64,000 bases of DNA from Acidobacteriota bacterium. GTDB lineage: Bacteria > Acidobacteriota > Terriglobia > Acidiferrales > UBA7541. The position numbers were made by a program, and so were the translations under genes. The first letter of the stretch is position 1, and every line of letters starts with the position of its first letter. Location of the stretch: NCBI GenBank assembly GCA_003223215.1, contig QHYH01000108.1, positions 1 to 64,000 on the forward strand. The letters run 5' to 3'. Below are positions 1 to 64,000 of the stretch, one piece after another. The notes below the pieces were generated by a model. It ran no database searches and was not told the DNA's origin. It saw only the letters and a program-made list of their open reading frames with translations.

Positions 1-279
1 CTGGCGAGCAAGATCCTGGCGCTCGCCGCGCGGCAACTTCCAGCAGATTGGGAAAGTCACTACGGCCATCGTCCGCTGCTGTTGGAAACCCTCGTGGATG
101 CCAGCCGCTTTCGTGGAACCTGCTATCGAGCGGCCAACTGGATCTATGTGGGGCAGACCACCGGGCGCGGTCGCATGGATCGCGAGCACAAGGCTCACGG
201 CCAAGCCATCAAAGACATCTACGTCTATCCGTTGGTCCGCAACGCGAAGCACCGGCTATGCAGCGGGCCCACCCGGTAA
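1..279 (+). CDS. DUF4338 (DruA-like) protein, C-terminal fragment
   Basis: The frame is open from base 1, so the 5' end lies outside the window; 92 residues remain. They match the C-terminal signature of DUF4338: a RFRGTCYRAANW block, then VGQTTGRGRMDR, HKAHG and a closing IYVYPL segment. DUF4338 includes DruA of the Druantia anti-phage system, but many members are stand-alone and sit near mobile DNA. The TAA stop lies within about 10 bp of the point where the opposite-strand membrane gene loses its homology, so this gene probably marks the edge of inserted DNA. Defence or transposition function cannot be told from this fragment. Confidence 0.75.
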   Translation: MASKILALAARQLPADWESHYGHRPLLLETLVDASRFRGTCYRAANWIYVGQTTGRGRMDREHKAHGQAIKDIYVYPLVRNAKHRLCSGPTR

Positions 280-730
280 ACAAATCCGAATGAAACAAGT
301 AATAAGTGCCCGCCACAGCGCTCGCCATGCTCGCAATGTTGAAAGCCACATGGATCGGCTTGGGCCAGCTCTTAGGTTTCCAGTAACACTGAATCATCGT
401 GCCCAGTACGCCCATCAAAAGCGTTTGTGCCAGAGTCAGCTCTCGGACGCCGATGAGAATGAACAGAAAGATGACCGACATCGTTCCATGCACGCCCGGT
501 AGATTCACTTTCATCCCAGAGGCGAGAAGAGCTAGGGCGAGGTAGCAGAGGTAACGCGAGGGCTCAGTCCACTGACCATGAAAGAGGCCAAGAGACAAGG
601 ACAAAAGTCCGCCAAGAAGAGTAATCCCGATATAAACCGAGCTTTCGTCGGAAGCATTAAGGTTGTACCAGCGAATAGGACGGGAGCAACCGGGCTGCCA
701 TAATCGCTCTGGGAGGTTGGCCAACCGCAA
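209..730 (-). pseudogene. Multi-pass membrane protein, truncated at its 3' end
   Basis: The product is hydrophobic with several predicted membrane segments and is clearly homologous to the intact protein at 8351-9079. Both share the block LPG-x2-GTMS, then FILxG, then TLLxG and a conserved FN pair. Similarity stops near residue 147 (about base 287). The remaining 26 codons read antisense into the DUF4338 gene and are unrelated. I therefore read this as a gene cut by inserted DNA. The annotated start is a TTG; a start further in is possible. The family resembles membrane sensor modules found in front of signalling domains in Acidobacteria, but no output domain remains, so function is unknown. 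Confidence 0.6.
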
Positions 731-801
731 CTTGTTGTAAGTTCACGACTTCGCATTCTGGCAGCACGTTTGCGAGGCGCGCCGCTCAATCGCCAAGCGG
801 A

Positions 802-812
802 GACAACTTGTC
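802..812. promoter_or_regulatory. GACA-N3-TGTC palindrome (candidate activator site)
   Basis: The sequence GACAACTTGTC is an inverted repeat with half-sites GACA/TGTC. The same pattern occurs ahead of the downstream subtilase genes (2452, 2541, 4391, 4419). I infer that it binds the Fis-type HTH of the activator encoded at 1055-2017, which would make the gene autoregulated. Confidence 0.5.
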
Positions 813-865
813 GCAGCCCTCTCGGACACAGTCAAAGTGTCTCTGCTATTTGCCTACGACTTCAA

Positions 866-881
866 TGGACCCCTTGGTGCT
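866..881 (+). promoter_or_regulatory. Possible sigma-54 -24/-12 element
   Basis: TGGAC and GTGCT are arranged with the invariant GG (867-868) and GC (879-880) exactly 10 nt apart. The match to TGGCAC-N5-TTGCW is only partial. It lies about 60 bp downstream of the palindrome at 802 and 170 bp before the activator start. Confidence 0.3.
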
Positions 882-1054
882 TCCGCGTTGCCTAGGTGGT
901 TAAGAAATAAAGGGTTAGCTCCTATTTCCGAGAGTACTTTCGGGCCATATCTTCAGTTCAGAAGTACCATAGTCAATTTGTCCTTCTCGGAGCATCCTTT
1001 AAAAAGTTTCGACGCTCCATAGATCACTTAGCGGGATTTCTGGGAGCAACAACT

Positions 1055-2017
1055 ATGAGTTGTAGTCCGGGATCGATTCTCGGGTTACCGGCCGTCATCC
1101 ACAGCGCAGCGATGCGGCGCGTAATGGACATGGTCAAGCGCGTCGCCCAAACCGATGCCTCGGTCCTCATCACGGGCGAAAGCGGGGTCGGCAAAGAACT
1201 TGTTGCTCGTGCTTTGCACGAGCAATCCCTTCGTTGCAATTCGCCCTGGGTGGACCTCAACTGCGGGGCGCTTCCAGAACATCTGGTCGAGAGTGAGCTA
1301 TTTGGTTATGAGAGAGGCGCCTTCAGCGGTGCCACGCAGACCAAGCAGGGTCTCCTCGAACTAGCTGACCCCGGCACACTCTTCCTGGACGAGATTGGCG
1401 ACCTTGACGCCCGTTTGCAAGTGAAACTGTTGCGAGTTTTGGATGGCGCCCCATACTATCGCCTCGGTGGACTAAAAAAGATCTCCCCGGACGTCCGCAT
1501 CGTGGCCGCCACGAACCGTGACCTGGAGAAAGATATTGAAGCGGGAAAATTCCGCAGCGACCTCTTCCATCGGTTAACCCAGGTTCACATTCATGTGCCA
1601 CCCCTGCGCGAGAGGCCGGAAGACATTCCCGTGCTTGCCGAGTTCTTCTTGCGCGAGCAGAATCACAATAATGTGCGTATCGCCCCGGCCGCACTCGACG
1701 AGCTTCGTAGCTTCCCGTGGCCTGGCAACGTACGGGAACTCCGCAATGCCGTGATTCGCGCTGCGATCATGAGGTCGGGAAACGAAATCCAGCCAGAGGA
1801 CTTACCGCTGGGAAAGCAGAAGATCCCGCTGCAATCGGGCTCCGTCGTTACAAGTCTCGACGAGATGGAACGCCAGCTGATTTTCCGCGCTTTGGATCAG
1901 ACCTGCGGCCACCACGAGAAAGCTGCAAAAGTCCTCGGGATTTCTCGGCGAACACTCACTCGTAAGCTGAAAAAGTATGAGGCCGCTAATGTATTTGAAG
2001 CAGTCGCCGCTGGTTGA
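1055..2017 (+). CDS. Sigma-54-dependent transcriptional activator (no sensory domain)
   Basis: This 320-residue bacterial enhancer-binding protein consists of an AAA+ domain plus a C-terminal Fis-type helix-turn-helix. Visible motifs are Walker A GESGVGKE (41-48), the sigma-54 contact loop GAFSGA (88-93; usual form GAFTGA), Walker B LFLDEIGD (109-116), an arginine-finger segment and a HTH near residues 280-312. No receiver, GAF or PAS domain precedes the AAA+ module, so activity is probably set by abundance, a partner or autoregulation. It should open sigma-54 promoters by ATP hydrolysis. The flanking palindromes and -24/-12 elements point to itself and the three subtilase genes as targets. 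The PilZ gene overlaps its 3' end. Confidence 0.9.
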   Translation: MSCSPGSILGLPAVIHSAAMRRVMDMVKRVAQTDASVLITGESGVGKELVARALHEQSLRCNSPWVDLNCGALPEHLVESELFGYERGAFSGATQTKQGLLELADPGTLFLDEIGDLDARLQVKLLRVLDGAPYYRLGGLKKISPDVRIVAATNRDLEKDIEAGKFRSDLFHRLTQVHIHVPPLRERPEDIPVLAEFFLREQNHNNVRIAPAALDELRSFPWPGNVRELRNAVIRAAIMRSGNEIQPEDLPLGKQKIPLQSGSVVTSLDEMERQLIFRALDQTCGHHEKAAKVLGISRRTLTRKLKKYEAANVFEAVAAG

Positions 2018-2315
2018 TTGCCTTCCAGCACATCCGGAAGAACGTCGGAGGAATCCACGCCGGGAAGTCCAGGGCGTGATTTTCCTCAAGATTCTGAAGT
2101 CAGATTTGCGTTCTGAGCCTATTCGTAGTTGCTTGATAGACTTGAGCGCGGCAGGATTTCGCGCGTCCCATTCCTCCAAAGAACTCTGCTCCGGTCAAGA
2201 AGTTGCCTTCTGCCATGACGCAGGGAAAGGCATGGCCAGGGTGGTTTGGACTCGCATCGTTGGTCAAAGCGTGGAGAGCGGCTTCTTGATTTGTCAGGAA
2301 AAACGCAAAGAGTAA
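1977..2315 (+). CDS. PilZ domain protein
   Basis: This 112-residue protein has the two c-di-GMP-binding signatures of PilZ: an arginine-rich RRRNPRR stretch (23-29) and DLSAAG (55-60), followed by a beta-rich segment ending VESGF. It is essentially a stand-alone PilZ domain. The frame starts 41 bp inside the activator gene; ATG codons at 1977 and 1989 are both possible starts. The overlap suggests co-transcription with the activator, so c-di-GMP may feed into the protease regulon; that link is inference. Stand-alone PilZ proteins usually act by binding a partner, and the adjacent activator is the obvious candidate. Confidence 0.8.
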   Translation: MRPLMYLKQSPLVDCLPAHPEERRRNPRREVQGVIFLKILKSDLRSEPIRSCLIDLSAAGFRASHSSKELCSGQEVAFCHDAGKGMARVVWTRIVGQSVESGFLICQEKRKE

Positions 2316-2451
2316 GTGCGACGGAAGTGGCTGCCCCCGAGCCGTCCTGCCGCCATGGCCCGCACTTACATCGGATCGTCGCCGTGGCTCGCGTATCTGA
2401 GGCTTTCCTTCCCTCTAAGGCTTTGCCCCGAATGTTGCAGCTTGTTTAAGG

Positions 2452-2462
2452 GACATCTTGTC
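2452..2462. promoter_or_regulatory. GACA-N3-TGTC palindrome, distal site
   Basis: GACATCTTGTC matches the palindrome class seen ahead of the activator and of both promoter-bearing subtilase genes. It lies 91 bp upstream of the stronger site at 2541-2555. Confidence 0.4.
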
Positions 2463-2540
2463 GAATAGCGGAGCAAAACTGGTAACCTGTAAAATCCAAA
2501 GGGATTAGCTCGCCGAACCTTCTTCGGCGAGTCGCGACTG

Positions 2541-2555
2541 GCGACAAATTGTCGC
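2541..2555. promoter_or_regulatory. Perfect 15-bp palindrome (candidate upstream activating sequence)
   Basis: GCGACAAATTGTCGC is a perfect inverted repeat with a 3-nt centre. It is the best copy of the motif in the window. Its centre lies about 75 bp upstream of the -24 GG of the putative sigma-54 promoter of subtilase 1, a usual distance for enhancer-binding-protein sites. Confidence 0.6.
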
Positions 2556-2621
2556 AACGACCGCCGCGACCAATTTCCTGTAACGCGTTCATTCTAAAAG
2601 AATCCTTTGAATAATCCAGTT

Positions 2622-2637
2622 GGGAGATCCAAATGCC
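2622..2637 (+). promoter_or_regulatory. Possible sigma-54 promoter of subtilase 1
   Basis: GG at 2623-2624 and GC at 2635-2636 are separated by exactly 10 nt, as sigma-54 requires; flanking bases match the consensus poorly. Predicted transcription would begin near 2647, 24 bp before the GTG start. Confidence 0.4.
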
Positions 2638-2670
2638 TTAACACAATCTCAGTACACCCAGGAGGGTTCT

Positions 2671-4356
2671 GTGACTGCAACAAAGCGCTTGCAGATCGTT
2701 GCATTCCTATTTAGCACCATCCTGGCAGTTGGCGTGCATTCCGCCCCCGGCCCCCAGTTCGCGAAGGACCTCAACGAGCAAAATTCCAAACAAATCGACG
2801 TAATCATTCAATTCAAACACTCTCATAAATCGAATGAAAAAGAAGATGATGAAGCTATTCGTCAGGTGGGTGGAGTCTTCAAGGCCGAGCTCGGTTTAAT
2901 TGACGGTGGCCTGTACTCAGTGCCAGAGAACAGATTAGAGCATCTCTCCAAGAATCCCAACGTTTTGTACATCTCGCAAGATCGTCCACTCACCTCACTC
3001 CTTAACAATACGGCGCTAGCCGTAAATGCCAACATCGCGTGGAGCCAAGGTTGGGACGGAACGGGAATTGGCGTGGCGGTGATCGACAGTGGTGTCAGCA
3101 ATGATAAGGATTTCCAGATTTCCGGCAAATCGACATCGCGCATCTCGTATTCGCAAGCGTTCTACGGGGGAGCTAAAACGTACGATGAATACGGTCACGG
3201 CACCCATGTGGCCGGCATTGTGGCGAGCAGCGGCACGAATTCGACGGGTTCCCAATACATCTACACGTTCAAGGGCATCGCGCCCAATGCGAATCTCATT
3301 AACCTCCGCGCCCTCGATCAAAACGGCTCCGGCACAGACAGCACCGTGATTTCTGCGATCCAGGCAGCCATTCAGCTCAAGAGCAAGTACAACATTCGCG
3401 TGATTAATCTCTCTTTGGGCCGCCCAGTCTTTGAGAGCTACAAACTCGATCCCCTTTGCCAAGCCGTCGAGGCTGCGTGGAAAGCGGGAATCGTCGTTGT
3501 TGTTGCCTCAGGAAACTCAGGCCGCGATAACTCGCAGGGCACAAACGGCTACGCCACGATTACCTCGCCGGGCAACGACCCGTATGTCATTACTGTGGGG
3601 GCCATGAAAACGATGGGCACGCCCACTCGCAACGATGACTTGATCACAAGCTACAGCTCGAAAGGTCCGACGCTTTTTGATCACGTAGTGAAGCCCGACA
3701 TCGTCGCCCCGGGCAATCGCACCGTCTCAGTGCTCGATGCGAAAGGGTCGCTGCAATTCGCCTACCCGGCTAACGATGTCCCAGCGTCTTATTACCAAAA
3801 GAATCCTTCCAACAGTGGATCTCCTTATTACATTTTGAGCGGCACGAGCATGGCTGCCGCAGTCGTCAGCGGCGGCGTAGCGGTTCTCCTGCATACTCAA
3901 CCGAACTTGACGCCGGACCAGGTCAAGGCCAGGCTAATGAAGACGGCCTCAAAGAGCTTCCCCGCGTACAGCACAGCGACCGACCCGATCACAGGAGCCA
4001 CCTATGCCAGTCAGTACGACATTTTCACGGTCGGCGCGGGCTACTTGGATGTCGCGGCGGCCCTCGCCGATTCCGACGTGGCGACTGGCAATGCGCTCTC
4101 TCCCACAGCTGCCTACGACTCAAGTAACGGCAACGTCTACTTAGTCTTTGGTTCCGGTGCCGTTTGGGGTAGCGGCGCAGTGTGGGGCACGAATGTGTTC
4201 ATCAGCGGGTCCGGTGCGGTCTGGGGCAGTGGTGCCGCTTGGGGCACGAACACGGACAGTGGCTTTGGCGCGGTCTGGGGTAGCGGTGCCGTCTGGGGCA
4301 GCAGCACACAACAATCAGTGGAAAGCATCAACGTTGCGATTACAGGCGAAAATTAA
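2671..4356 (+). CDS. Secreted subtilisin-like serine protease (S8), copy 1
   Basis: 561 residues from a GTG start chosen because GGAGG lies 5 bp upstream and a signal peptide follows at once; an upstream in-frame TTG at 2620 has no such support. After the signal come an inhibitor-I9-like propeptide and the S8 catalytic domain, with D139 (VIDSG), H176 (GHGTHVAG), N282 (oxyanion hole) and S393 (GTSM). About 60 C-terminal residues consist of imperfect SGAVWGS/T repeats ending in GEN. It should be exported and auto-processed. Two paralogues follow in tandem. A palindrome and a possible sigma-54 promoter lie upstream. Confidence 0.93.
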   Translation: MTATKRLQIVAFLFSTILAVGVHSAPGPQFAKDLNEQNSKQIDVIIQFKHSHKSNEKEDDEAIRQVGGVFKAELGLIDGGLYSVPENRLEHLSKNPNVLYISQDRPLTSLLNNTALAVNANIAWSQGWDGTGIGVAVIDSGVSNDKDFQISGKSTSRISYSQAFYGGAKTYDEYGHGTHVAGIVASSGTNSTGSQYIYTFKGIAPNANLINLRALDQNGSGTDSTVISAIQAAIQLKSKYNIRVINLSLGRPVFESYKLDPLCQAVEAAWKAGIVVVVASGNSGRDNSQGTNGYATITSPGNDPYVITVGAMKTMGTPTRNDDLITSYSSKGPTLFDHVVKPDIVAPGNRTVSVLDAKGSLQFAYPANDVPASYYQKNPSNSGSPYYILSGTSMAAAVVSGGVAVLLHTQPNLTPDQVKARLMKTASKSFPAYSTATDPITGATYASQYDIFTVGAGYLDVAAALADSDVATGNALSPTAAYDSSNGNVYLVFGSGAVWGSGAVWGTNVFISGSGAVWGSGAAWGTNTDSGFGAVWGSGAVWGSSTQQSVESINVAITGEN

Positions 4357-4390
4357 GATGCAACCCCGACGCAGGCCCATAGCGGTCCGA

Positions 4391-4401
4391 GACAGGTTGT
4401 C
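4391..4401. promoter_or_regulatory. GACA-N3-TGTC palindrome, upstream of subtilase 2 (distal)
   Basis: GACAGGTTGTC lies 30 bp (about three helical turns) upstream of the next copy, so two activator dimers could bind on the same DNA face. Confidence 0.45.
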
Positions 4402-4418
4402 CCTGGCACCCTCACCGA

Positions 4419-4433
4419 GCGACAAATTGTCTT
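4419..4433. promoter_or_regulatory. GACA-N3-TGTC palindrome, upstream of subtilase 2 (proximal)
   Basis: The core GACAAATTGTC (4421-4431) is identical to the core at 2543-2553. Its centre is 73 bp upstream of the -24 GG at 4499, almost the same spacing as at subtilase 1. Confidence 0.55.
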
Positions 4434-4496
4434 CTCGACTCCGCGGCTTGGATCGCCCTAACTGTTTCAATCACAAGGAATTGCCGTTCGAGTCCG

Positions 4497-4513
4497 TTGG
4501 CATTGCAGATGCA
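4497..4513 (+). promoter_or_regulatory. Sigma-54 promoter of subtilases 2 and 3
   Basis: TTGGCA and ATGCA boxes have GG (4499-4500) and GC (4511-4512) 10 nt apart. This is the closest match to TGGCAC-N5-TTGCW in the cluster. Predicted transcription starts near 4523. Confidence 0.5.
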
Positions 4514-4557
4514 CTTCCTACACGAGTTGGCCCGATACCAGAAAGGCGAGCAAACCT

Positions 4558-6453
4558 GTGAATGGGTTGGACGGTAGAGCGAAACTGATGGACCCGACCT
4601 TCACGTGCCTGGCCGCTTGCGAATCGCTTTTCGATGCAAACAACAATTCCAAGATCTACGTTTCGACCAACTTTGCACAACTTGGGAGTTCCTTCATAAG
4701 ACGGTTCGAGCGCGAAAAGAAGCTCATCAATTCCCCGGTGTTCAGCGCTGCGACGTGGGGCGCTCGGGTATTGATGGCGATTGTAATTTGCCTGCTTGCC
4801 CCTGGCCTCTCCCTTGCTGACGGGAAGAAGCACAAGTTGTCCAAAGATCTTGACGCTATGCAAGGCGCCTCGAAAGGCCCAATCGTTGATGTCATCATTC
4901 AATTCAAGCAGGCGCCCACGGACGCCCAGCACGCGAAAGTACAGGCGAAGGGCGGCGTGCTAAAGACGAAACTCGACGTAATCAAGGGCGCCCATTATTC
5001 CGTGCCCTTGGAATCGCTCGAAAGCTTGGCGGATGATTCTGACGTTGCCTACATTAGTCCTGACCGCGCGGTGAATGGATCGCTGGACTATGTAACTTCC
5101 GCAGTGGGCGCTCCCGTAGCTTGGAACGTATACGGCCTGTACGGAGACGGCATCGGCGTCGCCATCATCGACAGCGGCATCCACAACCTGAACGATTTCC
5201 AGGATTTGAGCGGGAAGAACAAACTTGTCTATAACCAGGATTTTGCTGGAGGCGGGGGACCTGCAGCAGACGACCTCTACGGTCATGGTACGCATGTTGC
5301 CGGGATCGCCAGCAGCTCAGGGAAGGGATCGACCTGCAAGACGTGCACACGCACGTTCATGGGAATCGCGCCGAACGTCCAGCTGGTCAACCTTCGCGTG
5401 TTGAATCAGTACGGCGCGGGCACCGATAGTCTGGTGATTTCCGCCATTCAGAAGGCCATCGCACTCAAGAGCACCTACAACATCCGGGTGATCAATCTTT
5501 CGCTGGGCCGGCAAGTGTACGAGTCGTACGTCTATGATCCCCTCTGCCAGGCCGTCGAATCCGCCTGGCGAGCGGGAATCGTTGTGGTCGTGGCGGCAGG
5601 AAACCAGGGGCGCAACGACTCCATGGGAACCAACGGTTACGGCACCATCGCCGCTCCGGGGAACGACCCTTACGTAATTACCGTTGGCGCGATGAAAACC
5701 AACGGAACCTATTCCGTGGTGGACGACACGATCGCGACTTATAGCTCGAAGGGCCCCACAGGGTTCGACCAAATCGTGAAGCCGGACTTAGTCGCGCCGG
5801 GCAATCGGGTTGTTTCCGACCAAAACATGGCTGCGACGCTGGCGAAAAACTATCCTACTAACAAAGCCCTTTTGCAGTACTATCAGACCACAATCAACAC
5901 GGGGACCTCGAACCAGTACTACGCACTGAGCGGCACGAGCATGGCCACGCCAGTGGTGAGCGGAGCTGCTGCAATACTTATCCAGCAAAATCCGAGCCTC
6001 ACTCCGGACCAGGTCAAGGCGCGTCTGATGAAGACTGCGTCCAAGACATTTCCGGTCAGCAGCACGGTCACGGATCCGGCGACGGGGATCACCTACACGG
6101 ACTACTACGACATCTTCACCATCGGGGCTGGCTACGTGAAAACCGCTGCCGCGCTGGCCAATAACGATTTAGCCGTGGGATCGGCAATGTCTCCCGCGGT
6201 GAGTTTCGATCCAAGCACCGGGAACGTTACGTTGGTCGAGAGCACAGCGGTGACCTGGGGCAGCAGTGTCGTATGGAGCGACTCCGTGGTGTGGGGCACC
6301 AACGTATTTGTAAACGGCACCGCGGTGCTGTGGGGCTCAGGCGTTTGCTGGGGCGATAGCACGAACGTAAGCTTCAGTGTCATCTGGGGCACTGGGGTGG
6401 TGTGGGGCGATGCAACGAATTCAGCGTATTCCTTGATCGACGGCGAGAATTAA
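4558..6453 (+). CDS. Secreted subtilisin-like serine protease (S8), copy 2
   Basis: The layout matches copy 1: hydrophobic export segment, I9-like propeptide, S8 domain with D205, H243 and S461 (numbered from 4558), and a C-terminal VWG repeat region ending GEN. The start is uncertain. GTG 4558 and ATG 4588 are the in-frame start codons ahead of the signal, but they place 50-60 extra residues before it. The position aligning with copy 3's ATG is an ATA codon at 4696, preceded by GGGAG at a good distance. Copy 3 follows after 20 bp, so the two are probably one transcript from the sigma-54-type promoter at 4497. Confidence 0.92.
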   Translation: MNGLDGRAKLMDPTFTCLAACESLFDANNNSKIYVSTNFAQLGSSFIRRFEREKKLINSPVFSAATWGARVLMAIVICLLAPGLSLADGKKHKLSKDLDAMQGASKGPIVDVIIQFKQAPTDAQHAKVQAKGGVLKTKLDVIKGAHYSVPLESLESLADDSDVAYISPDRAVNGSLDYVTSAVGAPVAWNVYGLYGDGIGVAIIDSGIHNLNDFQDLSGKNKLVYNQDFAGGGGPAADDLYGHGTHVAGIASSSGKGSTCKTCTRTFMGIAPNVQLVNLRVLNQYGAGTDSLVISAIQKAIALKSTYNIRVINLSLGRQVYESYVYDPLCQAVESAWRAGIVVVVAAGNQGRNDSMGTNGYGTIAAPGNDPYVITVGAMKTNGTYSVVDDTIATYSSKGPTGFDQIVKPDLVAPGNRVVSDQNMAATLAKNYPTNKALLQYYQTTINTGTSNQYYALSGTSMATPVVSGAAAILIQQNPSLTPDQVKARLMKTASKTFPVSSTVTDPATGITYTDYYDIFTIGAGYVKTAAALANNDLAVGSAMSPAVSFDPSTGNVTLVESTAVTWGSSVVWSDSVVWGTNVFVNGTAVLWGSGVCWGDSTNVSFSVIWGTGVVWGDATNSAYSLIDGEN

Positions 6454-6473
6454 ATTGAAGGAGTTATCCACGT

Positions 6474-8321
6474 ATGAGACCGCATAGCTCAGGGAAACTC
6501 GTTCCCACCAAGAAGACGCCCAGCACGACGACGTGGGGTGCCAGGATCTTATTGACATTGCTGTTCTGCCTGCTTGCGGCTGGCTTCTCCCTTGCTGATG
6601 GGAAGCACAAATTGTCCAAAGATCTTGAGGCTCTGAAAGACGGCCATAACGGTGCCACCGTTGATGTGATCGTTCAATTTAACCAAACGCCGACCGTTGC
6701 ACATCACCAAAAGGTGCAGGACAAGGGCGGGGTGCTGAAAACGAAGCTCGACGCCATCAAGGGTGCCCATTATTCCGTCCCTGTTGAATCACTCCAATCG
6801 CTCGCCGACGATCCCGACGTTGCTTACATCTCGCCCAATCGTCCGCTTAGCGGCACTTCCACATCGACTCTCGATTACACCCCAGAAAGCGTCAATGCTC
6901 AAGTCGCTTGGCAGCAGTGGGGTTTGGATGGCACGGGCGTCGGAGTGGCGGTCATTGACAGCGGCGTTACCGCCGTTGGCGATCTCTACTGGTGGATTCC
7001 GTCGAATCAGACCTACGGTTCGCGCGTGGTCTATAGCCAGAACTTTGTTCCTGGCACAACGGATTCTTCGGACCAATATGGCCACGGAACGCATGTGGCC
7101 GGGATCATTGCGAGTCAAGGGTGGTTTTCCACCGGTTCGAACTTTACGCACACATTTAAAGGAATTGCGCCGAACACAAACGTCATTAACCTGCGAGTGC
7201 TAGACCAGAACGGCGCCGGTACCGACAGCAGTGTAATTGCGGCGATCCAGACGGCCATCAGCCTGAAGTCTACGTACAACATCCGAGTGATCAACCTTTC
7301 GCTTGGCCGCCAAGTCTTCGAGAGTTATACGCTCGATCCGCTCTGCCAGGCTGTCGAGGCCGCTTGGAGTGCGGGCATCGTCGTCGTTGCTGCGGCTGGC
7401 AACCAGGGCCGCAATGACAGCGCGGGCACGGAAGGTTACGGCACCATCGCGGCTCCAGGCAACGATCCGTACGCGATCACTGTGGGTGTGATGAAGACGG
7501 CAGAGACTCCCACCCGCAGCGACGACACCATTGCCAGTTACAGCTCGAAAGGACCAACGGCATACGACTTTGTCGTAAAACCTGACATCGTCGCGCCTGG
7601 AAATCAGGTCGTCTCCACGCTGGCGCCGAATGCGTCCCTATTGAGTACTCCCACCGACGTTTATCTGAGCGAGTACTCCTCCGCGACGACCTCCAGCACC
7701 GGCGGCAATACCAAGAATAATAAGAAGAACTCCACGTCGAGCCTGACCGCGAACACGATCTCGACCTCATATATGCGGCTGAGCGGCACCAGCATGGCCA
7801 CTCCTGTGGTCAGTGGCGCGGCCGTACTGCTGCTTCAGCAAAATCCGAACCTTACGCCCGATCAAGTGAAGGCCCGTTTGATGAAAACGGCCTCCAAGAA
7901 CTTTCCTGCTTACAGCACAGTCACGGACTCGACTACGGGCATCACCTACACCGATTACTACGACATTTTCACGATCGGTGCCGGCTATCTGGACATTGGC
8001 GCTGCCCTCTCCAGCAATGACCTGGCCGATGCTTCGGCTGTATCTCCGGCCGCGGTCTTTGATCCTACGACACAAAGCGTTTATCTCGTTACTGGCCAGG
8101 GCGTCGTTTGGGGAGATTCTTCACCGTGGGCCACTTCGCTTGTTTGGGGCACAAACGTCTTCGTGAACGGAACTGCGGTGCTATGGGGAAGTAGCGTTTG
8201 CTGGGGCGCGAGTTCCAACGCGGGCTTCAGCGTCGTGTGGGGCACCGGCGTTGTGTGGGGTGACACATCGAACCAAGCGACTTCCAAAGCGCTAAGCATT
8301 TTGGTTGGCGGCGAGAATTGA
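6474..8321 (+). CDS. Secreted subtilisin-like serine protease (S8), copy 3
   Basis: 615 residues with ATG at 6474 behind AAGGAG (6458-6463). The signal peptide ends near SLADG. The I9-like propeptide is followed by the S8 domain, with D162 (VIDSG), H204 (GHGTHVAG) and S440 (GTSM). A Ser/Thr/Asn/Lys-rich insert of about 30 residues sits between the N and S regions and is absent from copies 1 and 2. The C-terminus again carries VWG repeats (WGTNVF, LWGSSVCWG, VVWGTGVVWG) and ends GEN. It is closest to copy 2, consistent with tandem duplication. A good ribosome site and no own promoter signal indicate co-expression with copy 2. Confidence 0.93.
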   Translation: MRPHSSGKLVPTKKTPSTTTWGARILLTLLFCLLAAGFSLADGKHKLSKDLEALKDGHNGATVDVIVQFNQTPTVAHHQKVQDKGGVLKTKLDAIKGAHYSVPVESLQSLADDPDVAYISPNRPLSGTSTSTLDYTPESVNAQVAWQQWGLDGTGVGVAVIDSGVTAVGDLYWWIPSNQTYGSRVVYSQNFVPGTTDSSDQYGHGTHVAGIIASQGWFSTGSNFTHTFKGIAPNTNVINLRVLDQNGAGTDSSVIAAIQTAISLKSTYNIRVINLSLGRQVFESYTLDPLCQAVEAAWSAGIVVVAAAGNQGRNDSAGTEGYGTIAAPGNDPYAITVGVMKTAETPTRSDDTIASYSSKGPTAYDFVVKPDIVAPGNQVVSTLAPNASLLSTPTDVYLSEYSSATTSSTGGNTKNNKKNSTSSLTANTISTSYMRLSGTSMATPVVSGAAVLLLQQNPNLTPDQVKARLMKTASKNFPAYSTVTDSTTGITYTDYYDIFTIGAGYLDIGAALSSNDLADASAVSPAAVFDPTTQSVYLVTGQGVVWGDSSPWATSLVWGTNVFVNGTAVLWGSSVCWGASSNAGFSVVWGTGVVWGDTSNQATSKALSILVGGEN

Positions 8322-8350
8322 ACGTGCAGAGTTGGCGCGAGGCCTGACTA

Positions 8351-9079
8351 ATGACAACTAAAGCCAAACTCTACATATCGTGGATCGCCGCCGTCGGCCT
8401 CATCGTGTTGGTCGCAGGCTTGTCTCACTGGCAGTCCACGGGACTCCCACGCCTCCTCGCATTCCTTTTCCTAGCGATGGTGCTCTCTACACAAAAGATC
8501 CGTCTCCCAGGAATGAAAGGCACGATGTCGCTCAGCTTCCCGTTCATCCTGGTCGGGATCGCCGACTTCGGCTTCGGCGAAACACTTCTGCTGGGTTGCA
8601 CCGTTGCGTTCGTGCAGACCCTGTGGCACGCCAAAACCCCGCCCAGACCGGAGCAGATCGTGTTCAACATGGGGACGTTAGTGCTGTCCGCTGGATTGGC
8701 GGACTGGCTCAGCCACGCGATACTCCGGCTACTGCATCTTAATTCTCTCGTTCTGCTTCTTGCCTCTGCTTCTCTAATTTATCTGCTCCTGAACACAGGC
8801 CTGGTTGCAGGAGTCATTTCGCTGACGGAAGAAAAGCCTTTTCAGAAGGAATGGCTTCACTGCTTCTATTGGGCGTTTCCTTATTTCCTGGTGAGCGCGG
8901 TTGCTGCCGGTCTGGTCAGCACACTGAGCCACTCCGCCAGCTGGGTCGCGGGGCTCTTGGTGCTGCCGCTGATCTATCTGTGCCATTTCTGGTATCAGAT
9001 TCATGTAGAGAGAACCGTCCGCGTTCAAGCCGCCGTCCCCGGTTCGGACGAGATTTCTCCGGTCCTCGTTCAAGACTGA
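8351..9079 (+). CDS. Multi-pass membrane protein of unknown function
   Basis: 242 residues, mostly hydrophobic, with about six to seven membrane segments and a short cytoplasmic-type tail. It is the intact paralogue of the truncated gene at 209-730 (shared LPG-x2-GTMS and TLLxG blocks). GAGG lies 7 bp before the ATG, and the gene follows subtilase 3 after 29 bp, so it probably belongs to the same operon. The fold resembles N-terminal membrane modules of acidobacterial signalling proteins, but no GGDEF, HD or kinase domain is attached. A role in sensing or in export/maturation of the proteases is guesswork from position only. Confidence 0.75.
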   Translation: MTTKAKLYISWIAAVGLIVLVAGLSHWQSTGLPRLLAFLFLAMVLSTQKIRLPGMKGTMSLSFPFILVGIADFGFGETLLLGCTVAFVQTLWHAKTPPRPEQIVFNMGTLVLSAGLADWLSHAILRLLHLNSLVLLLASASLIYLLLNTGLVAGVISLTEEKPFQKEWLHCFYWAFPYFLVSAVAAGLVSTLSHSASWVAGLLVLPLIYLCHFWYQIHVERTVRVQAAVPGSDEISPVLVQD

Positions 9080-9903
9080 CCGTTTGGTTTCTCAACTCGC
9101 GACGAGGATAACTGCCCCCGTCAGGGCCCTTGCTTCCGAATTTCTGGAGTCGGCTGCTATTCCCGAAGAGGATACCACCCAAGGACTTTTCGGCTTTAGC
9201 ATGCTTGTATGTACCTATCAAGTTCAGTTGATGCGAACAACACACGTACCATTGTGAGTTATGGCAGCCCCGTCTAAGCTTCGCATACGGGAAATCGGAA
9301 AGGGGAAGCTAGGAGGCTCGGAGTGGCTCCCAACAAGTGGAAAGAGTTGTTAAGTGTCATCGAGGATGCTCGACGCTCGTCCGACACAGAGAGCAACCCA
9401 AGACCGTACGTTATCGAAGGTAACGCAAGCTCTTCGAGACCTGGTAGGGCCAGTAAAGATAAGGCGTTGGGTGGGTGGCGGCGCAGCGAGCGCGTCCGCA
9501 TCGCAATCCCCTTAGACGTTTACGTCCTTATTTAATCCCCGTTTGTCTCCATTCTCTTGGAGGATTGCAAGCCGGCGCATAGCTCCGACGACGTCGCCTT
9601 CACTGAATTCACTAATTTTATCAGCAACGCCTTGTCGCTCCAACCACAAACAGAATAAGAAAACGCAGTCCTAGATTTCGCCTGGATAGGATGGGACCAA
9701 GTGTGGCCTTCGCGCGAACTATGGGTTGTGCGCCGCTCGGCCCTCGGTCAATCGGGAGAATGAGAAATCTCAATAGTGAACTAAGCGAAAGTATCGCAGC
9801 GCGAACCGCAAAAGAAGATCACTAAGACGGCGCGCCTGACTCAAGTTATGCGGCTCGCGTGTCTCACGGGCGCTTCTACCAAGTGCCCGACGAAATCCCG
9901 CCG
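9080..9903. other. Long intergenic region, nothing recognised
   Basis: Short open frames occur (for example 9323-9535) but show no domain, no convincing ribosome site and no strand consistency. No tRNA, repeat array or IS end was recognised. Confidence 0.4.
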
Positions 9904-9927
9904 GGGAGCTGATTTATTTCAGCTCCC
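9904..9927 (-). terminator. Hairpin downstream of the TonB receptor gene
   Basis: GGGAGCTGA and TCAGCTCCC form a perfect 9-bp stem with a 6-nt loop, 40 bp past the stop of the leftward receptor gene. No clear U-tract follows, so termination strength is uncertain. Confidence 0.5.
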
Positions 9928-9966
9928 ATCGCGCGAGATGTGTCAGCATCGACGATTCATTGGCGA

Positions 9967-12900
9967 TCAGAAATAGAAGCGCAGCGAAAGCTGCAGGTTG
10001 CGCTCACCGTTTCCTGAACTGCCGCTGCCCTTCGTGAGTACTTTGCCGAAAGTGCTGAGGTTCGCGGGATTAAGGCTTGGATTGTTCCAATTGGGGTGGT
10101 TCCAAACGTTGAAGGCCTCGGCGCGGAACTGGAGCCCGTAGCGCTCAGTGATCGGAAAGCTCTTGAAGAGTCCCATGTTCCAGTTCTCGAGTCCGGGTTG
10201 ATAGAGGACGTCGCGTACACGTTGGGTGACGAACGTTCCGGCAGCTGGTTTAGTGAAAATCGGGGATCCGTCGGGATTGGTGGTGGAGAGCCACTGGCCG
10301 TTCGGGCCGAACGTCTTGACAAGATGGGGAGTACCGTTCATGGCCCAAAATTGGCCGTTATTGCCGCAACCAAAGTTGGCGTCCTGGCCGACGCCAGCGA
10401 AGTCTTGGCCGCTCTGGATCGCATTACAAGGAGTTCCGGTCTGGTACTGGACGATGCCGCTGATTTGCCAGTCGCCCAGAGCCTTGCCGAGGAAGCCGTT
10501 GTGTCCATGAAGGAACGGAAGCTGGTACAAGTAGTTAGCGACGAAGATATGACGGACGTCGAATTCCGACGGCCCCCACAACATACTTATGTCGTAGGTA
10601 TCGGGGACGACGTCGCGCTGGTTCGAGCCACTATCCATACTCTTGGACAGAGTATAGGAGGCGCCGAACTGGAGGCCGTTTCTGAAGCGGCGGCTCCAGT
10701 TCACCTGAAGCGAGTTGTACAGGGAGTTCGCGACGTTGTCTGTCCGGCGGATGGTGCCGAAACCCTGGTACGGCCGGACGGCATTGATGTTGGCGGTGGG
10801 GTTGGCAGCCCGTTGGGCGAGGGTTGGCTGATTGATATCGGCCTCGCGCTGCTGATGCAAACCTCGGTGCGCAACATAGCCAACGCTGACTATGGAATTC
10901 CAAGGGAGTTGGCGCTCGACGGTGACATTCCATGCCCAGGACTCGGGATTCTTGAAAGCTTTGCTTTGGGTGGTCACAACCAGCGGAACCGCATTTGTTC
11001 CGCCCCCTCCGGGGTTGTCCACGGAGCCAAACGACACGCTGGCGTTGGGCTGGAAGGGCGGGTTGCCGCCGAGGAAGATGGAGTCGCTGACGCCCAGGCG
11101 AGTGAAGAAGCGACCTGCGCCGGTGCGGATCACGGTTTTGTTGTTGAGCTGATAGGCGATACCCACGCGCGGCTGGATATCACCCCACTGAATGTCCGAG
11201 TAGTGGTCGGGTACGCCTCGAAACAGGCCATTGTAAAGACCGGAACTCGCTTCGGGGAAATGGCTAGATGCATTGGACGGGAAGCCGCTGCCGGGAATCA
11301 CCATGCCGTTGTAAAGCTGAGCGATGGTGGGGGTTCCGGTAATGAGTCCGGTCGTCGGGCTGACAGTCGGCGCCAAAGTCGAGTCATAGAACGCGGGGTC
11401 GAAGACGATCATGTTTCCCCAGGTGGCGTGATAAGGAACGATTACTGAATATCGCGCGCCCAAGGTGAGGGTTAGGTTCTGCTTGACCTTCCACGTATCC
11501 TGACCGAAGCCCTCCCACATGCTGCCGCGGAAGATGGTGTAAGCGCGGTGGCCGATTTCGGAATAGGTGTCAAACAGGCCGAGGGCGGCGTTGGCAACGG
11601 CGGCATTCGAAGTCGCAGCCTGGTATCCTGGGCGGATGAATTTTCCGCCATTGTCGCTAAAACCAAATTGGCCATTCTGGTTGTTCGTGCAGGTAGAGCA
11701 GGCTGAAACGTTGATTTCGTCGTTATCATTTTCACCGGAGTGCTCATATAAGCCACCGAACTTGAAGGTATGATTGCCGCGAATCCAGGTGACACTGTCA
11801 GATATGTCGAAGATGGGACCCGTGGAATGAGACGGGTAAGGCCCACCGTTCAAGGTAGAGAAGTTCGTCATATTGACCGAAGGAATGCGGGTGGGAAGCA
11901 ACTTTTCGCTAGCCGGGAAAATGTACGGGTAGTTGAGGCCGAAGAATCCCGGACCTTGCGCGGCGCCTTTTGTGCGATCCAGAAAGTGTGCAGCATCAAT
12001 GGGGATATAGACCTGGTCCAAGCTAAAGGTGAACAAGACCTCGTTCACCTTGTTCGGGCTGAGGGTCCAGACGTGGTCGATGGAGTTGGTTTGATTTGGG
12101 CGATTAAAGTATTTAGGAGTTTCGTTGGTGTTGCCGTCAAGCGGCTGATACTCCCAGAAAGTGAAATACGTACGCCGGAACTGAAGGCGCTGCTTGCTGC
12201 TCAAATTGAGATCGACGGCGTAAGTATCTTTGCGTTGATTTTGCGGGTGTGAGGCGGAGAAGAACCAGTTGAAGGTGCCGATGGGCGTAGTCAGATTTGG
12301 TACAGGCCAAGCGTTGAGGATTCCCAGCCCATTTGGTGTAGCCGTTGAACCGGTGGTAGCTGTACCTGGCGCGGGGATAATGTTCCCGGGAAAAGGCAGG
12401 TTCGTTTTCGGATCGACCAACTGCACGGGGTCGCCAGTGAAAATGTTTTTGACCAACAATTCGCTGAAATTGCCCTGGCGCATCAGCAGAGTCGGGACGG
12501 TCTGAAGCTGAGTATCGGTGAAAACATACCTCACCCACTCCTGGCCCCAGTACCAAAAGACTTTGTTCTTGCCAGTGTTGAAGTGGTTAGGGATATAAAA
12601 CGGCCCGCCGATGTTGTATCCAAACTGGTTGTAATGAACGGGGGCGGTGATTTTGGTGAAGAGCGGGTTGGCATTGCGCTGCCAGGGATTAGCGTTGAAG
12701 ATGGTATTTCGCGCGTACTCGTAGACGGCGCCGTGGAAGTCTTGGCCTCCCGCTTTGGAGACGATGCGAATCTGCCCGCCGGAGGACCTGCCGTATTCGG
12801 CACCGTAATCGGTGGTCAGGATCTGAATTTCCTGGGTGGAATCCACGTCGGCGGACCCGAGGCTGGTTCCATTCGACCGAGTACGAACGGCAGGAGCGCC

Positions 12901-13512
12901 GTCAAACGTAATCAAACTTTCCGGCGTGCGTGCGCCGTTGATGTTCGAGGGTCCCTGGCTGAAGCTGAAACTTAGGTTGGCGAGGTTGCCGCCGCGCGTT
13001 CCGGGCACCAAGTTGGCCATGAAGATGGGGTTGCGGCCGTTAAGCTCGAGGGAATCGATCTGTTCGCGGGTGACGAGCTTTTGGACTGTGGCAGATTCCG
13101 TTTGCAGAGTGACCGCCGAGGCTGACACTTCCACTGTTTGGCTCGCCACTCCTACCGTCAGCGACGCGTCGATCACCAGGTCGGCGGCTGGGTCCAGCTT
13201 GTTGTCCTTGCTTTCGAACTTCTGGAATCCTGACGCTTCCACTGTCAACGTATACAGCCCTGGCGGAACGTTCGTGATGACGTAGTAGCCCGATTCATTA
13301 GTGGCCGCCTGCCGTTCCACGCCGCCATTGTTACTTCGCACGGTGACCTTGGCGTTCGGAACCGTCGCCCCTGACGGATCTTTTGCGAATCCCGAGATCC
13401 TTCCGAGGTCCGATTGCGCCCGCAGAATTCCTGGCGTGCATACGACCGCCCAAAGCGCCAGCACGCCCGCCAACACAACTAGCCACGAAACACGTCCGTT
13501 TCGAATCATCAC
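9967..13512 (-). CDS. Oar-like TonB-dependent receptor
   Basis: 1181 residues. An N-terminal signal peptide ends near LRAQ, followed by a carboxypeptidase-regulatory-like (CarboxypepD_reg) beta-sandwich (about 34-125, with the GLYTLTVEASGF element), a plug domain and a long outer-membrane beta-barrel ending in the C-terminal aromatic LRFYF. This architecture is the large Oar-like family that is expanded in Acidobacteriota. It should import polymers, oligosaccharides or chelates using TonB energy; the substrate cannot be told. No SusD-like or degradative gene is adjacent. A hairpin follows the stop. GC and codon use look native. Confidence 0.93.
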   Translation of the reverse strand: MMIRNGRVSWLVVLAGVLALWAVVCTPGILRAQSDLGRISGFAKDPSGATVPNAKVTVRSNNGGVERQAATNESGYYVITNVPPGLYTLTVEASGFQKFESKDNKLDPAADLVIDASLTVGVASQTVEVSASAVTLQTESATVQKLVTREQIDSLELNGRNPIFMANLVPGTRGGNLANLSFSFSQGPSNINGARTPESLITFDGAPAVRTRSNGTSLGSADVDSTQEIQILTTDYGAEYGRSSGGQIRIVSKAGGQDFHGAVYEYARNTIFNANPWQRNANPLFTKITAPVHYNQFGYNIGGPFYIPNHFNTGKNKVFWYWGQEWVRYVFTDTQLQTVPTLLMRQGNFSELLVKNIFTGDPVQLVDPKTNLPFPGNIIPAPGTATTGSTATPNGLGILNAWPVPNLTTPIGTFNWFFSASHPQNQRKDTYAVDLNLSSKQRLQFRRTYFTFWEYQPLDGNTNETPKYFNRPNQTNSIDHVWTLSPNKVNEVLFTFSLDQVYIPIDAAHFLDRTKGAAQGPGFFGLNYPYIFPASEKLLPTRIPSVNMTNFSTLNGGPYPSHSTGPIFDISDSVTWIRGNHTFKFGGLYEHSGENDNDEINVSACSTCTNNQNGQFGFSDNGGKFIRPGYQAATSNAAVANAALGLFDTYSEIGHRAYTIFRGSMWEGFGQDTWKVKQNLTLTLGARYSVIVPYHATWGNMIVFDPAFYDSTLAPTVSPTTGLITGTPTIAQLYNGMVIPGSGFPSNASSHFPEASSGLYNGLFRGVPDHYSDIQWGDIQPRVGIAYQLNNKTVIRTGAGRFFTRLGVSDSIFLGGNPPFQPNASVSFGSVDNPGGGGTNAVPLVVTTQSKAFKNPESWAWNVTVERQLPWNSIVSVGYVAHRGLHQQREADINQPTLAQRAANPTANINAVRPYQGFGTIRRTDNVANSLYNSLQVNWSRRFRNGLQFGASYTLSKSMDSGSNQRDVVPDTYDISMLWGPSEFDVRHIFVANYLYQLPFLHGHNGFLGKALGDWQISGIVQYQTGTPCNAIQSGQDFAGVGQDANFGCGNNGQFWAMNGTPHLVKTFGPNGQWLSTTNPDGSPIFTKPAAGTFVTQRVRDVLYQPGLENWNMGLFKSFPITERYGLQFRAEAFNVWNHPNWNNPSLNPANLSTFGKVLTKGSGSSGNGERNLQLSLRFYF

Positions 13513-14267
13513 CCCTCCTCAAACGGCTTCAGCCAACGCTCGCATTCGCGATGCATGCAGATTTGGTTTCACTCGGAATACACCCACTTGCTCGGACAAC
13601 CAAAAGGGCAGCGCCGTCTTTTGACCTGCCCTCGCCGGAGCCTGAATGGACCAGCGACGAAGCAAGGCACTCTTACACCCAGACGCGCACCAGGTCAATA
13701 CCCGAAATGGAAAATTCAAGAGGCAGAAAACACGATTTTACATTTTGCGACAGCGCCAATGGCCAGTTACGCAATCGCTCCAGCAGAGCAAGCTACCCGC
13801 GCCGGTGAGTCTGTGGGATTCCGCTAAGAAATAAATCAGGTAAACACCAAATTGCTTCTCAGGTGGCTCCCCGGATGTGGCAAGGCTGAGGAAATGCACA
13901 GCTCGCTGAAAGCTATTGAATTTCAGCACACGTGAAAACTCCCACTCGCTGAAAGCAACGGGTTGTTGCACTTAGCCGAGCGCCGGTGCGCAGGACTCGC
14001 AAACTGCTTCGAGAACCGCAGCGTCGAAGAGTCCGGGGTCCCCTTTTTCCACAGGCCTCTCCAGCATCGAAAGCCGATGGCACCCAAAAACCGACGGAGA
14101 TCCGGTCGCTTACCGAAGTCCGGGAGGAATGGAACGAATCAGCGAGTGAATCGGCTCGCCGCAAGCGGCAGCCTTTTTTACGGACGGCGTCTCATTTGAT
14201 TCGTCGCGGAGCGCCCGCTCGTCAGTTGCGTAAAGTCAGCCACTTGACTGTCGCGCGCGGCGCAGCG
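13513..14267. other. Intergenic region between the TonB receptor and hpf
   Basis: The region lies between the receptor's start and hpf's end, both read leftward, so it should hold the receptor promoter. Several overlapping short frames exist on both strands without domain content. I see no RNA gene or convincing promoter. Confidence 0.35.
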
Positions 14268-14624
14268 TCACGTCAGAACGACTTCGCGAGTGCTGGGGCG
14301 GCGCTTGCGCTTCCACTCGTAATCCTTGCGCAGTTTCTCTTGGTGCTTTTTCACCTGAGCTTCCAGGTCGCTGAATGCTTTCTTGCAGCTTGTGCGCACC
14401 GTGGCGGCTTCGCCGGTGGCGCGAAGGGTCCCCGACGGCAGCGAAAGCGTCAGGGCGCAGCAAAGTTCCTGCGTGTGGGGGTTCACAGAAAACCCGCCAT
14501 GCAGCTGGACCAGGTCGGGGGAGTAGCTCTTTAGCAGTTTCTGCAGTTTGGCAACGTGGCGCTCGACTTCAACTTCCACCGGCTTGTGCGATTCGACATG
14601 CTTGTAATTGATGGAGAGTTTCAT
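14268..14624 (-). CDS. hpf: Ribosome hibernation-promoting factor (short HPF/YfiA family)
   Basis: 118 residues matching the S30EA / sigma-54-modulation domain: an N-terminal beta strand with HVESHKPVEVEVERHV, then alternating strand and helix, with a basic C-terminal tail (KRKRRPSTREV). The long-form C-terminal dimerisation domain is absent, so this is a short HPF. It would bind in the 30S A/P region and stabilise idle ribosomes. AGGTG lies 6 bp before the ATG. A small overlapping frame with a strong ribosome site (14569-14700) sits in front and might couple to it. Confidence 0.88.
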   Translation of the reverse strand: MKLSINYKHVESHKPVEVEVERHVAKLQKLLKSYSPDLVQLHGGFSVNPHTQELCCALTLSLPSGTLRATGEAATVRTSCKKAFSDLEAQVKKHQEKLRKDYEWKRKRRPSTREVVLT

Positions 14625-14700
14625 GTTTGCACCTGTAGAACTTCTCAGGAAGGGGCAGGCGAACGAGGTCTCGCAAGTTGGACCGCATCAGCCACAGCAT
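14569..14700 (-). CDS. Possible 43-codon leader ORF overlapping hpf
   Basis: An ATG at 14700 follows GGAGGTGA (14709-14716 on this strand), one of the best Shine-Dalgarno sequences in the window. The frame runs 43 codons and ends inside hpf in another frame. The product has no recognisable feature. It could be a translational leader for hpf or a chance occurrence; conservation would decide. Confidence 0.25.
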   Translation of the reverse strand: MLWLMRSNLRDLVRLPLPEKFYRCKHETLHQLQACRIAQAGGS

Positions 14701-14950
14701 AGCAGCCTGTCACCTCCGGGGCAACGGTGTCTATCACTGCCATCACTCCTATCACTCCTCTGGGATTTTGTGTTACCTCACGGTTGCCAGCTGCCGCGTG
14801 CTGATCGAATCAAACGAAAATCGCCAGCGACTGCCGCCCGCGCCGACACGGCGCAAGCCGTACATTGACACTTCTCTGCCCTTCTTACTACTCTGCTCGC
14901 GGCGCAAACCCATTTATAGTCAGGCAGTAGTAGCGACGTACGTGTATATA
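14625..14950. other. Divergent promoter region between hpf and the DUF72 gene
   Basis: The region holds the possible hpf leader ORF and, at 14947-14952, a TATAAT hexamer just before the DUF72 gene without a good -35 partner. Short ATCACTCC-type repeats occur at about 14740-14760. Nothing else was recognised. Confidence 0.35.
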
Positions 14951-16027
14951 ATGACCAGCGGAGCACCCATGCAGCCGCGCAAACGCAAAACCTCATTGCC
15001 CGCCAGGGTGTTTGCACCGAGGGCGCCTAACGAGGCGAACACAGGCCCCGATTCCCTTCCGCATCTCGGCGCTCACGAGCCGCACGCGGCGCCGGACAAC
15101 GCCTCCCGGCACATGCTCCGCATCGGCCCCGCGGGATGGTCGTATCCGGACTGGGACGGTTTCGTTTATCCCTCTCGGCGGCCGCGCGGCTTCCATGAGG
15201 CCGCGTATCTGTCCGAGTTTTTCGACACCATCGAAATCAATACTTCGTTTTACCAGCCGCTCAAACTGGAGACTGCCAAGCAATGGGTTGACCTCGTCTC
15301 CGGTAATCGCAGCTTTGTTTTTACCGCGAAACTTTGGCGGCGCTTCACCCACGACATCGCTTTCACCACCTCCGGCTCGGCCGAGGACGAGCGCGCCGTC
15401 CGCGCCGGCTTCGACGTGTTGTGCGCTGCCGGCAAACTCGGCGCCGTACTACTGCAATTCCCTTTTTCCTTCCATCGCACCAAGGAGAACATGGCGTATC
15501 TTTCCGCGGTGCTGCTGCGCTTTCGCGATTATCCGCTGGTCGTCGAAGTGCGCCACGATACCTGGAACGCCCCCGAAACGCTGGCCCTGCTGCATGAGCA
15601 CGGCGCCGGCATTTGCAACATCGATCAGCCCATCATTGGGCGTTCGCTCGCGCCTTCCGCGCAAGCGACTTCGCCTGTCGGCTATGTCCGCCTGCACGGC
15701 CGCCGCTACGATACTTGGTTCACCGACGACGAAAATGTTCCGGCGCACGAGCGCTACAACTATCTGTACTCGCCGGAAGAGCTCGACCCGTGGATCGCGC
15801 GCGTCCGCAAAGTCAGCGAGCATACGCAGCGGTCGTTCGTCATCACCAACAACCATTTTCAAGGGAAGGCCGTCGTCAATGCGCTCGAGCTCATCAGCAT
15901 CCTGAAGAACCAAAAAGTGAAAGTGCCGGAGCCGTTGCGCCAGCATTATCCCGAACTCAACGCCATTGCCGACCAGCCTCCCGCCGAACCCCTGCTGTTT
16001 GTTTTGGACCGACCAAGGACACCATAA
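14951..16027 (+). CDS. DUF72 family protein (YecE-like)
   Basis: 358 residues from ATG 14951; ATG 14969, which has GGAG 5 bp upstream, is equally good. After about 55 low-complexity residues comes the DUF72 TIM-barrel-like domain: IGPAGWSYPDW, YLSEFFDTIEINTSFY, a LLQFPFSF segment, VVEVRHDTW and the C-terminal ITNNHFQGKAVVNA block. DUF72 proteins are widespread and still of unclear function; the fold resembles xylose-isomerase-type barrels. A terminator-like hairpin lies about 330 bp downstream. The gene stands alone. Confidence 0.88.
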   Translation: MTSGAPMQPRKRKTSLPARVFAPRAPNEANTGPDSLPHLGAHEPHAAPDNASRHMLRIGPAGWSYPDWDGFVYPSRRPRGFHEAAYLSEFFDTIEINTSFYQPLKLETAKQWVDLVSGNRSFVFTAKLWRRFTHDIAFTTSGSAEDERAVRAGFDVLCAAGKLGAVLLQFPFSFHRTKENMAYLSAVLLRFRDYPLVVEVRHDTWNAPETLALLHEHGAGICNIDQPIIGRSLAPSAQATSPVGYVRLHGRRYDTWFTDDENVPAHERYNYLYSPEELDPWIARVRKVSEHTQRSFVITNNHFQGKAVVNALELISILKNQKVKVPEPLRQHYPELNAIADQPPAEPLLFVLDRPRTP

Positions 16028-16488
16028 AGTAAAGACGCGTGGCTTCCGGCTCGCGAGTTAAAGCGCCTGGGCGTGCTCTCGGTGCCAGGGTTCTATGACC
16101 ACCTTCGCGCTCCCATCCACGAACGGATGGTTCTCCGAGCCCCCCCGACCATGCCGTAGCCTCCTCGGCAAACATCAGCTGGTAGCCGCTCTGTGGTCGG
16201 GCTACAGCAGGCTCCAAGTCGCGGATGGCCTGCGTCCCACCAAATTTGCGCGCCATTACCTGATTTATTGCTGCGACCTAGACCACGCTCAGGTAGGGTG
16301 CCACTGGGCTAGTCGCCGGAGAATTTCCGAATCTTCACGTTACAAGGGAGTCCGAGGCGGCCCGAAACCTCAAGGCGGGCCGCGCCTTTTGCTGGAAGAA
16401 GCGAATGAATCTCTCGACGGCTGCGGCCCTTCGGGGGACAAGTTGGCAACCAACGTAGAAAAGCCTTGAATCGACATCTTAACGCCTC
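16028..16488. other. Intergenic region after the DUF72 gene
   Basis: No gene was recognised. The only structure is the GC-rich hairpin with a T-tract at 16355-16390. Confidence 0.4.
16355..16390 (+). terminator. GC-rich hairpin with T-tract
   Basis: AGGCGGCCCG pairs with CGGGCCGC plus GCCT around an 11-nt loop, and TTTT follows. This fits a Rho-independent terminator reading rightward. Confidence 0.45.
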
Positions 16489-16878
16489 CTACCGTCGCGA
16501 ACGCTTCTTGCTCTTCGGCGCCTTTTTGCTGGCCGTTTTGGCCCGGCTCGTGGCCTTCATCCACTGCTGCTCGGTCGGCTTGCCGGCAATCATCTTGTAA
16601 TCGGTGAACGCCACATCGCCACCCACCAACTCGGGCGAATACACGGACTCAAACTGGCTCACCGCAGCGGACGCTCCGTGGCGTGCGTGCGCCGCCTCAT
16701 CCTCAAAAATAAACAGGTGCAAAAAGCGCGTCGGATCATTCTTTTCCTGCCAGGCTAGATACATCTTTGTTCCCGGCTCATTCTCTTGCACGTAACGCAC
16801 AAACACCTTGATCGCCTGCTTGACTTTGCCCACCGCAGACGGTTTTACTCGATATCCCCCGGTCTGGTAGATAGCCAT
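16489..16878 (-). CDS. Antibiotic biosynthesis monooxygenase-like (ABM) protein
   Basis: 129 residues from ATG 16878, chosen because AGGAG lies 7 bp upstream; a GTG two codons earlier is less likely. The first 100 residues form one dimeric alpha/beta-barrel unit of the ABM type (YQTGGYRVKPSAV at the start, MYLAWQEKNDPTRFLHLFIFED in the middle). A basic tail of Lys, Arg and Ala follows (KTASKKAPKSKKRSRR) and is unusual for the family; it might bind nucleic acid or be disordered. The substrate is unknown. It is probably a small stand-alone gene. Confidence 0.75.
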   Translation of the reverse strand: MAIYQTGGYRVKPSAVGKVKQAIKVFVRYVQENEPGTKMYLAWQEKNDPTRFLHLFIFEDEAAHARHGASAAVSQFESVYSPELVGGDVAFTDYKMIAGKPTEQQWMKATSRAKTASKKAPKSKKRSRR

Positions 16879-17476
16879 TGCCACTCTCCTGATGTTTTGA
16901 AGCGTTTTGAAGTGTTAAACCCCTTTGCGGGTAGAGACTCCCAAGGGGCTTGGACTATTCCTGCCTTTGTGATGCGTGACCCGTGACCCGCTGAAGAGGA
17001 GCGGCCGCGTCGGGATGCGGGGAACCAAGGTAGGGACCTTCGATTGACCGGGATCATTTGGATGCCTCCTTAGGAAAACGACAGCGTCGGAGCTGTTCAG
17101 CGCCGGGGAATGTTCCGCACCGGCGGGAGCGGCGTAGGGGCCGTCGCGAGTGGCCAAGTTCTCGTAAAGGGCGCGTTCGGGATCGTGGAGGCGTTGCGCC
17201 TCATGGCGTTCCGTTGGCACAGTTGAAATCAGTCACGGTGCCTCTGGCCTGAACCAAGCCTTCGAAGCGTGGGTACGGAAACCGTATTGTGCGGGTAGGA
17301 GGCCCAAGTAGGCTTCGGCGCGCGAAGGGCGGAATGCCTGCCCGACGAAGAGAAACGAGCCGACCTGACAGGTCGGCTTCTGCAAAGGAAGGACACGGTC
17401 TACGGTTCTCCTGCGAAACGACGAAAGCTCCGTGCAGAAGCTCCAATGCATCCAAGGGAACGAAAAGGAGGCCTCC
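16879..17476. other. Divergent intergenic region with a 21-bp palindrome
   Basis: No gene was recognised between the leftward ABM gene and the rightward hydrolase. A near-perfect palindrome lies at 17358-17378. Confidence 0.4.
17358..17378. promoter_or_regulatory. 21-bp palindrome (10-bp arms, 1-nt centre)
   Basis: AGCCGACCTG and CAGGTCGGCT flank a single A. The tight centre suits a dimeric repressor site better than a terminator. It sits about 100 bp before the hydrolase start. Its left arm plus a few bases recurs alone near 19096. Confidence 0.35.
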
Positions 17477-18346
17477 ATGCCATACGTTACGGTAGGTAAA
17501 GAAAACTCAGGTGACATCCAACTCTATTACGAAGATCATGGTTCCGGTGACCCCGTTGTTCTGATCCACGGCTATCCGCTCAGCGGCGCTTCCTGGGAGA
17601 AGCAGGTTCCCGTTCTTTTGGAAGCAGGTCACCGCGTCATCACCTATGACCGCCGGGGATTCGGCAAATCCAGCCAGCCCACGACGGGCTACAACTACAA
17701 CACCTTCGCAGAAGACCTGCACAAGGTGGTGATCCGTCTCAAGCTGAAGAATTTCGCACTTGTCGGCTTTTCGATGGGCGGCGGCGAAGTGGCACGCTAT
17801 ATCGGGAAATACGGATCGAAGGGCGTGAGCAAGGCGGTGATTATCGGAGGCATTCCGCCGTACTTGTTGAAAACAAACGACAACGCCGATGGCGTGGACG
17901 GCAGTGTGTTCGAGGGGATTCAAAAAGCTATTACTGCGGACCGTTATGCGTTCTTCACCGAGTTCTTTAAGAACTTCTTCAACGCGGATGTCTTCCTCGG
18001 CAAGCGCATCAGCGAACAGGTCGTCGAAGCCAGTTGGAACGTAGCCGCCAGTGCCTCTGCCACGGCGAGCCTCGCCGGCGTCCCCACATGGCATGAGGAC
18101 TTCCGCAAGGACGTCCCTCGTATAAACGTACCCACTTTGATCATTCACGGCGACGCCGACCGCATCGTACCGATCAAAGCCTCGGGCGAAAAGACCGCCA
18201 AGCTGGTCACGGGCGCCCGCTTGGCCGCCATAAAAGATGGGCCGCACGCCGTAAATTGGACGCATGCCGACGAAGTGAACGCGGAACTTGTGAACTTCCT
18301 CGGGAAGGGTGCGGCGAAACGAGCGTCCGCGAGGTCTTCGCGTTGA
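17477..18346 (+). CDS. Alpha/beta hydrolase (non-haem chloroperoxidase-like)
   Basis: 289 residues; ATG 17477 follows AAAAGGAGG closely. The fold is typical: HGYPLSG oxyanion region, nucleophile Ser in GFSMGGG, Asp in HGDADRIVP and His in GPHAVNW, with a cap domain between. The DRRGFGKSSQP block and the length match cofactor-free haloperoxidase/esterase members. There is no signal peptide, so it is probably cytoplasmic. A short basic tail (KRASARSSR) ends the protein. A perfect hairpin at 18368 follows. The substrate is not predictable. Confidence 0.9.
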   Translation: MPYVTVGKENSGDIQLYYEDHGSGDPVVLIHGYPLSGASWEKQVPVLLEAGHRVITYDRRGFGKSSQPTTGYNYNTFAEDLHKVVIRLKLKNFALVGFSMGGGEVARYIGKYGSKGVSKAVIIGGIPPYLLKTNDNADGVDGSVFEGIQKAITADRYAFFTEFFKNFFNADVFLGKRISEQVVEASWNVAASASATASLAGVPTWHEDFRKDVPRINVPTLIIHGDADRIVPIKASGEKTAKLVTGARLAAIKDGPHAVNWTHADEVNAELVNFLGKGAAKRASARSSR

Positions 18347-18367
18347 TCCCCCGCGCCAACACAAGGA

Positions 18368-18390
18368 TGGGCGCAGCGCTGCTGCGCCCA
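18368..18390 (+). terminator. Hairpin after the hydrolase gene
   Basis: TGGGCGCAGC and GCTGCGCCCA form a perfect 10-bp stem with a GCT loop, 22 bp past the hydrolase stop. The downstream tract is A-rich rather than T-rich. Confidence 0.5.
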
Positions 18391-18479
18391 GACAAAAGAA
18401 AAGGCAAGAAGGAAATGGGAAATCAGGCATCAGAAAGCAAAAGTTGGGATGTGGAGATGGAAGGGCGGGAATTGAAACA

Positions 18480-18512
18480 GGGGAGCCGCGGCCGGAGTTG
18501 AGGCGGCTCCCC
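18480..18512. terminator. Hairpin between convergent genes
   Basis: GGGGAGCCGC and GCGGCTCCCC form a perfect 10-bp stem around a 13-nt loop. It lies between the rightward hydrolase and the leftward small gene at 18545; on the minus strand a TTT run follows, so it probably serves that gene. Confidence 0.5.
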
Positions 18513-18544
18513 TAGTGCGGTGAGTGAGCTACAGCAAGACGTTC

Positions 18545-18788
18545 TTAGCTGTGAACTTTGGCTTTGTGCTTGCCCTTTTTCTCCCAGCCTTCATGCTTGC
18601 CGTGGCTCCGGCCGTCTTTGGACCTATCCTTGTCACCCTTCTTGTTCTCGTTCTGAACCTGCTCAGCACGGTCCTGGCCGCGCTGCTTACCGGCACCACT
18701 ATTGGCGCGCCCTCTCCTGCGCCGCAGCGGGGATCGCGAGCAGAGAAACGGCAACCAGAGCCAAGCAGGGGTTTTTCAGAGGCTTCAT
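18545..18788 (-). pseudogene. Small secreted basic protein, frameshifted
   Basis: An ATG at 18788 follows GGAGG (5 bp gap) and encodes a clean signal peptide ending AIPAAAQE, but this frame stops after 29 residues. The adjacent frame continues without a gap as a Lys/His/Asp-rich tail (QNENKKGDKDRSK, HGKHEGWEKKGKHK) to the stop at 18545. One base gained, or two lost, near 18700-18715 explains the split. The intact product would be an exported, strongly basic protein of about 80 residues. No domain is recognisable. Whether the shift is real or a sequencing error cannot be told. Confidence 0.55.
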
Positions 18789-19177
18789 GCAAGCCTCCAT
18801 CGAGCCGTGTGCCTTTGACCACGCCTAGGCCCACGGGCGTGTGGAGATCGGGCGCAAATCGCATGCCATGGTGTAATTCGTTGTTCGCGAAGGAGTTAGG
18901 AGTGACAAGCCGCAGGCGGAGGCTTCCGGACGTGGTTCAAAATGTAACCAGGCGGCGAAAGATTTACGGTAGGACCTGCGAGCGAAAAGAAACAGGACCG
19001 ACAATCCCGTAAAGAGGGATCTCGCGCTCCCTCGAAATGACGCGTGGCGTCCTTACAAGGCGGAGGACAGGCACGAATGGCTGTCCCAGGGGATCGAGCC
19101 GACCTGACGATCCTTCGTTCTGACTAACTCAAGCGAAGGTCGCCCGCTGCAAGAGAGGCGGAGAGTATAATCGGGCC
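18789..19177. other. Intergenic region, nothing recognised
   Basis: The region lies between the divergent small secreted gene and the cupin gene. A copy of GAGCCGACCTGAC near 19096 matches one arm of the palindrome at 17358. No gene was seen. Confidence 0.35.
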
Positions 19178-19699
19178 ATGATCACCATGACACGAAGAGA
19201 GACTCTTGCGGGAGCCATTGCATTGCTGTCCGGATGGAGCGCGGCCGAAGTCCGCGGGCGAGCCGGAATAACCGGTCAGCGGTCCGCATCGGGATCGGAA
19301 ACCGCGCCACGGTTGCAGTCCGCCGGGCAGTCACGAACTTCTACGCGGACGCAAAGCGGGGAGCGGGCGGAAGCGGGCCTGGTTTTTGAGCACGACTTGC
19401 CGAACCTCACGATGGACGACTGGGAGGTTACCGTCAGTGTCGTGGACTACGCGCCGGGAAGAGTGGGCAAGGTGCATCACCATGCGGGATTCGTGCTGGC
19501 GTACGTGCTCGAAGGAATGATCGTGACCAAGATTTCCGGGCAGGAAGAGAAAACTTATCAGCCGGGAGAGATGTTCTACGAGCCGCCCGGAAGCACGCAC
19601 GAAGTATCGCGCAACGCGAGCGAAACTCAGCCGGCAAAGCTGCTGGCGATGATCTTCGCGAAAAAAGGTGTTCCGCTGACGATGCCCGGGCCGGCGTGA
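19178..19699 (+). CDS. Tat-type secreted cupin protein
   Basis: 173 residues. The N-terminus TRRETLAGAIALLSG resembles a twin-arginine signal, followed by a Ser/Gly-rich linker of about 40 residues. The single cupin domain shows both motifs: GKVHHHAGFVLAYVLEG (metal ligands H-x-H and E) and PGEMFYEPPGSTHEV. A metal-bound, periplasmic small-molecule enzyme or binding protein is likely; the reaction is unknown. Tat export would fit folding around a metal in the cytoplasm. It is transcribed toward the DUF3179 gene and appears monocistronic. Confidence 0.85.
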   Translation: MITMTRRETLAGAIALLSGWSAAEVRGRAGITGQRSASGSETAPRLQSAGQSRTSTRTQSGERAEAGLVFEHDLPNLTMDDWEVTVSVVDYAPGRVGKVHHHAGFVLAYVLEGMIVTKISGQEEKTYQPGEMFYEPPGSTHEVSRNASETQPAKLLAMIFAKKGVPLTMPGPA

Positions 19700-19892
19700 G
19701 GTTTGGCCAACCAAAAGATGTCCGAAAGGCTTTGAGACTACTGTCATTCCGCAGGCGAAGCAAAAAGGCGTCTCCTATATATCTTCGCGAAATCCAAAAG
19801 CAGATCCTTCGCTGCGCCCGCGATGAGATAGAGAGATTTCCGCGATAACAGGTGAGAAGAATTTATCCGCAAGCTCCTAGCGTTTTCTCCGG

Positions 19893-20912
19893 CTAATCCT
19901 TTGGCGCGACGGAGGCGTAGATTTTCGTTTCGGGATGGAATTCCGACCAAGCAAACCAATATTCCGGCTCCAGGATCAGCGATTCGAGCTGTGAACCCTT
20001 CAACGGACCGGAAAGGCACTTCCCGTAAGCGTCCCAACGCGAGCCGGTTTCCTTGTCGGTGAGTTCGGTGGCGTCAGCGTTGGCGGCGCGGAATTGCAGG
20101 GTCTTCCCTTTTGCGCGCGCGATGAAGGCGGTGGTGGTGTCGGATGACGGCTGATGGACGATGAGGATTGGCTGGCCGCCGAGATGGTCATGAATGACGC
20201 GTGTTTCGCGGAGAACGGATAGGGGAAACGCTTCGCTCGACTCGCCCACGTCGAGGCCGAGGATCATGGTGCGCGGCTTGAGCCGGTCGTCCAGGCGGAG
20301 CACTCCGGGAGGCGCACTCCCTCCGCCCGAAAGGCCGCGGCGAATCATTTCATTTTTTTCGGGGATGCGGTCGGCATAACCCGGCAAAGGCTTGAGGACC
20401 AGCGTATCGGGATGCAAGCGGCGCCATTCGTTCCAATCGGTGAGAAGAAAAGGATACAGCTCGAGCCGTTCGCCTTTGAGCGGCCCGGAAATCGCTTGCA
20501 GGCTGGACTGCTGCCAGCGACTTCCGGTTTCGCGGTCCTGGAAAACCTCGTTGCCACCGATGACGCCGGCATTGTCCATGTACAGCTCGCGCCCTTTGCT
20601 GGCGGCCCTGAACACGAGGGCCGTGTTGCAGTAGCTTCACCAGGTGACGGCGATGGGTCCGGAGGGCGATTGATCTTCGACAAGGCCGTGTTGAGAGAGA
20701 ATGGCGGCGGGGTAAGCTTTGGCGACGGTTCCGGCCATGACGCCGATGACGCGGTCCGGGTCGTGCAAAAAGTTGGCGGACGAAGCGGGAATAAATTGCG
20801 GATCGTGGACCGCGGTGTAGGGTAAGAGCGGCTCTGCTTGCTTCTGCCGAGCGCCGGTTGCGCCAAGGGCAAGGGCCAGCCACACCAAGGCGAGGGCACA
20901 CCGTCTCTTCAT
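19893..20912 (-). CDS. DUF3179 protein, candidate selenoprotein (in-frame TGA)
   Basis: 339 codons from ATG 20912 (AAGG 8 bp upstream, signal peptide ending near ATGA). The frame is open except for a TGA at 20637-20639, codon 92, and stays in the same frame on both sides. In DUF3179 this place is the first Cys of a conserved CxxC (VT[W/Y]CPLCxTA); here it reads VTW-TGA-SYCNTALVF. Downstream residues show the family's duplicated ETGSRW / GPLKG / W-x2-(W/F)-x2-HP(D/E)T units, so the 3' part is under no obvious decay. A hairpin at 20603-20623 fits a bacterial SECIS. Selenocysteine insertion is therefore plausible; a nonsense mutation is the alternative. Function is unknown; a thiol/selenol redox or metal role is possible. 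Confidence 0.65.
20603..20623 (-). other. SECIS-like hairpin after the in-frame TGA
   Basis: Starting 14 nt after the TGA, CGGCCCT pairs with AGGGCCG (7 bp) around the loop CGTGTTC. A G is the second loop base, 22 nt from the TGA. Bacterial SECIS elements need a short stem with an early loop G at about 16-37 nt from the UGA, so the geometry fits. The hairpin is coding sequence and GC-rich, so chance is not excluded. Confidence 0.45.
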
Positions 20913-21180
20913 GAGCGAGCCTTCTTCGGGTTGAGAATTCCAGCACGTGCAGGCTCCATTGTGCACAGAAACAAAGCAAAACGCCACTTCGCGAAGACTT
21001 TGACGCGAATGAAAGGAATGAAAGAAACGGACGATTCGGCCAAACAGCAAATCATCGACAGGAGGAAGCTTGTAACCAAAACGGGTGAGGAGTCGTTTGC
21101 TTAAGCAGGAAGGGCAGACCGGAAAATCGAGAAGTAGAAATTCGAGATAGGGAGGAGCGGGAAAAGAAAGGGGTTGGCCT

Positions 21181-21750
21181 ATGACGAGTACCGGGGTTCG
21201 AACAGCGGAACATCCGGAGAGCAACGGGGATTGCATGACGGCGGTGGCGTCGCTGCTGGTGGGCGCGGGATTTTTTTCGTTGTGGTTCTGGCTGTTGCCG
21301 GGCTGGCTGGGGTTTCATGTGGAAACGACGGGCGCGGCGCGCTGGCGGTGGATCGCGGCGGTGCCGTCGGTGCTGGGATTTGCCGTGGCATTGCGGTGCG
21401 TGTGGGACTTCGGGCGCACGGGACACGGAACGCCGGCGCCGATCGCTCCGCCGAAGCGGCTGGTGGTGGTGGGATTCTACCGCTACGTGCGTAATCCCAT
21501 GTACGTGGGATTCCTTGCGGGATGGACCGGGCTGTGGGTGGTGTTCGGACGGTGCAACTTGGCAGCGATCGCGGTGGCGTGCCTGGTGGTGCTGGGAGTG
21601 CACCTGTTTGTGCTGGGATACGAGGAACCGACGCTACGCCGGATGTTTGCCGCGGAGTATGAGGAATACTGCCGGAATGTGCCGCGGTGGCTGCCGCGCG
21701 TGCGGCCATGGGAGAGGGCAAGAAAAAACCTGGATGGAATGGGGGTGTGA
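21181..21750 (+). CDS. Isoprenylcysteine carboxyl methyltransferase-like membrane protein
   Basis: 189 residues from ATG 21181, behind AAAGGGG. Four to five membrane segments are followed by the ICMT/PEMT signature: VVVGFYRYVRNPMYVGFLAGW (SAM-binding region with RNPMY) and the C-terminal YEEPTLRRMFAAEYEEYCRNVPRWLPR. Bacterial members methylate unknown, often lipid-like or small-molecule, substrates. It would sit in the inner membrane. The gene lies between the leftward DUF3179 gene and the rightward kinase and has no evident operon partner. Confidence 0.88.
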   Translation: MTSTGVRTAEHPESNGDCMTAVASLLVGAGFFSLWFWLLPGWLGFHVETTGAARWRWIAAVPSVLGFAVALRCVWDFGRTGHGTPAPIAPPKRLVVVGFYRYVRNPMYVGFLAGWTGLWVVFGRCNLAAIAVACLVVLGVHLFVLGYEEPTLRRMFAAEYEEYCRNVPRWLPRVRPWERARKNLDGMGV

Positions 21751-22070
21751 AACGTTCCAGAAGAAGATGCCAGGGCAGAAAGTCAGAGACGCAGAAAGAC
21801 AGGAGAGAATAAGTTTTCCAGTCTGCAGACACACAGGCCGCACGTGGGTACCACGCCGATAGTACCGAAGGGCCATTACAGCGAAATATCGCAGAATTCA
21901 TGATAGTTGACCCTAGCCCTCTCATGCAAACGCCACCGGAAAATGACGGTTCCACTGGGCACGAGACACATGTCCCCGAGGGCCGAGCGAGCGGGCGCCC
22001 AAGAAACCAAGCAAGAAGACCGAGGCTGGTTCGGGTGACCGTTGAACGAACCCAGGAGTTCGCGGGGCAA

Positions 22071-24290
22071 ATGAAACTGCGCAGCAAGTTCTTGCTCTCG
22101 CTGGTACTGGTCATCGCCACGATGACCGGCGGCACGCTGCTCACGGTGCGCCAATCGATGCAGGCGCAAGTGCAGCAACAAGTCGGAGAGGACGCGCGCA
22201 ATTCCATCCTAACCTTTCAGGTCATGGAGCAGCAGCGCCGGCTGGTTTTGGGCCGCAAGGCGGAGCTGCTGGCCACGCTCGCGTATATGCGGAACGGTGA
22301 TCCGACGGTGATCCGCGAAGTGAGCCAGAACCCGTGGCAGTCGGAAGAATGCGACCTGTTCGCGCTGGTGGACAGCAAGGGCAAAATTACCGCGCTGCAG
22401 AGCAGGATTTCGGACTTTCCTGCGGATGTGTCGGGCGAAGGCATCAAGGATCTGGTTGGAGGCGCGGGCAGCCGGGACTGGTGGGTGAATGGGAAGCAGA
22501 TCTATCAAGTGGTGGTGAAGCGGTTCTTTAAAGACCCGCCGATCAACAGCATGCCCATGGGGGCGGTAGTTGTGGGCCGGGAAATCGATCCCGCGCGAGC
22601 GAAGGATTTGGGGCGGATTCTGGCGAGCGAAGTAGTGTTTGAGGCCGGAGAGGACCTAAGGGTGAGTTCGCTCTCGGCGGTGGGGGAACAACAAATCGCG
22701 GCTCAGCTCAAGACCGGAGACAAGCCCGAGGAGGCGCGACTCGGAGAGAAACACTTCTATACCAGCTCGCTCGACCTGCTGCCGGGCGCCCAACCGAACC
22801 TGAGTCTTATCGTACTGAAATCGGATGAAGAAGCGCTGGCGTCGCTCGGGCGGCTCAACCACACGCTCGTGGGCCTCGGGCTGATCGTGGTGCTGGCGGG
22901 AGTGATGCTGGTGTACGTGATTTCGGATACGTTTACGAAGCCTCTGGGCTCGCTCGTGGATGGCGTACGCGCGCTCGAAGAAGGAGATTTCCGCTACCCC
23001 CTGACGGCGGCGGGCGGTGACGAAGTGGCGCGCGTGACGCGCGCCTTCGAAAGCATGCGCGACACGCTCGAACGGAACCAGGAGCAGCGGGAACAGCTCG
23101 AGGAACAGCTTCGGCAAGCGCAGAAGATGGATGCGCTGGGACGGCTGGCAGGAGGCGTGGCACACGACTTCAACAATTTGCTGACGGTGATCAAGGGAAA
23201 CAGCGACCTGGCACTGGAGCGCCTGAAGTCGACCGATGCGGTGCGCGGGAATTGCGAACAGATTCGGCGCGTGGCGGACCGGGCGGCGCTGTTGACGCGG
23301 CAGTTGCTGGCATTCAGCCGCAGGCAGATGCTGCAACCGAAGATTTTGGACCTGAACGAATTGATCGTGGAGATGGGCAGGCTGCTGCAGCGGCTCTTGC
23401 GCGAGGACATCGAATACAAGGTGCAGCTGGGCAAGCCGCTCGGGCGCGTGCAAGCCGATCCGGGGCAGATGGAGCAGGTGCTATTGAATTTGATCGTGAA
23501 TGCTTCCGATGCCATGCCAAAGGGCGGAACGCTGACCATTGAGACGGAGAATGTTTGTGTAGATGCACGGTACGCGCAATCGCGCGCGCCGCTGGCCCCG
23601 GGGGATTACGTGATGCTTGCGGTGAGCGACACCGGCTTTGGAATGGACGCAAACATCAAGGCGCGGATCTTCGAGCCGTTCTTCACGACCAAGGAACCGG
23701 GCAAAGGCACGGGGCTCGGATTGGCTACCGTGTACGGCGTAGTGAAGCAGAGTTCCGGCTATATTTTAGTGGATTCCGCACCGGGGGCGGGAGCGCGCTT
23801 TGAGATATACCTGCCGCAGGTGGCGGACAAGGTGGAGACCGTTCCGGCGGAGGAGCGCGCCGCCAAGGTACGCGGCGGACGAGAGACGGTGCTGCTGGTC
23901 GAGGATGAAGCGGATGTGCGAACGCTGACATGCGAATTCCTAAACGCAGCCGGTTACCAGGTGTTGACCGCAGTGGACGGCGAAGATGGCCTCGACATCG
24001 GACATAAATTCGCGGATTCAATCGATGTCTTGGTTACGGATGTGGTCATGCCGCGAATGCGCGGCCCGGAATTGGCAAAGCGGCTGAAGCGGCGGCTGCC
24101 GGACCTGAAAGTGGTTTACATGTCGGGGTACACGGAAGAATTCAGCGAGGGGCAGAGTCTTTTGGAAGGGGCGTCCTTCCTACAGAAACCGTTCTCGCGC
24201 GATGCGTTGCTGCGGCAAATCCACGACACTTTGAAGGGGAAACCTGCCGAGCAAGTCGAGCGCCCCACCTTTTCGTTGCGGATGAACTGA
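22071..24290 (+). CDS. Membrane hybrid histidine kinase with C-terminal receiver
   Basis: 739 residues from ATG 22071, where the first membrane helix begins; the frame is open further upstream but without support. The order is: helix (5-25), extracytoplasmic sensor region of about 240 residues (cache-like), helix ([15 protein letters not shown]), HAMP ([18 protein letters not shown]), HisKA with [11 protein letters not shown], HATPase ([30 protein letters not shown]) and a REC domain with acidic DE, phospho-acceptor Asp in VLVTDVVMP and Lys in LQKPF. No output regulator is adjacent, so its target lies elsewhere. The HDFNN-type H-box with a trailing receiver is common in Acidobacteria and Deltaproteobacteria. 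Confidence 0.92.
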
Positions 24291-24623
24291 AGTCCGGCTC
24301 CAGAAGACACTTACCGCCCTGCGGTCAGATCTCTCGCGCATCTCGAGCAGTCTTATCAACGCGACCTCAAGAACCGTACAAGAAAAGACGAAACGCCGGC
24401 AGATCCTGGGACAATGCCCGGAAAACCACTCCCTCGTGGTCGGCAGGCAGCGGCGTCCGCAAAAGAGTCGGGGATTCCGACACGAGCGGCGATTCGATCA
24501 AGGGAGAGACGCAGTACCTGTTCAGCGCAAAACCAGCGTTTTGAGACTGGGGGCAGGAAGAACAGCGGAGCGCGCGTTGGCAGATATTGACACCATGAAG
24601 AGTGATGGTCATAGTGCGGGGCT
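24291..24623. other. Intergenic region, nothing recognised
   Basis: The region lies between the kinase stop and the next rightward gene. Frames on the minus strand here have no domain content and no ribosome site. Confidence 0.35.
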
Positions 24624-25275
24624 ATGTTCCTGGGGCGTTTTGCGGTGGCCATGGCAGGGAAGAAGTTTGCGTCGACGGCGTCGCTAGGCACGCTGGTATT
24701 GTCCACGCAATTCGCCGATTGCCTTTGGCCGGTACTGCTTCTCCTGGGCATCGAACAAGTGCGGATTGTGCCGGGGACCACGCGGGTCACTCCGCTCGAT
24801 TTCATCTCCTATCCCATATCGCATAGCCTGTTGCTGCAGTTGGTGTGGGGTTTGCTGCTCGGCGGAGCATATTTTTTCTGGCGGCGCGACCTTCGCACGG
24901 CGCCGGTGGTTGGCGCACTGCTCCCGACACATTGGCTGCTGGATTATTTTGCCCATCGCCCGGACATGCCGCTTTATCCCGGGGGCCCAAAAGTCGGGCT
25001 GGGAATGTGGAATTCGCTTCCCTTAACTTTACTGGTTGAATTTGGGCTCTTCCTAATCGGCTTGCTTGTCTATTTGACCGCAACGCGTTCGAAAGGCCCC
25101 AGGGAGCTATGGTCTCTGGTCCTTTGTCCTCTTTCTGGCCGTGGTCTATGCCGCTTCCCTGCTCGGGCCACCGCCTCCCAACGTTCGCATGGTGGCCCTG
25201 AGCGCGTTGGCGCTATGGCTGACGGTTCCTTGGACTGCTTGGGCGGACCGCCAGCGCGAACGGAGAATCGGCTAA
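24624..25275 (+). pseudogene. Multi-pass membrane protein (metal-dependent hydrolase-like), frameshifted
   Basis: The N-terminal 155 residues match a widespread membrane family (start MFLGRFAVAMAGKK, then VSLGTLVL-type helix, LLGIEQVRI and a TPLDFISYPISHSLL block). After TRSKGP the original frame becomes unrelated Arg/Pro-rich sequence. Shifting by one base near 25095-25103 restores a natural ending: two hydrophobic segments (LWSFVLFLAVVYAASLLG, LALWLTVPW) and WADRQRERRIG, stopping at 25275. The break lies in a GGCCCCAGGGA run, a plausible indel site. The intact protein would be about 215 residues in the inner membrane; its function is unknown. Confidence 0.65.
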
Positions 25276-25626
25276 CGTCTGACCATGAAAAAAACATTTT
25301 GCAGCAAAATGGATAAGCGGCCTTTGGGGGTTTTTTCGATGAAGTTTTGGCGCGTTGTCAGGGCTGGTCTTTGTGCTGCTGTGGCCTTGCCGGCAGCGGT
25401 TCGGCTGACCATGCGAAGGATCCTGCGGACTTGATGGTTTCTCGGCGCCTGCCCTGGCCATTGCGAACGGCTCGCAAGCTGGTGGACGACCCGGCGGCTG
25501 AATTTCAAACCGAGAATGGAAAGTCTTTGTTTCGTCGGAAGCTGACGGGGGATGGGATTTGGATTTTGGAACTGGAAGGCCGGTGAAGCGCGTTCCGTAA
25601 GACACGCGTCGGTTGGAGGTGAAAGG
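25276..25626 (+). other. Intergenic region before the serine hydrolase
   Basis: A short frame at 25339 encodes a signal-peptide-like start (MKFWRVVRAGLCAAVALPA) but ends after 31 codons, and its continuation in another frame is not convincing. GGAGG at 25615 belongs to the next gene. Confidence 0.35.
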
Positions 25627-27069
25627 ATGCGAAAGATCGCCACGGTTGTGCTTTGCGTTTTGGGTGCGGTAGCGCTGGTAACGGGGAATAGGCTCCCGGC
25701 AGCCGACGAGGCCGATGAGAAGGTGGACGCGTTGGTCCAGGGCGAGCTCGCAAGACAACGCATTCCGGGCGTAGAGCTGGGAGTGTATCGCGACGGAAAG
25801 TTGACGAAGGCACAGGGCTACGGAGTAGCGAATGTGGAGTGGAATGCGGCGGTAACACCGGACACGATCTTTCAATCGGGGTCCGTCGGGAAACAGTTCA
25901 CGGCTACGGCGGTGATGATGTTGGTGGAGGAAGCCAAGGTGGGACTGGATGATCCCATCAAGAAATACTTTCCGGATGCGCCCGAAACATGGAACGACAT
26001 CAAGGTGCACAACCTGCTGAGCCACACTTCGGGATTGAGCGAGTACGAAACGGGAGCGCGCACGAAAGCAGGCGGCCCGTTTTATGTGCGTCTGGACTAC
26101 ACGGAAGACGAGCTGTACAAGAAAATCACCGAGATGCCCATGGATTTCAAGGCGGGCGAGGACTGGGCTTACCGGAATACGAACTACGTGCTGCTGGGCA
26201 TTTTGATTCACCGGCTGACCGGAAAATTTTACGGCGATTTTCTGCAAGAACGGATCTTTAAGCCCCTGGGGATGACACGCACGCGCATCATCAGCGAAGA
26301 AGACATTATTCCGAGGCGGGCTGCCGGGTACCGGCTGGTGAAGGGCGAATTGAAAAACCAGGAATGGGTTTCACCTTCGCTGAATTCGACGGCGGACGGC
26401 GCGCTGTATTTCACGGTGGAGGATTTGCAGAAATGGGATGGGGCGCTTTACACCGAGCGACTGCTGACGAAAGCGAGCTTGGAGAGGATGTGGACGGTCG
26501 AGAAGTTGAACAATGGGAAGCCGAACAAAGCGAATTACGGGTTCGCCTGGGAAATCGACAGCGCGAATGGACATCGGGTGATCGCGCACGGCGGAGCATG
26601 GCAGGGGTTCACCTGCTACATTGCGCGATACGTGGATGACCGACTGACCGTCGTGGCGCTGACGAATCTGGATTCGGGGCACTCGAATCCGAAAAAGATC
26701 GTGACGGGAGTGGCGACGATCTATAATCCCGCGCTCAAACCAGCGGAAGAGAAGCCGATAAGAGATAAAGAACCTCAAGTCACGCTGATGGTGAGGGGGC
26801 TGCTGCGGGACATTGCCGATGGGAGAGCCAAGCCGGACGGGTTCACCGAAGAGCTGCAGAAACAGCTTTTTCCGGACGAGATCGCAGCGCTGGGGCCGGC
26901 GCTGAAGGAGTTTGGAGAGGTGAAGACGCTGGAATTGATGGAGAGAACAGAGGAAGGCGGGCAGAGGAATTACCGGTATCGGGCGAGGTATTCGCAAAGG
27001 ACGATCATGCTTTCGATTGGGTTGACGAAGGATGACAAGATTGCAAGGTTGGATTTTTCGGGGGAGTGA
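25627..27069 (+). CDS. Secreted serine hydrolase, beta-lactamase/class C-like
   Basis: 480 residues from ATG 25627 (GGAGG about 7 bp upstream) with a signal peptide ending RLPAADE. The beta-lactamase (PF00144) domain shows nucleophile S-x-x-K in QSGSVGKQFTA, the Tyr motif as YRNTNYVLLG, and HGG in AHGGAWQGF in place of KTG. Conserved structural blocks include LLSHTSGLSEY and IFKPLGMTRTRI. A C-terminal extension of about 120 residues resembles the DUF3471-like tail of esterase/peptidase members. It is likely a periplasmic esterase or D-aminopeptidase-type enzyme, not necessarily antibiotic resistance. Confidence 0.9.
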   Translation: MRKIATVVLCVLGAVALVTGNRLPAADEADEKVDALVQGELARQRIPGVELGVYRDGKLTKAQGYGVANVEWNAAVTPDTIFQSGSVGKQFTATAVMMLVEEAKVGLDDPIKKYFPDAPETWNDIKVHNLLSHTSGLSEYETGARTKAGGPFYVRLDYTEDELYKKITEMPMDFKAGEDWAYRNTNYVLLGILIHRLTGKFYGDFLQERIFKPLGMTRTRIISEEDIIPRRAAGYRLVKGELKNQEWVSPSLNSTADGALYFTVEDLQKWDGALYTERLLTKASLERMWTVEKLNNGKPNKANYGFAWEIDSANGHRVIAHGGAWQGFTCYIARYVDDRLTVVALTNLDSGHSNPKKIVTGVATIYNPALKPAEEKPIRDKEPQVTLMVRGLLRDIADGRAKPDGFTEELQKQLFPDEIAALGPALKEFGEVKTLELMERTEEGGQRNYRYRARYSQRTIMLSIGLTKDDKIARLDFSGE

Positions 27070-27155
27070 GGAGCCTGGCGCCGCACCGGCTTGCCGTCAA
27101 TGGGAACCAGGCCGTCGCGGTCGTGCCCCGATGTCTCCCATCTAAGTGACGGCTT

Positions 27156-30045
27156 TTAGTCTTTGGCGCTGGCGGCTTTGCGTTGCTTCAGTTCCCTTTC
27201 GTGTTCGAGATAGGTTTCGCCGTTGGTAATCCAGGCTTGTGCAGGCTCGTCCTTCAAGTAGTGGCCAAACCACTGAAATATGCGACGCTGGTAATCGATT
27301 TGATTGGCTTTTTTGCTCAGGCCGTGGTCCTCGCCGGCATATTCGATGAGGACAACATCTTTTCTGGCGCGTCGGGCGATGTTGTAGAGCTCGACGCCCT
27401 GGTGGAAAAACACGGTGCCGTCGCTGTCGCCCACTTCGATGAGCAACGGCGTAGTCATGCCTGCCACGCCGAAAACAGCGGAGTTTCGTATGTAGGCCTG
27501 GAGATCTTCATAAAGAGGGACCTCCATGCGCTGCTGTCCTGTTTCGATGTGGTCGGTTTCGGCAATGCCGGAGCTCCAATGATGATTGCCGTAATTGCTG
27601 ACCAGGTCGGTGATGGGCGCGCCGGCAACAGCGGCGGCAAAGAAATTCGCGGTGTGGGTGGCCAGATACGTGGTATCGAAGCCGCCCCAGGAATGACCCA
27701 TGATGCCGATGCGCTTCGGGTCAACAACCCCCATCTGGATGACGCGTTTGGCAGCCGGAGACGCCGGGATCGCGGGGTTTGAAGACGATGTCCGGCTCGA
27801 GAACGAAATATCCGTGACTGGCCATCGCGCTCAGGTTGTAATAATTGCGCTCGGAAGGCGGGCTGTAGCGGTGAAGATTGTCGGAGAGCTTTTCGTACAT
27901 GTAAACGATCATGGGATATTTCCTTGCGGGATCGTAACCGGCAGGATAGAAGAGCGCGCCTTGCAGGCGTCCGCCATGGCTGTTTTTGTACTCGATAAGT
28001 TCTTCGCGGCTCCAAGCGTAACGGCTTTGGAAGGGATTGGTTTTTGTGGCGGCCTTCGCGTCCTTGAGATCAGCGGTGGCAATGAAGGCGTTTGGTGATT
28101 CCGCAAAAGTTTGCTCGACGTATTCGAAAACATCGGCGTCCTTGGCTTTTGCGAGGTGATCGAGGCTTTTGTCGAGCAGTACCAGATGCTCCTCGGCGAG
28201 AGCGCCGGAGGCGCCGGGCCGGAGACGCGCAAAGCCGGATTTTTTTGACCATATGCCGAACAGGCTGAGGTAGATGGGCTTGCTCGTATCGATCCATTCC
28301 TCTTCCGGATCAAGCTTTTCGTAGCGATGGCGGACTTGATCGGCCGCACCGTCGGTCAGCCGTACGGCGCGCGAGCCGTCTGGAGCAACCTGCCAGAGGT
28401 CAAACTTGTCATAAAGAAGGACGGCGGCGTCATCCTTGGTCCAACCAGCGACGCCGAAAGGCGGCTTTTGTTTGATGGTCCAGTCGGATTCGCGATTGAC
28501 GAAAGCGGTTGGAGCGTTTTTGGTGATATTGACGACCGCGCGCGTGGTGGTGTCGACGGTCCAATAGTGGTCGTCGTGAAAGCAGAGGAGGTAGCGGCCG
28601 CCGGGACTTTCTTCGAGGTAGTAGTCATTGTTGAGATGATCCTGAATTTTAGTGCGCGCGCCGGTGGAAATGTCGACGAGAGAAATATCAGCCGCTGGGC
28701 GGCCGATGGAGCGGTCCATGGCGTAGGCGGACCAGTCGGCGGAAACGGCGAGAAATTGGTGCTTGAGAGCAGTGACGCGCTCGTCCAAGTCTTTGCCAAG
28801 TGGAATGAGAGAGTTCTTCTCGAAGTGCCACGCAGCAAGCATGTTTTTTTGACGGTCGTTTTTTGCGCTGAGCTTTTGTTTGGGCATGACTTCAACGTCG
28901 CGCCAGTTCCAGACGGCGACCGACGGCGGCTCGTCTTCGTCCTTGTCTTTATTTTTGGCAGCCTCCGCGTCTTTTGCAGCGGCATCGGAGGCGTTCGAAG
29001 CGTCAGTAGACTTTGCGCCGTCGGCAGCAGGAGCGGCGGGCTTTGCGGGCTCGCCGATTTTGTCTTGCCACTTGGCGAGGCCGAGGAAAACGACGCCACC
29101 TTCGAGAGCCCATTCCGGCTTGTGAAAGGAAACAGTGCGCTGGCCGGTGGGAAATTTTGCATCGGCGGTGGGGTCATAGCGATGAGCGGATTCAGCGGCT
29201 TCGCCGAGATTGCTCCAGGCAAGCGCGACCTGGGTGGGGCCGTCGCGAAGATCGTCGGATTTGGAGCGAAGAACAGCCAGGTCGGCACTTTTCTTGCGCC
29301 AGGAAAGGCCCGAATACACGGAGGCGGAGGTGTCGAGAACGCGGAGGGAACCGGTGTGCACATCGAAGATCTGGACGCCGTTGCCGGTTTTGTCATCCGC
29401 GTTGATCGTCATGGCGAGGAGAGTGCCGGTTTTCGGGAGGTCTTGCCAGGCGTACTCCGAAACGTTGCCAAAGGAAGTATCGCGTCCGGTGGAAAACTGG
29501 CGCACAAGCATGGTGGCGCCGGCGGGAGCATCATCGGCATCGGAGGCGTCTGCGGAATCTTTCTTGTCGGAGTCCTTTTTCTCGGGGGGAGTGCGGCGCA
29601 TCGCGAGCCACCCGCCGTCGGGACTGAAGGCGAACGATTGGATACCGTCCACGGTGGTTAGCTCGCCGGTCGCGAGGTTGAGAAGACCGATTCTCTTGGG
29701 GATGGGCTTTTTGTCTTTTTTCAGCTTTTCTTCCTGCGATTCGGAAATGCCGATGGAGTAAGCGACCCATCGGGAATCGGAAGAAAAGGCGGGTTGCGAC
29801 CCGAAAGCGATGGTTTTGGTGACGCCGTCGGCGATGCGCGTGACGCCGAGTTCGTTGTTGCGATTCGACCGATTAATGCCATAAGCGAGCCATTTGCCGT
29901 CGGGAGAAAGGCCGCCGTATTCGCGGAAGGTGACCAGCGCTTCCCACTGGCCGTAATCGGAGGGTGGAACAGGAGGTTTCGATTGGGCGCGGGCAGAGGC
30001 TGAAGTGCAAAGAATCAGTGTCATGACGGAAATGGTGCGTCGCAT
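27156..30045 (-). pseudogene. Secreted S9 prolyl-oligopeptidase-family peptidase, frameshifted
   Basis: ATG 30045 follows GGAAGG and begins a signal peptide (ending SARAQ). The long N-terminal propeller-like region is followed by the S9 catalytic domain, with Ser in GHSWGGFD, Asp in GDSDGTVFF and His in GEDHGLSKK. The frame breaks near 27755-27762. Upstream it reads KPRDPGVSG and stops soon after; downstream the correct frame reads AAKRVIQMGVVDPKRIG. Removing one G from a CCGG run restores the expected family sequence. As read, the gene yields a protein lacking the whole catalytic triad. True inactivation and a base-calling error are both possible. Confidence 0.8.
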
Positions 30046-30248
30046 GGCCGGCCTTCCTTGGAAAAGAATCGAAAGCACCCGCGTCGCGCGTCGAGTGGGA
30101 GCGCGGGCAGCCGGATTGTGAACTGATTTCAGGACGTAAGCAAGGGCGTGCGCTCCGAAGCGCTGGAGGCTCGGGTCGTGCCGCGGCGGCTGGCACCGGG
30201 ATGGCCATACTTACGTGGTTGGGAGGAGTGCTCGAATCTCGAATGAGG

Positions 30249-31460
30249 TTAGACGACGCGGCGGGGGAGCAAGGGATTGAGGTGCATGGTGAGGTCGTAG
30301 ACCGAGGCACCGCAAGCTTCGGAAACATCTTCGGGACGCGAGCCGGATTGCGCGTCGAAAAGGGTAGCGACGTCGCCGATTTTGACTTTTTCTTCGGCGC
30401 CGATCTCGACAATCGAGTGACTCGCGGAAACCGTGGCAATGACGGGATAGAGATCGCCGTTGATGCGCACCTTGGCACCTTTTGCCGCGGCGCGCGGCCA
30501 GCCATCGGCGTGCCCCACGGGAATCGTGGCCACCCAAACATCGTCTTTGGCCATGTAGGCGCGGTTGTACCCGGCGCTGTCGCCCTTGCGCAGTTTTTTC
30601 GCGTAAATGACGCGGGCCTTGAGGCTGACGGCGGGACGAAGGTCCATGATGCCCATGTGGCGAAATTCGTTTTCGGAATAGATGCCGTAGATGGCCATGC
30701 CGGGCCGAACCATGTCGAAGAAAGCATCGGGATGTTGGAAGAGAGGGAAGCTCGAGGCGGCGTGCTTCTTGCCAAGGGCGATACCCTCTTTTTCAAGAGC
30801 CGTGCAGGTTTGGTTGAAGCGACCGAGCTGCTCTTTGTCGAAGTCGGGATCTTCGGTGAAGGTCATCATGGTGCCCTCGATGTGGACGGAATGGCGGCCG
30901 GCGAGGTCGCCGAGAAGCGCGGCGGCTTGGTGGTAAGGCACGCCGACGCGGCCGATGCCGGTGTCCACGCAGACGTGCAGCGAAACAGGTTTTTGTTGTT
31001 TGGCGGCGATTTTCTCGAGAGCGGGACCGAGCGCGGTGTAAACCATGGGGAGGATTTCGCGGGCGACGGCGTCCGCGAGATTTTGCTCATCGAACGGGCC
31101 GAGAAGCAGGATGGGCTTGCGAATCCCGGCGTCGCGAAGGGAGAAGGCTTCGTGAAGCTTGACGACGGCGAAGCCGAAGATTTCGGGCTGCGGTTCGAGA
31201 AGTTGCGCGACATTGACGACGCCCAGGCCGTAGCCGTTGTTCTTGATAACCGCCAGGATGGGGCGGACGGAAACCCGGCGCGAGATTTCGGTGACATTGT
31301 GGCGCAGATTTTCGGCGTGGATTTCAACCCAAGGATCGAAGGAAGAGTCTTGCGAAAACGCGGGTCCCGAGGACCGCCAACCGCCAGGTTCGGGAGCAGA
31401 ATGCAGCACGGCGGGCAGGGCGAGACCGGCTTCGAGAAAGGCGCGGCGAGAGCACCTCAT
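30249..31460 (-). CDS. alr: Tat-exported alanine racemase family protein
   Basis: 403 residues. The N-terminus CSRRAFLEAGLALPAVL is a twin-arginine signal. A fold-type III PLP racemase follows, with PLP-binding Lys73 in VIKNNGYGLG, substrate-side Tyr in GDSAGYNRAY, and the HADGWPR and IVEIG blocks of the C-terminal beta domain. Cytoplasmic Alr has no signal, so this enzyme would act in the periplasm; folding with PLP before export explains the Tat route. Periplasmic racemases known elsewhere (broad-spectrum type) make non-canonical D-amino acids that remodel peptidoglycan; that role is inference. It lies just upstream of the S9 peptidase gene on the same strand. Confidence 0.87.
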   Translation of the reverse strand: MRCSRRAFLEAGLALPAVLHSAPEPGGWRSSGPAFSQDSSFDPWVEIHAENLRHNVTEISRRVSVRPILAVIKNNGYGLGVVNVAQLLEPQPEIFGFAVVKLHEAFSLRDAGIRKPILLLGPFDEQNLADAVAREILPMVYTALGPALEKIAAKQQKPVSLHVCVDTGIGRVGVPYHQAAALLGDLAGRHSVHIEGTMMTFTEDPDFDKEQLGRFNQTCTALEKEGIALGKKHAASSFPLFQHPDAFFDMVRPGMAIYGIYSENEFRHMGIMDLRPAVSLKARVIYAKKLRKGDSAGYNRAYMAKDDVWVATIPVGHADGWPRAAAKGAKVRINGDLYPVIATVSASHSIVEIGAEEKVKIGDVATLFDAQSGSRPEDVSEACGASVYDLTMHLNPLLPRRVV

Positions 31461-31614
31461 GGCAGCACTCCTGACAGCACAAGGATATCAAATGTGGTCA
31501 GTTTTCAGCTTTCCCTGGAGAAGAGAATGCGAGATTCCGGAGCTCGCAACAATTAGGTTGGCCCGCGCCCTGCTCGAACCGTCGACCGATGTAAGTCTCC
31601 TGCCCCTCGAGGCG

Positions 31615-32130
31615 CTACTTTTTGAAGAGGTCTTCGAAGGCCTGGCGCGCGTCGTTCGAGCGCGGGGGCGCCGGTGCAGCGGGGCCTGCGGTTTGCGCGT
31701 AAGAAGTGGGCGCGGTGTCTTTCTCAACGGTCATGCGAAATTCGTAGAACGTGCAGTTGTTGCGGGCGTCCTTGGGAGAGATGCGCTCGCGAATCGGCTG
31801 GGTGCACTCGAACTGCGCGCCAGTATCGAAGAAGCGGCACTGCTTGCAGCAATGCAATTCGAACTGGCACTTGGGACATTTGCCGTTGGGATCGAAACCG
31901 GGAGCAAGCACGGCGCCGCAATTCGAACAGCGCGCGCGTGTGACGGTTCCGACCATGCGGGGGGTCCGGGGGCCGAATTGATCGGCGCCGCGCGGGCCGC
32001 CAGCAGGCGGCTTCTTTTCCTGAGAGCGCTCGCGCTTCTCACTTTTCTCAGAATCGCGGTAACCACGATGACTATACTTGCGATCCACAAACGCCTCCGC
32101 CCGCCAGTCCTGACGGACTGCAACGGCCAC
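31615..32130 (-). CDS. Zinc-ribbon protein of unknown function
   Basis: 171 residues from a GTG start. The centre carries a zinc ribbon: CSNCG, then CPKC 18 residues later, followed closely by CCKQC and further cysteines (ECTQP, NNCTFYEF), enough for two metal sites. The flanks are low complexity: a charged, Arg/Lys/Glu-rich N-terminus and a Pro/Ala linker ending in an amphipathic RQAFEDLFKK. No signal or membrane segment is seen. The cysteine spacing looks like a conserved acidobacterial hypothetical; I cannot assign a function. It lies upstream of the racemase on the same strand. Confidence 0.65.
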   Translation of the reverse strand: MAVAVRQDWRAEAFVDRKYSHRGYRDSEKSEKRERSQEKKPPAGGPRGADQFGPRTPRMVGTVTRARCSNCGAVLAPGFDPNGKCPKCQFELHCCKQCRFFDTGAQFECTQPIRERISPKDARNNCTFYEFRMTVEKDTAPTSYAQTAGPAAPAPPRSNDARQAFEDLFKK

Positions 32131-32266
32131 AACTAAACTTCAAGGCAACCGTGTGCCCACTTGGCTTGTATCCATTCGGATTGCTACACTCGGCCGGACT
32201 GCGCTATCCCTACATGGATTCGCTTTGCAGAGTGACGTACGTCCGAGAGCAGGAGATGGGACCTCT

Positions 32267-32710
32267 ATGTTTGTAGCGCTCTGGGAGGTCGAAGTCAAGC
32301 CGCGTTGCCAAGAACGGTTCCAGAAAGTCTATGGCCCCGGAGGGGACTGGGCCAAACTGTTCCAGAGTGATTCGAACGACCAGGTAACTGAATTATGGCA
32401 CGATCCCGAGCATCCTGCAATATTTCTGACTTTGGATTTCTGGACCTCGCGGCAGGCGTACGAGAATTTCATGGCATCGCTTGCCGCCGAGTACGAAAGA
32501 TTAGACGCGGTGGGAGAGGAATTGACGCGGTACGAGAGGAAGATTGGATGGTTTGAGAGCGTGGAGCATGGAGAGAGCCTGAGCAGGGGTTCAAGAGAGC
32601 CGAAACGGAGAGCGGCTGACACAACACAAGCCCGCCAAGGAGCCAGGGCTTTTTGCGTCAGAATTCGCGCCGTTGAGAAGCAGGTTTGCCGCCAAGCCAC
32701 ATTTGGATGA
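32267..32710 (+). CDS. Small dimeric alpha/beta-barrel (ABM-like) protein
   Basis: 147 residues from ATG 32267 (AGGAG 11 bp upstream), where the domain begins with FVALWEVEVKPRCQERFQKVYG; the frame is open upstream without support. The core (1-105) resembles monooxygenase-like ferredoxin-fold proteins (FLTLDFWTSRQAYENFM). The last 40 residues, rich in Arg and Ala, are probably not conserved; their coding overlaps the 3' end of the convergent hpnE by 53 bp. No catalytic residues are diagnostic. Function is unknown. Confidence 0.6.
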   Translation: MFVALWEVEVKPRCQERFQKVYGPGGDWAKLFQSDSNDQVTELWHDPEHPAIFLTLDFWTSRQAYENFMASLAAEYERLDAVGEELTRYERKIGWFESVEHGESLSRGSREPKRRAADTTQARQGARAFCVRIRAVEKQVCRQATFG

Positions 32711-34121
32711 AGCCGTCTGGTGCGAGATCGCGCCGTAGAAAAGTCTTTGGGGCGCCGGAAGAGCGAAGAAGAGCCTCGGCAGCAAGGTAGCCGCTGCGAA
32801 CCGCGCCTTCCATGGTGGCGGGCCAGCCGGTTTGCGTCCAATCGCCAGCCAGGAACAGCCCGGGAATAGCGGTTGATTGCCCGGGGCGCCAACGATCGAC
32901 GCCGGGCTCAGGCGAAAAAGTGGCGGCCGCTTCTTTGATGACGGTGGCCTTCAGCAATTGTGCGTCACGAGCCTTCGGCAAAGCATGGCAAACCTCGGCG
33001 AGACAGAGATCGATGATTTCCTCGCGGGATTTTTGAAGCAAATCGTAAGAAGCGCTGATGACCAGTTGAAGATATTGCGTACCTTCGGAGGAGTCTGTTG
33101 CTCTCTTCGGATCGCCGCCAGAACCCCCGTAGAGAGCGGTCTTGTTGAAGATCCACTGCGTGGTCGTGTCGAGGAGCGTCACGAAGGGCTCGTCCAGCAC
33201 CGGGCGATCGAACCAGAAATGGACGCCGGTGATGGGCGAGGTTTTGATTTTGTCGAGATGAGCAAGGGATGGATCCGACCGCTTCAGGCTTTCCGGGAGG
33301 AGTTCGGCAAGCGCGGTGTGTGGAATCGCGAAGATGTAAGCGTCCGCTGATTCCTCGCGGTTTTCATCGAAGCGCACGCCGGCGAGCTGGCCGCTCTCGA
33401 GCTTCAGTCCGCGTACGGGCGAGCGCAGCACCACTTCCCCGCCCCTACGTTCGATTTCTTCTTTGCAACCATGATAAAGACTCGAGAGTGGAACAACGGG
33501 CACGCCCACGCGATAACCCGTGCTGTTTGAAAGAAAGGCTTTCCAAAAGACGTCCACGCCGAAACGCGCATCGGTGCGGCCGAGTTCTTCGTCGAGCGCA
33601 CTAACCAGAACGACGCGCCAAAAGCGATTGATGGCCCGTTTCGTCTGGCCGCGGCGGCGGAGCCATTCGAGCATGGAGAGGCCGTCGCCTTCGCAAAGGT
33701 CCGGAGAACTGCCAGCGTGCCGGATGATGTTGAGCATGGCGCGGGCGATGGACAGCTTGTCGGGTAGCATGAGTGGCGCAAACGATGCGAAAGAACCGGC
33801 AAAATGAAACGGGGCGGGAAGCGCACCCGCTTTCATTTCGCCGCGGCGGCCCTGAGGATCGAGAAAAAGGAGCCGGTCGAAAAATCTGATTTTATCGGAC
33901 GCGCCGACGCGTCGGTAAAAATCCTCAAGGTTCGTGCAACAGCCCAGGGTAACGTGCTGGCAATTGTCGACATGCTCGCCGTCGGGCAGCACATAGGAAG
34001 TTGCGCGGCCGCCGAGAAAGGGGCGCTGCTCGAATAAACGAACGCGCCAACCCGCATCAGCCAGCGCGACGCCGGCCGCCAGCCCCGCCAGCCCGCCGCC
34101 GATCACGATCACGTTTTTCAA
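32658..34121 (-). CDS. hpnE: Squalene-producing hydroxysqualene dehydroxylase HpnE
   Basis: 487 residues from TTG 34121, placed there because the FAD-binding motif begins at once (VIVIGGGLAGLAAGVALADAG) and a GGAAGAG lies upstream. The rest matches the squalene-associated FAD-dependent desaturase/HpnE family: EQRPFLGGRATSY, a central substrate region, and the C-terminal GLFLAGDWTQTGWPATMEGAVRSG. HpnE reduces hydroxysqualene to squalene after HpnC and HpnD. The start lies 65 bp inside the upstream hpnC-hpnD fusion gene, so translation is probably coupled. It is the last gene of the hopanoid operon. Confidence 0.92.
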   Translation of the reverse strand: MKNVIVIGGGLAGLAAGVALADAGWRVRLFEQRPFLGGRATSYVLPDGEHVDNCQHVTLGCCTNLEDFYRRVGASDKIRFFDRLLFLDPQGRRGEMKAGALPAPFHFAGSFASFAPLMLPDKLSIARAMLNIIRHAGSSPDLCEGDGLSMLEWLRRRGQTKRAINRFWRVVLVSALDEELGRTDARFGVDVFWKAFLSNSTGYRVGVPVVPLSSLYHGCKEEIERRGGEVVLRSPVRGLKLESGQLAGVRFDENREESADAYIFAIPHTALAELLPESLKRSDPSLAHLDKIKTSPITGVHFWFDRPVLDEPFVTLLDTTTQWIFNKTALYGGSGGDPKRATDSSEGTQYLQLVISASYDLLQKSREEIIDLCLAEVCHALPKARDAQLLKATVIKEAAATFSPEPGVDRWRPGQSTAIPGLFLAGDWTQTGWPATMEGAVRSGYLAAEALLRSSGAPKTFLRRDLAPDGFIQMWLGGKPASQRREF

Positions 34122-36015
34122 GGATGTTCTCTTCCGGGTGGTGGCCGAAACGGGCCTTGGCCATGAATACCATTTTTTCCGCTTTGGAGAGGCGGATTTT
34201 TTCGCCAAAGACGGCGAAGTCGAGCGCTTCGATACGGCCGAGCAGCGCGCTGTAGGTATGCACCAGGAGCCAGAGAGCGCTACGGCTGTCCGGCTCAATC
34301 AAGCCGAGCAAGGCTGAACCTTCCTCGTAAAGCTGCCATGCGCGGTCGGATTCGAAGCGAAGCAACTCGTGCATGCCGAGCGTCGCTTCGTCGCGGCCAA
34401 AATCTTCCGGCGAAACGCCGTACCGCGCAAGGTCTTCTTCGGGAACATACACGCGGCCGAGCTTATAGTCCTCATGGACGTCACGGATGATGTTTGTGAG
34501 CTGGAAGGCCAGGCCGAGTTTCTCGGCCAGGTCCAGAGCGCGCGCGTCGGTGAAACCGAACACCTGGGTGCAGGTCAGGCCGACGGTTCCGGCGACGCGA
34601 TAGCAATATTCGCGCAAGCGGTCGAACGTGGGATAGAAGCGGACGGTGAGGTCCATCTCGGCGCCGCTGATGAGATCGTGAAGATAGCGGGCGGGCATGT
34701 TGTAGCGGCGCATCGTATCAACCAAAGCGGGCAGAACTTCTGCCGCGCCGCTGAGGGCCGTCGCGGGTGAAGCCAAGGTGGCATTCCCGTCGAAAACTCG
34801 TTCCTCTTCGGTGATGGCTTGATCGAGGGCCGTGCGCCAACGGGCGAGCCCGCGCTGCTTGGCGGCAAGGTCCCGGGCTTGGTCGGTAACGTCATCGATG
34901 TGACGCATGAAGGCGTAGAGCGCGGCGAGAGCGTCGCGCTTGGGTTTGGGCAGCAAGAAGAAGGCGTAATAGAAGTTGCTGTGCGAGGCGCGGGCAATGC
35001 GATGGCAGTGCTCGTAGGAGTCGGCAACCGCCCGAGCGGGTTGCGGTTTTCCAAACTGCTTTTCCGTGCCGGCGACCAACCTTTCGGCTGCCTGATCCGC
35101 TGCCGCGGCGCTAGGTTCGATCAGATGCTTGAGCAACGTGCGACCAAGAAGCCGAGCCTGCTTGAGCTTGCTGATAGCGGGGCGTTTATGGAGCGTGTCG
35201 TAGCCGATGGATTCGATGGCGTCGAGAACGGCGAGGCCGCCGCGGCTGAACATTTCGAGGTCAACACGGAGACGTTTATCGACCATTTTTGCGAGCGGCA
35301 GTCCCCGGTCAAACAACGCGCGCGTGCGGGCGATAAGATCCTGCATCAGACCGACATAGCGCTCGTCAAAGCGGCGCTCCACGATGTCGCGCTCGGTGAG
35401 ACCGTGGTTTCGAGCAACGTCAAGCGGAATGTAGATGCGGCCCTTTTCAAGGTCGCGCGAGACGTCTTGCCAGAAGTTGGCAAGCTGCAAGGCGGTGCAG
35501 GTCGCGTCGGAAAGGCGTTGGCGCTGCTCGTCACGATAGCCGCAGAGATAAAGGACCAGCTGCCCCACAGGGTTGGCGGAATAAACGCAGTAGCCAAGAA
35601 CGGCGTTCCAATCAGCGTAGCGGTTGGTCGTCTGATCCTGTCGAAATGCCTTTAGCAAATCGGCGAAGGGCTGCTTGGGGATGTCCTTGGCGAGGATCGT
35701 CTTGCGCAGCGCGACAAAAACAGGGTGTGACGGCTTGTTCTCGTAGCAAGCGTCGAGCTCGCGCTCCCACCAGTCGAGAAGTTCAAGTCCGCGCAGGGGG
35801 TCGGGAGCCTCATCGCCAAGGTCGTCGGCCCAGCGGCAATAGGCATAGACATTGTAGAAATGCTGGCGGAGCGCCTTCGGAAGGAGCCAAGAGACGACCC
35901 TGAAGTTCTCGTAATGATGGGTGCCAAGCCAGTGAGTGTATTCCTCGGCCGCGGCAGACGAGCAGCCCGGCTGAGGCACGCGCTGCGTGATGGCGAGTTC
36001 GCCGGGAACAAGCAT
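34057..36015 (-). CDS. hpnCD: Fused HpnC-HpnD (presqualene and hydroxysqualene synthases)
   Basis: 652 residues containing two complete trans-isoprenyl-diphosphate (squalene/phytoene) synthase domains. Domain 1 (about 20-300) carries DDLGD (64-68) and DVSRD (184-188) and resembles HpnC. Domain 2 (about 335-640) carries DDVTD (374-378) and DVHED (512-516) and resembles HpnD. HpnD makes presqualene diphosphate from two farnesyl diphosphates; HpnC converts it to hydroxysqualene. These are normally separate genes of about 280-300 residues each. The joining segment (300-335) is Ala-rich. No internal stop or ribosome site suggests two products. Fusion could channel the reactive intermediate. Confidence 0.9.
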   Translation of the reverse strand: MLVPGELAITQRVPQPGCSSAAAEEYTHWLGTHHYENFRVVSWLLPKALRQHFYNVYAYCRWADDLGDEAPDPLRGLELLDWWERELDACYENKPSHPVFVALRKTILAKDIPKQPFADLLKAFRQDQTTNRYADWNAVLGYCVYSANPVGQLVLYLCGYRDEQRQRLSDATCTALQLANFWQDVSRDLEKGRIYIPLDVARNHGLTERDIVERRFDERYVGLMQDLIARTRALFDRGLPLAKMVDKRLRVDLEMFSRGGLAVLDAIESIGYDTLHKRPAISKLKQARLLGRTLLKHLIEPSAAAADQAAERLVAGTEKQFGKPQPARAVADSYEHCHRIARASHSNFYYAFFLLPKPKRDALAALYAFMRHIDDVTDQARDLAAKQRGLARWRTALDQAITEEERVFDGNATLASPATALSGAAEVLPALVDTMRRYNMPARYLHDLISGAEMDLTVRFYPTFDRLREYCYRVAGTVGLTCTQVFGFTDARALDLAEKLGLAFQLTNIIRDVHEDYKLGRVYVPEEDLARYGVSPEDFGRDEATLGMHELLRFESDRAWQLYEEGSALLGLIEPDSRSALWLLVHTYSALLGRIEALDFAVFGEKIRLSKAEKMVFMAKARFGHHPEENILEKRDRDRRRAGGAGGRRRAG

Positions 36016-36075
36016 CAGAAGAGAGATTCCTTCTCTCGCTCGGAATGACGGGCGGGTCGACGGCGCACGTACAAA

Positions 36076-37188
36076 CTACGGCCGCACGGCAAGCTTGATC
36101 TCGCCGCTGCGGGACTTCATACGCTCGAAGGCCTGCGGCAAGTCGGCCAGACGAATTTCTTCGGTGACAAAGTCGTGCGCAGAAATGTCACCGCGACGAA
36201 TCGCCTCCAGCGCCTCGCGGAAGAAGCGCGGCGTGTGATGGAACGTAGAGATGAGCCTGATCTCGGAATAGTGGATGGCGGCAGGCTCGATCTCAAGACG
36301 CGTACCCGAAGGCAGGCCGCTGAAGAAATTCACAACGCCTCCGCGGCGCACGATGGCCAGCGCCATGCGCCAGGTGGCGGGATTGCCGGCAGCTTCGACG
36401 ACCGAATCCGGTCCGCGCTGATCGTCGGTGAGAGCCCTTACAGCGGCGACAATATCCTTCACCTCGTTAACGTTGATGGTAGCGACCGCGCCGAGACGTT
36501 TGGCCACATCGAGAGGGGCGGCGCGCCGAGCCAGGGCGATGACCCGGGCGCCACGGCGAGACAGCATGCGGATGAATTTCAGCCCGATCGGCCCGCAGCC
36601 AATCACCGCGACAATGTCGCCGGTGCGCACCTCCATTTCGTGAATGCCCCGCAGAACGCAGGCAAGCGGCTCCGCCAGCGCCGCGCTTTGGTCATCCACC
36701 GAGTGCGGCACTCCCAGCATGTTTTCCATGGCGATGCGGCCGGGAATGCGCATGTACTCGGCATATGCGCCGTTGTTAAAAAGCAAATCGTCGCAAAGAT
36801 TTTCCTGGCCGCGCCGGCAGTGGTAACAGCGCAGGCACGGCGCGGAATTCGCCGCCACGACCCGCATGCCGAGGCGCCAGCGCGGATCGACGCGCTTGCC
36901 GACGGCCACGATGTCGCCTACCAGTTCGTGGCCAAAGACCGCCGGCGGCTGAATCATGCGGGCATGATAGCCGCGCTTCCAAACCTTGAGGTCCGTGCCG
37001 TCGGTGAGCGCGAGGCGCACGCGAAGAAGCACTTCATCGGCGGCCAACGAAGGCACGTCGATCATTTCGACGCGAAGATCCTCGCTGCCATACAGAACCG
37101 CAGCAGTCATTTTGGATGGCACCGCAACGCGTGCGACGGCAGCTTTCAATTCCTCTTCCGTTTCTGTTTTCCTGATCGTGGTCTTCAT
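36076..37188 (-). CDS. Zinc-type medium-chain dehydrogenase, first catalytic Cys replaced
   Basis: 370 residues; ATG 37188 overlaps the upstream stop by 4 bp (ATGA). The MDR fold is complete: GHE of the catalytic site (VFGHELVGD), structural zinc cysteines CLRCYHCRRGQENLC, and Rossmann GCGPIGLKF. The usual catalytic CGTD reads DGTD (LTDGTDLKVW), so the first zinc ligand is Asp. It is otherwise closest to threonine/sorbitol-dehydrogenase-like enzymes. It is paired with a second MDR gene inside the hopanoid operon, suggesting a redox step on a hopanoid side chain, but the substrate is unproven. Confidence 0.85.
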   Translation of the reverse strand: MKTTIRKTETEEELKAAVARVAVPSKMTAAVLYGSEDLRVEMIDVPSLAADEVLLRVRLALTDGTDLKVWKRGYHARMIQPPAVFGHELVGDIVAVGKRVDPRWRLGMRVVAANSAPCLRCYHCRRGQENLCDDLLFNNGAYAEYMRIPGRIAMENMLGVPHSVDDQSAALAEPLACVLRGIHEMEVRTGDIVAVIGCGPIGLKFIRMLSRRGARVIALARRAAPLDVAKRLGAVATINVNEVKDIVAAVRALTDDQRGPDSVVEAAGNPATWRMALAIVRRGGVVNFFSGLPSGTRLEIEPAAIHYSEIRLISTFHHTPRFFREALEAIRRGDISAHDFVTEEIRLADLPQAFERMKSRSGEIKLAVRP

Positions 37189-38291
37189 CCGTGCGTGATC
37201 AAAACCTTTAGCGATTCTTCCGTGGGCCGGGCTGCCAGCTCCAAAGCGTCTTGAATTCTATCCAGGGGAAACCGGTGCGTCACAATATCCATCACCGGAA
37301 GCTTCTTGCGGAGCACCAGGTCCGCGGCCGCCTCCTGGATATCCACCGCGGCGCTATAGCTGCCCAGAATTTCTTTTTCGTCAATCCCCACAGCCGCTGC
37401 GGGAAACTCGATCCTGGTGACCGGATCGTTGGCGGCAAACAACAGGACCCGACCACCAGGCCTCGCCGCAGCCAGCGCTTCCACGACCACCGCGGGATGC
37501 GCTACGGCCACCAGAACGGCATCTGCCCCCCGGCCCTCCGTGCGGGCCTGAATCTCCTCCACCAGCTTACCACCACTGGGGTCAAACGACTCAATCGCGC
37601 CCAAACGAAGGCTCTTGGCGCGGCGCTCAGCCATGGGGTCGCTGGTATAGAGACGGGGCCCGGCCAGCTTCGCGACCATCAGGAGCTGCAAGCCGATGGG
37701 ACCGCAGCCGATGACCAGGACGGTTTCGCCTGCCGTTACGCGGGCCTTCTCGACGGCTTTCAGAATCGTGTTGATGGGCTCGATGAAGGTGGCTTCTTCG
37801 AAGCTGACGTTCTCGGGAACCGCCACGATGCCGCGCTCGGCGACCCAAGGCATGGCTTTTACATATTCGGCGAAGCCGCCGCCGTTGGGAGTAAAGCCGG
37901 CGGTCAGGCCGGTGGTCTTGTACTGCTTGCACTGAGAAAAGAGGCGACGCTCGCAGTAAAAGCATTTGCCACATGGCACGTGATGAAAACTCATCACGCG
38001 ATCACCCTGTTTCCATTTGCTGACCCCACGGCCGACGGCAACCACCGTGCCGGCCAGCTCGTGTCCGAGGATTTGCGGCGGCTCGACGTAGCGATGGAAA
38101 ATCTTCTTGATGTCCGTGCCGCAGACCCCGCAGGCGGCAACTTTGATGAGCGCTTCGCCATCCCTGACTTCGGGGACCGGGACTTCCTCGACGCGAACGA
38201 TGCCCTTTTCGCGGAAGACGCCGGCACGCATGGTTTTGGGGATGGGGCGGCGTGAGCGGGCGGCCTCTAGCGTCGTGCCGGTGCGGCTCAT
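37185..38291 (-). CDS. Zinc-type medium-chain dehydrogenase in the hopanoid operon
   Basis: 368 residues with intact catalytic motif CGVCGTDIKK, GHE (ILGHELAG), structural cysteines CGKCFYCERRLFSQC and Rossmann GCGPIGLQL. Length and domain order are normal for the family. It overlaps the nucleosidase gene by 4 bp upstream and the next dehydrogenase by 4 bp downstream, so all three are translationally coupled. The preceding HpnG/HpnA genes act on the C35 side chain, so oxidation or reduction of a side-chain hydroxyl is a reasonable inference. NAD(P) preference is not clear from sequence. Confidence 0.87.
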   Translation of the reverse strand: MSRTGTTLEAARSRRPIPKTMRAGVFREKGIVRVEEVPVPEVRDGEALIKVAACGVCGTDIKKIFHRYVEPPQILGHELAGTVVAVGRGVSKWKQGDRVMSFHHVPCGKCFYCERRLFSQCKQYKTTGLTAGFTPNGGGFAEYVKAMPWVAERGIVAVPENVSFEEATFIEPINTILKAVEKARVTAGETVLVIGCGPIGLQLLMVAKLAGPRLYTSDPMAERRAKSLRLGAIESFDPSGGKLVEEIQARTEGRGADAVLVAVAHPAVVVEALAAARPGGRVLLFAANDPVTRIEFPAAAVGIDEKEILGSYSAAVDIQEAAADLVLRKKLPVMDIVTHRFPLDRIQDALELAARPTEESLKVLITHG

Positions 38292-39040
38292 CGTGCTACC
38301 GCTCCGCTCGTCGTGCTCATTGACGATCCGACCGCCTGGACATAACGGTCCAGGAATGCCGCCAGTTTTTCCGCGGCCGCGCGGCTTTGCGTTGCAAACC
38401 TTACCAGTGCAGCCGTGGACAGGGGGTGACGTACCATCTCGCCCAAGACGCGAGGGATGCTTACCTCCCCCGTTGAAGTCATAACTCTATTGAAGTCCAG
38501 GGGCAGGTCCTGGTCCGCGGCGTCGCTGATGCCGCGAATGGCAATTCCTTTTGCCCCGAATGCAGCTGCTTCGTATAACACTGCCCCGCTCTCCATTTCT
38601 ACGGCGTCAGCGAGCCTGCCAAGTTCTCTTTTCTCCGTCGCCAAACCGATCACGCGGTCGGCACTGTAGAACGAATCGACCGCGCGCGCACCGTGCTCTT
38701 CCGCAAGCCGAACCAGCCGAGCATCCGCGGCGACTACACGCTGCGAGCCAACCGCCTGAACCTCCTTCGCGGCAAGAACGTCTCCAAGGTGATACTCCGG
38801 ACGAAGCGCACCGGCCAGTCCACTGGAAATGCAGAAATCAACTTCACCATCGCAAATAACCTTGGTCGCTTGCAACCAGGCATTCTTCCCGCCGACCCCG
38901 GTCAATAGCACGTTTACTTCGCTGGCGCCGATGCGCGCTCGAAAGAACTGTGCTTTGCCCTTGGTCATTTTTTCAAAGCCTCTTAACTTGCGCCAAGGGG
39001 CGAATTCGGCTTCCACGGCGAAGGTGACCAGGACGCGCAT
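38288..39040 (-). CDS. hpnG: HpnG-type nucleosidase (phosphorylase superfamily)
   Basis: 250 residues with the MTA/SAH-nucleosidase fold: an N-terminal TFAVEAEFAPWRKL, LTGVGGKNAW, SSGLAGALRPEYHLGDV, and the catalytic/ribose-binding ADAVEMESGAV with GISDAADQDLP. In hopanoid pathways this family member (HpnG) removes adenine from adenosylhopane to give ribosylhopane. Its place between hpnA and the two dehydrogenases, with a 4-bp overlap downstream, supports that role over general purine salvage. Adenosylhopane formation itself needs a radical SAM enzyme (HpnH), not recognised with its cluster motif in this window. Confidence 0.83.
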   Translation of the reverse strand: MRVLVTFAVEAEFAPWRKLRGFEKMTKGKAQFFRARIGASEVNVLLTGVGGKNAWLQATKVICDGEVDFCISSGLAGALRPEYHLGDVLAAKEVQAVGSQRVVAADARLVRLAEEHGARAVDSFYSADRVIGLATEKRELGRLADAVEMESGAVLYEAAAFGAKGIAIRGISDAADQDLPLDFNRVMTSTGEVSIPRVLGEMVRHPLSTAALVRFATQSRAAAEKLAAFLDRYVQAVGSSMSTTSGAVAR

Positions 39041-39090
39041 GGATAAAAGCGTTAACCACCAGGGCGCAGCTGCGCCTTACTAGATTGCCT

Positions 39091-40113
39091 CTAGGCTGCG
39101 CGGGCGCGTGCCATCTTCCTCGCGCGGCCCTTGTTGATATAGCCGTTGGCCTCGTACCAGCGGACCGCGCGTTCGAGCGCGCCAGCCACCGGACCCGCCT
39201 TGAAACCCAATTCACGTTGCGCGCGCGAGCAATCCACAAACATCATGTGCCGCGCGATCTTCACGCCTTCGACCGGAATGCCCGGTTCCCGACCAATCAG
39301 CCGCGAAAACAAGGTATTGGCGTAGGCTACACCTAACGCCAAGCCGTGGGGAATTTTCAGCTTCGGCGCCGACAGACCGGTAATTCGGGAAAGCGTATCG
39401 AGCAACTGCTTTAGCGTGAGATTCTCGCCGCCCAAAAGATACCGCTCGCCAACCCTTCCCTTCTCGGCGGCAAGCAGATGGCCGGCGGCGCATTCCTCGA
39501 CACCAACGAAATTCAAGCCGGTCTCGACATAGCCCGGCATCTTGCCATTCAGAAAATCCAGAATGATTTTGCCTGTCGGCGTGGGCTTCCAATCCCAAGG
39601 GCCGACGGGCGTAGTCGGCATAACTACGATGACGGACAAGCCTGCTTTGGCGGCCTTGAGAGCTTCCTGTTCGGCCATCCACTTGGAGCGCTTGTAATGG
39701 CCGACCATCTCTTCGAGTCGAGTGTCCGTAAATTCGTTGGGATGTTGCGGACGGTCAACGGCGATGGTGGCGACCGTGCTGGTGTAAATGAACTGCTCGA
39801 CGCCCGCGCGTATCGCAGCGTCGAGAAGGTTTTTTGTGCCGCCGACGTTCGAATCGTAAATATCCTGCTTGCGCTTAGCCCACAAACGATAATCGGCGGC
39901 AACATGGAAGACGCGCTTGGCTCCCTGCGTCGCGCGAGCGACTGCTGCCGGATCGCGCAAATCGCCAGTGACGTATTCGAGCGACAGGTCCGCGATCGCC
40001 CGATTGGTGCTCGAAGGACGCAGCATTACGCGCACATCTTCTCGCCGCGCCACCAATTGGCGCGCCACGTGGCTGCCCAGGAAGCCGGAAGCGCCGGTCA
40101 CCAGGATGGTCAT
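39091..40113 (-). CDS. hpnA: Hopanoid-associated sugar epimerase HpnA
   Basis: 340 residues of the extended SDR family: VTGASGFLGSHVARQL (NAD-binding GxxGxxG), the catalytic Tyr/Lys pair in HYKRSKWMAEQEAL, and the HpnA-typical PTTPVGPWDWKPTPTGKII block. HpnA is thought to act in maturation of the bacteriohopanetetrol or cyclitol side chain; its exact reaction is not settled. The ATG overlaps the stop of the upstream gene by 4 bp. A 50-bp gap separates it from hpnG. Confidence 0.93.
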   Translation of the reverse strand: MTILVTGASGFLGSHVARQLVARREDVRVMLRPSSTNRAIADLSLEYVTGDLRDPAAVARATQGAKRVFHVAADYRLWAKRKQDIYDSNVGGTKNLLDAAIRAGVEQFIYTSTVATIAVDRPQHPNEFTDTRLEEMVGHYKRSKWMAEQEALKAAKAGLSVIVVMPTTPVGPWDWKPTPTGKIILDFLNGKMPGYVETGLNFVGVEECAAGHLLAAEKGRVGERYLLGGENLTLKQLLDTLSRITGLSAPKLKIPHGLALGVAYANTLFSRLIGREPGIPVEGVKIARHMMFVDCSRAQRELGFKAGPVAGALERAVRWYEANGYINKGRARKMARARAA

Positions 40114-40841
40114 GCGATTCCTATGCCTTCTTCACGTGCTTCCGGATGCGGCGTTTCGGTGAGGGATGCCTGAGCGCCCTTCCATTCCCTCGCCTGCGTT
40201 TGCGACAGAAGCGCCTCTTCGACGTCCTCGGAAAACTGACGCCAGAAACTGCTGGGGATCAGGATGCGGGCTTCCGCGGTTTTGCGGACAATGGTCTGAT
40301 CTGAAGATCCCGCGGTGATCAGCCAGCCGTCCACATCGTTTTTCAATAGGAATGCCCGGAGAGGCGACAAGTGCACGAGGTCTGCCTCTAGGTGAACGGG
40401 GGAATGGACGGCGGTAAAAAAGCCGGACAGTCTCGCCGCGCGAAGCCCTTCGACCGCAAACGCGGAGCCAGGGTCTTCGAATGAGCGCAGACGCACCGTC
40501 AAAAATAGTTGCGGTAGCGGCTGAAATTCGTGAATGCGACGGGGCAAGAGCGTTCCATCGGTTTCGAGAAACACGAAGCGACCGCCCCGCGCGACGGCGC
40601 GAACGAAATGGCCCACACCCGAGTGGTGCAACGGTTCGCTCCCGCCAACCCAAACGACCGGTGCCCGATTGTTGATAAGCTCCCGCATTTTTTCGCGCGA
40701 AACCGGCGCATCGGCGCCAGGATGAAGAATTACACCGGGGTCCACACAATAAAGCAGAGAGCTTTCCCGCGCGGAACTAAAGATTTGCGCGATCCGGACC
40801 TTTGCCAATTTTGCCGTGAGCCGCGCTGGTAAGCGCATCAT
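40110..40841 (-). CDS. Radical-SAM-like protein without a cluster motif
   Basis: 243 residues. The middle matches the part of a radical SAM TIM barrel that binds SAM: VVWVGGSEPLHHSGVGHFVRAV corresponds to the GGEP motif and following helix, and FLETDGTLL to the next strand. The usual CxxxCxxC cluster motif is absent; only one Cys (LLYCVDPG) lies in the right area. It starts 5 bp after shc and overlaps hpnA, so it is firmly in the hopanoid operon, where HpnH (radical SAM) would be expected. It may be a degenerate relative or a non-catalytic partner. It is far shorter than HpnH (about 330). Confidence 0.6.
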   Translation of the reverse strand: MMRLPARLTAKLAKVRIAQIFSSARESSLLYCVDPGVILHPGADAPVSREKMRELINNRAPVVWVGGSEPLHHSGVGHFVRAVARGGRFVFLETDGTLLPRRIHEFQPLPQLFLTVRLRSFEDPGSAFAVEGLRAARLSGFFTAVHSPVHLEADLVHLSPLRAFLLKNDVDGWLITAGSSDQTIVRKTAEARILIPSSFWRQFSEDVEEALLSQTQAREWKGAQASLTETPHPEAREEGIGIA

Positions 40842-40846
40842 GTAGT

Positions 40847-42862
40847 CTAGATCCCGCTGCGCTGCCGGAATTCACTAGGCTGGAATTTCACGGCGGCATA
40901 CTCTTCCGCTCTGCGCGATTGATTGAAGTAGCGCGCGAGGGCGTAGACAGGAAACGAATTCCGGTAAAGATGATACTTTAGGTAAAACACCCCGGGAAAA
41001 CCTGTGCCGGTGAATTCCGGCTCGCTCCAGGAGCCATCGGCTTGCTGGCGATGGACCAGGTAAGCCACCGCTTTTCTTACTGCGGAGTCTTCCGTTCCCG
41101 CACCGGCAAGCAGTCCAATAAGACCCCAGGCAGTCTGCGAAGCCGTGCTCGTCCCCTGACCCTTCGTCGCAGGCACGTCGTAACTGAGCAGCGATTCGCC
41201 GAAACTGCCGTCCACTTTCTGGACGCTGCGGAGCCAGTTGACGGCGCGCTGGCAGAATTCGCGCGTGGCAAGGGAAACCGTTTCGAGGGCGCGCAGGACG
41301 CCGCTCGTTCCATAAATATAATTCACGCCCCAGCGGCCGAACCACGAACCGTCTTTCGATTGATCCTTCAACAGAAAATTCACGGCTCGCCGAATGACCG
41401 GGTGGCCGTCGGACCAACCGAAGCGGCCGAGACACTCAACAACGCGCGCGGTGACATCAGCGGTCGAGGGGTCGATCATGGCGTTGTGATCGGCAAAGGG
41501 AATGTTGCAGAGAAACTTGCGGTCGTTGTCGCGGTCAAAAGCGCCCCAGCCGCCGTCGCGATTCTGCATGCTGAGAAGCCATTGAATGCCGCGGCGCATG
41601 GCGGCTTCCATGCGCGCAGGATCGGGATACCTCACACGCTCGAGCGCCATCAGCACGAACGCGGTGTCGTCCACGTCGGGATAAAAGTCGTTGCGAAATT
41701 CAAAGGCCCAGCCCCCGGGCTCCGCGTCCTTGTTTTTGACTTGCCAATCGCCGGGGCCGAGTACCTGTTTCGAGAGAAGCCATTCCGCAGCCTTGACAAG
41801 AGCGGGATGGTCCGGAGGCAGGCCCGCCTCTTCCAGAGCAACCATCGCAATACAGGTATCCCACACCGGCGAGACGCATGGCTGCATGCGAATGGTGTCT
41901 TGTTCCTCAATTTCAAAGCGCGAAAACTCCTTGATTTCGCGCAAAGTAAGGGGATCGTCCGGCCCGTGGCCAAAAGCCATGAGCAAGAAAATCGAGTTCA
42001 TCATTGCCGGATAGATGGCGGCAAGGCCGTCGGTGCGTTCGATATGGTCGAGCATCCACGATTTCGCCTCGCGGATAGCGCGCTGGCGGAACGGCTTCCA
42101 GGGCCACTTCTCATACAGCTTTAGCCCGCGGTCCACAGCCAGGAAGACGTTTTTCCACGATAGGATCTGCCCGCTCCAATCCAAGGCAGCCGTCTTGCGC
42201 TCGGGATCCTTGAACAGCTCGTCGACATGGGCGCGCTCCGGCAGCTTCCAGTCGGGGCGCAGGGCCGACAAGATGGCCATGGGGATCACGATGCCGCGGG
42301 TCCACGAAGACATTTCATAAATGTTGAAGATGAACCAACTCGGAATGAGCAACAATTCGGGTGGAATCGAAGGAACAAGATCCCAGCTAACCGCCCCAAC
42401 CAGCGCCAGGTAAAAACGAACGTAGGAATTGGAATGCTCGAGACCGCCCAAGCGATGCACGATTTCCCGCGCGCGCACCAGGTTCGGCGCATACGGCGAG
42501 TCACCTGCCAATTTCAGCGCAAAATACGCCTTGCAGGTCGCATTGAGCTCGGAAGGACCACCGGGATAGATGCTCCAGCCGCCGTCAGGCAGTTGGCCCT
42601 GGCGGACGTAGTTGGCCAGCTTGGCGATGCGCTCCGGATCAGCCTTGCCAAGAACGTGGAGGTAATAGATGTAATCCGATTCCAGTGTGGAATCGGCTTC
42701 GAGTTCACCCTGCCAGTAGCCCTCCTCGGCTTGAAGAGAAAGGAGGTGGTTCGCGCCGCGCTCAATCGCTTTTTCGAGCCGCTCAGCCCAGTTCTGCTCC
42801 TGCCCCGGGACCGCCGCCGGAGCGGCAACAGGTTGCTCTCCTACGCGGGCAAATGAGGCCAT
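40847..42862 (-). CDS. shc: Squalene-hopene cyclase
   Basis: 671 residues from ATG 42862, chosen because GGGGGGAG lies 6 bp upstream. The protonating motif is present as DVDD (396-399, in YPDVDDTAFV). Several QW repeats occur (for example QNRDGGWGAFD, QSKDGSWFGRWG, VQKVDGSFGES), and the active-site-lining MNS and GWAFEF blocks are intact. It cyclises squalene to hopene or diplopterol at the inner membrane. Length is normal. It heads the operon of radical-SAM-like gene, hpnA, hpnG, dehydrogenases, hpnCD and hpnE, so expression of the whole pathway probably starts in the 230-bp gap upstream. Confidence 0.96.
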   Translation of the reverse strand: MASFARVGEQPVAAPAAVPGQEQNWAERLEKAIERGANHLLSLQAEEGYWQGELEADSTLESDYIYYLHVLGKADPERIAKLANYVRQGQLPDGGWSIYPGGPSELNATCKAYFALKLAGDSPYAPNLVRAREIVHRLGGLEHSNSYVRFYLALVGAVSWDLVPSIPPELLLIPSWFIFNIYEMSSWTRGIVIPMAILSALRPDWKLPERAHVDELFKDPERKTAALDWSGQILSWKNVFLAVDRGLKLYEKWPWKPFRQRAIREAKSWMLDHIERTDGLAAIYPAMMNSIFLLMAFGHGPDDPLTLREIKEFSRFEIEEQDTIRMQPCVSPVWDTCIAMVALEEAGLPPDHPALVKAAEWLLSKQVLGPGDWQVKNKDAEPGGWAFEFRNDFYPDVDDTAFVLMALERVRYPDPARMEAAMRRGIQWLLSMQNRDGGWGAFDRDNDRKFLCNIPFADHNAMIDPSTADVTARVVECLGRFGWSDGHPVIRRAVNFLLKDQSKDGSWFGRWGVNYIYGTSGVLRALETVSLATREFCQRAVNWLRSVQKVDGSFGESLLSYDVPATKGQGTSTASQTAWGLIGLLAGAGTEDSAVRKAVAYLVHRQQADGSWSEPEFTGTGFPGVFYLKYHLYRNSFPVYALARYFNQSRRAEEYAAVKFQPSEFRQRSGI

Positions 42863-43091
42863 AAAATGCTCCCCCCAGAGCACTGCAAGTTTGACGGGTC
42901 AGGGTAGGCCGGCCCAACCCGTCCGAGCACCTTCCCGATAGCCCTCAACACTTAACTGCCGTGATCCCGGTGACTTGCAATCGAACACCACAACCGAAAA
43001 GAGTCCTAGCAGCACGGGTACTTGTTCGATTATCGCTGCCCCGATGCCAGGGGTCAACGAATAAGATGCCCGGCCCCAAAACGATGCGCCG

Positions 43092-43784
43092 TCAAATGGC
43101 CACCGTCCCCGGACATTCGAGCACCCGGCCGACCAAAACCCGCAATGGCTGCGGGAGCGGCTCGCCCTCGAGCTGCGAGACCGAAGGTTTCTCGCGGAGC
43201 AGCCGGGATGGGAGTCGCGTCCATGCCGGGGACGCGGCCGAAAATAGGTCGGGGGAGCAGCGAACGATCAGGGCATCGGCGCGGTCCAGAGCCACCCGGG
43301 CGGAGTCCTTGAAATCCTCCTTGGCCGGATCGAGGACGGCAAAATACAGGCTCGGCTTCAGGAATTGCAGCAAGGAGTTGCTTTCTAGAATCAGCGGAAT
43401 CATTTCACCATTCGGGTCGGGGCCGATTTGGCCGAGCGCGGTACGCAATAGCGGAAGACCTTCGGCGAGGAAACCTTGCTTGGTACGAAGCCAAAAAGAG
43501 CGGCGCGCGCCGGCAGCGAGAAAACGCGCGCTATCCCGGCCAGTATCGGAGTGCGTTTCCCAGTCCAGTGCGCACACATGCTCGCTAGGTGCGCAGTCGC
43601 AATTCTCCCCGTTTTGCGCGCAGACGCCGTGACCATACTGTGTGATTTTTCCGGCGACCCAGTTCGCCTCGGGAAAAGCGGCAATCACGTCGCATACCAG
43701 TTGCGTCTTGCCGATGCTGCGTGTGTGACCGCCAACGACGATTACACGCCAGCGATGCGAGCCGCTTTTTTCATCTGGCGCCAA
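43092..43784 (-). CDS. P-loop protein of unknown function
   Basis: 230 residues from TTG 43784 (GAGG 6 bp upstream), overlapping the lpxD stop by 14 bp; longer starts run deep into lpxD. A Walker A-like [14 protein letters not shown] sits at about residue 15. A Cys/His-rich segment follows ([21 protein letters not shown]), then [19 protein letters not shown] and a [14 protein letters not shown] strand. The order recalls MobB/LpxK-like P-loop NTPases without matching either. The cysteine cluster suggests a metal site. Its coupling to lpxD and closeness to shc hint at an envelope role. Confidence 0.65.
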
Positions 43785-44790
43785 GTTGAGCCTCAAGTTT
43801 TTTGATGCGCGCTGCCAGTTCGGGGAGACGGCCGTAAAAGGCGTATTGCTCTTTGAACTTTTCGAGCGCGCGGGCCGGGGTACCCCAGACCGTTTGGCCT
43901 CCGCGGATCGTCTTTCCGCCCAGCACTCCCGATTGTCCTCCAATTACCGCGCCGTCTTCCAGTTCACAGTGTTCGCCGAATCCCGCTTGCCCTCCGATGA
44001 CCACATTCCTGCCGACGATACACGAACCGGAAAATCCGACCTGCGCGGCCACCACCGTGTGCGCGCCAATCTGGCAGTTGTGGCCAATGTGCACCAGGTT
44101 GTCGAGTTTCACGCCCTCCGCGATGCGCGTGTCATCGAGCGAACCGCGGTCAATCGCCGTGTTGGCGCCAATTTCGACGTCATCGCCAATCTCCACAATA
44201 CCAACCTGCGGGAACTTCCACTGCCTCCCGTCTCCCAAGGCGTAGCCGAATCCGTCGGCGCCAATCACGGCACCGGAATGAATTTCCACGCGATGGCCGA
44301 TGCGCACGTGGTGATAAAGGGTCACCCGAGGATGAATGCGGCAGTTTTCGCCAACCCAACAGCCCGCCCCGACGACCGAGTGAGCGCCTATCTCTGTTTC
44401 TTCGCCCACGTGCGCATCCTCTCCGATCACCGCGTATGGCCCGATGCTGGCGCTTCCGGCAACCCGCGCCAGCGGGGCGACGACCGCGGTCGGATGAATT
44501 CCCGCGGCGATCGGTCGGCGATCGAGAAGCAGCGCTGCCGCCTTGGAAAACGCCACCTTCGGATTGGCCGTCCGCAATACGGTTTTGCCCGGCAAACCGA
44601 GGCCCTCACAGGCAATCACGCAGCGGGCGGCCGAAGTGGCGGCCCGCTCGGCATGCTTCGCGGAGTCAGCATAAATCAAATCGCGCGAGGCCGCGCGCTC
44701 GGGCGCGGCCACTCCCGTGATTTCCAGACTACCTTCGCCTTCAAGCGTTGCGTCAATGGCGTCCGCTAATTCCCTCGCTGTTCGTCTCAT
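43771..44790 (-). CDS. lpxD: UDP-3-O-acylglucosamine N-acyltransferase LpxD
   Basis: 339 residues from ATG 44790 (GAGG 6 bp upstream); a GTG at 44802 overlapping the previous stop is the alternative. The N-terminal uridine-binding domain ([17 protein letters not shown]) is followed by a left-handed beta-helix of hexapeptide repeats ([20 protein letters not shown] and many more), with the catalytic His in [16 protein letters not shown] and the C-terminal helical tail. It adds the second 3-hydroxyacyl chain in lipid A synthesis. It follows the acyltransferase gene directly. The rest of the lipid A pathway is not in this window. Confidence 0.94.
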
Positions 44791-44798
44791 GTTCAGCC

Positions 44799-45707
44799 TC
44801 ACGAAAAATCATATACGGGCGGCTCTCCGTTGGGGCGCGTGTTCCACCGGCCGTGGATCCAGACCCACTGGTCGGGATATTTTCGAATGACCTCTTCGAG
44901 CACTTTTGCAAACTTCTGGGTGTTTGCGAGAATATCGCTTTCCTCGTCACCGGTTCGGGTCAGCTCCACGGGAGGCTCGAAGCGCAGCCGGTACCTGCCA
45001 AGCGGCTCGTCCCAGACCGCGTAGCCGGGCACAACGGCAGCGCCGGTGCGCCGCGCGAGCCGCGCGATCCCTGTGCTTGTGCTCGCTGCCTTTCCAAAGA
45101 AGTCCACGAAGACGGATTCCGACGGCATGGTGTTCTGGTCCGCCAGAATGCCAATCGTCCCGGCGTCTTTCAAAACCTTGATCGTAACGCGCGCCGATTC
45201 ATTCTTGAAGATCGGTTGATTCCCCGACAGGCAGCGATACCCATTCACCAGCCCGTCGATTCGGCGATTTTCGATCGGCCGCGCCAGGTAATGGAGAGGA
45301 AAGCCGTAGAGGGCATGCGCAAAAGAAGAGAGCTCCCACGCACCGATGTGTCCGGTTAGGTAGAGCACACCCTTGCCGCGGCCCTGGCCCTCAAGAAAGT
45401 TTTCATGTCCGTCCAAAACAATCATTTGCTCGATATTCTGCCTGGTGTATGTCGGAAAGCGCGCAAATTCAACAGCCATCCAACCTAGATGGCGCAGCAT
45501 TCCGCCGATTACGGATCGTCGCTGCGCGTCTGTCCACTCCGGGAAGGCGAGGCGCAGGTTGATTTCCGCGGTCTTCTGCAATCTCGGCAAAAGAACGTAT
45601 AAAAACCGCGTGAGCGCCGAGGCCATACGACGCGCCGCGGGTCTCGGCAAAAGGCCCAAACCCTTGACGATCAACCACACGGCCGCGTATTCGAGCCATT
45701 CCTTCAT
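44799..45707 (-). CDS. LpxL/HtrB-type lipid A acyltransferase
   Basis: 302 residues with an N-terminal membrane anchor ([15 protein letters not shown]) and the lysophospholipid-acyltransferase motifs: HIGAWE (catalytic H-x4-E), a glycine-rich [16 protein letters not shown] area, [18 protein letters not shown], and ends [13 protein letters not shown]. It should add secondary acyl chains to lipid A at the cytoplasmic face. Which position or chain length cannot be told. It lies immediately upstream of lpxD and 94 bp from the divergent GT39-type gene. Confidence 0.88.
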
Positions 45708-45801
45708 CGCGGAGTCAAATGGAAGAGCAGAACCACTCCGCGACAGTATGCAAGAGGTCCGGCGGTGGAAGAAAGTCTTTCAATGTTAGACTCAACCTTC
45801 C

Positions 45802-47514
45802 GTGAAGAAATCTAACACGCCTATACCCGAGAATCGCACCATGACCAGGGGCGCCCTGATTGCTTGGAGCGTGCTCCTCTGCGTCGCCTTTTACGTCTGC
45901 TACTTCAGCCATCTTGACGTGCTGGGATTCATCGGCCCGGATGAGCCGCGGTACGCCTGGATCGCCCGGGCCATGGTGGAGACGCATGACTGGGTCACGC
46001 CGCGGCTCTACGGGCGGCCGTGGTTCGAGAAGCCGCCGCTTTATTACTGGGGCGCCGGGCTTTGCTTCAAATGGTTTGGCGTGAGCGAAGCCGCGGCGCG
46101 ACTGCCAAGCGCCATTTCCGCGCTGCTCGCAACTCTCGTGATGGCCTGGCTCGCGCTGCGTCTTTACGGCGTAGAGGCCGCGCAATGGCTGCTGCTTTTG
46201 CTGCCCACGACCGTCGGCATGGTCGGCTTTTCGCACGCGGCGGCGACCGACATGCCTTTCAGCGGCATGCTCACCATCGCCATGGTTTCGGCCGCAGTAG
46301 TCCTCGGGCTGACGCGCAACGAAAACACGCCCATCCTCCCGCGCACACCGTGGCTTGCATTAATTCTGTTTGGCTTTTCTCTCGCGCTCGCCGTTCTGGC
46401 CAAAGGCCCGGCGGCCATTGTTCTCTGCGCCGGCGCTGTGTTGTTCTGGGCGTGGGTCACCAAACGCCGGCACGACGCGCTTCGGCTCCTGCATCCTCTG
46501 GGCATTGCCGCTTTCTCGGCTGCCGCCCTGCCCTGGTACATTGTGTGCGCTCGCCGCAATCCGGAGTTCTTGCGCGTCTTCATCATCGAGCACAATTTCA
46601 AGCGTTACCTGACGGCCGAATTCCAGCACGTCCAGCCCTTTTGGTTTTATCTGCCAGTTGTATTGGTGGCGCTCCTGCCCTGGACGGTGGTCTTTCTCTG
46701 GTCGTCGGTCCATGGAGCGATCGGTCTGGTTCGCACGCGCTTCGCGCGAGAATCAACGTGGTATCTGACCTGTTGGGCGGGGTTCTGCTTGCTGTTTTTT
46801 TCCCTGTCCCGCTCAAAACTTCCGGGCTACATTCTTCCCGCGCTCCCGGCCCTGGTCTTGATCCTTGCCCATTCCCTCACCGCCGTGCAAAAGATTCCCC
46901 GCTGGCTTCTTCGCGTGGCCTTATGGCTGTTCTCGCTTTTGTTGTTCGTTCCTCTCGCGTTTATTGAATTTCTGGCCCCCCATTTGTCCCGGGGAAATCC
47001 GAGATTTGTCACCGGAGTATGCGTTATTGTCGCTCTGATCGGAGCCGGCAACCTTCTGCTGGCCTTTTTTGCCAGGCCGGCCCGCAAGAAGGAGTTCCTT
47101 CCCCTGCGGGCGGGCGCATGTGTCGTGCCGATTCTGGCCGCCGCATTGCTCGCTTATTACATTGCTCCGTCGTTCTTCAAGTTCGATCCTTCCGGGAAAA
47201 CACTCGCCCGCCAATTGCAACTCCAGAATATTCCGCTCGCCAAGCTGGCCGTGGGCTGGATGAACCGGGGCCAGCACTACGGGATGAATTTCTACCTGCA
47301 CGAAGAGATTAAGGACTGGAATCAGGAGAGTCTCGGGAAAGCATACGTCCTGACCGATGTGCCCCGCTGCAGAAACCTGACCCCCGTTCCTTTTGCGTGT
47401 GAACCGGTGCCTTTTAACGAAGAGCAAACGGGAGTGTTTCTCTATCACATCCTCATGGGCGGGTCACGGCAGGGGTCTCGCAGTGATGACGGGAAGGCGC
47501 AGAAGAAAGAATGA
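45802..47514 (+). CDS. GT39/ArnT-like membrane glycosyltransferase
   Basis: 570 residues, with about 11-12 membrane helices and a C-terminal soluble portion. The first loop carries the GT-C acidic motif in FIGPDEPRYAWIARAM and the PRLYGRPWFEKPPLYYW block shared by ArnT and PMT-type enzymes. It probably transfers a sugar from a polyprenyl-phosphate donor to lipid A or protein on the outer face of the inner membrane. Starts GTG 45802 and ATG 45841 are both possible; neither has a clear ribosome site. Divergence from the lipid A acyltransferase gene supports an envelope target. The 3' end overlaps the convergent hydrolase gene by 51 bp. Confidence 0.87.
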   Translation: MKKSNTPIPENRTMTRGALIAWSVLLCVAFYVCYFSHLDVLGFIGPDEPRYAWIARAMVETHDWVTPRLYGRPWFEKPPLYYWGAGLCFKWFGVSEAAARLPSAISALLATLVMAWLALRLYGVEAAQWLLLLLPTTVGMVGFSHAAATDMPFSGMLTIAMVSAAVVLGLTRNENTPILPRTPWLALILFGFSLALAVLAKGPAAIVLCAGAVLFWAWVTKRRHDALRLLHPLGIAAFSAAALPWYIVCARRNPEFLRVFIIEHNFKRYLTAEFQHVQPFWFYLPVVLVALLPWTVVFLWSSVHGAIGLVRTRFARESTWYLTCWAGFCLLFFSLSRSKLPGYILPALPALVLILAHSLTAVQKIPRWLLRVALWLFSLLLFVPLAFIEFLAPHLSRGNPRFVTGVCVIVALIGAGNLLLAFFARPARKKEFLPLRAGACVVPILAAALLAYYIAPSFFKFDPSGKTLARQLQLQNIPLAKLAVGWMNRGQHYGMNFYLHEEIKDWNQESLGKAYVLTDVPRCRNLTPVPFACEPVPFNEEQTGVFLYHILMGGSRQGSRSDDGKAQKKE

Positions 47515-48405
47515 AACGACGCGGTTTTCGTAGTCGCGCTTTTCTTGCTCGCTCAAGCCCACGAAATTGCCGTGCGGAATGATGGCCTGGTCCCGCGGCT
47601 CGGGAGCCTTCAGGAACATGTCCCGCGTGACCGCCGCCAATTCGGGATCGTCCAGCGCTTGAATGAACAGCGTGTGAACGCCGCTGAGCGCCGCGAGCTT
47701 GCTCGAAAGCGGCGGATCGTGGCGGTGGACGCCGTTCAAGTAGCCAAAAATGCGCTGGGCAGCACGGACCATGAAAGGAAACGCGCCCAGGCCGTTGTGC
47801 TCGACCCCGATTCTCACCATCTGTTGGGGATCGTCATACACGGAATCCAGTATCAGCGCGCGAATGCGCTTGTCATCCTCGGCTTCGCGCAATGCGGCGT
47901 AAGCGCCCAGGTTGTACCCCCACAACCCGAAGCGTGTAGGGTCCAGGTCGCCGCGGGCCGCGAGAACGTCCAATGCCTTGCGCAACTCGTCGGCTTCGCG
48001 GTAACCCAGCGTGGACACACCGGAATTCGCTCCATGCGCGGCAAAATCAAAAACAAACACATTGTACTGGTGGTCTTGAAGGTCGGAGACCAGCGTCAGC
48101 AATTCGCCACGGCTGGATTCGTAACCATGGCATAAAACGACCGTAGGTCCCCGGCGCACGCCGGGGAAAAACCATCCCTCCCGCCGGCCCAAGTCCGGCA
48201 GCGTGAAATCTACGACCTCGGGATGTCCCGGAAAGCTCGCCAGGCTGATTTCCGGGGCACTGCGCTGCGGTTTGACGATGCGATAAACGAGAAATCCGGA
48301 GATCGCCGAGGTCGCCAGCACGGCAAAGAAACCGAGCGCCAGAAGAAGCGTCAATATTTTCGTGTACCACCGCGATGGATACCGCAGTTCAGAGAAGATT
48401 TGCAT
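47464..48405 (-). CDS. Membrane-anchored alpha/beta hydrolase lacking the nucleophile Ser
   Basis: 313 residues. One N-terminal membrane helix (ILTLLLALGFFAVLATSAISG) precedes an alpha/beta hydrolase fold with the oxyanion HGYESSRGE, FDFAAHGANSG, acid region ALDDPEL and a C-terminal His in IPHGNF. The nucleophile elbow reads LWGYNLGAYA where GYSxG is expected, so Asn stands in the Ser position. It may be inactive in ester hydrolysis or use another mechanism. The domain would face the periplasm. The gene is convergent with the GT39-type gene. Confidence 0.82.
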   Translation of the reverse strand: MQIFSELRYPSRWYTKILTLLLALGFFAVLATSAISGFLVYRIVKPQRSAPEISLASFPGHPEVVDFTLPDLGRREGWFFPGVRRGPTVVLCHGYESSRGELLTLVSDLQDHQYNVFVFDFAAHGANSGVSTLGYREADELRKALDVLAARGDLDPTRFGLWGYNLGAYAALREAEDDKRIRALILDSVYDDPQQMVRIGVEHNGLGAFPFMVRAAQRIFGYLNGVHRHDPPLSSKLAALSGVHTLFIQALDDPELAAVTRDMFLKAPEPRDQAIIPHGNFVGLSEQEKRDYENRVVSFFLLRLPVITARPLP

Positions 48406-48602
48406 GCTGCGCTTGAGCCGCTCCCCTTTTCGCGGCGCCTATTAGGGCGAAACTCCTTCTTGGTAAAGAGATAAACGAAGGCCATCCTAGCACATCGCCT
48501 CGCAGGCACCCCTTAAAGCCTGCGGCCCTGTGTCGGATTCGTATCGCCCACCATCCGCCCCTATTCGGCTGGCCTCGGCGAATCGGCTATGATAGAGGCA
48601 TC

Positions 48603-49565
48603 ATGGCGGGGGCCCAGCAAATCCGCGCACCCATGAATATCATCGACCTGCGGCAAACCACCGTGCGTCAAATCGAGCCGCTCCTCGAAGAAGAGGCGCG
48701 GCACTGGCGCGATGAGCTGCATTGGGACTACCGCGGAGCATTGGAGCTAATCAAGCGCTTTATGGAAGCGCACGCCCTCGCCGGTTGCGTGGCGTTTGAA
48801 AGCGGCACGGCCGCCGGCTATTCCTTCTATGTCCTGGAAGAGCAAAAAGGGCTTATCGGTGGTCTCTATGTCTCGTGCAAATTTGCGCAGGAAGCTCTGG
48901 GACGCAGGCTGCTTGAGGAAATGCTTTACTCCATGCGCGCGATTCCTCATCTCATGCGCATTGAAGCGCAGCTCATGCCTTTCAGCGGCCCCGTGGACGC
49001 GCCGCTGCTCGATCACGGCTTTCGTCTTTACACGCGCCAATTCATGCTTCTCGATCTGCACAAAATGGCGGAATCAAAAGCGGGTGCTTCCGGTGGCCTG
49101 CGGCTTGCTCGCTGGAACGACCGCTACTTCGAACCTTGCGCCAGGCTGATTTACCTGGCCTATGCCAATCACGTGGACGGCGAAATCAACGACCAGTATC
49201 GCAGCCGCGCGGGGGCGCTGAAGTTTCTCAAGAACATTATTCTGTTGCCGGGATGCGGCCAGTTTGTTCCCGGGGCATCTTTTGTCCTCCACGAGCCCGG
49301 AAGCGACGAACTGGTGGCCGCCGTTCTGACCAGCGAAGTCTCCTCCGGTGTCGGTCACACCACCCAAATCTGCGTCTTGCCCGGTTTTCAAGGGCACGGC
49401 ATCGGCCGCATGCTCATGCAGACTTCCGCGGAGGCGCTGCGTTCGATGAAATTCCGGGAATTAACGCTCACCGTTACTTCCGACAATCGCACCGCCGTGC
49501 AGCTTTACGAGAAGCTCGGCTTCCAGACCATCAAGTCTTTCACCGCCGGCGTGTGGCCCCGATGA
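48603..49565 (+). CDS. GNAT-family N-acetyltransferase, double domain
   Basis: 320 residues (ATG 48603, AGAGG 4 bp upstream; ATG 48633 is an alternative). Two GNAT-like halves are visible. The first (about 10-150) is divergent. The second (about 165-315) has the acetyl-CoA loop as VLPGFQGHGIGRMLM and the usual C-terminal LTVTSDNRTAVQLYEKLGF. A TATGAT hexamer at 48588-48593 could be its -10 box. No signal or membrane segment is present. The substrate is unknown. It is convergent with the dipeptidase gene. Confidence 0.85.
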   Translation: MAGAQQIRAPMNIIDLRQTTVRQIEPLLEEEARHWRDELHWDYRGALELIKRFMEAHALAGCVAFESGTAAGYSFYVLEEQKGLIGGLYVSCKFAQEALGRRLLEEMLYSMRAIPHLMRIEAQLMPFSGPVDAPLLDHGFRLYTRQFMLLDLHKMAESKAGASGGLRLARWNDRYFEPCARLIYLAYANHVDGEINDQYRSRAGALKFLKNIILLPGCGQFVPGASFVLHEPGSDELVAAVLTSEVSSGVGHTTQICVLPGFQGHGIGRMLMQTSAEALRSMKFRELTLTVTSDNRTAVQLYEKLGFQTIKSFTAGVWPR

Positions 49566-49587
49566 CCGCTTCCTCGGCGCCGGACCA

Positions 49588-50763
49588 CTAGACCGTCCAG
49601 ATTTCCTTGAGAACGCGCCGGAAGTTGCCGCCGAGAATGGCCTCGACATCGGCGTCGCCGTACTTCCGCCGGATCAACCCTTCGGCAAGATCAAAAGGCC
49701 GCTTGGCAAACGTGTAGCCGTCGATGTCGATTTTGTCGCGGAAGCCGTAGCTGCTTTTATAACCGGCCTTGAGCTGCTTGTATTCGTCGGGAGGCATGGC
49801 GTCATACCCTAGTAGGTCGATGTCGCTGCCCACCCCGACGTGTTCGACCCCCACAAGCTTCCTTACATGATCGTAGTGGTCCAGCATGGCATCCAGGCCC
49901 GTCGGCTCGGTCGGGCTGACGAACATGCGGACTTCCGTGATGCCCATGACGCCGCCCTTGGCCGCCATGGCTTTGATCGCTTCATCGGTCTTGCACCGCG
50001 GATGATTCGGATTCAGCGCGCGGCAGTTCGCGTGCGTTATGAGCACCGGCTTTTTCGACGCCTGAAAGGCGTCTAAGGTGGTCGTGTCTCCGCAATGGGA
50101 GACATCCACGGCCATGCCGACTTTGTTCATGCGCTCCACAATGGCGACGCCGAAGTCCGACAGACCGTCGTCGCGGCGCTCGGTCGAGCCATTGCCGATC
50201 AGCGTGCGCGCATTGTAGGTAAGCTGCGAGACACGCTGGCCGAGGCCGTAGAAATAATCGACGTCATCCACCTTGCGAAAATGCTCTGAGTTTTGAATCC
50301 CCAGGAGGATGCCCACTTTCCCCGAGGCCTTGATGCCATCGAGGCGTGACGGAGTGTCCACGCGCGCGAACCACGCATCGTGCCGCGCCAGGAAACTGTC
50401 ATAGCCGGAGAGGAATTTCAACGTTTCAAGGTAAGCATCGGGACCGCCCGTGCCGATGGCGATGTGGAAAACATTAATGCCGCAATCCTTGTAGGGGGCG
50501 TAGTCCTCGGAGGTGAAATTGTCTGGATTGCCGAGCATCTTCATGGTCTTGCTCGGGCTGATCCACAGCGGAGCAAGCATATCGATGACCGTGGACCGCT
50601 CGACGAGCTCAATCGCGCGCGCGGAGTATTCCGGTCCGCCGGCAAACGGCAGATACCGTCCTCGATTCACCATCGTTGCGGCAAGACCGACGCCGCCGCC
50701 GGCGGTCTTCAGAAAGCTTCTACGATTCACTTCTTTGCTCGCTTTCGAACCATGCCTTTCCAC
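49588..50763 (-). CDS. Tat-exported M19 membrane-dipeptidase-like protein
   Basis: 391 residues with a twin-arginine signal (NRRSFLKTAGGGVGLAAT). The M19 (renal dipeptidase) barrel is recognisable: GVEHVGVGSDIDLL, DVSHCGDTTTLDAF and LITHANCRALNPNHPRCKTDEAI. The first metal motif HxD, normally in VIDGHNDL, reads VIDMLAPLW. The bridging Glu region reads GIQNSEH where GVEG is usual. Thus one of the two metal sites seems lost while the later histidines remain. It could still be a hydrolase of another type. It follows nrdR by 28 bp on the same strand. Confidence 0.85.
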   Translation of the reverse strand: MERHGSKASKEVNRRSFLKTAGGGVGLAATMVNRGRYLPFAGGPEYSARAIELVERSTVIDMLAPLWISPSKTMKMLGNPDNFTSEDYAPYKDCGINVFHIAIGTGGPDAYLETLKFLSGYDSFLARHDAWFARVDTPSRLDGIKASGKVGILLGIQNSEHFRKVDDVDYFYGLGQRVSQLTYNARTLIGNGSTERRDDGLSDFGVAIVERMNKVGMAVDVSHCGDTTTLDAFQASKKPVLITHANCRALNPNHPRCKTDEAIKAMAAKGGVMGITEVRMFVSPTEPTGLDAMLDHYDHVRKLVGVEHVGVGSDIDLLGYDAMPPDEYKQLKAGYKSSYGFRDKIDIDGYTFAKRPFDLAEGLIRRKYGDADVEAILGGNFRRVLKEIWTV

Positions 50764-50791
50764 ACCGGAGCGAGTCCAAATCAGGACTGCA

Positions 50792-51259
50792 TCATTTCTT
50801 AATGCCCCTGTCCTTCAGCAGGTTTTTCAGCTCGCTCATGAACTCCTGTACATCCTTAAAGTCCATGTACACCGACGCGAAGCGCACGTACGCCACTTTG
50901 TCGAGTGTTTTCAGCTCCTCCATGATCAGCTCGCCGATTTCCGTGGTGGTCAGTTCACGCTCAGTGGCGTCATGAACCACTGCTTCAATCTCGTCGACAA
51001 TCCCTTCCAGCTTCGGCGTGGCCACCGGCCGCTTTTCGCATGCTTTCAAAAGCCCTTGCAAGATTTTCTGCCGTTCGAAGCGCTCCCGCCGTCCGTCCTT
51101 CTTGATGACCATATAAGGAATTTCATCAATGCGTTCGTAGGTCGTGAAGCGGCGGTTGCATTTCAAGCATTCGCGCCGGCGGCGGATGGTGTCCCCGCCG
51201 CGGCCTTCCCGCGAATCGATCACTTTGTCATCCAGGTGCGCGCAAAAAGGACACTTCAC
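50792..51259 (-). CDS. nrdR: Transcriptional repressor NrdR
   Basis: 155 residues, the normal length. The N-terminal zinc ribbon has CPFC and CLKC, with the conserved DSREGRGGDTIRRRREC and CNRRFTTYER. An ATP-cone domain follows (VIKKDGRRERFERQKILQGLLKACEKRPV). NrdR senses ATP/dATP and represses ribonucleotide reductase genes through NrdR boxes. No nrd gene is in the window, so its targets are elsewhere. It overlaps the stop of the flippase-like gene by 4 bp. Confidence 0.97.
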   Translation of the reverse strand: MKCPFCAHLDDKVIDSREGRGGDTIRRRRECLKCNRRFTTYERIDEIPYMVIKKDGRRERFERQKILQGLLKACEKRPVATPKLEGIVDEIEAVVHDATERELTTTEIGELIMEELKTLDKVAYVRFASVYMDFKDVQEFMSELKNLLKDRGIKK

Positions 51260-52347
51260 GAGGCACGATCTCCTTGTTGATGGGCAGCTTCGCCCCGCAC
51301 TTCTTTCTTATGCGCCAGTTCGCGCAACTTCCCCAACGACAGTCCTTCCTGAATCAAGAACGGCACACCCGCGAGACTGCAAGCGGCGAAGCCAATCAGC
51401 CAGAGAACAACCGCGGCGGCGGTCGCCGGCTCCGTTTCTACCCCAAATATCTTCGTAAACACAAGCGCCGAAGCCAATTGCGCTCCGCCCCCCACCGCGG
51501 GCAACTGCACCACCGACCCCACCAGCGAGAACGCCATGACCAGCATGACGTCACGCAAGGTAAGCGCCCCGAGCCTCCCGCCAAAACTGCGCGAACCCCA
51601 GTAGTACACCAGCAGCACCAGGAACCAATGCAGCGCGGAATAAAAGATGGCGAGCAGCAGCTGGCTCACGTTGCGGACCGCCTGCACACCGCGCACAAAA
51701 CCAAGCAATATCCCGGCAAGGGATCGTCGCCAGCCGGGCGCTCGGACCCACCCTTCGAGCCCTCTCTCCAATGCCGCCGTGCCGCGCAACCGCAAGTACA
51801 CCAGTAACACCACGGCGGCGGTTACCCCGGCGCACAGGGCACTCCCTGCTGTTTTTGCCGCAGTTCCGAGGGCCGTCGAGGTTTCTCCGGTGCTCACGTG
51901 CGATTGGAAGAAAAGTAATGCCAGAGCGGTGATTACCGCGGTGCTCGCAAAGTCAAAGACTCTTTCCAGTGCATAGATGCCGAACATATCCGCGACCGGC
52001 AGGTTCTCTTTTCGCGAGAGTAATAAAGGCCGAACCGGCTCCCCGGGGCGTCCCAGGATGAAGATCGCCGCGAATCCTGCCAGCGTCATCTTGTAAATGA
52101 TCCAGAAGCGGGAAGATCCCAGATTGCCCTGAAACAATTGCCAGCGCAGCGCTCGAACGCCGTAGCAAACGTAAATCACCACGACACAGAGCAGCAACAA
52201 ATAGAGATTTGCCCCGGCCACCGCGTGCAGCAGTTTCTGTGCGCTGAAGTTGGCTTTGTGGATGAATCCGCCGGACTGATAAACAACAAACCCAGCCAGG
52301 ATGACACCAGCAAGGATGACCAAAAGCTTCCTCGACGACGTTCGCAT
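51256..52347 (-). CDS. Flippase-like membrane protein (LPG-synthase TM / UPF0104 family)
   Basis: 363 residues with about eight membrane helices in the lysylphosphatidylglycerol-synthase-TM (YbhN-like) pattern: GRPGEPVRPLLLSRKENLPVADMFGIYALERVFD is the family's conserved block, and PAVGGGAQLASALVF comes near the end. No soluble aminoacyl-transferase domain is attached. Members move or modify lipids at the inner membrane; the lipid here is unknown. It is translationally coupled to nrdR. Confidence 0.85.
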   Translation of the reverse strand: MRTSSRKLLVILAGVILAGFVVYQSGGFIHKANFSAQKLLHAVAGANLYLLLLCVVVIYVCYGVRALRWQLFQGNLGSSRFWIIYKMTLAGFAAIFILGRPGEPVRPLLLSRKENLPVADMFGIYALERVFDFASTAVITALALLFFQSHVSTGETSTALGTAAKTAGSALCAGVTAAVVLLVYLRLRGTAALERGLEGWVRAPGWRRSLAGILLGFVRGVQAVRNVSQLLLAIFYSALHWFLVLLVYYWGSRSFGGRLGALTLRDVMLVMAFSLVGSVVQLPAVGGGAQLASALVFTKIFGVETEPATAAAVVLWLIGFAACSLAGVPFLIQEGLSLGKLRELAHKKEVRGEAAHQQGDRAS

Positions 52348-53119
52348 GCGTCGGCCAGACTATCGGGAGCACCTGGAGCACGTCAAGTTAGGTAGCGCGA
52401 CGACCTCATAGATCTCGAGCAAACCAGCCATGCTCCACCATAGCCTGGAAGTTTTTTTGCCGTGACTCCCTTGACAAGCGTCCGCAGCGCCTCTCTCCCT
52501 TTCTTTGCCGAATCTTCTTTCACCTTTCCGTCAACGTCGGTCGACGACCGATGCCGGAAGCCAGTCCGTGACTGCTTCCTGGGTGCCCGTCCTCGTTCCT
52601 GGTTGCCTCGATCGTCGAGCCTCCGCACACCGCCGTCTCCTTGGAAACCCTTAGGCAGGTTCGCCCGAGCGCGCTTCGCCGAGCATCGCGAGCATTTTCC
52701 CCTGGCACGGCTCGCGGAACGGCCGCGCCCGCGCCGAGGTTGTCCATTCCTCAGACCGGGTCGCGATCTCCAAAACCTGAACCCGTTCCAGTAGAGACAA
52801 TAACCTGTTTTGTATCTGTGAGTTAGCGACTGGCAAGACGCACCAGGGGCGTTCCGGCGAATGCCAGTCTGTACGCGGCAGCGCCATTCCAGGGTGTTTT
52901 CCCTGCCCTCGCGGGATTTCCTTGTTTCTCGTCGAGCGCCTAAGTAAGATGCCCGCAAATGACGGTCGAAAGCCTGGCCCGGTTTCAAGGGGAACATTTT
53001 CGTTGCAGTTTTCGTTCCATAGTTGGCAGGCCGGGATGGACTGCCAGCGGTTTTTTTGAGAGAGAAGCCGGCTCGCAGACACGCCTTGCACCGTAGTAGG
53101 TTTAGAGGCTGACGATACG
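52348..53119. other. Long intergenic region before the ECF sigma operon
   Basis: Overlapping open frames on both strands (such as 52383-52997) are Arg/Pro/Ser-rich with no domain and look like chance in GC-rich DNA. Promoters for the leftward flippase-like gene and the rightward sigma operon should lie here; I could not pick out a convincing ECF-type -35/-10. Confidence 0.35.
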
Positions 53120-53689
53120 TTGGAGCAGGACGCCCAACTTGTCCAGCAATGCCTCCAGGGCGACGGGTCGGCCTGGGAGGAACTTGTGCGCCGCCATACG
53201 CGGCGCATCTTTAACATCTGCTACAGGTTTACCGGCAACAGCACGGAGGCCGAGGATCTTACGCAGGATGTGTTCCTCCGGGTCTATCGTACTTTGCGCA
53301 GTTACCGGTCAGCTTATGGCGGTTTCGCCACATGGATGACCAGCGTGACGCGCAATTTGCTGATTGACCATTACCGTAGAACCAAGAGGGATCGCGTGAC
53401 GGATTCGCTCGACGATGCTATGCCGGTCGTGGAAAACAAGGAGTCCGTGGGTCGCCGCCCCGATGAGCAGGCGCTCGTGGGCGAATTGAGCGGGCAGGTG
53501 CAAACCGCACTCACGCGGCTCTCGCCGGAGCTACGCGAAGCGGTCATCTTGCGCGACCTGCAGCAATTGGAGTACATCGAAATTCAGAAAGTGCTGGCGG
53601 TACCGGAAGGAACGGTGAAGTCACGCATCAATCGCGGGCGCATCGAGTTGGCGAGGATTTTGCAGCAGATGGGAGTGCGTCCATCATGA
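53120..53689 (+). CDS. ECF-family RNA polymerase sigma factor
   Basis: 189 residues from TTG 53120 (GAGG 12 bp upstream). Region 2 shows LVRRHTRRIFNICYRFTGNSTEAEDLTQDVFLRVYR and WMTSVTRNLLIDHYRR. Region 4 shows LSPELREAVILRDLQQLEYIEIQKVLAVPEGTVKSRINRGR, the SigE/RpoE-like pattern. A zinc-finger anti-sigma factor follows after about 75 bp, so the pair forms a classic sensing module. The downstream membrane proteins are its likely regulon and partners, consistent with envelope stress; the signal is unknown. Confidence 0.94.
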   Translation: MEQDAQLVQQCLQGDGSAWEELVRRHTRRIFNICYRFTGNSTEAEDLTQDVFLRVYRTLRSYRSAYGGFATWMTSVTRNLLIDHYRRTKRDRVTDSLDDAMPVVENKESVGRRPDEQALVGELSGQVQTALTRLSPELREAVILRDLQQLEYIEIQKVLAVPEGTVKSRINRGRIELARILQQMGVRPS

Positions 53690-53765
53690 ACGGCGGCTTT
53701 GTACGACGGCCTTCAGCCGGTCTTGTAACAAGCGAGTGCGCTGCTTTTGTGGTACGGAGTATGGT

Positions 53766-54449
53766 ATGACCTGGACTTGCGAACAAACCGACGCCCGCTT
53801 GAGCGACTACCTCGACGGCCTCCTGGAGCCCGCCGAGCAAACCGCTTTCGATCACCACGTAAACGGATGTGGGCGTTGCACTCCGCTGGTCGCCGGTGTT
53901 TCTCAGGTCCTTACCAGCTTGCACCGGCTCGAACAAGTCGAACCTTCTCCGCGGCTCGTCAATGCGATTTTGACCGTTACACAGGGCCCGCAAACCTGGC
54001 GCAACGCCAAGCGCTGGCTGCGTGGCTTGCAATCGCCGCGATTCGTTTACGGCGCTGTTTCCGTGGCCGCCACGATCGTCCTGCTGCTGACCGCCACCGG
54101 CTTCAACTGGCGCAGGCCCAAGCTCGCGGACCTTGCTCCGGCAACCATTTACCGCAATGCCGATAGCGGGCTCCATCGGGTTTACGCGCGTACCGCGAAG
54201 TTCGTCAGCGATCTCCGCGTCGTTTACGAAATTCAGTCGCGCATCAATGAGACGGAGCAAAGCCCCGCCATGCGCGAAGACACCATTCCCCGGTCCTCTC
54301 CCAAGAAGGAGCCGGGCCGTACGGACAATTCCCAACCGTCCTCCCCGAAACAGCAGAACCGCGCCGATGAGATTGGCAGAAATCTCCGCGTGCTGGCCTG
54401 CGAATTCCCGACTTTGATTGGCGCGCTGGCGGACAGGAGAGTGTCATGA
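53766..54449 (+). CDS. Zinc-finger anti-sigma factor
   Basis: 227 residues from ATG 53766 (GGAG upstream). The N-terminus holds a zf-HC2/ASD motif, with CEQTDARLSDYLDG and HHVNGCGRC (H-x3-C-x2-C). One membrane helix follows (FVYGAVSVAATIVLLLTATG) with a C-terminal region of about 110 residues, probably periplasmic. It should hold the ECF sigma factor at the inner membrane until released. Stop and next start overlap (ATGA), coupling it to the B-box protein. Confidence 0.87.
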   Translation: MTWTCEQTDARLSDYLDGLLEPAEQTAFDHHVNGCGRCTPLVAGVSQVLTSLHRLEQVEPSPRLVNAILTVTQGPQTWRNAKRWLRGLQSPRFVYGAVSVAATIVLLLTATGFNWRRPKLADLAPATIYRNADSGLHRVYARTAKFVSDLRVVYEIQSRINETEQSPAMREDTIPRSSPKKEPGRTDNSQPSSPKQQNRADEIGRNLRVLACEFPTLIGALADRRVS

Positions 54450-55099
54450 ATTGTGCCGTCCATACCGATGTGGACGCTGTCGGTTACTGCCGCAATTGCG
54501 GCAAGGCTATGTGTTCGACGTGCGTGCGACCAGTGCGCGATGTTCTCTATTGCGAAGACTGCCTGGCCACCATCATGGGCATCTCCGCCGCGACGCCGGC
54601 CGCCGCGACCGGCCCGATCGTTCCTCCACCCGGGGCACTCCCGCCGCCACCAGTTCCCAGCCGCTCCACAAGCAGCCCTGGCGTTGCCTTTGTGCTCGGG
54701 CTCTTTCCGGGACTCGGAGCGGTCTACAATGGCGAATACAACAAAGCGTTGATTCACATTGTCGTGTTCATCGCCATGATTTTCGGGCTCAACAGCGACA
54801 TTGGCGATGCCGCCGAGACCGTGCTGAGCCTCTTGGTCGCGGGTTTTATCCTGTACATGGCTTTTGACGCCATGCGTGTGGCCAAGGCACGGAATCTGGG
54901 CGAGACACCCGTCGACCCGCTGGAGTCCTGGAGCAAAAATCGCCCTGTCGGACCGATCATTCTGATTGCACTGGGCGTTCTGTTTCTTTTGAACAATTTC
55001 AATTGGTTTCCCTTTTGGCGGGTTGGGCGCCTTTGGCCCCTGGTTTTGATTGGCGTCGGTATTCTGATGTTTCGCAACCGGCTGGAAGGTCGTTCTTAA
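54446..55099 (+). CDS. B-box zinc-finger membrane protein
   Basis: 217 residues. A B-box-type zinc finger opens the protein (CAVHTDVDAVGYCRNCGKAMCSTCVRP and CEDC), then a Pro/Ala linker, then about four membrane segments. The last pair (GPIILIALGVLFLLNN and LWPLVLIGVGILM) is the LiaF/DUF5668-type transmembrane unit. The cytosolic zinc finger joined to stress-type membrane helices suggests coupling of envelope state to a cytoplasmic partner. It is translationally coupled to the anti-sigma gene. Confidence 0.8.
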   Translation: MNCAVHTDVDAVGYCRNCGKAMCSTCVRPVRDVLYCEDCLATIMGISAATPAAATGPIVPPPGALPPPPVPSRSTSSPGVAFVLGLFPGLGAVYNGEYNKALIHIVVFIAMIFGLNSDIGDAAETVLSLLVAGFILYMAFDAMRVAKARNLGETPVDPLESWSKNRPVGPIILIALGVLFLLNNFNWFPFWRVGRLWPLVLIGVGILMFRNRLEGRS

Positions 55100-55113
55100 C
55101 TGGAGAAGGATGC

Positions 55114-55413
55114 ATGTCGATGAGTCATCGCGTTCGTTGCAATTGCCACCGCTGTGTGATTCGCGGCCTCATGGGTCCGGCAGTCGTCGTCACCGTCGGC
55201 GTTTTGTTTCTTCTCGACCAACTTCGCGGCGGATATCTTTCTTTTGGCAATACTTTTCCCGTGATCCTTATCGTGATCGGAGTCATCAGTCTCGCAAGCA
55301 ACCTGGCCCCCGACGACGGACACATCTCGGGCCCGGTTCCCCCCGCACCTCCGGGAACCACGCCGCCACCGCAGAATCCTTACGCGAGCCAAGGGCCGGG
55401 TTCCGGACGCTGA
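55114..55413 (+). CDS. Small DUF5668-type membrane protein
   Basis: 99 residues from ATG 55114 (GGAGAAGG upstream). A short Cys/His-containing start (RCNCHRC) precedes two hydrophobic stretches (GPAVVVTVGVLFLLDQL, FPVILIVIGVISLASNLA) of the LiaI/LiaF transmembrane type, and a Pro-rich tail ends the protein. The RCNCHRC motif could bind a metal. It lies between two operon members with similar helices. Confidence 0.75.
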   Translation: MSMSHRVRCNCHRCVIRGLMGPAVVVTVGVLFLLDQLRGGYLSFGNTFPVILIVIGVISLASNLAPDDGHISGPVPPAPPGTTPPPQNPYASQGPGSGR

Positions 55414-55419
55414 CGATCC

Positions 55420-56775
55420 ATGGCCGATTCCCGTCCACCCCAACGATCGTTGTTCCCCGGGCTGGCCCTGCTTTTTGTCGGGCTGCTCCTGTTGGTGCAC
55501 AGCTATCGCGGTTTAGACATCGCCCAACTCTTTAGGCGTTGGTGGCCTTTGCTCATCATCTTCTGGGGCGCCATCAAGCTCTATGAGCGCATGGTAGCCG
55601 GCCGTTCGGGCCAGCCGCGGACTTCCCCCATCTCTGCTGGCGAGATTTTCCTGGTTCTCGGGCTGCTTTGTCTTCTCGGCGTCGTTGCCGCCGGCGACGT
55701 CGTAAAAACCAGATTCGCCGGGGCGGGCCTTGACTGGCCCGCCCGCGGTGACATCTTCCCTTTCGATCTGAATGTGAAACCGTTACCTGTTCCTGCTGAT
55801 TGCCGCATTACCATTCGTAACGGTCGCGGCGATATCAGCGTGCGCTCCGCAGACGATTCGCAAATTCACGTGGACGGCAAGAAAAACATCAAGGCCTGGA
55901 ACGAGACAGACGCCGAGCACATTGCTTCCGCCATCTCCTTCGAAATCGCCAAAAACGGCGACAGCTACGAAGTTCGCCCCGCGAATTCGGGCAGCGATTC
56001 GCGCGCCCGCGTGGATCTGGACATTTCCGTGCCAAAAGGCGCGGCGGTCACCATTCGCAATGAGCGAGGCGACGTTTCCGTGTCGGACATGAGCAAGCCC
56101 GTGATCGTCAACACCACCAGGGGAGACGTCGACATCCACAGTACCGGGGGAGACATCACGATTGATACGGGCAAAGGCGACGTCAAAGTCTCCGACACCA
56201 AAGGCAACGTCAAGATTTCCGGCCACGGCGGCGAAATTAATGTATCTTCAGCTACCGGCGGGCTCACCATTGACGGAGAGTTCTTCGGCCCGATTCGGGC
56301 CGACAAAATTGCCAAAGGCGTGCGCTTTGTCTCTCAGCGCACCGACCTCACGCTTACGCAGCTTACCGGTCATCTAGAGACCGGCTCGGGAAATCTTGAA
56401 ATCGCCGATGCGCCCGGGAACCTCACCCTGCGCACGAATTCTTATGACATTTCTATCGAAAACGCCGGCGGCAAATTGAAAGTGGACAACCGCAACGGCA
56501 ACATCGAAGTGCGTTTTTCCGTCCCGCCAAAAGAGGACGTCGAGATGACCAACTCTTCTTCCCCGATCACCCTCAGCCTTCCCGAGTCTTCGAGTTTCGA
56601 CATCGTCGCCGATTGCCACTCCTGCGACATTGATTCGGAATTTTCTTCCGATTCCTTGAAACAGACATCCTCCGGCGGCGATTCTCACTTGGAAGGAAAA
56701 TATGGCAAAAGCCGGGGACCGAAAATCACGCTGACAACCAGCTACGGCCCGATCTCCCTTCGAAAGACCAGTTAA
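55420..56775 (+). CDS. Membrane-anchored DUF4097 beta-repeat protein
   Basis: 451 residues. Three membrane segments at the N-terminus (LFPGLALLFVGLLLLVH, WWPLLIIFWGAIKLY, LVLGLLCLLGVVAAG) precede about 330 residues of DUF4097-type repeats, each a short strand ending in G-D/N (for example NGRGDISVRSAD, TRGDVDIHSTGGD, GKGDVKVSDTKGN). These repeats predict a long beta-solenoid. The solenoid would lie outside the inner membrane. It is the last gene of the ECF operon, 6 bp after its neighbour. Related LiaG-like proteins accompany envelope-stress systems. Confidence 0.85.
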   Translation: MADSRPPQRSLFPGLALLFVGLLLLVHSYRGLDIAQLFRRWWPLLIIFWGAIKLYERMVAGRSGQPRTSPISAGEIFLVLGLLCLLGVVAAGDVVKTRFAGAGLDWPARGDIFPFDLNVKPLPVPADCRITIRNGRGDISVRSADDSQIHVDGKKNIKAWNETDAEHIASAISFEIAKNGDSYEVRPANSGSDSRARVDLDISVPKGAAVTIRNERGDVSVSDMSKPVIVNTTRGDVDIHSTGGDITIDTGKGDVKVSDTKGNVKISGHGGEINVSSATGGLTIDGEFFGPIRADKIAKGVRFVSQRTDLTLTQLTGHLETGSGNLEIADAPGNLTLRTNSYDISIENAGGKLKVDNRNGNIEVRFSVPPKEDVEMTNSSSPITLSLPESSSFDIVADCHSCDIDSEFSSDSLKQTSSGGDSHLEGKYGKSRGPKITLTTSYGPISLRKTS

Positions 56776-57036
56776 GCCTGACCTTTCGGTTACCGGCGCC
56801 CCATTACTCGAGAAATCGGCGGCCTCGAGAGGGCGCTTTAGGCGATCGATTGCTTTGAACTAAAACTACGTTGCGCCCATCCGCATGGCAGGCAGCGCGA
56901 CTTCCCTGCCTCGGGCTTTCCACCATTAGGGAGAATAAGAACTCGCAAGGTAACGATGCGCGGGGCGGTATGACGCCAAGTCCTCGAGCCGGTCCGCGCA
57001 CACTTCCGCCGCCATGGCCGCACCGGCCGAGCTAAG

Positions 57037-58386
57037 CTATGGCCTGACCAAATAACCGGCGTTGGCCGCGACTTGGCCTAGCTGCTGCCACGTCGTTGCG
57101 GGAGGCGAACCGCCGCTGCTCAGAAACCCGCCAAACAAATTTTGCAGGCACGGCGCGGCTACCAGCGGCGCCTGCGGCGCAGGCAAAGTTGGCACGCTCG
57201 GATCGGATTGCGCAAGATTCATCGCATACGCGAGGTTGTTAATGTCATTGCTAGCGTCGCGGGGCGTCAGCGGCATGAGGCGCCAGCGCCATTCAATCAG
57301 CTTCAGCACCGAAGTGTGATCGAACACCAGATGGTTTACTTGCGGGTTGCTTGGACCTCCTTTGGCAAACGGGGAAGCGATAACCGTGGGCACGCGGAAG
57401 CCTAGCAACGTTTTCCCGTCGACGATGTCGGTATCGACTTGGTTGCCCGCCGTCGCACGAGGCGGCGCGACGTGCTCGAAGAAGCCGCCCCATTCGTCGA
57501 AATTCACGATGAACACGGTCGTCGCCCAATTCGGCCCGTTGGCGACTGCTTGGAATGTCCGGTACAAGAATTTGTCGCCTTCTCGAATGTCCGCGTGGGG
57601 GTGGTCGTCGTTCCCCGTTCCGTCGTCGAGAATGGTGTACTTCGGGTCCACAAAGGACACCGCGGGAAGCGTTCCGCTGGCAGCCGCAGCAAGAAACTCG
57701 TCATATAGCTTCGAAATACCAAGATACTTCGTGCCCCATAATGCCAGGAAAGGCACATTCGAATAGTAATAATTCGCGCTTACCCCTGCGGTCGCAAGGC
57801 TGTCCCAAATCGTCGGCAGGGAAGAAAGGCTGACGCTGTCGTCGAGGCGATCGGTTTGCGCAGCGTGGAGGAACAGCCGGTTGGGAAATGTTGGCCCGAG
57901 GATCGAAGCAAAGTAGCGATCGCACGTCGTGTAGTTTTGTGCGAGCGAGGCGTAAAACGGAATATCGGCTTCGCCGTAATAACCGATGGAGTAGAGGTCG
58001 TTGTTCCCGGCGTGGAGAAACCCGTCCATTTGACCGTTGTGGTATTCCACGCGCCCGCCATTGTAGGAGTGATCCGGACTGGGATGCGGACAGCCGGTGT
58101 TGTCGCCAGAGAGCGGTTGCGTCGGCTGCGCGACGCCGTTGTTGTCCACGAAGCTCAAGCCGGCCTGCTTGCCGTCAGCGTTGGGTAGCCAGCCGAGGAA
58201 ATGATCGAAGCTGCGGTTTTCCATCGTCACCACGACGATGTGTTCGATCCCGGTGGTCTTGGGATCTGGCAGAAGCGGAAGAGTTTCCTGCACAAAGGAC
58301 TGGCTGTGTGAGCGGCAGGCCCCGACGAGCAACGCTCCAGAGGCCAGCCCGGCATTCTTCAGCAACTCGCGACGATTGATCTTCAT
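57037..58386 (-). CDS. Tat-exported lipoprotein phosphoesterase (phospholipase C / AcpA family)
   Basis: 449 residues from ATG 58386 (GGGAG 8 bp upstream). The signal combines a twin-arginine NRRELLKNAG with a lipobox LVGAC, so it is probably a Tat lipoprotein. The phosphoesterase domain begins IEHIVVVTMENRSFDHFLGWLP (metal-binding E-N-R-S-F-D-H), with SPDHSYNGG, NDDHPHADIREGD and IVNFDEWGGFFEHVAPP further on. The family hydrolyses phosphodiesters or monoesters such as phosphatidylcholine; the preferred substrate here is unknown. It appears monocistronic. Confidence 0.9.
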   Translation of the reverse strand: MKINRRELLKNAGLASGALLVGACRSHSQSFVQETLPLLPDPKTTGIEHIVVVTMENRSFDHFLGWLPNADGKQAGLSFVDNNGVAQPTQPLSGDNTGCPHPSPDHSYNGGRVEYHNGQMDGFLHAGNNDLYSIGYYGEADIPFYASLAQNYTTCDRYFASILGPTFPNRLFLHAAQTDRLDDSVSLSSLPTIWDSLATAGVSANYYYSNVPFLALWGTKYLGISKLYDEFLAAAASGTLPAVSFVDPKYTILDDGTGNDDHPHADIREGDKFLYRTFQAVANGPNWATTVFIVNFDEWGGFFEHVAPPRATAGNQVDTDIVDGKTLLGFRVPTVIASPFAKGGPSNPQVNHLVFDHTSVLKLIEWRWRLMPLTPRDASNDINNLAYAMNLAQSDPSVPTLPAPQAPLVAAPCLQNLFGGFLSSGGSPPATTWQQLGQVAANAGYLVRP

Positions 58387-58500
58387 GACCACACTCCCGT
58401 GGAGAAAACAGATTCTTGAAATCTTGGACGCTTTCACGAGCGCCCGTAGGCTGGAAGAAGGATGGGAAGTGGAGGATAAATCATTGAGCTAAGCAGGCAA

Positions 58501-58516
58501 TCGGGTGTAAACCCGA
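58501..58516. terminator. Short hairpin between aroA and the phosphoesterase gene
   Basis: TCGGGT and ACCCGA form a 6-bp stem with a GTAA tetraloop, 47 bp beyond the aroA stop. No T-tract is evident, so the role is uncertain. Confidence 0.3.
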
Positions 58517-58562
58517 GACGAATACCGGGAGATAAGGCAGGAACGACTGGCGGGGCTTTACC

Positions 58563-59873
58563 TCAGCGCTCCGCGAGCCGGTTCAACTCGGAGAAAAATG
58601 CGGGAAAAGACACGCCTGCACAATTCGCGTCGCGAATCACCGTGTTTCCTTCCGCGGCCAAGCCCGCCACAGCAAACGCCATGGCAATGCGGTGATCGCC
58701 GCGCGGATCAATCTCGGCTCCGCGCAGTTTTCCGGCGACGCGCCCCGCCACTTGCAAACCGTCCGGCCGCTCCTCGACCTTTGCGTCCATACGCCGCAGA
58801 TTCTCGGCGAGGGCAGCAATTCGGTCGCTTTCTTTGACGCGCAGTTCCGCCGCATCGCGAATCTCGATGCCTTCTTCCGTGTACGGACCCAGCGCCGCCA
58901 GCATCGGCAGCTCATCAATCACCAGCGGAATGCGTTCGCCGGCAATAACGCCGCCCTTCAGCGAGGCGCCTTTCACGGCGAGATCGCCGACGATTTCTCC
59001 TTGCGAACTCTTCAAACCGAGCATCTGAATCGCAGCGCCCATTTCGGCGAAGACATCGAGGATGGCGGTCCGCGTGGGATTCAGGCCCACGTTGTGGATG
59101 AGCACGTTCGAATCAGGAAACAGCGAAGCCGCAGCGAGAAAAAATACAGCCGAAGACAGATCCCCTGGCACGTCAAGCGACTTCGCTAGCAGCTGTCCGC
59201 TTCCGTTGCCCGCGCCCAGGCCACGCACGCGAATGGTCTGCCCACTTTTTTCGATGCTCGCGCCAAATTCTTCCAGCGCCAGCTCGGTGTGATCCCTCGT
59301 GGGCGCTGGCTCCGTCACGCCGGTTACGCCTTCCGCGAACAATCCCGCCAGCAGCACTGCCGACTTCACCTGCGCGCTGGCCATGGGCATTTGGTAATCG
59401 ATCCCGCGCAGCTCTGCGCCGTGGATTTCAAGCGGTGCAAAGTTGTCTTCTCGACCCCGAATGTCCGCGCCCATTTCGCGCAGCGGCGCAATCACGCGCT
59501 TCATCGGCCGCTTTTGTAGGGAATCGTCGCCGGTCAACTTGGTGGAGAAACTCTGCCCGGCGAGAATTCCAGCGAGCAGCCGCATGGTGGTTCCAGAATT
59601 TCCCGCATCCAGCGCCCGCCAGCTGCTCCTCAGTCCATGCGCGCCGCGTCCGGTCACGCGTACGGTGTCTTTGACTGTTTTTACTTCCGCGCCAAGCGCG
59701 CTCATGCAGCCGAGTGTGCTGTGGCAGTCGGCGGCGGCAGAAAAGTTTCGCAACTCGCTTGTGCCTTCGGCGAGCGCCGCTAACATCGCATAGCGGTGGG
59801 AGATGGACTTGTCGCCCGGCAGCTCCACGGCGCCCGTCAAATATTTCGCAGGCCGGATCGTTTCTTTCTTCAC
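58563..59873 (-). CDS. aroA: 3-phosphoshikimate 1-carboxyvinyltransferase (EPSP synthase)
   Basis: 436 residues of normal length. Diagnostic motifs are LPGDKSISHRYAMLAALAEG near the N-terminus, LDAGNSGTTMRLLAGILAGQ (PEP/glyphosate-loop region), DGDDSLQKRP-like TGDDSLQKRPMKRVI, and the C-terminal RVKESDRIAALAENLR with DPRGDHRIAMAFAVAGL. It joins shikimate-3-phosphate and PEP in the chorismate pathway. The LDAGNSGTT form differs from E. coli's LGNAGTA and suggests a class II-like enzyme. It stands alone. Confidence 0.96.
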   Translation of the reverse strand: MKKETIRPAKYLTGAVELPGDKSISHRYAMLAALAEGTSELRNFSAAADCHSTLGCMSALGAEVKTVKDTVRVTGRGAHGLRSSWRALDAGNSGTTMRLLAGILAGQSFSTKLTGDDSLQKRPMKRVIAPLREMGADIRGREDNFAPLEIHGAELRGIDYQMPMASAQVKSAVLLAGLFAEGVTGVTEPAPTRDHTELALEEFGASIEKSGQTIRVRGLGAGNGSGQLLAKSLDVPGDLSSAVFFLAAASLFPDSNVLIHNVGLNPTRTAILDVFAEMGAAIQMLGLKSSQGEIVGDLAVKGASLKGGVIAGERIPLVIDELPMLAALGPYTEEGIEIRDAAELRVKESDRIAALAENLRRMDAKVEERPDGLQVAGRVAGKLRGAEIDPRGDHRIAMAFAVAGLAAEGNTVIRDANCAGVSFPAFFSELNRLAER

Positions 59874-60128
59874 AAAAAGATTCTAGCACTCCTGCGGCTT
59901 GTGACCATGAATGGCGATCTCGTGCCTGGTCCGAATTCCTAGCTTCGCTCGGGATGACCATGCGCCCGGGCCACACCGTCCCACCGGAGCGCCGGATTTC
60001 CGCTTTCCCGTCGCTCTTTTTTACGTGCTTCCTGTCCTTGCGGCCAGTTTTTTCTCCAGGCACCGCCTCCTTTTCTCCATGAAATCAAATCGCCGCTTAG
60101 AACGTATCATTCAGTGAGGAGAATTCGA

Positions 60129-60959
60129 ATGCCAGCCCGCAGCCAGTTCGCACAACTCGCCACAAAGTTCGGGGTATTGGTTGGCGCGATCCTTGTTGTC
60201 ACCGTTTTGCTTTCCGCTATGCCCGGTCACCACGCGCCCGCGGTCGAATCGCAACAATCCCTCGCGCCGACCGCTGCGCAACCTCAGCAACCCTCGCCGG
60301 GCCTGGATCCCGATATGCCCGGGATGGATATGAACGATGCCAAGGCGAACGAAGCCCACGCGGTTCACGACATGACGCCTGGACACCACGCGCGCAACCC
60401 GCACATGTATATGACCGCAGCGCGCACGCAGTCATCCGAGGACGTCGCACGGGCCAAGGAAATTATGGACCAGCTGCGCGACGGCATCGCCAAGTACAAG
60501 GACTATCGCGTCGCCCTCGCCGACGGCTACAAAATCTTTCTTCCGAACCTCAAACAGCCGGAATATCACTTTACGAATTATAGGAACGGTTTTCTCGAGG
60601 CTTTCACGTTCGAACCGTCCCGTCCCACTTCCCTGCTCTACAAGAAGACTTCTGCCGGCTACGAACTGGTAGGCGCCATGTACACCATGCCCAAGCGCGC
60701 CACCGAAGACGAGCTCAACGAACGCATTCCGCTGAGCGTCGCGACCTGGCACCTGCACACCAACCTCTGCATGCCGCCTCGCGATCAACTGCCGAGCGCC
60801 GACTGGAGTAGGTTCGGCCTGCGCGGCTCGATCTCCACCGACGAAGGTTGCGCCGCCGCTCGGGGACGCTTTCACCCGGTCATCTTTGGCTGGATGGTGC
60901 ACGTCTACCCCTACGAGGATTCGCTGGACAAAATCTTCGCCATGCACCACCGCGACTAG
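60129..60959 (+). CDS. Secreted His/Met-rich protein of unknown function
   Basis: 276 residues from ATG 60129 (GAGGAG 8 bp upstream), with an N-terminal export/anchor helix (FGVLVGAILVVTVLLSAMPG). A Pro/Gln linker leads to a His/Met-rich stretch (DPDMPGMDMND, HAVHDMTPGHHARNPHMYM) like copper-binding regions of CopC/PcoE-type proteins. The folded part has DGYKIFLPNLKQPEYHFTNY, VATWHLHTNLCMPP and GRFHPVIFGWMVHVYPYED, rich in conserved-looking His. I know no named family for it. A periplasmic metal-binding role is inferred from composition only. Confidence 0.7.
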   Translation: MPARSQFAQLATKFGVLVGAILVVTVLLSAMPGHHAPAVESQQSLAPTAAQPQQPSPGLDPDMPGMDMNDAKANEAHAVHDMTPGHHARNPHMYMTAARTQSSEDVARAKEIMDQLRDGIAKYKDYRVALADGYKIFLPNLKQPEYHFTNYRNGFLEAFTFEPSRPTSLLYKKTSAGYELVGAMYTMPKRATEDELNERIPLSVATWHLHTNLCMPPRDQLPSADWSRFGLRGSISTDEGCAAARGRFHPVIFGWMVHVYPYEDSLDKIFAMHHRD

Positions 60960-61155
60960 ATCGGCAAAGCTCCGCCTTACCGGCGAAAGAGCGGGGTGAG
61001 GACTAGAACGCCTAGCGCTAAAGGCTGGTGCATAACCTTGGAATCAACCCCTTGATGGCTGCGAGAAGCCGAAGCGCGAGCGCGGCAGATCTCAAAAAAA
61101 AAGAGGAAATTCCGTGAATAGCGCAACTGTTTCTTGACAGTGTATCTATACCCCC

Positions 61156-61371
61156 TTGGCCAAACAAGCCGCTTTGCCCAAGGACGATTTACTCGAACCG
61201 GTGGACCAGCTCCTGGAGGACCCGCAACTGCTCGAGCTCGTCCGCGGCTGTCTGGTTACCCGCTCTCCGGCTTCTACGCGCACCGGCCGCACCGGCGTGG
61301 CCCCAGATCGCCTGCTGCGCTGTTGCGTGCTCAAGCACTTTAAAAGCGCGCGGCAAGAATCCGGCCGCTGA
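61156..61371 (+). pseudogene. Transposase remnant, N-terminal fragment
   Basis: 71 residues match the start of an ISNCY/IS5-like transposase (LVRGCLVTRSPASTRTGRTG followed by APDRLLRCCVLKHFK). After LKHFK the sequence jumps to unrelated codons and stops. The next segment of the transposase lies just downstream in another frame, so the middle has been deleted. Confidence 0.65.
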
Positions 61372-61372
61372 A

Positions 61373-62029
61373 ATGGCGATCCCCGAACTCCGGAAGGAGA
61401 TCGAGCACTATTGTAAGCTCGGAGACCGTGTGATCGATCAGGCCCGCCGTCGCGTGCTCGAGGGAGAGCAAGTTCCCAACGCCGAAAAGATCTATTCCAT
61501 CTTTGAAGCCCACACCGACCTGATCAAGCGCGGCAAGGTGCAAACACCGCTGGAGTTCGGCCACAAAGTTTTTCTTGCCGAAAGTGTCCAAGGGTTGATC
61601 ACGCAATACGAAGTGCTCGAGGGCAACCCTAACGATGAACAACACGTGGAACCTTCCCTCAAATGCCACAAGAAAATGTTCGGCCACGTCCCAGAACTGT
61701 ATAGTACGGATCGGGGTTTCTTCAGTGAGAAGAATGTAAAGTTGTGCGAGCGAAAGAGTGTGAAGGTGGTTTGTATCCCGCAGTGTGGCGGACAGAAAAC
61801 GGACGAGCGCAAAGCCTACGAGAAGAGTCCCGATTTCAAAAAAGGACAGCGCTTTCGAGCTGGCATCGAAGGGACCATCTCCGTGCTGTTCCGCGGTCGT
61901 GGCATGAAGCGCTGTCGCGACGAAGGGCGTAAGCGCTTTGAGTTGTGGGTGGGCGCGGCCGTGCTGGCCAACAACTTGATGAGAATTGCAGCCTTGCGAA
62001 AGAAACGGTCACGTCAGTCTTCCGCGTGA
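61373..62029 (+). pseudogene. Transposase remnant, C-terminal fragment
   Basis: 218 residues resemble the catalytic C-terminal half of the same ISNCY-like transposase (KIYSIFEAHTDLIKRGKVQTPLEFGHKV, DRGFFSEKN, RFRAGIEGTISVLFRGRGMKRC). It is in a different frame from the N-terminal piece, 1 bp after its stop. With the middle missing, the element should be immobile. I could not define terminal inverted repeats or target duplications. Confidence 0.7.
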
Positions 62030-62242
62030 TGCCGGAATCCGGCAACAACCGTCGGCTGTCACATGCCGTCGCAACCAACCACAGGCCGGCTAAGTCCTTG
62101 AATTCCCTTTGTAAATCAAGGTTTTGCTGCTGAAATAGGCGTTTCGATACAGAAACTAGCTAAATCTTCCTGCCTGGGCAACCCCTCCAACCCCTCCCGT
62201 CCAATTGCCTCTAGTACGGCTGCCGCGTATTATGGAAAGTTC

Positions 62243-64000
62243 ATGCTTACGGCTGGGGCGCATCCGTCGAATGGTTGGCTTGCTTGTTGGTTCGCTCTTT
62301 TTGCGTTCTTCGCTGAGCTGTGCCTGATTCCGAGTACTCTCAACGCTCAGCAGCCGGAAATCCTCCCTCTTAGCCAAGTTAAGCCCGGCATGCAGGGCTA
62401 CGCCTACACCATCTTTACCGGCGACAAGATCGAGAAGTTCGACCTCGAAGTCCTGGGTGTGCTTGCGAATTTCCTCGGCCCGAAACAGTCCATCATCCTC
62501 GTTCAGCTTAAGGGGCCAAAAGTCGAACACACCGGCGTCGTTGCCGGCATGAGCGGCAGTCCGGTTTATCTTGAGGGCAAGCTCGCCGGGGCGCTATCCC
62601 TGAAGCTCGGTATCTTCACCAAGGAGCCCATCGCCGGCGTCACGCCCATTCAGGATGTCTTGCATCCTCCGCCTTCGGCGATCGCGGAACTTCCCATGCC
62701 GCAGTTTGGTGCTGCTTCGGAAACCTTCGCAAGCGCGGGGTTTCCTTCTGGTTCTGCCCTCGAACTCATAGAAACGCCGTTGGTCTTCTCCGGGTTTGCG
62801 CCGGCCGCGCTCCAGCAGTTCGCGAAGCAAATCCAAGGCTACGGCCTGGTGGCCACGCAAGGCGGCACCGCAGCCCCCAGCCCTCAAGATGCCCACCTGG
62901 TGGCCGGCGACATGGCCGGCATGGTTCTGGTGCAAGGCGATGCCTCCATCAATTCGGCTTGCACCGTCACCGCCGTCGAGGGAGACCGCGTTTTTCTCTG
63001 CGGCCATCCGTTCTTGAGTCTTGGTGACGTGCAGCTTCCGATGGCGCGCAGCCACGTGGTCACGACCCTTTCCTCCGATCTTGCCTCCACGAAAATCGTC
63101 AACGTGGCCGGCTCCATCGGCACCATCACCGGCGACCACCTCACCGCGGTCACCGGCAAGCTCGGCAGGCCTCCGGCGATGATTCCGTTGGACCTATCTC
63201 TTCGCGCTTTAAATTCGGAAAAGAATCTACACTTTGAAATCATTAACCACCCCAAGCTCACGCCGCTTCTCGTGGGGCTCACCACGTTCAATGGGCTGAC
63301 GCAGAATCCGGTCTACGGCGAAGGCACCACCCTTCATCTCACCGGCGAAATTCGCCTCCAGGGCCACCCGGCCGTCGAGATTGAAAACACCTTTGCGCCC
63401 ATCGACAGCCTTACCCCCGACGGTTTTCCCATCGCGCTCACAATGCAAGGCGTTTTTACGCGGCTTTTCTCCAACACGTTTGAGCCGGCCAAAGTTGACG
63501 GCATCTCGCTGCGCGTCGACAGCGTTCCCGGGCGCAAGTCCTTCACCATCGAAAGCGCCTGGCTCGAAAACGGCGAAGCCGCTCCGGGCGAGACCGTGCG
63601 TGTTCGCGCGCTTCTCCGCCCCTACCGCGGGGCGCCGCAGATTCAGGAAACGACCGTACGCGTCCCCGACCAGGTTTCCCGAGGAAGCACTCTTCGCTTG
63701 CTTGTCACCGACGGCGAAATGCTCAATCGCGCTTCCCGTGGCTTCGCTTTCGCGGGCGTCGGCGGTGGCCCTGCCGGCCTCGACCAGCTCATCTCTCTAC
63801 TGAACCGGGAGCGCCGCAATGACCGTTTATATGTTGGGCTTTTCGTCCCGGCGCCCACGCTGCTCTGGGACGATAAGGAACTTCCAAACATTCCGCTTTC
63901 TCAGATTGGCATCGTGGATGGCCGCCCGGGCCCTGGCAGCGTGCAAGTGCTTCGCGAATCTCTTGCCAACGAAGCTTCCATCCCTCTCGGGGGCCCCGTT
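62243..64000 (+). CDS. SpoIVB peptidase (S55) domain protein, 3' end outside window
   Basis: The frame from ATG 62243 stays open to the last base (586 codons seen). A hydrophobic N-terminal segment (WLACWFALFAFFAEL) is probably a signal or anchor. The S55 domain follows: VKPGMQGYAYTIFTGDKIEKFD, LVQLKGPKVEHTGVVAGMSG, SPVYLEGKLAG, and later CGHPFLSLGDVQLPMARSHV. The MSGSP motif carries the catalytic Ser of SpoIVB-type peptidases. Acidobacteria do not form endospores, so the role differs; such proteins may be envelope or outer-membrane-associated peptidases. The C-terminal part looks beta-rich. Confidence 0.85.
   Translation, partial: MLTAGAHPSNGWLACWFALFAFFAELCLIPSTLNAQQPEILPLSQVKPGMQGYAYTIFTGDKIEKFDLEVLGVLANFLGPKQSIILVQLKGPKVEHTGVVAGMSGSPVYLEGKLAGALSLKLGIFTKEPIAGVTPIQDVLHPPPSAIAELPMPQFGAASETFASAGFPSGSALELIETPLVFSGFAPAALQQFAKQIQGYGLVATQGGTAAPSPQDAHLVAGDMAGMVLVQGDASINSACTVTAVEGDRVFLCGHPFLSLGDVQLPMARSHVVTTLSSDLASTKIVNVAGSIGTITGDHLTAVTGKLGRPPAMIPLDLSLRALNSEKNLHFEIINHPKLTPLLVGLTTFNGLTQNPVYGEGTTLHLTGEIRLQGHPAVEIENTFAPIDSLTPDGFPIALTMQGVFTRLFSNTFEPAKVDGISLRVDSVPGRKSFTIESAWLENGEAAPGETVRVRALLRPYRGAPQIQETTVRVPDQVSRGSTLRLLVTDGEMLNRASRGFAFAGVGGGPAGLDQLISLLNRERRNDRLYVGLFVPAPTLLWDDKELPNIPLSQIGIVDGRPGPGSVQVLRESLANEASIPLGGPV

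Follow-up and report, generated by a model that had tools for sequence, protein, structure and literature searches.

DUF3179 (pfam11376) is tabulated in two reviews as a selenoprotein family with a UxxC/T motif and is credited there to Zhang and Gladyshev 2007 (PMC9312934, PMC13188914), the cited source being a study of the Olavius algarvensis symbiont, whose title, as given in the reference lists, names the deltaproteobacterial symbiont of a gutless worm (PMC9312934, PMC13188914). For the Acidobacteria, four selenoproteins of three families have been tabulated (PMC1794560), and one acidobacterium is listed with three selenoproteins (PMC12013277). No function for DUF3179 was found in the open-access literature searched, in which the family was also not mentioned together with Rieske. 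DUF3179 is also named in a published table of Idiomarina genes, and in a set of 20 listed plasmid records three use the name “DUF3179 domain-containing (seleno)protein”.

The gene described here lies in a window of 64,000 nucleotides from an Acidobacteriota bacterium (contig QHYH01000108.1), and the original prediction took it for a candidate new selenoprotein. The novelty of the family did not hold, given that DUF3179 is listed in two reviews and the name stands in public records, so that the acidobacterial gene represents a new example rather than a new kind. It shares the family, the UxxC/T motif and a predicted selenocysteine (Sec) with the selenoproteins that the reviews attribute to Zhang and Gladyshev 2007, and differs from those of the 2007 study in being acidobacterial, in the clade-specific, frozen hairpins and in the conserved cupin neighbour.

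The gene comprises 339 codons and a stop, on the minus strand, which the original prediction had left out, and the frame is open on either side of a single in-frame TGA, as had been proposed (Table 1). The TGA, in the context VTW-U-SYC, falls on the first position of the CxxC motif, again as predicted. The match to PF11376 places the protein in the family at 213.6 bits, against a gathering score of 27, and covers model positions 6-292 of 292; as it spans nearly the whole model, the sequence on both sides of the TGA is coding. Residues 1-21 have the look of a signal peptide by eye. Searches with the protein returned no NCBIfam family at E up to 0.01 and only chance-level matches among PDB sequences (best E 0.093). 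The genome itself holds one DUF3179 match only (E 1.9e-60, with one TGA), and the nearest named relatives, 86-88% identical, come from metagenome-assembled genomes labelled Acidobacteria gp2, for which the depths in their names suggest an origin in soil. The family is patchy within the genus, with 7 genomes that carry it and at least 20 listed genomes that do not.

Table 1. Coordinates of the features discussed (window positions unless another contig is given).
Feature	Position	Strand	Basis or remark
Predicted DUF3179 selenoprotein gene	19893..20912	minus	translation; PF11376 5.3e-63; dN < dS both sides of TGA
Predicted UGA codon for Sec92, which opens the U-x-x-C motif	20637..20639	minus	translation, homologue alignment
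Codon of Cys95, the nearly invariant Cys of U-x-x-C	20628..20630	minus	homologue alignment
Bacterial SECIS-like hairpin	20603..20623	minus	nt 14-34 after UGA, 7 bp + inner G-C pair
Cupin gene (Cupin_2), conserved neighbour	19178..19699	plus	convergent, tail to tail with DUF3179 gene
Three tandem subtilisin-like proteases, C-terminal WGSGAVWG-type repeats	2620-8321	plus	by eye
Amine-oxidase-like desaturase	32658-34298	minus	by eye
Long ORF resembling squalene/phytoene synthase in two stretches	34057-36015	minus	by eye
Squalene-hopene-cyclase-like gene	40847-42883	minus	by eye
SelD gene (L067)	own genome C89:13265-14227		in-frame TGA, AAGUAAK

Elsewhere in the window, a run of genes on the minus strand (32658-42883) resembles squalene/hopanoid biosynthesis, the names being assigned by eye. 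Another TGA near a Cys codon, at 31490 on the minus strand and with a long open frame downstream, was not taken for Sec, as it lies upstream of the ATG of a gene that looks, by eye, like an alanine racemase.

The conservation of the TGA was surveyed in the window gene and 146 loci, 147 sequences in all, of which 118 passed the motif pattern and 110 were distinct. The 29 failures are 23 rows of L021-L050, plus L113, L160, L165 and L167-L169; L031 and L113 carry TGA at the motif but fail the pattern, and are absent from the TGA count. Named and unnamed loci overlap, as judged by contigs of equal length (e.g., L051 and G150), and exact repeats were dropped before codons and columns were counted. 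At the Sec position, the 110 distinct motif-bearing sequences have 90 TGA, 18 TGC and 2 TGT, so that the TGA column holds Cys in relatives, which is the pairing that the original prediction had proposed looking for. The TGA aligns to a single column in 29/29 close homologues and in 49/49 genes of the TYUTLCHTG clade, and it stands at the U-x-x-C motif in all 16 named relatives and in all 83 fetched loci of the class flagged with one TGA, two overlapping sets in which such a recurrence at the same motif is not due to chance. Among 39 aligned sequences, the Sec/Cys92 column is invariant and Cys95 nearly so. Some UGA copies have Ala or Thr in place of the second Cys (UPLA, UPLT or UPIT; L031, L033, L040, L071, L075 and L149).

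A tree of 88 proteins requires four changes between Sec and Cys. One of them involves L022, which has a genuine Cys motif (VSYCPLCNSA) but is a distant member, sits on a long branch of unsure placement and was included both in this tree and in the Cys group of the codon-choice comparison. The remaining three changes (L162-L164; L151-L159 with L170; L166) lie inside Sec clades of this tree, which is rooted at its midpoint only, and may be read as Sec-to-Cys conversions.

Selection continues beyond the TGA. Compared with the three nearest relatives (L051-L053), dN/dS is about 0.24-0.27 upstream of the UGA and about 0.08-0.10 from codon +13 on, so that the downstream part is the more constrained, and the decay of the 3' half that would have spoken against a selenoprotein was looked for and not found.

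Bacterial SECIS elements of the E. coli fdhF type consist of a hairpin directly after the UGA with a G in the apical loop, and the hairpin found here shares this geometry, with the apical-loop G some 24 nt downstream. Its stem of 7 bp (CGGCCCT/AGGGCCG), its 7-nt loop CGUGUUC with G as the second base, and its start 14 nt after the TGA are as originally predicted, and folding adds one G-C pair within this loop, which leaves the apical loop UGUU. Each of the eight pairs is standard in 27 or 28 of the 28 distinct close UGA genes, in which one sequence has the pair 15/33 replaced on both sides (A-U for G-C), the other changes being a few G-U pairs and one mismatch. The codons are held in the same manner, as the fraction of the top codon at +5..+11 is 0.96 in the close UGA genes against 0.59 elsewhere (p 9e-6), and the Arg at +10 is encoded by AGG in 29/29 of them. 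In the TYUTLC clade, where the sequence of the hairpin is different, the fraction is 0.98 over the hairpin and 0.62 elsewhere (p 9e-4), whereas in 15 Cys genes it is 0.39 at the hairpin site and 0.61 elsewhere, and the hairpin is not kept. This freezing of codons in the UGA genes, and not in the Cys genes, indicates selection at the RNA level in the UGA genes only. It differs from the known SECIS elements in that the hairpin matches no Rfam family (20400-20800, E up to 10), and RF00031 was found neither in the genome nor in 14 control genomes, a silence which, being common to every control, is uninformative. The SECIS search suggested with the original prediction was thus answered by a SECIS-like hairpin with conserved pairs and codons, and not by the Rfam models.

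The genome was also searched for selA, selB, selC and selD, whose absence would have weighed against Sec, and all four were found above their cut-offs: tRNA-Sec at 65.4 bits (ARAGORN also calls SeC(tca)), SelB at 354 bits, SelA at 568 bits and SelD at 351 bits. Sec-containing SelD is a known form, and the SelD of this genome is probably a selenoprotein itself, since its gene contains one in-frame TGA, in the context AAGUAAK. The classical Sec formate dehydrogenase was not seen, as none of the 4 matches to PF04879 in the genome contains a TGA.

At the level of the class, DUF3179 is present in 132 of 399 genomes, of which 124 were scored for TGA (for the remaining 8, the listing did not include the matches); at least one copy with one TGA was found in 77, and 47 have non-UGA copies only. 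Strong SelA matches (E below 1e-100) occur in 75 of the 77 genomes with a UGA copy and in 27 of the 47 with non-UGA copies only, a difference for which the Fisher p of 2e-8 overstates the case and is not a clean probability, given that SelA is common in the class (above cut-off in 286/399 genomes) and that the genomes share ancestry. The two UGA genomes that lack a strong SelA are G320, with a partial match (2.2e-64), and G299, with none, and perhaps their assemblies are incomplete; their UGA-bearing DUF3179 genes are L100 and L127, respectively.

The machinery, the TGA/Cys column, the SECIS-like hairpin and the lack of decay all bear out the proposal of a selenoprotein, and, on these comparisons of sequences, the TGA is very probably read as Sec. 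If it were a true stop, the locus would be a pseudogene or would encode two proteins, the second of which would restart at GTG 20615 and yield a C-terminal protein of 240 residues. Translation table 11 does break the gene at the TGA, as the original prediction had foreseen for standard gene calling, and the GTG start exists; however, the sharing of the TGA column by 29/29 and 49/49 homologues, the frozen codons over the hairpin, the dN below dS downstream and the Cys that takes the place of the TGA in relatives make a stop highly improbable.

Decoding of the UGA as another residue, whether through an altered genetic code or by a suppressor tRNA, would also fit a codon that looks read through, but tRNA-Sec, SelA, SelB and SelD are present, relatives carry Cys at this column and only UGA genes keep the hairpin frozen, so that this reading is slightly less probable still. 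An error of sequencing or assembly in a TGC or TGT codon can be considered extremely improbable, as nothing was found in its favour and one TGA is present in every genome of the genus for which a DUF3179 match is listed (7, this one included) and in the 16/16 named relatives, a set that overlaps these 7 genomes.

Returning to the product of the Sec reading, its fold was predicted with AlphaFold from 39 homologues (38 selected loci plus the window), which gave a pLDDT of 92.1 and a pTM of 0.87 for the full protein, and 93.6 and 0.89 for the first half alone. The second half (model residues 223-319) matches 2qpz as its top hit (Z 9.0, rmsd 2.9, 91 aligned residues), and the first half, modelled alone, matches 3dqy (Z 8.1, rmsd 2.7, 91 aligned). 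The 50 matches shown for the first half have Z values of 6.0-8.1, a middling range that is common, and all are chains that, judging by their titles, are of the Rieske or NirD type. Foldseek returned no match to the models at E under 0.001, and the profile comparison of DUF3179 with Rieske is weak (P 0.015 and 0.31).

These models suggest that DUF3179 is composed of two tandem Rieske-like domains, the first of which carries Sec in a beta-hairpin. By these predictions, both halves may share the fold of Rieske [2Fe-2S] domains, whereas DUF3179 is duplicated, carries U-x-x-C in the hairpin and has neither of the cluster-ligand motifs, CxH and CxxH; it is therefore no Rieske cluster protein. The idea that U-x-x-C stands in place of the cluster ligands was dropped, given that the model has it as part of a hairpin formed by strands 85-92 and 97-102 and that the weak profile alignment sets the second ligand loop on a DxxTG motif instead.

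The neighbouring cupin, whose start looks Tat-like by eye (TRRETLAG), adjoins DUF3179 in nearly all loci of its own clade (28/30) and in none of the 6 loci from other clades (tblastn with the window cupin), no relative being detected within about 2.5 kb of the latter. Among the named loci, 15 of 16 have a cupin relative, convergent in 14 and on the same strand in L065, with none in L057, a contig of 3 kb. A further 13 of 14 own-clade loci have one (L185 has none), with best pieces 35-46% identical, and in these 13 it is on the same strand as DUF3179, either upstream or downstream. Given that the pairing survives these changes of order and strand and is also seen beside Cys forms (L173-L175), a shared function of the cupin and DUF3179 is suggested.

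In the mechanism proposed, the UGA would be decoded as Sec by the SelA, SelB, tRNA-Sec and SelD of the cell, with insertion directed by the hairpin that begins 14 nt downstream, and the outcome would be a full-length DUF3179 selenoprotein of 339 residues with a Sec92-x-x-Cys95 pair. Judging by the N-terminal segment, this protein may be exported, and it would fold, according to the predicted models, into two beta domains of Rieske-like type that hold no iron-sulphur cluster, in which Sec92 and Cys95 may act as a thiol-type redox centre. Its redox work would probably be performed jointly with the adjacent, exported-looking cupin, the likeliest guess being the reduction of an oxidised thiol, a peroxide or a similar small substrate outside the cytoplasm. 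A redox role together with the cupin is put forward tentatively, at somewhat less than even probability, and the fuller picture, in which a tandem Rieske-like fold lost its cluster, has its redox centre in a Sec-x-x-Cys hairpin and, in Acidobacteria, forms a two-component exported system with the cupin, is likewise possible at somewhat less than even probability.

Finally, what is added here to the knowledge of DUF3179 is how frequent its Sec forms are in the class, its pairing with a neighbouring cupin gene and a Rieske-like structural model. Sec in DUF3179 appears to be common in this class (77/124 scored genomes), where a plain table 11 reading splits the gene, and the link to the cupin, together with the Rieske-like model, may provide testable ideas on the function of the family.
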